Virus record (IMG/VR): IMGVR_UViG_3300020710_000032
Location: 1 to 25,682 of that record
Strand: one strand, 5' to 3'
Length of the DNA stretch: 25,682 nucleotides
DNA from: a virus
The position numbers and the translations under genes are program-made. The notes below the pieces were generated by a model that searched no databases, was not told the origin of the DNA, and worked only from the letters and a program-made list of their open reading frames with translations. Positions 1 to 25,682 of this stretch are shown here, piece by piece; position 1 is the stretch's first letter; every line of letters begins with the position of its first letter.

Positions 1-1142
1 GTAGCAACTTGTGGTCCGCAAACCGCGAAGTTACCTGCACCTCTACGACCTCTGTTAGCAATTAAGTTAGCAGCAGCCAAGATACCAGTTAAGATTTTTC
101 TATGTTCTGAACCTTCAGTTTTACCACCTGTGAATTTGCTAACATCGTACAATTGTACGTCCATTGCAGAAGCTGATGGGATTTCACCCGCAGCATATGA
201 ATTAGATACGTTAGTAGTACCCAAAGTGATTAAATTAGAGATGATCAAATCATTGATAGATTGAGTCAATTCGTTTACTAATACTGCTTCAACTTGTGCA
301 ACAGCATCAACTCCGAATTGTTTTAAATCTTGAACTTGTTCTCTTGTAACAGCAGCTGCAACTTGGAAAGTTTCAGCAGAAACTGCTTTAGAGAATAAAG
401 AAAGACCCATTAATCTATCTGGAGTTCTTTCACCAGAATTTCTATCGTATGCATTAACTGCAGGATAAGAAGGGTTAGAAGGTAAAGTTGTATCGTTCGC
501 GTTGTTACCAGAGAAATCAGGAATATGATCTTCTAATGCTTTAACGAATTCAACAGTTGCTGCTGCAGAACCTGCAGAAACAGCTTGTACAGCTACTAAA
601 ATGCTAGAAGCAGTTAAAGTACCATCTATACGGTAGATAGTTTGACCATCAATTCTTGATACACCAACAGCGTAGAATAATACACCATCAGTTGCAGTAC
701 CATTTTGGTCAGTAGTTAAACCAGCATAGTTAGATTTGATGTAACTTGGAGCAACACCATTATCTAATCTACCACCTTCATAGATAAAATCTAAGTAAGA
801 TAATAGACCCATAGGACCTGCCATTGGAATAACTGGTACTAAATCTAATGCGATTGTTTGTGCAGCAACTTGCATTGCTAAAGGTAACAAAGTTGGAGCT
901 TTATCACCAGAACCTACTGAAGCAGGGTTAGAACCGAAACCTGAAGGGAACGATGTTGCGCCCATACCAGTTAAGTTCATTGTTGGATCTAATCTCATGA
1001 TGTTCGCATCTTCATACAACTTGTGGTTGTGGCAATACTGAGACATCCAAGCTAATTTACTAGCATCGTTGATACCAGTTGCTGATTCGATAATCGGAGA
1101 CCATGTCTCTCTGATTTCAGCTTCGTTAATTAATTGTGCCAT
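1..1142 (-). CDS. 23: Major capsid protein, T4 gp23-like (3' end outside window)
   Basis: This is the head shell subunit, expected to form the capsid hexamers. About 380 codons are present, and the reading frame runs off the left edge of the window with no stop. The start at 1140-1142 opens with M-A-Q-L-I-N-E-A-E-I. The last visible part, RGRRGAGNFAVCGPQV, resembles the T4 gp23 stretch TGRGEGNFIIAS, and the gene follows portal and protease-scaffold genes exactly as in T4 (20-67-21-22-23). The N-terminal W-x-P-I-I-E resembles the start of the T4 gp23 delta domain. Candidate maturation sites of the (I/L)-x-E type are at residues 7 (INE), 19 (IIE) and 44 (LYE); which one is used cannot be told from sequence. 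The gene has a structured 110-nt leader and a candidate late promoter at 1255-1263. The family call is firm. Confidence 0.9.
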   Translation of the reverse strand, partial: MAQLINEAEIRETWSPIIESATGINDASKLAWMSQYCHNHKLYEDANIMRLDPTMNLTGMGATSFPSGFGSNPASVGSGDKAPTLLPLAMQVAAQTIALDLVPVIPMAGPMGLLSYLDFIYEGGRLDNGVAPSYIKSNYAGLTTDQNGTATDGVLFYAVGVSRIDGQTIYRIDGTLTASSILVAVQAVSAGSAAATVEFVKALEDHIPDFSGNNANDTTLPSNPSYPAVNAYDRNSGERTPDRLMGLSLFSKAVSAETFQVAAAVTREQVQDLKQFGVDAVAQVEAVLVNELTQSINDLIISNLITLGTTNVSNSYAAGEIPSASAMDVQLYDVSKFTGGKTEGSEHRKILTGILAAANLIANRGRRGAGNFAVCGPQVA

Positions 1143-1172
1143 TTTGTTTTTAAAATGTTTTTTTATGTTTAT

Positions 1173-1188
1173 GTTATCGTGCGATAAC
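1173..1188 (-). other. Hairpin in gp23 5' leader
   Basis: GTTATCG and CGATAAC form a perfect inverted repeat of 7 bp with a 2-nt gap (or 6 bp with a GTGC-type tetraloop). It lies 31 nt upstream of the gp23 start, inside the expected transcript. It could protect the mRNA end or modulate translation; this role is inferred. Confidence 0.5.
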
Positions 1189-1191
1189 TGC

Positions 1192-1231
1192 TCGACATAA
1201 TTCAGATTTTTGCTTCTTATCTGAGAGTCGA
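1192..1231 (-). other. Two-part stem-loop in gp23 5' leader
   Basis: TCGAC (1192-1196) pairs with GTCGA (1227-1231). Inside it TCAGAT (1202-1207) pairs with ATCTGA (1219-1224), giving an 11-bp interrupted stem. It sits between the candidate late promoter and the capsid start. Function is unknown. Confidence 0.45.
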
Positions 1232-1254
1232 AGTATTTTATTATTCTTATAGTA

Positions 1255-1263
1255 CTATATATC
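1255..1263 (-). promoter_or_regulatory. Candidate late promoter for gp23
   Basis: The minus strand reads GATATATAG, the same core found before the gp21-22 gene and the 255-aa gene. It lies 113 nt from the gp23 start, further than the 22-27 nt seen at four other genes, so the transcript would carry the structured leader. It resembles the T4 late -10 box TATAAATA, which is read by gp55. Confidence 0.45.
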
Positions 1264-1308
1264 TAGTTGAAAAAATGAATTTTTTAATTTTTTCAGTTTG
1301 ATTGAGAT

Positions 1309-1337
1309 AAAAATAGGTTCGACCGTAAGGAAGAACC
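1309..1337 (-). terminator. Terminator after the 114-aa head gene
   Basis: On the minus strand GGTTC pairs with GAACC across a 12-nt loop and is followed by TATTTTTAT. It lies 22 nt after the stop of the gene at 1359-1703. The 5-bp stem is modest. Confidence 0.5.
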
Positions 1338-1358
1338 CATTTTAAATGTATTAGTAAA

Positions 1359-1703
1359 TTATTTTGTAATGATCCAAGGACCTCTAGATGTATTTAAGAA
1401 TTTGTTACCATCTATTTCGATATGTGCCCATACTAATTTACCATCAACTTGTTTAGCAATTTCTTGTCCGAATTCATATTTCTCAAAAAAGAATGGTTTA
1501 TCATTCTCATCTGCTAAAACATCAGATTCAACTTTACCATTAGCAACAATTGCTTTGATCCAATTTGGATCATCGATCGCCTTTTCTTGCTGTTTTGAAA
1601 GCTTTTTTCCTTTAATTACATTAGGATTGATTCCATTGTAATTGTATTCTTCATTGATCGCTAATTCGTTAATGAATTGTTCAAATAATTTAATGTGTTT
1701 CAT
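1359..1703 (-). CDS. Small putative internal head protein with capsid-targeting leader
   Basis: This is a 114-aa protein of unknown function between the protease-scaffold gene and the capsid gene. Its N-terminus MKHIKLFEQFINELAINEE closely resembles the capsid-targeting sequence of T4 internal proteins (MKTYQEFIAE), which the gp21 protease removes after an (I/L)-x-E site. Here I-N-E occurs at residues 11-13 and again at 16-18. The same leader pattern occurs on the gp67-position protein at 3558-3944. The rest is a mixed charged/aromatic sequence (FFFEKYEFGQE, GPWIITK) that I do not recognise. It starts 24 nt after the gp21-22 stop and ends before a terminator, so it is probably co-transcribed with protease-scaffold. 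I infer that it is packaged in the prohead and trimmed; it could instead be a core or decoration protein. Confidence 0.7.
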   Translation of the reverse strand: MKHIKLFEQFINELAINEEYNYNGINPNVIKGKKLSKQQEKAIDDPNWIKAIVANGKVESDVLADENDKPFFFEKYEFGQEIAKQVDGKLVWAHIEIDGNKFLNTSRGPWIITK

Positions 1704-1727
1704 GGCTTATACGTATTATTATTTTTT

Positions 1728-3500
1728 TTATTTTTTGAATTTCTTAGTCAAAGACTCAGCAACACCTGTCATATCATAAGGCATAGTTTTCTTTTCGATA
1801 ACTTCTGCTTTCTCATTGATTATCTCTACTTTTTCCATTACGGTTGTAGTTTCTCTAAGATCTCTTGTTTGCCAAAAGTTTCTTACTTGATATTCAGTTT
1901 CTAATCTAAAGTATTTAGATTGTGCTAACAATTGATTCTTCTTAGACTCAGATAATTTATTCCAAGTTTCTTTGTATTCTTTAGGCATTGCGCTTACAAC
2001 GTAAGGTTCATTACCTGAAACGTTTTGAGCTCCTGCTAAAGTGTTACTCCATAGAGCATAGATTTGAGATTCAGTTAAGAAACCTTTATTTGATACGGAT
2101 TTAACTACTAAAGTTTTTTCTTCAGTTGAAAGTGTATTGAATTCTTCCTTCTTTGCTTCAGAGATGAATTTAAAGAAATGAGGTTCAGCTACTTGTTTTG
2201 CTGCTGCTTTTTCTAACAATGCAGATAATTTAGAAGAGATTTCTGATTTGTATGCATCCATTCTATCGATAGATTCTACAACTTCTTTTCCAGCTTCATC
2301 TTCACCATCTAATTCTTTTTCTAATTCTTTAGAATCATCGTGTGCAGATTGATCAACGATTTTACCGTCGAATTCGATTTTACCAGAAACGTCTTTAGTT
2401 TTACCGTTTAAATCTTCAGCATCAATACCTGCATCGGTATCAGCTTCCATTAATAAATTGGTATTAACTGTTTCAGCTACATATTCAGCGTACTCAGTAA
2501 CTTTCTCAATGTTTTCTTTAAGATAGTCCATGTACTTCTTAACATTTTCGTGAGTGATTGCTCCGTCATTGTAAGATTCTGCAAGATAGTTTGTGTAGTT
2601 TTTGATTTGTTCAGTACCTTCAGCGATATGCTCTGCGTATTGTATTGATTGATCTAATTTTTCAGCTAATGTATCTGCAAATTGAATGCTTTGATCTGCT
2701 TTTTCTGCAACATGTTCAGAGTAAGCAATAGCTTGATTCATTTTTTCAGCTAAATAAGAAGAGTATTCCTCTAATTTTTCAACTTTAGTGTTTAATGATT
2801 CTGAATCGTTCATCTTAGTGATTGATTCTTTTAAAGCTTTAATTTCTTCAGCTAAGTACTTTGAGTAGTTATTGAAGTCCTCATTGCTTACAAATCTTGG
2901 ATTTTCCATTTTTTCTGCTTCTTTTATTTGTGTGTTTGTGTTTGTAGTATTATCTATCTCATAAATTAAGAGATCCTCGGTATCACCAAAGCCATAAGCC
3001 TCATTAACTCTCTTTAATTCTGCATTTGAAAATCCAGGATCTGCTACTAAATCATAGGTAAAAAGTTGTTTGATTTTAACTTTACCATCAGATTCAACTT
3101 TACCGCATGCTCTAGAAGAAATATGTAAAGGAACTCCAGCATCAACCAACGCTTTAGCTTGCTTACCTGCATCAGTATCTAATAACCTGATCTTTCCTAA
3201 GATTTGTTTGTTTGCTTTATCGTATCTTAGTTCTTCGATAATGTGTGATACGTTCTTTAAAGAAATATCGAAGTTTTGAGGGTGATCTAATTCACCTAAA
3301 AGTTTAGATGAGTTAATTTTAGACTGCAGAGACTCAATTTGAGGTAGGTATTCTGCTTCGGTGTAGATTCTATTGTTACGGTTTAACTTATCGATTTCTC
3401 CGAAAACACCTTCAAGCACATAGGCGCCAGAACTGTCTTGGGTGAATTCCAACGTTGAACCACTTCTTTCAAGAATCAAGAGATTTTTAGCTGTATTCAT
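1728..3500 (-). CDS. 21-22: Fused prohead protease and scaffold (gp21-gp22-like)
   Basis: This 590-aa protein is about the length of T4 gp21 plus gp22. Residues 1-170 are a T4-type prohead serine protease: GELDHP with likely catalytic His73, HISSR with likely Ser128, and YDLVADPGFSNAEL. The His-Ser spacing of 55 equals that recalled for T4 gp21 (His85/Ser140). From about residue 198 onward the protein is helical and charged, with 14-residue repeats carrying L/V/I-A-E (residues ~246-344), an acidic stretch near 370-410 and a C-terminal part with FKFISEA. This fits a gp22-like scaffold assembled inside the prohead and digested on maturation. An in-frame ATG at 2907-2909 (Met198), after an A/G-rich stretch, could start a free scaffold. 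A late-promoter-like box lies 23 nt before the start. The protease call is firm; the scaffold call rests on position, composition and cleavage motifs. Confidence 0.88.
   Translation of the reverse strand: MNTAKNLLILERSGSTLEFTQDSSGAYVLEGVFGEIDKLNRNNRIYTEAEYLPQIESLQSKINSSKLLGELDHPQNFDISLKNVSHIIEELRYDKANKQILGKIRLLDTDAGKQAKALVDAGVPLHISSRACGKVESDGKVKIKQLFTYDLVADPGFSNAELKRVNEAYGFGDTEDLLIYEIDNTTNTNTQIKEAEKMENPRFVSNEDFNNYSKYLAEEIKALKESITKMNDSESLNTKVEKLEEYSSYLAEKMNQAIAYSEHVAEKADQSIQFADTLAEKLDQSIQYAEHIAEGTEQIKNYTNYLAESYNDGAITHENVKKYMDYLKENIEKVTEYAEYVAETVNTNLLMEADTDAGIDAEDLNGKTKDVSGKIEFDGKIVDQSAHDDSKELEKELDGEDEAGKEVVESIDRMDAYKSEISSKLSALLEKAAAKQVAEPHFFKFISEAKKEEFNTLSTEEKTLVVKSVSNKGFLTESQIYALWSNTLAGAQNVSGNEPYVVSAMPKEYKETWNKLSESKKNQLLAQSKYFRLETEYQVRNFWQTRDLRETTTVMEKVEIINEKAEVIEKKTMPYDMTGVAESLTKKFKK
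2469..2765 (-). repeat. 14-residue coding repeats in the scaffold domain
   Basis: The encoded unit is roughly Y-x-x-Y/H-L/V/I-A-E-K-x-x-Q-S-I-x. Clear copies start at residues 246, 260, 274, 288 and 302, then after a spacer at 323 and 337, and a lone unit starts at residue 212. Most contain L/V/I-A-E, matching the (I/L)-x-E rule of T4 prohead protease. This would let one protease cut the scaffold into small peptides. Confidence 0.75.
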
Positions 3501-3522
3501 ATATTTTGATACTATATTTTGG

Positions 3523-3531
3523 TTATATATC
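3523..3531 (-). promoter_or_regulatory. Candidate late promoter for gp21-22
   Basis: The minus strand reads GATATATAA, 23 nt before the start codon at 3500. It is the same motif and spacing as at gp20 and gp55, similar to the T4 late TATAAATA box. Confidence 0.5.
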
Positions 3532-3557
3532 CTTTGTCGATTTGACTTTTTTAAGTA

Positions 3558-3944
3558 TTACAGGCCTGCTAGTTCGTCCTTTGTATCAGAACCTTCTTTA
3601 TCGGTAGATGCTTCATCACCGGTTGCATCAGAACCAGACTCTTTTTCCTTTTGTTCTTTGTCAGTTTGCTCTTGGTTTTCTTCTTCTTTATATTTATTGT
3701 AATATGTAAGAAGCTTCGACATGTCTTCTGGAGCAAATGCAGTTTCACCATAGGTTTCAAAGAAATAAGACTTAAACTTGTCTTCTGTTTCAGATGCTGA
3801 AATAGCACCTAATATTTCTGCGCTTTTAATAGTTTTACCGCTACTTAAGATAACATCATCGATGAACACTTTAGAATCTGGAGCCTTGATCGGTTGATCG
3901 GCTTCATTTATAAATTGTTCGAATGTTTTTAAATACTTTTTCAT
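3558..3944 (-). CDS. Prohead core protein, gp67-position, with capsid-targeting leader
   Basis: This is a 128-aa protein between portal and protease genes, the place of T4 genes 67/68. It starts MKKYLKTFEQFINEAD, very like the T4 capsid-targeting sequence, with a predicted gp21-type cut after I-N-E. The C-terminal third is low-complexity and strongly acidic (runs of E, K, D, S, T from about residue 90), as in T4 gp67, a highly acidic prohead core protein. I chose the ATG at 3942-3944 rather than the upstream ATG at 3992. The longer form would overlap the portal gene by 26 nt and bury the targeting leader; the shorter one starts 22 nt after the portal stop. The role as a core/internal head protein is inferred from position, leader and composition. 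Homology to gp67 is not shown. Confidence 0.75.
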   Translation of the reverse strand: MKKYLKTFEQFINEADQPIKAPDSKVFIDDVILSSGKTIKSAEILGAISASETEDKFKSYFFETYGETAFAPEDMSKLLTYYNKYKEEENQEQTDKEQKEKESGSDATGDEASTDKEGSDTKDELAGL

Positions 3945-3966
3945 TTTATATCTATCTAATTTTATA

Positions 3967-5589
3967 TTATAGTCCTCCGCCCATTCCTCCAATTCCTCCC
4001 ATGGCTCCCATCATATCGCTAGGTGGTTCCTTTGCCTTTTCAGCTTCTTTTCTAGCCTTTGCAGCTTCATTTGCAGCCTTATCATCCGGGTTAAGTTTAA
4101 GATACTTATCAACCAAGAAGTCCATATCAAAGTAAGACTCTTCTTCCATTGTCATTTGATTTGTAATCGTTAAATCACTGTGCATTTTTGATATGAAATC
4201 CAATCTCTTCTCCATGATCTCCATTGTCTTCATTTCTGCAAACATGTTCTCTTCGTTGTATCGAAGTGCGATTTGAGTCTTAAATGCAGGATCCTCTTTG
4301 AATTCAGGGAACTTCAAACACATTTGAATGTATAGAGGTTTAACCAAGATCTCTTGGAAAGAAGATCTTAAACGGTTAATAAATTTACCGAACTTGATCT
4401 CATCTCTAATCATTCCATCTGCCGAGAATGATTCTTCTCCACCACCATCTTCAAATGCAAATCTATTGAAAGGAATTTTAGAAACGTGCTTTAATTTATC
4501 TGAGAAGTATTTTAATGCATCGGTATCATTAATTTCTGGACCTTCTCCACCTAATGTTTCAATTTCCGGTTGTTCACCATCTTTCGACGGTAACCAATAT
4601 TCTTTATTAAATTGTAACATTGGCTTACCATTTGTGGTCAACTGACCTGAATCCCAGTTAAAGTCTACAACCTCCTTGTAATTGTTCATCAATTGAGCTA
4701 ACGATTGTTTTGCTCTGGTCTTTGATTTACCACCGACTGGTATGATGAACTTCATTCTATAAGAAGCATTTGTAACGGCCCAAATTACTCTGGTATGTTC
4801 CATTACCCTTAATAGGTTGAACGCTCTAATTAATCTTTCAACGTATGATATTCTGGATGCTGTAGTAATCGATGAGTAAGAGATGTAGATGATCTGAGAA
4901 TCATACAATTTTCTTTCTTTGATTGGATCGTCTTTAAATTGAATCCAAACTTTCTTACCATCCTCTTTGTTATATGCTGGAACCAATGTGATTGGATCAA
5001 TTTCTTTAAAACCAATAACCTCTGTCATTTCAGGGTTATAAATGATTTCAAATGCTAAGTAACCATCAATCAACCATTTTCTAAAGTAAAACCATGCTGA
5101 CTGATCTTGTGCAAATCCATAATATTGATAGATTTGTCTATATGCTTTGTTTAGATATTCATTAACTTCGGTTGAAACATCCAAGCCTATTAGAACTGGA
5201 TATGCAATAAAGTTTTTATCATCATACACGATGGATTCATCACCAAGAATATCTAAGATGTCTTCAATTTCATCATACAGAGAAAATTGTCTTAACTCTT
5301 CTCTCTTTGATTTGTAGTTCATGTCGAAGAACGGAATGTTCTTTCTCATGTTGGTATCGGCCATAGATAGTGCAGCGAATGCACCATAAATATCATCCGA
5401 ATCCACGCCCATTAGGTTCATCTGGCCGTAACCAAACTGATCCTCCATCGGACCGATGGCTTGAGATTGCCTCAATACCAAATCGTCGTAATACATACCA
5501 AAGGATGACAACTTTTTCAGTGTGTCACTTAAATTAAATGCTCTTCGATTTGTACTAAGAGGTCCGTTTCTTTCTATGAATCCAGCCAT
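3967..5589 (-). CDS. 20: Portal vertex protein, T4 gp20-like
   Basis: This is the portal subunit, expected to form the dodecameric ring at one head vertex through which DNA is packaged and to which the tail joins. At 540 aa it is close to T4 gp20 (524 aa). Typical segments include WFYFRKWLIDGYLAFEIIYN, GFKEIDPITLVPAY, IPVGGKSKTRAKQ, and in the C-terminal part KIPFNRFAFEDGG with GMIRDEIKFGKFINRLRS. The C-terminus is a Gly/Met-rich tail (MMGAMGGIGGMGGGL), an unusual low-complexity end. It is followed by the gp67-position protein and the protease-scaffold, giving the conserved T4 head order. A late-promoter-like box lies 22 nt before the start, followed by an ATAAAAAAACG leader and no Shine-Dalgarno. 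Confidence 0.93.
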   Translation of the reverse strand: MAGFIERNGPLSTNRRAFNLSDTLKKLSSFGMYYDDLVLRQSQAIGPMEDQFGYGQMNLMGVDSDDIYGAFAALSMADTNMRKNIPFFDMNYKSKREELRQFSLYDEIEDILDILGDESIVYDDKNFIAYPVLIGLDVSTEVNEYLNKAYRQIYQYYGFAQDQSAWFYFRKWLIDGYLAFEIIYNPEMTEVIGFKEIDPITLVPAYNKEDGKKVWIQFKDDPIKERKLYDSQIIYISYSSITTASRISYVERLIRAFNLLRVMEHTRVIWAVTNASYRMKFIIPVGGKSKTRAKQSLAQLMNNYKEVVDFNWDSGQLTTNGKPMLQFNKEYWLPSKDGEQPEIETLGGEGPEINDTDALKYFSDKLKHVSKIPFNRFAFEDGGGEESFSADGMIRDEIKFGKFINRLRSSFQEILVKPLYIQMCLKFPEFKEDPAFKTQIALRYNEENMFAEMKTMEIMEKRLDFISKMHSDLTITNQMTMEEESYFDMDFLVDKYLKLNPDDKAANEAAKARKEAEKAKEPPSDMMGAMGGIGGMGGGL

Positions 5590-5610
5590 AACTTGCGTTT
5601 TTTTATCTAA

Positions 5611-5619
5611 TTATATATT
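5611..5619 (-). promoter_or_regulatory. Candidate late promoter for gp20
   Basis: The minus strand reads AATATATAA, 22 nt before the portal start codon. It matches the motif and spacing seen before gp21-22 and gp55. Confidence 0.5.
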
Positions 5620-5622
5620 CAA

Positions 5623-6240
5623 TTACAATTTCTTCCTGTTAATATAATACTCTGCGAATAGTCTTCTAACTGCCCATACGGTAGATCCAAAGATCTTCGT
5701 AAAGTCACATAAAACTATGCGAGGCCAACTTTCGTAGCTTACCACTGTTTGGTTTCTTTTCCTCTTTACATTGTATCTTCTAACTGCAAAACCATATCCG
5801 AATTTGTCCATGTACTTCTTGATATGATCGTATCTCATGTTCATTAGTGGTCTCTGATAGAATGCGTCATCTGGTTTTTGTTTTGTTGACACGTCTATTG
5901 TTGATTCAAATGCTTTATAAAACGCATCTAAAAAGTCCTCTTTGAATTTAACTGGAAGCAAGTTTAAATTAACTCCGCAATCAGTTGTTTCATTTATTGG
6001 ACTTAACGCTAATACCACTGGTTTACGATCGAACCAATCCAATTCTTTTTCACCGATAGGATGGACATAATCAAAAACATAGATCTTTCCTGGTTTAAAT
6101 GGCTTCGCGGTTGGAGTAACATCTTTTTGTTTCCTGTCCTTAAGTCCTTCTCTGAACCATTCCTCAGAAATCATCCTTGCCTTCTTTTTATCTCCGGCTT
6201 CTTTGATTAATACCTTTATTTGTTGTTTAATGTAACCCAT
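5623..6240 (-). CDS. Conserved-looking phage protein of unknown function (205 aa)
   Basis: I do not recognise this protein with certainty. It has a basic helical N-terminus, then a segment beginning FKPGKIYVFDYVHPIGEKEL and running into RKPVVLALSP, which looks like a small beta-barrel, then GVNLNLLPVKFKEDFLDAF, and a basic Tyr/Arg-rich C-terminus (RRYNVKRKRN, RRLFAEYYINRKKL). The G-K-I-Y-x-F-x-Y...P-V-V-L pattern recalls a family found in T4-like and other large phages with no firm function that I can state. Position between gp4 and the portal gene suggests a virion or head-completion role, such as DNA end protection (gp2 lies near gene 4 in T4), but sequence similarity to gp2 is not evident. 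The preceding spacer (6241-6306) is AT-rich with no clear promoter or hairpin. Confidence 0.6.
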   Translation of the reverse strand: MGYIKQQIKVLIKEAGDKKKARMISEEWFREGLKDRKQKDVTPTAKPFKPGKIYVFDYVHPIGEKELDWFDRKPVVLALSPINETTDCGVNLNLLPVKFKEDFLDAFYKAFESTIDVSTKQKPDDAFYQRPLMNMRYDHIKKYMDKFGYGFAVRRYNVKRKRNQTVVSYESWPRIVLCDFTKIFGSTVWAVRRLFAEYYINRKKL

Positions 6241-6306
6241 TTATATTTTTTACAATTTTCAAAATGATATCTTTTCATATTATTGGTTATCAAATAAATG
6301 TACATT

Positions 6307-6792
6307 TTATTTTAAATTTTTTATTGAATCTTCTGTTAATACTATAAATCCCCATTCTCTGCTCTTGCAATATGCTTTTGCAGCTACATATTTATCCATA
6401 TTCTTAACGTATTGTTCGGCTAAAAACTTGTAAGATTCAACTGCCTTCTTAGAATTTTTCTTAGGAGGCTCTGGTTTCATTAATTGTTGTTTTGGTTTAA
6501 TTTCAACAATGAATTCTTTGACGCTACCGCTATCTTGTTGTACCCTAATATAAAAATCTGGATTGTACGTGTGTGTCTTCTGATCCTTTCTATAAAGATA
6601 TTCGATTTCAATAGGTTCGCTAGACCAAAGTAAGATCAATGGATTAGAATCGCACCATATCATAAACTTACGTTCCCATGAAGATCTGTAGATAATAGGA
6701 GTACTTCCAGCATATTTTTCTGGATTTACTGGATTGTAATAACCTTGATTGAATCCAGACTTCTTCGTGGGTCTAACATTTTTTATTGACAT
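6307..6792 (-). CDS. 4: Head completion nuclease, T4 gp4-like
   Basis: This 161-aa protein resembles T4 gp4 (about 150 aa), needed to complete packaged heads before tail joining. Visible motifs are RSSWERKFMIWCDSNP and LWSSEPIEIEYLY, then THTYNPDFYIRV and FIVEIKPKQQL. The Y-x-PDF ... E-I-K-P-K pair is the metal-binding core of a restriction-endonuclease-like (VSR/TnsA-type) fold, with Asp and Glu-x-Lys as likely catalytic residues. The start overlaps the gp55 stop in a TAATG junction (6790-6794), implying coupled translation. Placing gp4 directly behind the late sigma gene differs from T4. The family assignment is strong; nuclease activity is inferred from the motif. Confidence 0.85.
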   Translation of the reverse strand: MSIKNVRPTKKSGFNQGYYNPVNPEKYAGSTPIIYRSSWERKFMIWCDSNPLILLWSSEPIEIEYLYRKDQKTHTYNPDFYIRVQQDSGSVKEFIVEIKPKQQLMKPEPPKKNSKKAVESYKFLAEQYVKNMDKYVAAKAYCKSREWGFIVLTEDSIKNLK

Positions 6793-7187
6793 TATAGACT
6801 ATAGATTCCGGAATCACCATCTTCTCCTCCTCTACCAGCTCGATCAAGAGACAATGTTCCTTTGTATTTTTCTGGATGTAGTTGATTCCAACCCTTTGCA
6901 TAACCCTTCTTTGCAATTTCTGTAAAGTACGCAAATGCATTGGTATATTTAGGATTAAAGCTTCTCCAATATTTTAACAGATCTAAAATACCGAATTGTA
7001 GACAATCTTCTCGATCTTTATCATCAACGTATTTCATTTTGTTGATTGTCTTTTGGGCCAATAGGATTAACATCTTTTCGGCGTCTCTTGTTAACTTATC
7101 TTGTTCTTTTGATTTAACGATTTCTGCGTAAAAATCAGGATTATTCAGATAGTTCTTTTTGCGGGGTGCTTTTTTAATTTCGCTCAC
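6792..7187 (-). CDS. 55: Late transcription sigma factor, T4 gp55-like
   Basis: This 131-aa protein (T4 gp55 is 185 aa) is expected to direct host RNA polymerase to late promoters together with the sliding clamp gp45, which is also encoded in this window. The N-terminal NPDFYAEIVKSKEQDKLT and the middle section DREDCLQFGILDLLKYWRSF, followed by TNAFAYFTEIAKKGYAKG, match the gp55 region related to sigma region 2. The C-terminus (LSLDRAGRGGEDGDSG) is short; a gp45-binding tail like that of T4 is not obvious. The start is GTG (7185-7187): there is no in-frame ATG near the N-terminus and the homologous sequence begins here. A late-promoter-like box is 22 nt upstream, suggesting self-reinforced late expression. 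The start of gp4 overlaps its stop. Confidence 0.82.
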   Translation of the reverse strand: MSEIKKAPRKKNYLNNPDFYAEIVKSKEQDKLTRDAEKMLILLAQKTINKMKYVDDKDREDCLQFGILDLLKYWRSFNPKYTNAFAYFTEIAKKGYAKGWNQLHPEKYKGTLSLDRAGRGGEDGDSGIYSL

Positions 7188-7208
7188 AATTATTGTTCTT
7201 TTGTTTTA

Positions 7209-7217
7209 TTATATATA
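7209..7217 (-). promoter_or_regulatory. Candidate late promoter for gp55-gp4
   Basis: The minus strand reads TATATATAA, 22 nt before the GTG start of gp55. The position agrees with the motif before gp20 and gp21-22. Confidence 0.45.
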
Positions 7218-7241
7218 AAATGTTGAAACTGTTTAAATTAC

Positions 7242-7265
7242 AAAAGGGACCGATTGGTCCCTTTT
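7242..7265 (-). terminator. Terminator hairpin after the 255-aa gene
   Basis: AAAAGGGACC and GGTCCCTTTT form a perfect 10-bp stem with a GATT loop, 25 nt after the stop of the 255-aa gene. It is symmetrical, with T's on both sides. It resembles the hairpin at 17185-17208 in both stem and flanks. Confidence 0.7.
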
Positions 7266-7289
7266 AGTTTTATGAGTATTTAAAAATGA

Positions 7290-8057
7290 TTATGCTTCTA
7301 AAGCTGCAATCTTGCCTTCCCATACTTTGATTTCATCTGAAATTAAGTTATCAGCCTCTTTAATCTCTGCAACAGATTTGTTTGCTCCTGAGATAACTTC
7401 TCTTTGATCTTTTAAGAATGCGATCATCGATTCAAATTGATTTCTTTGTTCTTTGATTTGAGCCAATTTAGCGCTTTCACCTTCTAACATGTTAAATAAG
7501 AAAGATGATGCATCTTCACCAGTTTCTTTGCTAACGTATTCTAAAGCCTCGTTTGCATTCTTAGCTTCAAAGAATCTTGTAATTTTATTTGAATTGTTGT
7601 ATCTTGAAACGAAAATATTACCTTCAGCTTTAATTAAGCTAACGATTGAATCTTTACCTTCAAATGTTGCAACGAAATCTAATACTAAGAATTTGTCTTT
7701 GCTTAATAAAGTAGGGATGCTTTCGAATAATTCTGCTGCTTTAACATTTTCATATCTGATTGCTCCTGCCGCTAAAATATGCTTGGAGAAAGATTCATCT
7801 AAGATGTTTGAGTTACCCCAAAAGAATTTGTTTTCAGCTAAATTGTATGTAAATCTAGAAGAACCATGGTACCATCTAACGATGTCGGTACCAAATTCGA
7901 ATGATTCAAATGCACTGATAGCATTGTAAAAATCTGCGTCTTGGATTTGCTCTAATTCACTTACTTGATTTCCGGTCAATTCGAATACTCTTTTATTTAG
8001 ATAAAATTGTATTGCATTCTCAGAAATATGTACTGGTGCAAGAATGTTTGTTTTCAT
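7290..8057 (-). CDS. Unknown late protein with C-terminal coiled coil (255 aa)
   Basis: I do not recognise this protein. Residues 1-165 are a mixed alpha/beta, aromatic-rich region (for example IVRWYHGSSRFTYNLAENKF and FLVLDFVATFEGKDSIVSLI). The C-terminal ~85 residues are charged and helical, likely a coiled coil (SAKLAQIKEQRNQFESMIAF ... EIKVWEGKIAAL). It forms a single-gene unit with its own late-promoter-like box 27 nt upstream and a strong hairpin terminator downstream. Its leader shares the 13-mer CATAAAAAAACAT with the capsid gene. That suggests strong late expression, so an abundant virion or assembly protein is plausible, but this is inference only. No signal peptide or membrane segment is seen. 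Confidence 0.75.
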   Translation of the reverse strand: MKTNILAPVHISENAIQFYLNKRVFELTGNQVSELEQIQDADFYNAISAFESFEFGTDIVRWYHGSSRFTYNLAENKFFWGNSNILDESFSKHILAAGAIRYENVKAAELFESIPTLLSKDKFLVLDFVATFEGKDSIVSLIKAEGNIFVSRYNNSNKITRFFEAKNANEALEYVSKETGEDASSFLFNMLEGESAKLAQIKEQRNQFESMIAFLKDQREVISGANKSVAEIKEADNLISDEIKVWEGKIAALEA

Positions 8058-8083
8058 TTTTTATATGTTTTTTTATGCTTTGA

Positions 8084-8092
8084 CTATATATC
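8084..8092 (-). promoter_or_regulatory. Candidate late promoter for the 255-aa gene
   Basis: The minus strand reads GATATATAG, identical to the box before gp23, 27 nt from the start codon. Confidence 0.5.
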
Positions 8093-8098
8093 CTTATA

Positions 8099-8971
8099 TT
8101 ATGGAGTGTTTTGGTTGTCTAAGATCGATTGATTATTATCCTGTTGCGGAAGAGATGTTACCGCAGATCCCAGAGATGCTTGATTAATAACACCGGTATC
8201 TCCTTGGGATGGATTTAATCCTACGAAAGTAGCTTGATTTTGATTTGTAACCGTAAGATCAATTGTAAACATTCTATTACCGGCATGCAATTCGGTATCG
8301 AACTCGAATACTGGTAGGAAAGTATTTACTTGGATTTCAAAGGTTAATTTATATCTGCCTTTATCGTCGTATGTGTATTCTATCGGACGATCATTTGTAT
8401 AGTCATCTGGCAGAGCGTAATAAGATGCAATCTTATATGTACCTTCACTTAGATGACCGACTTCAACATAGAAATAATTTGATTTGTACAATTTCTTTAA
8501 GATCATTTCGGTAATCTTCAAAGAATCCAATTGAGAGCTAACCATGATATCGATGTCCATTGCCATCGTAACTGGAATCATCATGAATTCTGCGGTATAA
8601 CTTTGCATTGCACCCTGATCATCCAACTTAGAATAATTTCCTCTAATTCTTTTATTTACCAATTTCGCAGATTCAATATTAATTGAAGTTAAATTTGCAA
8701 CTCCTCTTGGTACTCTATCATAATTACCGTCGGCTGGAGTTCCATCTGGACTGCAGTTGGCTCCGTCTGGAGTTGAGAATAAGAAATTGTCTCTTAGAAA
8801 TTGATCATCTCCGGTTACCGAATAATAAAAGGGTACATCGATTGCAACCCTGGTCTTATTATCCATCTGTCGATAGAAATAAACCTTGTTGTTTAAATCA
8901 GCCAATAGACCAATTATTACGTGACGGATCACGCTATCATCGAAATTATATTGTGTGTTATACGAAGCCAT
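8099..8971 (-). CDS. 15: Tail sheath stabiliser and completion protein, T4 gp15-like
   Basis: This 290-aa protein (T4 gp15 is 272 aa) caps the tail tube and sheath before head joining. The N-terminal NFDDSVIRHVIIGLLADL followed by NKVYFYRQ and the VPFYYS segment line up with T4 gp15 FYNSSFRRYATLMGDLFSN, IQIKRQ and VPITYAS. In the middle, SYTAEFMMIPVTMAMDIDIM and ITEMILKKLYKSNYFYVEV match the region where T4 has KMIYELSIFTRYEDDMFQIV. RYKLTFEIQVNTFLPVFEF matches T4 RIEWSLTFEVNGWMYPP. The C-terminus is a Gln/Asn-rich tail probably specific to this phage. It sits alone next to the recombination genes, apart from other tail genes, unlike T4. A late-like box lies only 8 nt before the start. Confidence 0.8.
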   Translation of the reverse strand: MASYNTQYNFDDSVIRHVIIGLLADLNNKVYFYRQMDNKTRVAIDVPFYYSVTGDDQFLRDNFLFSTPDGANCSPDGTPADGNYDRVPRGVANLTSINIESAKLVNKRIRGNYSKLDDQGAMQSYTAEFMMIPVTMAMDIDIMVSSQLDSLKITEMILKKLYKSNYFYVEVGHLSEGTYKIASYYALPDDYTNDRPIEYTYDDKGRYKLTFEIQVNTFLPVFEFDTELHAGNRMFTIDLTVTNQNQATFVGLNPSQGDTGVINQASLGSAVTSLPQQDNNQSILDNQNTP

Positions 8972-8978
8972 AATTAGT

Positions 8979-8987
8979 TTATATATT
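8979..8987 (-). promoter_or_regulatory. Late-promoter-like box before gp15
   Basis: The minus strand reads AATATATAA, but only 8 nt before the ATG. If used, the transcript would be nearly leaderless. It may be a chance match in AT-rich DNA. Confidence 0.25.
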
Positions 8988-10661
8988 TTAATCTATGGCC
9001 TCAACTTCAAATTTAGAGAAACCATTATCTCTATAGATCTGTAACTTCTTATCAAATATTTCATGGGGCAACGTACTGTGATTAATTACAAATGTATTAA
9101 TTTTGCTCTCCTTGATCACTTGACTTAAGATCTTTAAGATATTATATATACCGTCCTGATCTACAGAACTTAATAACTCATCCAAAAATAACAGGTTCAA
9201 TTGAGGGAATCTCAGCTTAAGGATCTTTATGATCGCGATAATGATAATAAAGTCGGCTTTTTTACGCTCACCGGTTGAAAGGGTCATTGCGTTAATCTCT
9301 TGTCCTAAATGCGTGATGACGCAATCGAATTTATCATTGAATTTGATTTGAAATGGAATGTGCATAGTTTGTGACATTGCGCTGATATTTGCATTTAAAC
9401 CAGGCAAGATAGTTTTAACTGCCAAGTTCTTTACTCCATCCTCTCCTAAAACATCTTCAACTATTTCTAAGAATGCATAATCTCCAGCATAATTATCTTT
9501 TTGAGATCCCGTTGCCTGTTCTTTTGCCTGAAAGTCTTCAATGATTTGTTTCATGTGATCGAACTGTTCGGTACCTTCCATACCTTCTTTGATCTGTAAC
9601 AATTCATTCTTTAGGTTTCTAATGTTCACATTCAATGAAGATACCTTATCCAAAACTTGGGTCTCTTTGCTTCTTAATTCTGCGATCGAAACTCCAATAG
9701 CATCAACTATTACCTTTGATTCGCTAATCCTTTCTGGCATCGTAGAAACTTTGGTTGAAATCTGATCTTTACGATGCTGATGAAAATCTGTTGTTAATGG
9801 AGATTCACATGTTGGACATGTTCCACTCTCGTATAACTCAAGTTTCTTTTTTAATTCAGCCATTTCGTAAACCATTTTATTGTAAGATGCTTTATTGATT
9901 TCTAAATCTTTAGATTTCAACTGCATGTTGTCAACTATCTTTTCCTTAGCGTCCTCAAGTTTCTTTTTATTGGTATCAAAGGTAATCAATCTTTGTTTTA
10001 ATTCTTGAATCTTTTCCTTATTCTTTTGATTTGACTCTGCTAATAATTGATTTAACTTTAATTGAACTGAAGTAATGTTTTCGCCGATCTGTTTTAAGTC
10101 CCTTTCATAAGAATCTAAATCAATCTTTAAATTCTTTCTCTCCTCTTTGATTGCCTTTTGCATATCATTCAAGATGGAGAACCCAAACATCCTATCGATA
10201 ATTTGTTTCTTATCGTTAGGAGACATCGTTAAGAATGATTTAAAATCATTTACCGACAATATGATGATATTTTTGAAAACGTGATATGGAATTCCGTAAA
10301 CTTCTTCCTCTAAGTAATCTTGAACTGACTTTTTACCAGCCTTATCAAATTCGATTCCATTCAATAGAACTTTAAAATACGAAGGAGAGAGTCCTCGCTC
10401 AATTACAACTTCAATATTTTTACATTGTACATGCACTCGTACCATTAGGTTCTTATTGATCCTATTTGGAAGCTCATTCATTTTAACACCATCCAATTTG
10501 CCATACAGCGCAAAAACAATTGCATTGGCAATCGAAGTTTTGCCATCTCCATTCTTACCCAATACCAAAAAAAGTTCAGCATTGTTCTCAGTAAAGACCA
10601 ATTTCTGAACCTTATTGCCGTATGATGCAAAATTCTTAAGCTCTATTGATTTTATTTGCAT
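8988..10661 (-). CDS. 46: Recombination endonuclease subunit gp46 (SbcC/Rad50-like)
   Basis: This is the ATPase half of the gp46-gp47 complex, which resects DNA ends for recombination-dependent replication and host DNA breakdown. At 557 aa it is nearly identical in length to T4 gp46 (560 aa). Walker A is GKNGDGKT (residues 35-42). Two long coiled coils flank a zinc hook GTCPTCES (Cys282 and Cys285). The ABC signature LSTGERKK starts at 461, Walker B is LNLLFLDE (488-495), and a His-containing switch follows in NTFVINHS. It begins 7 nt after the gp47 stop, so the pair is translated together. The preceding bases contain AGGA close to the ATG, one of few possible ribosome-binding sites here. Confidence 0.95.
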   Translation of the reverse strand: MQIKSIELKNFASYGNKVQKLVFTENNAELFLVLGKNGDGKTSIANAIVFALYGKLDGVKMNELPNRINKNLMVRVHVQCKNIEVVIERGLSPSYFKVLLNGIEFDKAGKKSVQDYLEEEVYGIPYHVFKNIIILSVNDFKSFLTMSPNDKKQIIDRMFGFSILNDMQKAIKEERKNLKIDLDSYERDLKQIGENITSVQLKLNQLLAESNQKNKEKIQELKQRLITFDTNKKKLEDAKEKIVDNMQLKSKDLEINKASYNKMVYEMAELKKKLELYESGTCPTCESPLTTDFHQHRKDQISTKVSTMPERISESKVIVDAIGVSIAELRSKETQVLDKVSSLNVNIRNLKNELLQIKEGMEGTEQFDHMKQIIEDFQAKEQATGSQKDNYAGDYAFLEIVEDVLGEDGVKNLAVKTILPGLNANISAMSQTMHIPFQIKFNDKFDCVITHLGQEINAMTLSTGERKKADFIIIIAIIKILKLRFPQLNLLFLDELLSSVDQDGIYNILKILSQVIKESKINTFVINHSTLPHEIFDKKLQIYRDNGFSKFEVEAID

Positions 10662-10668
10662 ATCCTGT

Positions 10669-11784
10669 CTATTGTTCTAAGTCGTAATTGTAAGCACACT
10701 TATCGTGTATTAGTTTTAAGCGACTCTTCAACTTTTGTTTCATTTCATCATCATGGCCTAGACCATCAATGTATAAATTACAAAGATGAATGATATTATA
10801 ATTTTTGTATAGATCTTCAATTTGATCCATATCATACAAATCCTTATCGATCAGGTTATCGTCCTCATAGATATTCGGATCGATCTTTCTTGAATCTTTT
10901 TGTACCTTATTGATTAGTTTAGAGAGCGCACTTGAAGTTGCAATCTTTGCAGGTACGTATAAATCTACGAAATTGTTTTTGATTTGTTTTCTAAACTCTT
11001 CAAGAGGAGTCATATATAAACTCTTCAAATTAAATTTTAAAAACCTAGGTGATACTTCATTTTGAAAGAATGTCTCTTCCATTGTTTCTAAATCTACAAG
11101 ATCGAACCCTTTTTTATTTCCGGAATCGGAACGTGTAAGCTCGTATGGAGTACCAACCAATCTTAATTTGCCCTTTTGCTGACGATAGTGAATGTGTCCT
11201 GAATAAACTGCAGAATAATTATTGTAATTATCAATATCGATTCCATGTTGGTTTTTCACCTTTGAATTCAAAGATACACCATTTACTTCAGAGTGACAAA
11301 ATACGATGTTAGTGCTTGGGTGTTTTGCAAGAGTTTCAATCTCATGTGTGGTATCTCTTCTCCAAGGCATTAACAAGATGTTCTTGTCTCCCCACTTGTA
11401 TGTTTTAGTCTTTTTATAAACCTGAACATTTGGAATCCATTTTAAGGTATCAATAGAACTTACTTCGTTTGATTTCTTTGCCCAAATATCGTGGTTACCG
11501 CATATTACATGAACTGGTAAAATCTTACCAAGTCTCTCAAACAATTCGATCGAATAATGTAGGATCCTTAGGTTGACACTTTGTCTATTATCAAATACAT
11601 CACCAACCTGAACTAACACATCACCCGGTTGAACCTCTCTTTCAAGAGTTGGTATGAAAACCTTTTCAAAAAATTCTTGTTGTATTTCTAACCATTCAAT
11701 AGAATTAGATCTAACACCAAAGTGTAGGTCACCTAAGACCCACACTCTTTTTACCGGTTGCTTTAATATTTTTTCATCAATCAT
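10669..11784 (-). CDS. 47: Recombination endonuclease subunit gp47 (SbcD/Mre11-like)
   Basis: This is the metal-dependent nuclease partner of gp46. The 371-aa protein carries the five phosphodiesterase motifs: LGDLHFG (Asp19, His21), GDVFDNR (Asp62), CGNHD (Asn97, His98, Asp99), CHSE (His164) and SGHIHYR (His197, His199). It is slightly longer than T4 gp47 (339 aa), with a charged C-terminal region (NIYEDDNLIDKDLYDMDQIE) that in Mre11 relatives binds the partner coiled coil. Its start overlaps the preceding gene in a TAATG junction (11782-11786), and gp46 follows after 7 nt. Confidence 0.95.
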   Translation of the reverse strand: MIDEKILKQPVKRVWVLGDLHFGVRSNSIEWLEIQQEFFEKVFIPTLEREVQPGDVLVQVGDVFDNRQSVNLRILHYSIELFERLGKILPVHVICGNHDIWAKKSNEVSSIDTLKWIPNVQVYKKTKTYKWGDKNILLMPWRRDTTHEIETLAKHPSTNIVFCHSEVNGVSLNSKVKNQHGIDIDNYNNYSAVYSGHIHYRQQKGKLRLVGTPYELTRSDSGNKKGFDLVDLETMEETFFQNEVSPRFLKFNLKSLYMTPLEEFRKQIKNNFVDLYVPAKIATSSALSKLINKVQKDSRKIDPNIYEDDNLIDKDLYDMDQIEDLYKNYNIIHLCNLYIDGLGHDDEMKQKLKSRLKLIHDKCAYNYDLEQ

Positions 11785-12284
11785 TAGAATAATCGATTTA
11801 TTTTTTTACGTCTTAATATTTTCGTCCTATTATCTAGGGCTTGAATTAAATCATCTTTAAATTTATTACTTAAAGAAGTGTAGAATTTACTGGAATTGAT
11901 ATTAAAATAATCAGCAGTTTCTGCGAATATTTCGATTAATGAATATTTTGCATGTAATTCTGTAGAAACAAATTCATAAATCTCATTAATATCTAACTTC
12001 TTTAATTTTTTTGATTCAGCCAAATCGTCTAAATCATTAAAAGATTTAAATCGAGATGTTAAAATCAGAGCATGAATATCTCTTCTTACCATATCAAGAT
12101 GGATCTTTTCTTCTTCATCAATATTATCAAAATATTGTGGTGATATTTGAAACGATATACTGGTATCAAGATCAAATGATTGATCTTCAAAAGTATTTTC
12201 AAATATCTTATCTCTGGTGCGTGGCGTTGGAGTACCTGGTATCATATCTTTATAATTGATGTATGTTTGAATTGCTAATGTCAT
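11784..12284 (-). CDS. Unknown protein in the recombination cluster (166 aa or 153 aa)
   Basis: I do not recognise this protein. It is mostly helical and charged, with an acidic first half (DQSFDLDTS, IDEEEKIHLD) and a basic C-terminus (RTKILRRKKINRLF). No Walker, zinc or nuclease motif is visible. It sits between the gp41 helicase and gp47, overlapping the helicase end by 35 nt if the ATG at 12284 is used. A second ATG at 12243-12245 (Met14) would start 4 nt after the helicase stop and avoid the overlap; the sequence alone does not decide. Its stop is shared with the gp47 start (TAATG). The context suggests an accessory factor for helicase or recombination nuclease, such as a loader or regulator, but nothing in the sequence proves it. 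Confidence 0.65.
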   Translation of the reverse strand: MTLAIQTYINYKDMIPGTPTPRTRDKIFENTFEDQSFDLDTSISFQISPQYFDNIDEEEKIHLDMVRRDIHALILTSRFKSFNDLDDLAESKKLKKLDINEIYEFVSTELHAKYSLIEIFAETADYFNINSSKFYTSLSNKFKDDLIQALDNRTKILRRKKINRLF

Positions 12285-13557
12285 CCGTTTCTGTTAATCG
12301 CATGAATTGATAATTGATGTTTAATTTACATTTAACACCTCTACCTTCTCCATCTCTGATCTTTAAGATCTTCAACCAATATTCGTACCCTGCTCTCATG
12401 ATGTCATCTTGAATAATACCGAGCATCACATCGGCAGTATGTGAAAGACCTGCAGATTCTGCAACGTCGGTTAAAGTAATGTCGCTTGAGTTATAACCAC
12501 TTCTTGTGATCTGTGTTGCAGTTACAATCAACCATTTATTTCTAACACCCATTGCTCTTAAATCCTCTGCGATCTGTTTGATCTTTAAGTAAGTATTCTC
12601 CGAGTTTGGATTTCTATAGTTTGATAGGATATTAATATAATCGATGACTACGGCTCCTAATTTGATCTTCTTCTCCTCTTCGATCTGTTTAAGATATGCT
12701 TCGATATCCGGCACGGTTGCTTGCGATGTTGGAAATTGTTTTACAAATAAGTTTCCTGGAGGTGTTAAACCATCGCCAACCATTTCTAATCTTCGAGCAA
12801 CATATTCTCCACTCTTGGATTTTTCATCGTAATCTTGCATCGGTATCGATAACAAATTAGATCCGATACGTTTCATGAATTTATAAGCTGACATCTCCGC
12901 GGTAATAACTGCGGTATTGGTACCCATCTTCACGAAATTTGCCGCATCATTTGCCAAGAAGATGGATTTACCGATATTTTGTTCACCAACATAAACTGTC
13001 AGAGTACCATCTTTATCGTATCCACCACCTAAAGCTCTATCTAAGAAGTTATAACCCGTTGAGAATTTGGCAACTCCAGTTTGAACGTGATCTGATGCAT
13101 TGAAGAAATCCAATCCCAAATCAGAATTGAACACCAGTGAATTCCTATCATTGATTAACGATTTAACTTTACCAATTATGTCATCAACATTCTCAGGATT
13201 TACCTTTGTTGTTTTAATGTACTCAATTGTATCAATTAACGTGGTGTCAAAGTTTCTCCACTTGATCCAAGACTCTGCAGTACTTAATAACCAATCTTCA
13301 TCGTACTGTGTTAGATCTGCGGCATAAATAACATCAATAATATCAGGGTCTACTTTACTATTTGATTTTTGAATCAATAATTTCATTTGATCTGGCGAAG
13401 GAGTCTCATGAAATTTATCATAAAACTTCGATGCCAAATAATGAAGTACATCAATTTCTTCACTAGTGTAGAATCCTTTCTTAATTAGACCTAAGTACTT
13501 TGTTTTTTGCAAAGACAACTTAAAGAATATTTTCTCAAAATCTTGTCCGAATTTCAT
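12250..13557 (-). CDS. 41: Replicative DNA helicase, T4 gp41-like (DnaB family)
   Basis: This is the hexameric 5'-3' helicase of the replication fork. The 435-aa protein (T4 gp41 is 475 aa) has an N-terminal helical domain (1-140), then a RecA-like core: STGYNFLDRALGGGY, Walker A GEQNIGKS (191-198), AVITAEMSAYKFMKRIGSNL (the DnaB E-M-S motif), Walker B AVVIDYINIL (Asp306), and WLIVTATQITRSGYNSSD with the sensor Gln. The C-terminus ends soon after the core (TETDDISNSNIHQL), so a long T4-like gp59-binding tail is absent. Its ATG overlaps the stop of the 105-aa gene (TAATG, 13555-13559). No primase (gp61) or classical loader (gp59) is recognised in this window. Confidence 0.93.
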   Translation of the reverse strand: MKFGQDFEKIFFKLSLQKTKYLGLIKKGFYTSEEIDVLHYLASKFYDKFHETPSPDQMKLLIQKSNSKVDPDIIDVIYAADLTQYDEDWLLSTAESWIKWRNFDTTLIDTIEYIKTTKVNPENVDDIIGKVKSLINDRNSLVFNSDLGLDFFNASDHVQTGVAKFSTGYNFLDRALGGGYDKDGTLTVYVGEQNIGKSIFLANDAANFVKMGTNTAVITAEMSAYKFMKRIGSNLLSIPMQDYDEKSKSGEYVARRLEMVGDGLTPPGNLFVKQFPTSQATVPDIEAYLKQIEEEKKIKLGAVVIDYINILSNYRNPNSENTYLKIKQIAEDLRAMGVRNKWLIVTATQITRSGYNSSDITLTDVAESAGLSHTADVMLGIIQDDIMRAGYEYWLKILKIRDGEGRGVKCKLNINYQFMRLTETDDISNSNIHQL

Positions 13558-13874
13558 TACGCGAATGGGTTTAAAATTATTCTATAGGATTCTTTGCCTT
13601 CAGTTTCATTTGTGCATTCAATAAGTCCTAATTCGATTGCTCGCTTAAGACCTGCTTCAATGGTTTCAATTGATGAATCTACTGCCTCGTATTTAATAAT
13701 ACTATGCTTTGTAAATGCATCTCCCCATCGATCAGGTTGTTTTATTGCACGGTTGATATAAATGTATACAATATCAAATGCATCGGGAAAAGCTTCAAAT
13801 TCTCTTTCAATACCTAAGATGTATTTGATTGGAAGCTTTTCCTCGACGATTCGAAGTACTTCGGTGTTACTCAT
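13557..13874 (-). CDS. Unknown 105-aa protein, possible winged-helix
   Basis: I do not recognise this protein. The C-terminal half (SSIETIEAGLKRAIELGLIE followed by a charged turn and SYRIILNPF) has the layout of a winged-helix domain, two helices then a beta-hairpin wing. The N-terminal half is helical with an aromatic segment (FDIVYIYINRA). It lies between uvsX and the helicase with 1-nt spacing and a TAATG overlap, so it is made in step with both. A role in loading the helicase or bridging recombinase and helicase (as gp59 does in T4) is a guess from position. It is much shorter than gp59 (217 aa) and shows no evident similarity to it. Confidence 0.65.
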   Translation of the reverse strand: MSNTEVLRIVEEKLPIKYILGIEREFEAFPDAFDIVYIYINRAIKQPDRWGDAFTKHSIIKYEAVDSSIETIEAGLKRAIELGLIECTNETEGKESYRIILNPFA

Positions 13875-13875
13875 T

Positions 13876-14991
13876 TTAATCTTCTTCGTTTATAATATCA
13901 TCGATCGTAAAATCACCAGCCTCAGTGTTGTAGTTAAATAATGGCTTGATGTACTCATCGATTTGTTTTAATACTTCTGGAGTAAATACTTTATCTGTGA
14001 AGAATTCTGCATTAGAAACTGTATTATCTAAGTGCTTACAGATCCAAGTTCTTGCTGTATCTTTTGGAATCTTTTCTTTTGTTTTAGGATCAATTGTTCC
14101 TCTGGTAACTCCACAGATATCCCATGTTGCATATTTTTCTAATCCAACATATCTATTCATACCTTTACTAAAGTCTAAATGGAATTTGATTGGATTTGGT
14201 TTTGCAAATCTGTTTTTTGCAGGTCTTGCAGTTACCACAATACCAACTTTTTGATCTCCATCTTTTAATTGTGCTTTAGTTAAGATCAATACGATAGACG
14301 CGGCATACTCAGGACCTGTACCACCTCCAACGTTTATCGAAGGCATAAAGTCTTGAGACATGTAAGTATGGTTTGTAAACAAAAAAGGAATCTTTAAATC
14401 AGCCAATGGAGTCATAATGATTCTAAAGATTGATTTTAAAATCTTTGAACGGGTCATATCTGATTTTTCTGATCCAGATACCGCATCATCGATTTCTTTT
14501 TGAGTTGCTAAGTTACCTGCAGAATCTAATAGAATCATGATCTTTGGTAAATCTGCACCGTTTCTTTTAGCCTCTTGCATCTTTCTAGTGATTGTAGTCA
14601 CTGAAGTTCTAAACTCCTGCACCGTATTGATCGGTTGGTAGTTTACTTTATTTAGATCAATACCGAATTTTTTCATTAGATCTTTATCAATTGCTGCTTC
14701 TGAATCGTAATAGATCACTGAATAACCTCTAGCAATTGCCTCACGCACAGTATTTAACATTAAGAATGTTTTACCGGTACCTGAAGGTCCTGCAACTGAG
14801 CAGGCTCTATTGTTTGGCCATCCTTTAAAAAGTGATCCAGCAACGCATGCGTTTAAGTGATAATTACCAGTGTCGATGTATTCTGTTATTTCACTGAAAT
14901 CTGACATTTCCATCACCGATCCTAGAGGATTAATTCCAGAAAGTTCGGCATTTAAATCATCGAACGTAAATTGTTTGTTACTTTTTGCCAT
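13876..14991 (-). CDS. uvsX: Recombinase UvsX (RecA-like)
   Basis: This is the strand-exchange protein for recombination-dependent replication and repair. The 371-aa protein (T4 UvsX is 391 aa) has Walker A GPSGTGKT (68-75), YYDSEAAIDKDLMKKFGID typical of phage RecA proteins, Walker B IMILLDSAGNL (Asp156), and FLFTNHTYMSQDF followed by GGGTGPEYAASIVLIL, the loop region before the DNA-binding L2-like segment. The acidic C-terminus (GDFTIDDIINEED) resembles the acidic tail of T4 UvsX. The ATG lies inside the 3' end of the 66-aa gene (14-nt overlap), and the next gene starts 1 nt after its stop. The UvsY mediator is not recognised in the window; the small neighbours are candidates for such a role. 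Confidence 0.95.
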   Translation of the reverse strand: MAKSNKQFTFDDLNAELSGINPLGSVMEMSDFSEITEYIDTGNYHLNACVAGSLFKGWPNNRACSVAGPSGTGKTFLMLNTVREAIARGYSVIYYDSEAAIDKDLMKKFGIDLNKVNYQPINTVQEFRTSVTTITRKMQEAKRNGADLPKIMILLDSAGNLATQKEIDDAVSGSEKSDMTRSKILKSIFRIIMTPLADLKIPFLFTNHTYMSQDFMPSINVGGGTGPEYAASIVLILTKAQLKDGDQKVGIVVTARPAKNRFAKPNPIKFHLDFSKGMNRYVGLEKYATWDICGVTRGTIDPKTKEKIPKDTARTWICKHLDNTVSNAEFFTDKVFTPEVLKQIDEYIKPLFNYNTEAGDFTIDDIINEED

Positions 14992-15178
14992 TGTTGTTTG
15001 TATTATGTGTTTTTTGTTCTTCTACACGAAGATCTTCTAGTTCTTGTAGGGCAGATTTTAAATCTGTTTCAAGAAGTTGAATTCTGGTTTGAATGGTTTT
15101 GACTCTTGCAAATATTGCTTGGTACCTCTCAACAATTGAAAGTTGAGCTTCATCAAAATTCGATAAATCAATATTCAT
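14978..15178 (-). CDS. Small coiled-coil protein (66 aa), unknown
   Basis: This protein is almost entirely a predicted coiled coil: residues 10-55 (SIVERYQAIFARVKTIQTRI onward) have regular hydrophobic spacing, ending in a polar tail THNTNNNGKK. It sits between the C-terminal polymerase gene (1-nt spacing) and uvsX (14-nt overlap), so it is clearly part of the operon. I do not recognise a family. Mediator proteins such as UvsY are small and helical and act with UvsX, but UvsY is about twice this size and no similarity is visible. The ORF is supported by tight packing on both sides, although its shortness leaves some doubt. Confidence 0.6.
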   Translation of the reverse strand: MNIDLSNFDEAQLSIVERYQAIFARVKTIQTRIQLLETDLKSALQELEDLRVEEQKTHNTNNNGKK

Positions 15179-15179
15179 A

Positions 15180-16376
15180 TTAAAAAAGTGTTGTTGAATA
15201 AATTAAGTTTCTATTTAATGTTTGAAGACCTACACATCCTAAAACTCGATTTAATGGATCGATAATTGATTTTTCAAATTGAGTTTCGTAATCGATTGGA
15301 GGAGCAATTTCATAAGGATGATCTCCTGACAAATAACCGAACATGTCACTTAATTTATTATCACAATGATACAATTTAAGCTTCTCGCCATTTGAAATCA
15401 TACGATACTTTGATTTGTACTTTGGATTTGTATTCATCAAATAATTATAGAATCCTGCTGCTTTAACATTCGGAGGACATTTTAAACCATATTGAAATTC
15501 GATATGATCGTCTACGATGTACTTTTCGATGTTATTGGTTCTTTTGTTAAAGGAAATATCATCAATATTCGTCATCTTGAACTCTTTCTTTACCTTCTTT
15601 AAGAATGAAATAATGGTTGTAAGAGTTTCTGGAGTCGGTTTCTTTTCAAATAGAATATGCAAAGCTTCTGCTAATTTCTTTCTGGCAAACATCGGTGTTG
15701 AAGATTGAATGGTATCAAACCCAACAGTTTTTATCTTCTTCAACATTTTATGTCTTTCCTTTGTGGTGATTTTATCATCCCATGCCAGGTTTTGAAGATA
15801 CTTTTTCTTTGCCATCCAGATTCCAGAGTATGCAACTGATTCTAATTCAAATACCAAGAACGAATCTGTGTTTGTATTTTCTGCATACTTATCTAATGCC
15901 TTTACAACATAATCTCTAATCCTAAGATCATAAATTGTAAGGATGAATGTTACAATGTCCATTTTTTCACCCAACCATTCAATAGATTCATACATTTCCT
16001 GAAACTGAACATAATTCGAATCGGTATCGATATAAATTACGGCAGGTTTTAAGATCTGTCTTTTGACTTTGATATTTAATTGTTTGTGGATTGCAGCATC
16101 TTTTATAAAGAATTCCTGGAAATACTTATTTAAGATCTTCTCAGAATACAAGATCGCATTTTGCCCTTGCAGAGTTATCGATTCTGCGATATCGATATTA
16201 AAGAAGTGAAACCACTTGTTACCAAAGGCTCCATAGATAGAGTTAAGCGTTACTTTAACGGCTTGCTCGTAAGCTGTGAATTTGGCAGATTCATTTGTAT
16301 AGTATTCTGCCAAATTCTTAAGCTCATCGAGTGTTAACTCTTCTTCAGTTTTATTTAAAAGTTCTTCTATTATCAT
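15180..16376 (-). CDS. 43B: DNA polymerase gp43, C-terminal part (split family B polymerase)
   Basis: This carries the polymerase palm and thumb of a T4-type family B enzyme. The 398-aa protein has motif B KVTLNSIYGAFGN (Lys41, Asn45, Tyr48), then the T4-like DIAESITLQGQNAI, and motif C YIDTDS (Asp117, Asp119). It also has the T4-like ESVAYSGIWMAKKKY and VGFDTIQSSTP (T4 MGLETQKSSTP). The C-terminus STTLF could be a clamp-binding tail, where T4 ends SLFDMFDF. It lacks exonuclease and motif A, which are encoded at 20300-21709. The first ~40 residues are acidic and helical (10 acidic, 3 basic) and correspond to the fingers helix before motif B. No intein residues or group I intron core are seen at the break. 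The ATG overlaps the clamp stop (TAATG), so clamp and polymerase part are translationally coupled. Confidence 0.93.
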   Translation of the reverse strand: MIIEELLNKTEEELTLDELKNLAEYYTNESAKFTAYEQAVKVTLNSIYGAFGNKWFHFFNIDIAESITLQGQNAILYSEKILNKYFQEFFIKDAAIHKQLNIKVKRQILKPAVIYIDTDSNYVQFQEMYESIEWLGEKMDIVTFILTIYDLRIRDYVVKALDKYAENTNTDSFLVFELESVAYSGIWMAKKKYLQNLAWDDKITTKERHKMLKKIKTVGFDTIQSSTPMFARKKLAEALHILFEKKPTPETLTTIISFLKKVKKEFKMTNIDDISFNKRTNNIEKYIVDDHIEFQYGLKCPPNVKAAGFYNYLMNTNPKYKSKYRMISNGEKLKLYHCDNKLSDMFGYLSGDHPYEIAPPIDYETQFEKSIIDPLNRVLGCVGLQTLNRNLIYSTTLF

Positions 16377-17122
16377 TAATCAGACGATTGACAAGTTGCA
16401 ATTGTTAATAAAGTGTTCGAATCTTTTGAGCGTAAAACGACTCTGTTTGAGAATACGTTTGCTGCATAGTCTTCTTTATCGAAAAGATTCAAATACTTTT
16501 TATAAACAGTCACATTTGATTTCGCTGCTTGTGTTGTATTAATTAACTTATTGTAAGATTTACCTTTAACTCGTACACCTTCTTTAGATGAAGAGATTGA
16601 GAATGTTTCATCTTTGTCCAAGCCAAATAATGATTTGATCTTAGAAACATCAGTGTAAGTCATATCGAATTGAACGTCTGCTCCATCGATATTAAAGATG
16701 TTTGATAACTGTGATTCGGTCAAGTCTTTGTAACCTAAGCTTGGTTCAGAACAAGACATTGTGATCTCTAATTCATCATTGAAGATCTTAAATGTAGATG
16801 CCACAAAATCTTCATCATTCTCGATGAATTCAATTTCTGCTTGGATTGATTCAAATTCAAATTGACGGAACGCATCGATCAATTTAGATGCATCAAAGAA
16901 TGCTACTTTAAGCTCTTTGGTTGTAGCGATTGGATTTTCAATTACAAATACCTCGGATAGAGGGAATTGAAGGTGCTTTACTGCATCTCGCTGTGGCAAA
17001 TACGCCGAAGAGATGATACTGTCATTTTTGATTTTGAAGTAGATAAAAGAATCAATAACTTTCAGGCGGTTAACAAATGCCACGAAATTGTTTTGATCTA
17101 CTTTTGAGATTGTTACTTTCAT
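16376..17122 (-). CDS. 45: Sliding clamp, T4 gp45-like
   Basis: This is the trimeric processivity clamp, which in T4 also activates late transcription with gp55. At 248 aa it is close to T4 gp45 (228 aa). It opens MKVTISKVDQNNFVAFVNRL and has features of the clamp fold such as FDASKLIDAFRQFEFESIQA and ITMSCSEPSLGYKDL, with a Ser/Lys-rich C-terminal half ending in VLRSKDSNTLLTIATCQSSD. Identification rests on weak sequence resemblance plus length and coupling to the polymerase gene. It starts after a 204-nt spacer with two hairpin terminators, so it probably has its own promoter, though none is clear. Clamp-loader genes 44/62 and regA, which lie between 45 and 43 in T4, are absent here. Confidence 0.8.
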   Translation of the reverse strand: MKVTISKVDQNNFVAFVNRLKVIDSFIYFKIKNDSIISSAYLPQRDAVKHLQFPLSEVFVIENPIATTKELKVAFFDASKLIDAFRQFEFESIQAEIEFIENDEDFVASTFKIFNDELEITMSCSEPSLGYKDLTESQLSNIFNIDGADVQFDMTYTDVSKIKSLFGLDKDETFSISSSKEGVRVKGKSYNKLINTTQAAKSNVTVYKKYLNLFDKEDYAANVFSNRVVLRSKDSNTLLTIATCQSSD

Positions 17123-17180
17123 AATAGTTTAACTTTAAATATTTAGTTATTCTATCCTAAAATTGGAAAATGTTTCACAT

Positions 17181-17208
17181 AAAAAAAGGGATCCAATTGG
17201 ATTCCTTT
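17181..17208 (-). terminator. Terminator hairpin between nrdA and gp45
   Basis: 17185-17194 pairs with 17199-17208 around an AATT loop (10 positions, one mismatch on the minus strand), followed on the minus strand by seven T's. It is the second hairpin after nrdA and resembles the one at 7242-7265 in stem and flank. Confidence 0.65.
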
Positions 17209-17228
17209 AGTTTAATATTGGTGGTATC

Positions 17229-17270
17229 GTTAAAAATAAAAATAGGGCTAGAGTAGCGAATTCTAGCCCT
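17229..17270 (-). terminator. Rho-independent terminator after nrdA
   Basis: AGGGCTAGA (17244-17252) pairs with TCTAGCCCT (17262-17270), a perfect 9-bp stem. On the minus strand it is followed by ATTTTTATTTTTAA. It lies 57 nt after the nrdA stop. Confidence 0.8.
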
Positions 17271-17321
17271 GGTCGGCCATATAACTATAACCGGTCCTAA
17301 GTGAGGTCTTCAAACCTCGAC
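17271..17321 (-). other. Structured RNA segment in the nrdA 3' region
   Basis: Between the nrdA stop and the terminator are a 5-bp hairpin (GAGGT 17303-17307 with ACCTC 17314-17318), an interrupted GGCC/GGTCC stem (17275-17278 with 17293-17297), and a possible closing GTCG/CGAC pair (17272-17275 or 17318-17321). With the terminator this makes a compact multi-hairpin element. It does not fit a tRNA. It may be a 3'-UTR stabiliser or a small RNA; function is unknown. Confidence 0.35.
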
Positions 17322-17326
17322 TATTT

Positions 17327-19147
17327 TTACCCATCACATGAAAGACAATCAACCATCGCTTTGGCTGCAATATCTCCTCTTAATACTGATTCTGTTCTCA
17401 TGTAATAAAGAGTTTTGATACCTTGATTGTATGCTTCTAAGTGAACTTGACTTATAAATTTAGGTTCAGCCTCTAATGGAAATGCCAGATTTAAACTAAC
17501 TGCTTGATCCACGTATTGCTGGCGTACACCTGCTTGCTTAACTAATTCTAATTGATTGATCTCTTTAAAGGTTCTATATACGTCCTTTAAAGCAACATAC
17601 TGATCTTTCTCCATTGATCCGATGCTGTCGTATGCTTCTTGAGAAATTGGATCGGTTTTTGTACCAGTTTGAACATACCATGAATCCATCCAGTCCATTC
17701 CTTGTACTGAACCTCCATCTCTTAGGATTTGATCCCATACATCTGGAGTATTCATTCCAATGGATTCTAATGTAGATTCCAATGTTGGATTCTTTCTAAT
17801 GAATGTACCTTTAGCTGTTTGTTCGGTAAATACATTTGCTGCCCATGGTTCGATACCAGCAGAAACGTTTCCAGATAATTTAGAGTTAGAAACCGTAGGA
17901 GCGATGGCTCTTAAGTGAGTATTTCTAAAACCTGTTCCAACACACCACAGTGGTTCTCCAAACTCTTTTGCCATGTCTCTACTTGCCTTTTCAGATTCAG
18001 TTTTGATTTGACTAAAGATCTTTCTGGTTTCAAATTGAGCCATTAAACTATCGAATGGAATATTTCTTTCTTGTAAATATGTGTGCCATCCCAAAACTCC
18101 AAGACCCAATGCTCTACCTTTTTCAGCAGAACGAACTGCGTTTTGGAATCCTGCCATGTATTTTGCCTTTTGAATAAATTCAGAAAGAACTCCATCTAAA
18201 AACCAAGTTGCAGTATAGATTAAATCAGTGTCCTTCCATTCATCGTATTTTGCTAGGTTCACTGAACTTAAACAACAAACAAAAGAGTGTGATTCATCAG
18301 TATGAAGAGTAATTTCAGAACAGATGTTCGTCATATAAACCTTCAATCCATTATTTTTATAAGCATCTGGACTTGCACGATTTACATTACCTTTGTACAT
18401 GATGTATGGTTCACCAGTTGCTCTTCTTTTTCTAAGTAATGCAGCCCAACGTTTTCTAGCCTCCTTGTCTCCTTGCTCTAATTTCTGCATGAATGCATCT
18501 GAAACTATTGCGCATTGATGGATATTTAAACATTGACGGTTAACATCACCTTTAGGTTCTCTAATTTCTAACCAGTCCCAAAAGTCTCCATGCTCAATAT
18601 CTATATTAACTGAAGCTGCACCTCTTCTAACATTTCCTTGGCTTGTTGCCAAGATCGCTGAATCGTATACTTTAACGAATGGAACGATACCATCAGAGGT
18701 ACCATTTTGACTGATTTTTGTACCAGCTGGACGGATTTGATTTACACCAATTCCAACTCCACCGCCGTGTTTTGCCAATAGCATCATCTCAGAAACCTTG
18801 GCACCGATATCATAAACTGAATCGGCAACATCAATTCCAAAACAAGAGATTGGTAAACCTCTTTCAGTTCCAGTGTTTGAAAATACTGGAGTGGCTAGAT
18901 TTAACCAGCCTCTCCACATATAATCAAAAAATTTGCTTGCCAACTCTGGTTTTTGTACTCTTTTTGCGACTGTCGATGCTACTCTCCAGTATGCATCCTT
19001 CGGTGTTTCTCCTTTCAATAAATATCCTTTAGAAACTGTTTTAACATACACCTCAGTGTTTGCCCAAATCGGAAAATCTACACCTAATTCCCATCCTAGT
19101 TCTTTACCGTGATTTATCTCTTCATTCATTTCTTCTTCTTTAAACAT
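17327..19147 (-). CDS. nrdA: Ribonucleotide reductase large subunit, class I
   Basis: This reduces ribonucleoside diphosphates to deoxy forms to feed phage DNA synthesis. The 606-aa protein is short for NrdA (E. coli 761 aa). The N-terminus goes straight into the ten-helix domain with no ATP-cone, so the usual dATP on/off site is missing. Active-site elements are LPISCFG (Cys102), TNICSEI (Asn274, Cys276, Glu278), VCCLSSVNL (Cys291 or Cys292) and LYYMRT (Tyr581-Tyr582, radical transfer). The C-terminus DCLSCDG supplies the redox cysteine pair (Cys601, Cys604) for thioredoxin/glutaredoxin. It follows nrdB by 23 nt, giving the order B-A (T4 has A-B), and is closed by a terminator. The pair lies between the two halves of the DNA polymerase. 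Confidence 0.97.
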   Translation of the reverse strand: MFKEEEMNEEINHGKELGWELGVDFPIWANTEVYVKTVSKGYLLKGETPKDAYWRVASTVAKRVQKPELASKFFDYMWRGWLNLATPVFSNTGTERGLPISCFGIDVADSVYDIGAKVSEMMLLAKHGGGVGIGVNQIRPAGTKISQNGTSDGIVPFVKVYDSAILATSQGNVRRGAASVNIDIEHGDFWDWLEIREPKGDVNRQCLNIHQCAIVSDAFMQKLEQGDKEARKRWAALLRKRRATGEPYIMYKGNVNRASPDAYKNNGLKVYMTNICSEITLHTDESHSFVCCLSSVNLAKYDEWKDTDLIYTATWFLDGVLSEFIQKAKYMAGFQNAVRSAEKGRALGLGVLGWHTYLQERNIPFDSLMAQFETRKIFSQIKTESEKASRDMAKEFGEPLWCVGTGFRNTHLRAIAPTVSNSKLSGNVSAGIEPWAANVFTEQTAKGTFIRKNPTLESTLESIGMNTPDVWDQILRDGGSVQGMDWMDSWYVQTGTKTDPISQEAYDSIGSMEKDQYVALKDVYRTFKEINQLELVKQAGVRQQYVDQAVSLNLAFPLEAEPKFISQVHLEAYNQGIKTLYYMRTESVLRGDIAAKAMVDCLSCDG

Positions 19148-19170
19148 AATTTGTAATCAATATCTTTTTA

Positions 19171-20187
19171 TTAACTGAAAAGGGCATCTTCATCCCAATT
19201 CTCATCTTCGCCTGCCTTTGAATAATCTGTTGAACGAACCGCAAAGAAATCGGTATGCGTATGTCCACCTGTAAGATGATAAAACCAATCCAATTCGCTT
19301 GCTGCTTTATTATCGATTTCAAAGATCGAAGCATACCCAAGTTCATTCAATTTTTCATTTGCTCTTTTCTTGATGAACTCTTTTAAATCATTTGCCTTTA
19401 AATTCTTTAAGTCACCCATTTCAAACATCTTATCGATAAAATTTAATTCCATCTCAACCATTAGATGCGCAGCCTCTTCGATCTGTGTTTGAATTGAATC
19501 CTTTAATTCAGGATATTCTTCACATAGATGACGAAATAACTGACATCCCATTTTTGAGTGCAACGATTCATCGCGTACAGACCACTTCATTTGTTGACCA
19601 ATGCCCTTGAGCATGTTTCTCATTTGGAATGAATATAACACTGCAAATGATGAATACAATGCGACGCCCTCTGCAAATGCTGAAAAGATTGCTAATGATC
19701 TAGCCACTTCCTTTCTTGCTTCTGAGCTTTTACGTAGGTCTTCGTGAGTGTAATCTGAAGATGTTTCCATCAAGAATTCAAATCTTGCGGCTGTTGTGGG
19801 TTCTTTTAAAAATGCCTTAAAATCTTCTAATCCTAAAGTTTCGTTTAAGTACGAGTACGCTACGGCATGTATTGTTTCCTGGGATCCGAAAGCCATAGCC
19901 ATCTGTCTAATTTCGTGTTTTGGAAACCATTTGGTAACCATTCCGGTCCAGTAGTCTGAAACTGCGCATTCTGTCTGTGCAAATCCTAACAGAATATTTC
20001 CGACTAAATGTTTTTCTGATGCATCAAGATTTTCGTTCCAATCTTTAACGTCTCCTTGCATCGATATTTCTGTGTGCAACCAAAAGGCCTGCATCTGTTT
20101 AAGCCATCCTTCATTGTAGTAAACCGGGTATTCAAAGGGTTTATATTCTACTCGTTCTGTTAAAATCGAAGATTTTGAAATTTCCAT
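19171..20187 (-). CDS. nrdB: Ribonucleotide reductase small subunit, class I
   Basis: This is the di-iron/tyrosyl-radical partner of NrdA. In the 338-aa protein, likely metal ligands are Glu73 (where E. coli has Asp84), Glu104 and His107 in QETIHAVAYSY, Glu173 in FAEGVALYSS, and Glu207 and His210 in RDESLH. Tyr111 stands at the position of the E. coli radical Tyr122 (E-x-x-H-x-x-x-Y). The C-terminal tail (GEDENWDEDALFS) is acidic and ends hydrophobic, as needed to dock on NrdA. The 112-nt leader holds two adjacent hairpins, and AGGA about 17 nt before the ATG is too far for a normal Shine-Dalgarno. nrdA follows after 23 nt. Confidence 0.96.
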   Translation of the reverse strand: MEISKSSILTERVEYKPFEYPVYYNEGWLKQMQAFWLHTEISMQGDVKDWNENLDASEKHLVGNILLGFAQTECAVSDYWTGMVTKWFPKHEIRQMAMAFGSQETIHAVAYSYLNETLGLEDFKAFLKEPTTAARFEFLMETSSDYTHEDLRKSSEARKEVARSLAIFSAFAEGVALYSSFAVLYSFQMRNMLKGIGQQMKWSVRDESLHSKMGCQLFRHLCEEYPELKDSIQTQIEEAAHLMVEMELNFIDKMFEMGDLKNLKANDLKEFIKKRANEKLNELGYASIFEIDNKAASELDWFYHLTGGHTHTDFFAVRSTDYSKAGEDENWDEDALFS

Positions 20188-20225
20188 TTTTCTTGTTTTT
20201 TTTCCTGACTATTAAGACTAAAAAT

Positions 20226-20256
20226 GGTCTAATTCATTTGGGGGTGAAAATAGACC
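20226..20256 (-). promoter_or_regulatory. Hairpin in the nrdB leader
   Basis: GGTCTA (20226-20231) pairs with TAGACC (20251-20256), with inner TTCA (20233-20236) and TGAA (20245-20248). The loop on the minus strand contains five C's. It lies 39 nt before the nrdB start and is followed by CATTTTTAG. It could be a weak terminator for the upstream polymerase gene or a regulatory leader. Confidence 0.45.
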
Positions 20257-20287
20257 GGCGTTCAATATGAAATATATATTTTACGCC
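20257..20287 (-). promoter_or_regulatory. Second hairpin in the nrdB leader, AT-rich loop
   Basis: GGCGT (20257-20261) pairs with ACGCC (20283-20287) around a 21-nt AT-rich loop containing ATATATAT. It directly abuts the hairpin at 20226-20256. The AT-rich part could instead be a -10 element for nrdB. Confidence 0.35.
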
Positions 20288-20299
20288 ATCTAAATCCAA

Positions 20300-21709
20300 C
20301 TATTTTTCGAGCTTTGAAATTTTCTTTTTCAATGTCTCGGCTCTATTATAGTACTCATAAGACAACTTTTTGTAATGTTTTCGTTGTGAATAAAGATCTG
20401 ATAATATTTTTTTCAAGATTGAATCTTCTTTCTTGTAGACAACACCATTTTCACAAACGATGACGTCTTTATCAAGTCTTTTTTCATTGATTTTTGATGT
20501 CGGTATCTTTTCGATAAACGCATCCGGGGAGATGTTAAATTGTCTCATAATTGAAGGATATAGTGATGCAAAGTCAAATGCACTTACTCCTTCATAGAAT
20601 CCGACAATAGGTTCTTTAACAAATGCACCTGCATATTGTGTTTCTTTCTTATTGTCTTCTTTATTTTCTGTACCAATTCTTTTGCCTTCTTCTGTTAACT
20701 TTCTGGCAATTAATGCTTCGGTTATTGCTACGGGGGATGAAGCTTTATATAGAGGCATTTTGGTGATCGATGCTAATGTTAATAACACCTCCATCGATTT
20801 TAATTTCTTATCGATGTAATAGACCAAAACTGAATCGACTACGTTATAATAAACATACTTTTGAAAATTATCTCGATACAGATCTTGTAAAGATCCATTG
20901 TATTTAATTTTGTTGGTTCCTAATACTTGACCTGCAACAAAATCTAATGCATTTGATTCTTTAACCTTAACTGATTTATCATATTTATCGTAAAGTTGCA
21001 TGTAGTCCAAGATTCCCATGTGTAGTGGTCTAGAATCTTCAGTATCTACTGAACCTGTTTTCGATGCTTCTGCAATGTTAATCTGTAAATGTTTACAACG
21101 ATTAACGATATATTGCCAGTCATAATTAATAAAGTTCCATCCAGTCATCATTGGAAATTTTGTCATAAACTTCATTAAGAATGTGTACACCATATCATAT
21201 TCACTTTTGAATTTGATATATTGAAAGCTCCATTCTGGATCGAACTTTTTAAAATATTCATTCGTATCACTTTCGATCTTTTTGATTTGAACGTCTGTCA
21301 AATCTTCTAAACCTAATACGATTGCTTTTTTGTTTGGTGTGATTATTGAAAAGGTAAGGATCCTCGATTTGGCCTCTTCAGCTTTTGGAAAACCATCTAC
21401 AATTTCAGTTTCAATATCGACAAAATACGTTTTAGGCATATTGTATTCATAGATCTCTTCTTTGTCTTTCTCTGAAAGAGAATCCATAAAGTAAACTAAT
21501 GAAAACTTATTGAATTGTCTAGAAGGAACTAATTTAACGGCACGACCATCCCAATTTTCAACCTTATCACTTGTTTGACCATCCTTTTTATCGCTAACAT
21601 ACCAGTTTTTAAATTGATTTACTGGGTATCTTTTGAAGGCAACTTCACCTTCTTTGTTATAATATGATACAATGACTTCTTTTTCACGCTGTTCGATGTC
21701 TAATAACAT
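20300..21709 (-). CDS. 43A: DNA polymerase gp43, N-terminal part (exonuclease and motif A)
   Basis: This carries the N-terminal and 3'-5' proofreading domains plus the first half of the palm of a T4-like family B polymerase. The 469-aa protein has Exo I YFVDIETEI (Asp98, Glu100), Exo II WNFINYDWQYI (Asp197), Exo III YYNVVDSV (Tyr288, Asp292) and motif A FDFASLYPSIMRQFNISPD (Asp379). It stops after a basic helix (YKKLSYEYYNRAETLKKKIS) matching the first fingers helix. Motifs B and C are on the separate protein at 15180-16376. Together 469 + 398 = 867 aa, near T4 gp43 (898 aa), so little is missing. The stop is a clean TAA with no sign of frameshift, intein or homing endonuclease at the break. 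The basic end here and acidic start of the partner suggest that the halves associate. Confidence 0.93.
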   Translation of the reverse strand: MLLDIEQREKEVIVSYYNKEGEVAFKRYPVNQFKNWYVSDKKDGQTSDKVENWDGRAVKLVPSRQFNKFSLVYFMDSLSEKDKEEIYEYNMPKTYFVDIETEIVDGFPKAEEAKSRILTFSIITPNKKAIVLGLEDLTDVQIKKIESDTNEYFKKFDPEWSFQYIKFKSEYDMVYTFLMKFMTKFPMMTGWNFINYDWQYIVNRCKHLQINIAEASKTGSVDTEDSRPLHMGILDYMQLYDKYDKSVKVKESNALDFVAGQVLGTNKIKYNGSLQDLYRDNFQKYVYYNVVDSVLVYYIDKKLKSMEVLLTLASITKMPLYKASSPVAITEALIARKLTEEGKRIGTENKEDNKKETQYAGAFVKEPIVGFYEGVSAFDFASLYPSIMRQFNISPDAFIEKIPTSKINEKRLDKDVIVCENGVVYKKEDSILKKILSDLYSQRKHYKKLSYEYYNRAETLKKKISKLEK

Positions 21710-21735
21710 ATATGTATTTTTAATTAATGAAACAA

Positions 21736-22203
21736 TTAGTAACCTCTCGCTTGGCGAGCTTTATTCTCTGCAGCTTTTGCAAAATAATAATTGTATGCTG
21801 TTTTTGCATCTAATCCAATAGATGAAGCATAATTGATAAAGAAATGCAGAATGTCTATCCATTCCATATACAATTCTTTCTTGTCGTTCTCTGAAAGATC
21901 AGAGATCTTCATTGTTTCGTACTTACTAAAATCTTTCTTCCAATATTTCCATACTGCATTTCCAGAGCCATCTTTAATACCTCCTAGCGCATCGGTCATC
22001 TCATGAATTTCGTCAACAACAGCATGCGTGTTTGTATGCCAAAAATTCATAATGTCTCTAATTGACATGTTTTCGAAATTAAAACCGTAAGTTTTTTCTT
22101 GCATCTCTTTTTGATGCTCCATTATATCGGCTAAATGGGTTGTGGACTGATCATAGAAGTCATTTACTTCCAGATCTTTACATTCATTATCTATGTTTGC
22201 CAT
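21736..22203 (-). CDS. All-alpha NTP pyrophosphatase, dUTPase-like
   Basis: This probably hydrolyses dUTP (or another non-canonical dNTP) to the monophosphate, cleaning the nucleotide pool. The 155-aa protein shows the helical MazG/dimeric-dUTPase pattern: FWHTNTHAVVDEIHEMTDAL (Glu65, Glu68), WKYWKKD, then ELYMEWIDILHFFINYAS (Glu110, Glu114, Asp117) and a final helix AYNYYFAKAAENKARQARGY. These acidic residues should bind Mg. It lies between the base-modification-like genes and the polymerase N-terminal gene (26-nt spacing), consistent with DNA-precursor metabolism. The exact substrate (dUTP or dCTP) cannot be told; a house-cleaning MazG role is the alternative. Confidence 0.78.
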   Translation of the reverse strand: MANIDNECKDLEVNDFYDQSTTHLADIMEHQKEMQEKTYGFNFENMSIRDIMNFWHTNTHAVVDEIHEMTDALGGIKDGSGNAVWKYWKKDFSKYETMKISDLSENDKKELYMEWIDILHFFINYASSIGLDAKTAYNYYFAKAAENKARQARGY

Positions 22204-22220
22204 TGTGTAATTTTATTATG

Positions 22221-22231
22221 TTATTTATATC
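22221..22231 (-). promoter_or_regulatory. TATAAATA box before the dUTPase-like gene
   Basis: The minus strand reads GATATAAATAA, containing an exact match to the T4 late box TATAAATA, about 19 nt before the start codon. It may be a late or host-type -10 element. Its use by an apparently early gene would be odd. Confidence 0.35.
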
Positions 22232-22251
22232 GATTAAATGCACCTTGTTTA

Positions 22252-23445
22252 TTACTCGAACAAACAAAATGATTTATATGTGGTAGGTTGAGTTACGCTA
22301 CCGTCTGGATTAATCTCCTCTTTGCTAATTGGAGCCATGCTACGTTTTGAAGCCAGCTTTTTATTATCTCTCAATCTTAAGAAGACACCGAACTGACAAC
22401 AACTGATCTCACAACCAAAGGTTGTAAACTTACCAATTTCGCTGATGACGTCAATTATCTCTTTGTTCTTACCTGTGAAGTCAAAGAATTGATCCTGGTT
22501 GTCTCTGATCCCTCTAATTAAATTGGCTCCAACCTCAGGTGTAATTGAGAATCCTAAGTGTTCATAGAACCAATTGATTGTTATCATTGCTCCAACTCCA
22601 GGTGCCACAAAATCATCATCTTCACTTAGATTTCCTGAAGGTGTACCTGGGGGTAGTAAATGATGTGTTCCTATTTCTGGCATCCTCGCCAAGTTCGTAC
22701 TAAAGTGATAACCATAATAATTACCAATTCCTCTAAATGAACTTAGAAAGTTAAAGGATTGCTCCATTGTTGGCTTCTGCGAATAGAAATCTTTAAACTG
22801 AGGACCTAATAGAGTGAACCAATAAAACATATCACTGCTTCTGCTGGTTCTAGTCGGATCGATCTCTTTATTTAAGAGGGCATCGTATGGAGTAACCAAT
22901 TGTCGCGTGTAATTTCTAGATTCTGTCTGTAGGGATGTTCTTAATTCTGTAGTTCCATAGATCTTTTCACCTCGACGTTTTGCATTCTCTAAGTTCTGCA
23001 TACATTGCAAAACATATTTCTCATCATTGATCAATTTGTCATACACTATAAAATCATTACCAGTTCCTTCTGTAATTAGACTAATAGTATTAGAAGGACC
23101 ATAGAATTTAACGATCGCAGCATTAATAAGCATGTCTTCAAACTTACACGCTGGATTATAGAATACGTTTTCATTCAACCAAATAATTTCATCGTGGAAC
23201 GAACGATTTGGATGGAAGTAGGGTACTGCGTGTCCATCGACCATGAATCCATATCCAAAGTCATCATGATTTGCCTCATGTCTAAACTCATCCCAGTTAC
23301 AAGATCTTTGAAATCTTACTTCGTATTCTCGACGATTCATTTCATGTACAAACTTTTTAAAGAGCTCGTACTTATCTCGTGGAATTAGGTCCATCAATTC
23401 CTGAGGACCTAATTGCATTAATTCTTTATTTGATGTATAACTCAT
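22252..23445 (-). CDS. Putative DNA-base hypermodification enzyme (aGPT-Pplase-like)
   Basis: This 397-aa protein resembles the alpha-glutamyl/putrescinyl-thymine pyrophosphorylases, which derive from helix-hairpin-helix DNA glycosylases and are predicted or shown to attach groups to hydroxymethyluracil pyrophosphate in phage DNA. Support is a run of features in the expected order: FRGIGNYYGYHFSTNLARM (about 238-256, HhH-like), DDDFVAPGVGAMITINWF (about 276-293, the G-P-G-A-like step), then CEISCCQFGVFLRL (about 345-358), like the C-E-x-x-K-Y-x-R segment of the family. I chose ATG 23443-23445, 7 nt after the methyltransferase stop; the upstream ATG at 23481 only extends into that gene. The assignment is from memory of motifs and is moderate. 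The protein could be another HhH nucleic-acid enzyme. Confidence 0.5.
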   Translation of the reverse strand: MSYTSNKELMQLGPQELMDLIPRDKYELFKKFVHEMNRREYEVRFQRSCNWDEFRHEANHDDFGYGFMVDGHAVPYFHPNRSFHDEIIWLNENVFYNPACKFEDMLINAAIVKFYGPSNTISLITEGTGNDFIVYDKLINDEKYVLQCMQNLENAKRRGEKIYGTTELRTSLQTESRNYTRQLVTPYDALLNKEIDPTRTSRSSDMFYWFTLLGPQFKDFYSQKPTMEQSFNFLSSFRGIGNYYGYHFSTNLARMPEIGTHHLLPPGTPSGNLSEDDDFVAPGVGAMITINWFYEHLGFSITPEVGANLIRGIRDNQDQFFDFTGKNKEIIDVISEIGKFTTFGCEISCCQFGVFLRLRDNKKLASKRSMAPISKEEINPDGSVTQPTTYKSFCLFE

Positions 23446-23452
23446 TTGAATT

Positions 23453-24127
23453 TTATTTTTTAAACCAACAATCATAACCAAAGACTCTACTGAAAACTAT
23501 CAGCTCTTTGATTTCTGATTTTGAAGAAATTCCAGCTAATCTTTCTGCCCATTCTTCTGATAAGGCTCTAGTTGTATTTCCATGTAATTCAATGAATAAA
23601 AATTCTGGATGATATTCCTCAATGTAATCTAAGATTTGATATTCAGCACTTTCGATATCGATTTTAATAATATCAGGTTTGTATTTCTGTAAAAGTTCTT
23701 TTACATGTACGTTTGGAACTTCATCATACTCTCCGAAATTCATCTTCTTAACGATTGACGTAGAACAGTGGTTATTTTGAGAACTTGATTTATAAATTTT
23801 AATAGTACGATCTTCAGATCCAGAAACCGCAGAATAAATTAATTCTACATTTGAAACATCTTTAAATGATTCACGAATTTTACCAGCATTTCTAGGATCG
23901 CATTCAACAACAATAACTTTTTTGGCTCCTCGATCAACTGCGATCTTTGTGAATCCACCGATATTACCTCCAAGATCCAAACATACTTTTCCAGTGTAAT
24001 CTACGTCTTCAATATCATAATTGACAATAGATTCTTCGATCATTGTTCGATCTACTCTTTCTTCTGGATTTAAAAATTTATAGTACTCTTTTCGAAGAGA
24101 TTTCTGTTCTACCGTTAACTTAGGCAT
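23453..24127 (-). CDS. FkbM-like SAM-dependent methyltransferase
   Basis: This is a 224-aa Rossmann methyltransferase. Motif I is VCLDLGGNIGGFTKIAV (from about residue 48), the acidic residue binding the SAM ribose is in VIVVECDPRN (Glu75), and the FkbM-type signature is DIIKIDIESAEYQILDYIEE, followed by FLFIELHG. FkbM enzymes usually methylate hydroxyl groups on sugars or polyketides. The N-terminal 45 residues are helical and may help bind substrate. It starts 10 nt after the HAD-like gene and is followed by the putative base-conjugating enzyme 7 nt later, so it may methylate the same product. A role on a surface glycan or on RNA/DNA cannot be excluded. Confidence 0.8.
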   Translation of the reverse strand: MPKLTVEQKSLRKEYYKFLNPEERVDRTMIEESIVNYDIEDVDYTGKVCLDLGGNIGGFTKIAVDRGAKKVIVVECDPRNAGKIRESFKDVSNVELIYSAVSGSEDRTIKIYKSSSQNNHCSTSIVKKMNFGEYDEVPNVHVKELLQKYKPDIIKIDIESAEYQILDYIEEYHPEFLFIELHGNTTRALSEEWAERLAGISSKSEIKELIVFSRVFGYDCWFKK

Positions 24128-24137
24128 GAAAACTATT

Positions 24138-24509
24138 TTATTTTTGAACTAAATTTGAAACAATATGCACTGTTTGAATTTCTGGGTGTGCCGTTTGGAT
24201 GATACCCATTTGTAACTCATCGTCTTCAAAGAAACGAACCACATTGATTCCTTCTTTCTTTAACTCAGTAATTGTTTTAACCTTATGATTTGCTCCTGAA
24301 GTTCTAGATTGAACTGTGTGATTTCCTCTTTCAGCAAGGGTTATTGGATTGAAGAATACCTTATTCGTAATTCCTCTGCCTTTAAGTATTGTAAGTACTT
24401 CTTCAGTTTCGTCAATACAACGACCTGTAATAATGTAATCGTTCGGTGAAGATGGAGTAATTCCAATAGAAATTACACCGTCAAAATCATAACCAAATAT
24501 ATCTGCCAT
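24138..24509 (-). CDS. Small HAD-superfamily phosphatase
   Basis: This 123-aa hydrolase contains just the HAD core. Motif I is GYDFDGVIS (Asp8 nucleophile, Asp10), motif II is YIITGR, a likely motif III Lys is in SGANHKVKTI, and motif IV is FFEDDELQ. With no cap domain it should accept large or polymeric substrates, like the phosphatase half of T4 polynucleotide kinase. In this setting it might dephosphorylate inositol phosphate or a nucleotide intermediate; both are inference. Its ATG lies 12 nt after the T-run of a strong hairpin, leaving no room for a promoter, so it must be read through from the upstream gene. Confidence 0.78.
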   Translation of the reverse strand: MADIFGYDFDGVISIGITPSSPNDYIITGRCIDETEEVLTILKGRGITNKVFFNPITLAERGNHTVQSRTSGANHKVKTITELKKEGINVVRFFEDDELQMGIIQTAHPEIQTVHIVSNLVQK

Positions 24510-24520
24510 ACTTTATTGTT

Positions 24521-24555
24521 TAAAAAAATATGGAGGTTTATAAGCCTCCATATTT
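24521..24555 (-). terminator. Strong terminator hairpin after inositol-phosphate synthase
   Basis: AAATATGGAGG (24526-24536) pairs perfectly with CCTCCATATTT (24545-24555) around an 8-nt loop. On the minus strand it is followed by TTTTTTTA. It lies 23 nt after the stop of the synthase gene and just before the HAD start. Confidence 0.8.
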
Positions 24556-24578
24556 AATATGTATTGGAATTGTTTTTC

Positions 24579-25682
24579 TTAAGCTGTAGCAGCGGCTGGA
24601 GCCTTAGCCTTAACTTGTTTTGATGTAACTTCAGTTAATTTTCTGTGAGCTAATGCTTCACATTCTTGAACTGCATCAGTGAACATCATCTGTTGAGGTG
24701 GTGTCTTTTGGGTAAATGCTGAAGGACCTCTTAAGGCACCTACAATTCCCATTTCTCTTGCAACTCGTACATAACGAACCGCATCGATAACAACTCCTGC
24801 AGAGTTTGGACTGTCTTGAACTGACAATTGGGCATCAAATAATACTGGTGCTCCTCCGAATCCTTCAAGTTCTAAACGGAAGTTTGCAACTTTATTATCT
24901 CCATAAAAAGAGATGTACTCAGAAGGACCTGCGTGTAAGAATGAATTTTCAGTTGAGATACCACGTATTTCATTTTGAGCTCTAATTACATTCTCCTTAG
25001 AGATCTTTTTAGATTTCAAACGTGATTTGTCTTCCATATTTAAGAAGTCTGTGTTACCACCAACGTTTCTTTGAATGTGTGCTTTAACAACGTGTCCTCT
25101 TTCAAATGCTAATTCTTGTAACATTTGAGATAGAATCGATGCACCAAATTGTGAACGCATATCATCTCCAATGATTGGAATTCCTGCATTAATAAATTTG
25201 TTCTCCCATGTCGGATCAGATGCAATAAATACTGGAATACAGTTAACCAAAGAGATTCCAGTTTCCAGACAAATTTCAGCCCAGAATTCTGTTGCCTTTT
25301 GAGAACCTACTGGCAAGTAGTTGATTAAAACTTCTGCTTCATGCTCTTTTAATTTAGAGATCATTTTAGCTTTCCATTCTGCTTTTTTCTTTTCGGTAAA
25401 TTCAACACGATTCATATCGGTAGAATTTCTTAAACCTTCAGAAACCAAGAAACGATTATTTTCTGGATAACCATCCATTAATAATGCGTATCCATCAATA
25501 ACTGGTGCTTCATATACTGGAGCCTTGCTCTTGATCTTTTCAACGATATTCCAAGAACTGTTTGGACGTTGTTTTAATGCTTCACCCAATGGTGTATTTA
25601 CTTTACGTGTGTCGATATCGAATGCACAAACGAATTCAATATCTTTTGCTTGATAACCTCCGATGTCTGAACGCATCATACC
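24579..25682 (-). CDS. ino1: Inositol-3-phosphate synthase (5' end outside window)
   Basis: This converts glucose 6-phosphate to myo-inositol phosphate using NAD. About 367 codons are visible and the frame continues past the right edge. The missing start should hold the glycine-rich NAD-binding motif, and the first visible residues (MMRSDIGGYQAKDIEFVCAF) are internal, so the Met at 25679 is not the true start. Family features are NYLPVGSQKATEFWAE, NCIPVFIAS, PIIGDDMRSQFGASILSQ, HIQRNVGGNTDFLNMED and LKSKKISKENVI, the conserved core with catalytic Lys residues of bacterial/archaeal synthases. The C-terminus ends in a short Lys/Ala tail. Such a gene is unusual in a T4-like phage. Its product may feed inositol into lipid, glycan or DNA modification. 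Confidence 0.88.
   Translation of the reverse strand, partial: GMMRSDIGGYQAKDIEFVCAFDIDTRKVNTPLGEALKQRPNSSWNIVEKIKSKAPVYEAPVIDGYALLMDGYPENNRFLVSEGLRNSTDMNRVEFTEKKKAEWKAKMISKLKEHEAEVLINYLPVGSQKATEFWAEICLETGISLVNCIPVFIASDPTWENKFINAGIPIIGDDMRSQFGASILSQMLQELAFERGHVVKAHIQRNVGGNTDFLNMEDKSRLKSKKISKENVIRAQNEIRGISTENSFLHAGPSEYISFYGDNKVANFRLELEGFGGAPVLFDAQLSVQDSPNSAGVVIDAVRYVRVAREMGIVGALRGPSAFTQKTPPQQMMFTDAVQECEALAHRKLTEVTSKQVKAKAPAAATA

Follow-up and report, generated by a model that had tools for sequence, protein, structure and literature searches.

A family B DNA polymerase divided at the fingers tip into two genes, with nrdBA and the sliding clamp gene between the halves, across a clade of phages

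In the window (the whole of an IMG/VR record, a linear fragment of 25,682 bases), the family B DNA polymerase is divided between two minus-strand genes with three other genes lying between them. Cuts of this kind are known; what is new is that the division is fixed throughout a large clade of aquatic phages. We consider it highly probable (roughly 0.88) that the products of the two genes form a replicative DNA polymerase of gp43 type with two obligate subunits, an enzyme whose assembly and activity we infer. The window is a 25.7-kb contig and represents an incomplete genome; it holds the T4-type head genes gp23, gp21 and gp20 together with gp46/47-like genes, a gp41-type helicase and uvsX. Its portal protein was nearest to that of the uncultured huge phage LR756500 (58%), followed by those of other huge phages, PAU and the Lak phages.

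The N-terminal half, polN (20300..21709, minus strand; 469 aa), encodes the 3'-5' exonuclease domain, palm motif A and the first fingers helix, and the C-terminal half, polC (15180..16376, minus strand; 398 aa), encodes the second fingers helix, motif B, motif C and the thumb. These coordinates and lengths are exactly those of the original prediction, and its division of the motifs, which assigned the exonuclease and motif A to the 469-aa protein and motifs B and C to the 398-aa one, agreed with the Pfam and RB69 comparisons. PolN matched the Pfam PolB exonuclease domain (PF03104) and the motif-A part of PF00136 (DFASLYPS), and aligned to residues 86-501 of RB69 gp43 (phmmer, E 5e-34) and to phrog_2062 (E 2e-84). 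The PF00136 match of PolC began at motif B (KVTLNSIYGAFGN) and took in motif C (YIDTDS), with residues 547-818 of RB69 gp43 aligned (phmmer, E 2e-19) and phrog_1918 matched at E 2e-69. Exonuclease motifs and motifs A, B and C thus occur in gp43 order in Pfam, PHROGs and RB69/T4 alignments, and the existence of a separate PHROGs family for each half (phrog_2062 and phrog_1918) indicates that halves of this kind were already in databases.

The fingers are an antiparallel pair of long helices, and a cut at their tip takes out just the turn. The break had been placed in the fingers between motifs A and B, and it does lie there, between the two fingers helices at about RB69 508-520, a position extrapolated by extending the alignments of the halves to RB69. 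The fingers tip was likewise the break site in every split relative that we aligned. When the C half was modelled singly with AlphaFold2 it gave no confident fold (pLDDT 54), which might be expected if a partner is required and may equally be explained by a shallow alignment.

On the minus strand the five genes follow one another in the order N half, nrdB, nrdA, clamp, C half. The three between the halves are intact and none is a homing endonuclease, as had been proposed: Pfam confirmed the small subunit (nrdB, 19171..20187; PF00268, E 1e-58) and the large subunit (nrdA, 17327..19147; PF02867, E 2e-88) of a ribonucleotide reductase, both on the minus strand and both of type I of the two types exchanged in this slot. 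The third, a PCNA/gp45-type sliding clamp of 248 aa (16376..17122, minus strand), was undetected by Pfam, PHROGs, a PDB profile search and hhalign against T4 gp45, and its identification in the original prediction was confirmed by fold, the AlphaFold2 model (pLDDT 87) being PCNA-like and matching PCNA in Foldseek at E 1.4e-11. Clamp homologues identified by hhalign stand directly before the C half in PAU (probability 94.6%) and MA9V-1 (91.0%) and one gene before it in PTm1 (80.8%), with a probability of 96.9% for the three together. That the clamp precedes the C half is a feature of long standing, present in distant members too; this is a new observation, which the original prediction had missed.

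The outer neighbours are also conserved. Upstream of polN lies a MazG-like nucleotide pyrophosphohydrolase (21736..22203, minus strand; phrog_173, E 1e-13), as MazG does in every relative examined, and downstream of polC come uvsX (RecA-like; 13876..14991, minus strand; PF00154) and then the gp41-type DnaB-like helicase (12250..13557, minus strand; PF03796, E 2e-20), an order that holds throughout the relatives. A 66-aa ORF between polC and uvsX (14978..15178, minus strand) is conserved in part of the clade. In the cyanophages S-PM2 and DSL-LC02 an intact gp43 is followed by uvsX and then gp41; the genes that follow an undivided gp43 have therefore stayed with the C half.

In all 79 distinct IMG/VR contigs that carry both halves, polN, nrdB, nrdA, the clamp and polC follow one another in this order on a single strand, the halves being 3.6-7.6 kb apart (~3.9 kb in the window), and other metagenomes contain contigs in which one half or both match the window with 100% identity. 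The search of related phages for the same break and gene order, which had been recommended, gave a uniform answer among these contigs, and the sequencing rearrangement that had been named as a refutation was not borne out. That the break is an assembly error, a rearrangement in the genome of one strain or a decaying gene could be entertained because the window is a metagenome contig, but we regard it as scarcely credible: identical order in 79 contigs from many metagenomes rejects an artefact of assembly, and both halves are under strong purifying selection (dN/dS ~0.02-0.10 for each, between those relatives where it could be calculated). The halves might instead have separate jobs, the N half acting as a free 3'-5' exonuclease and the C half doing something else while a host polymerase replicates the genome, and it speaks for such a division that the exonuclease domain is wholly on the N half and that in phage RM378 the polymerase core stands apart from any exonuclease. 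Against it, motif residues were invariant in 34-sequence alignments, including the catalytic aspartates of motifs A and C, which sit on different chains, and this is sensible only if one active site is shared; T4-type clamp, helicase and RecA genes moreover surround the C half. We therefore hold separate jobs to be very improbable. The two halves are the sole family B DNA polymerase of the window, and PF00136 matches were confined to the two halves in 10 relatives (151-256 kb), with no family A or C DNA polymerase found in 12 relatives (145-256 kb for the relatives overall). A second, full-length polymerase, which had been named as the finding that would overturn the split, was accordingly absent from relatives of up to 256 kb; as the window is an incomplete contig, its lack in the window's own genome is taken from these near relatives.

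The active enzyme might alternatively be a single chain, with a split intein joining the two proteins or trans-splicing joining their transcripts. Split inteins are real in the relatives LR756500, Lak-A2 and PTm1, and PTm1 has been annotated accordingly; these three phages have a second break at motif C (between DTD and S) that carries split-intein sequence, matched by Pfam Intein_splicing in LR756500 and PTm1. Even there, however, the fingers break is a distinct site free of intein sequence, the intein being confined to motif C. In the window, where the halves end and begin within the fingers helices, neither half has intein residues or a Pfam intein match, and Rfam gave no group I or II intron at the break. 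We consequently judge joining of the halves to be highly improbable.

In the two-subunit enzyme that we favor, the two fingers helices would pair again across PolN and PolC, and the palm would close round the aspartates of motifs A and C, so that one active site is built from two chains without splicing. PolC is translated next to the clamp, whose stop codon overlaps the polC start (TAATG), as part of a clamp-polC-uvsX-gp41 replication operon, with PolN encoded upstream, behind mazG. The slot between the halves holds the ribonucleotide reductase pair, and in some relatives extra genes, which are exchanged between related phages as the halves stay put. The proposed assembly is supported by the split gp43 of Aeromonas phage 25, whose gp43A/gp43B is reported to co-purify and to have polymerase activity (PMC2988022).

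The original prediction had further suggested that opposite charges at the cut ends guide assembly. Its counts were correct, with 10 K/R to 3 D/E in the last 30 residues of the N half and 3 to 10 in the first 40 of the C half, and the mean net charges in the clade were +4.4 at the end of the N half and -5.1 at the start of the C half. Charge-guided docking nevertheless fails as a general rule, since the pattern is consistent inside the clade only: other lineages that share the cut site have weak or opposite charges (LR756501, -7/+1; LR756504, -2/+3; PAU, 0/-2), and in T4, whose polymerase is uncut, the first of the fingers helices is basic as well. It is simpler to suppose that the halves dock through the paired fingers helices and the palm.

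A tree of both halves together with intact polymerases placed the window clade with LR756500, other huge phages, PAU, MA9V-1, PTm1 and Lak with 100/100 support. That clade also holds the intact polymerase of Flavobacterium phage MaF61 on a very long branch, and grouping the 15 split members as a single clade was not rejected (p 0.31); MaF61 may have either a re-fused polymerase or a branch that preceded the split, both of which are compatible with this value. A scan of viral contigs with the PAU polymerase returned PAU itself only, and one with the MaF61 polymerase returned nothing. Aeromonas phage 44RR grouped with T4, and Atu_ph07 with the intact RaK2; AU tests rejected joining either 44RR (p 5e-4) or Atu_ph07 (p 2e-47) to the clade, which rules out a single origin of all fingers splits for these two phages. 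Fission at the fingers turn has therefore happened at least three times, and the fission of the clade is independent of the Aeromonas and Atu_ph07 fissions at the same place, a result that is new.

Within the larger clade the same fingers break is combined with other gene contents between the halves than in the window. Sphingomonas phage PAU, Chryseobacterium phage MA9V-1 and Tenacibaculum phage PTm1 have two to four other genes there, and in the Prevotella phage Lak-A2 and in LR756501, LR756502 and LR756504 the halves are >100 kb apart and on opposite strands; among PAU, MA9V-1, PTm1, Lak and the huge phages (LR756500-504) the distance is sometimes hundreds of kb. The halves in these phages had mostly gone unremarked, and no description of the split in the present clade was found in the open-access literature, which was the scope of our search (subscription papers lay outside it).

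Split gp43 had been noted as known already, and the Aeromonas phages bear this out. The gp43 of 44RR, like that of the window, is a family B polymerase cut at the fingers tip into two cistrons that run N to C, but its cistrons are adjacent (49 bp apart), whereas ~3.9 kb with nrdB, nrdA and the clamp separates the halves in the window; in phage 25, a close relative of 44RR, the cistrons are separated by a homing endonuclease in place of three non-endonuclease genes. Beyond being of independent origin, the split of the window clade differs in being fixed in the whole group. In the Agrobacterium phage Atu_ph07, whose polymerase is likewise encoded by two genes, the cut falls between the fingers helices at the position seen in the window, with cistrons only 18 bp apart; this phage belongs to a different lineage, and its relatives RaK2 and PA5oct lack a cut at that position. 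Two genes for one family B polymerase are also found in Methanobacteriales and Nanoarchaeum, where the natural division has been attributed in a review to intein excision or trans-splicing (PMC4104785), an explanation that differs from fission at the fingers tip. The proposed parallel with Rhodothermus phage RM378, a T4-like phage with a polymerase core ORF shorter than gp43, did not hold: in RM378 one ORF of 522 aa contains everything from motif A to motif C, and the polymerase is therefore divided elsewhere than in the fingers, by a different break. As for the view that the arrangement is special, it stands in comparison with T4 and 44RR, but within the clade the arrangement is the ordinary fixed state, and relatives have halves at least 100 kb apart.

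Replicative polymerases are usually regarded as single chains that tolerate little, and here a whole clade, with genomes of ~150 kb to >700 kb, has a two-piece polymerase cut where at least two other lineages have been cut independently. The clade provides a natural experiment on how two chains build a catalytic core, what makes the fingers tip a tolerated site of division, and how the balance of unlinked halves is maintained. This is an ordinary enzyme in an unusual, stable two-piece form; the type of cut is known, and the clade-wide permanence and the gene-swapping slot are new. Annotation pipelines that expect one gp43 will misread the genomes of split-polymerase phages.

Between the halves, nrdBA forms a cassette that is open to exchange and occurs as two non-orthologous types, a new finding that the original prediction had missed. 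The window's NrdB and NrdA shared only 30% and 42% identity with their type II counterparts in L006, L007 and L012, the relatives closest to it by polymerase, and yet ~80-85% identity with those of more distant relatives, such as L013 and L068. On the tree of polN, the clamp and polC, the two nrdBA types require at least three changes. In some relatives one to six extra genes, among them genes for ATP-grasp or alanine-dehydrogenase-like proteins, are found between nrdA and the clamp; together with the swaps of nrdBA type, these identify the gap between the halves as an exchange site, and non-orthologous ribonucleotide reductases have been swapped inside a replication operon. Type II NrdB was close to PDB 6sf4/5olk (441 bits), an enzyme of class Id from the marine flavobacterium Leeuwenhoekiella, and this match, along with the cultured relatives from Chryseobacterium, Tenacibaculum and Prevotella, suggests Bacteroidota hosts.

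A more speculative proposal, which we think rather unlikely, is that the fission has been maintained by selection and not just tolerated, with two chains from separate transcripts allowing control of polymerase assembly and the gap serving as a protected site where recombination in the adjoining polymerase and clamp genes exchanges nrd cassettes and other cargo. If this were so, the fissions at the same turn, at least three in number, would mark a general evolutionary route to multi-subunit polymerases. With respect to the origin of the cut, the ORF directly after the N half of LR756500 has a DUF7487 match and a weak match to a restriction-endonuclease domain; it is plausibly a homing endonuclease, and hints that an element of this type made the original cut.

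Many small proteins in the window and its relatives, otherwise unrelated to one another, share the N-terminal tag MKHIKLFEQF(V/I)NE(A), which occurred 2-9 times per genome in seven of eight relatives; a reversed-pattern control returned 0. In the window, the tagged protein (1359-1703, minus strand) is flanked by gp23 and gp21, while tagged proteins of the related viral contigs L007, L012, L052, L060, and L143 are encoded in the nrdA-clamp interval. The tag is similar to the capsid-targeting sequence (CTS) of T4 internal head proteins, and this likeness suggests that the proteins bearing it may be packaged into the phage head. The CTS of T4 internal head proteins has been described previously (PMC9026906).

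The gp21-type prohead protease of the window (1728-3500, minus strand) is long (590 aa), with its peptidase S77/S80 match confined to the N-terminal part. Head and tail genes surround a TnsA-like endonuclease (6307-6792, minus strand; PF08722), a homologue of which lies near the polymerase C half in Chryseobacterium phage MA9V-1; a role in packaging or recombination is possible.

The nrdA-clamp interval of type II relatives, which carry the other nrdBA type, additionally contains a metabolic-looking pair of ATP-grasp and alanine dehydrogenase/PNT-like genes (L143, 12457-14615; L052, 6055-8200; L061, 6606-8754), and an ATP-grasp gene is likewise present between nrdA and clamp in the huge phage LR756500. 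In LR756500, nrdA, located in the polN-clamp interval, is also split, by intein parts (11187-13031 and 8860-10032, minus strand). The nrdA of relative L082 (4761-7814, plus strand) is in two pieces with one ORF in between, the second starting with an apparent intein C-terminal part that ends in HNC.

Agrobacterium phage Atu_ph07 (MF403008, 211877-214846) has two DNA polymerase genes adjacent to each other, cut at the same fingers turn as in the window's clade but independently of that clade's cut.
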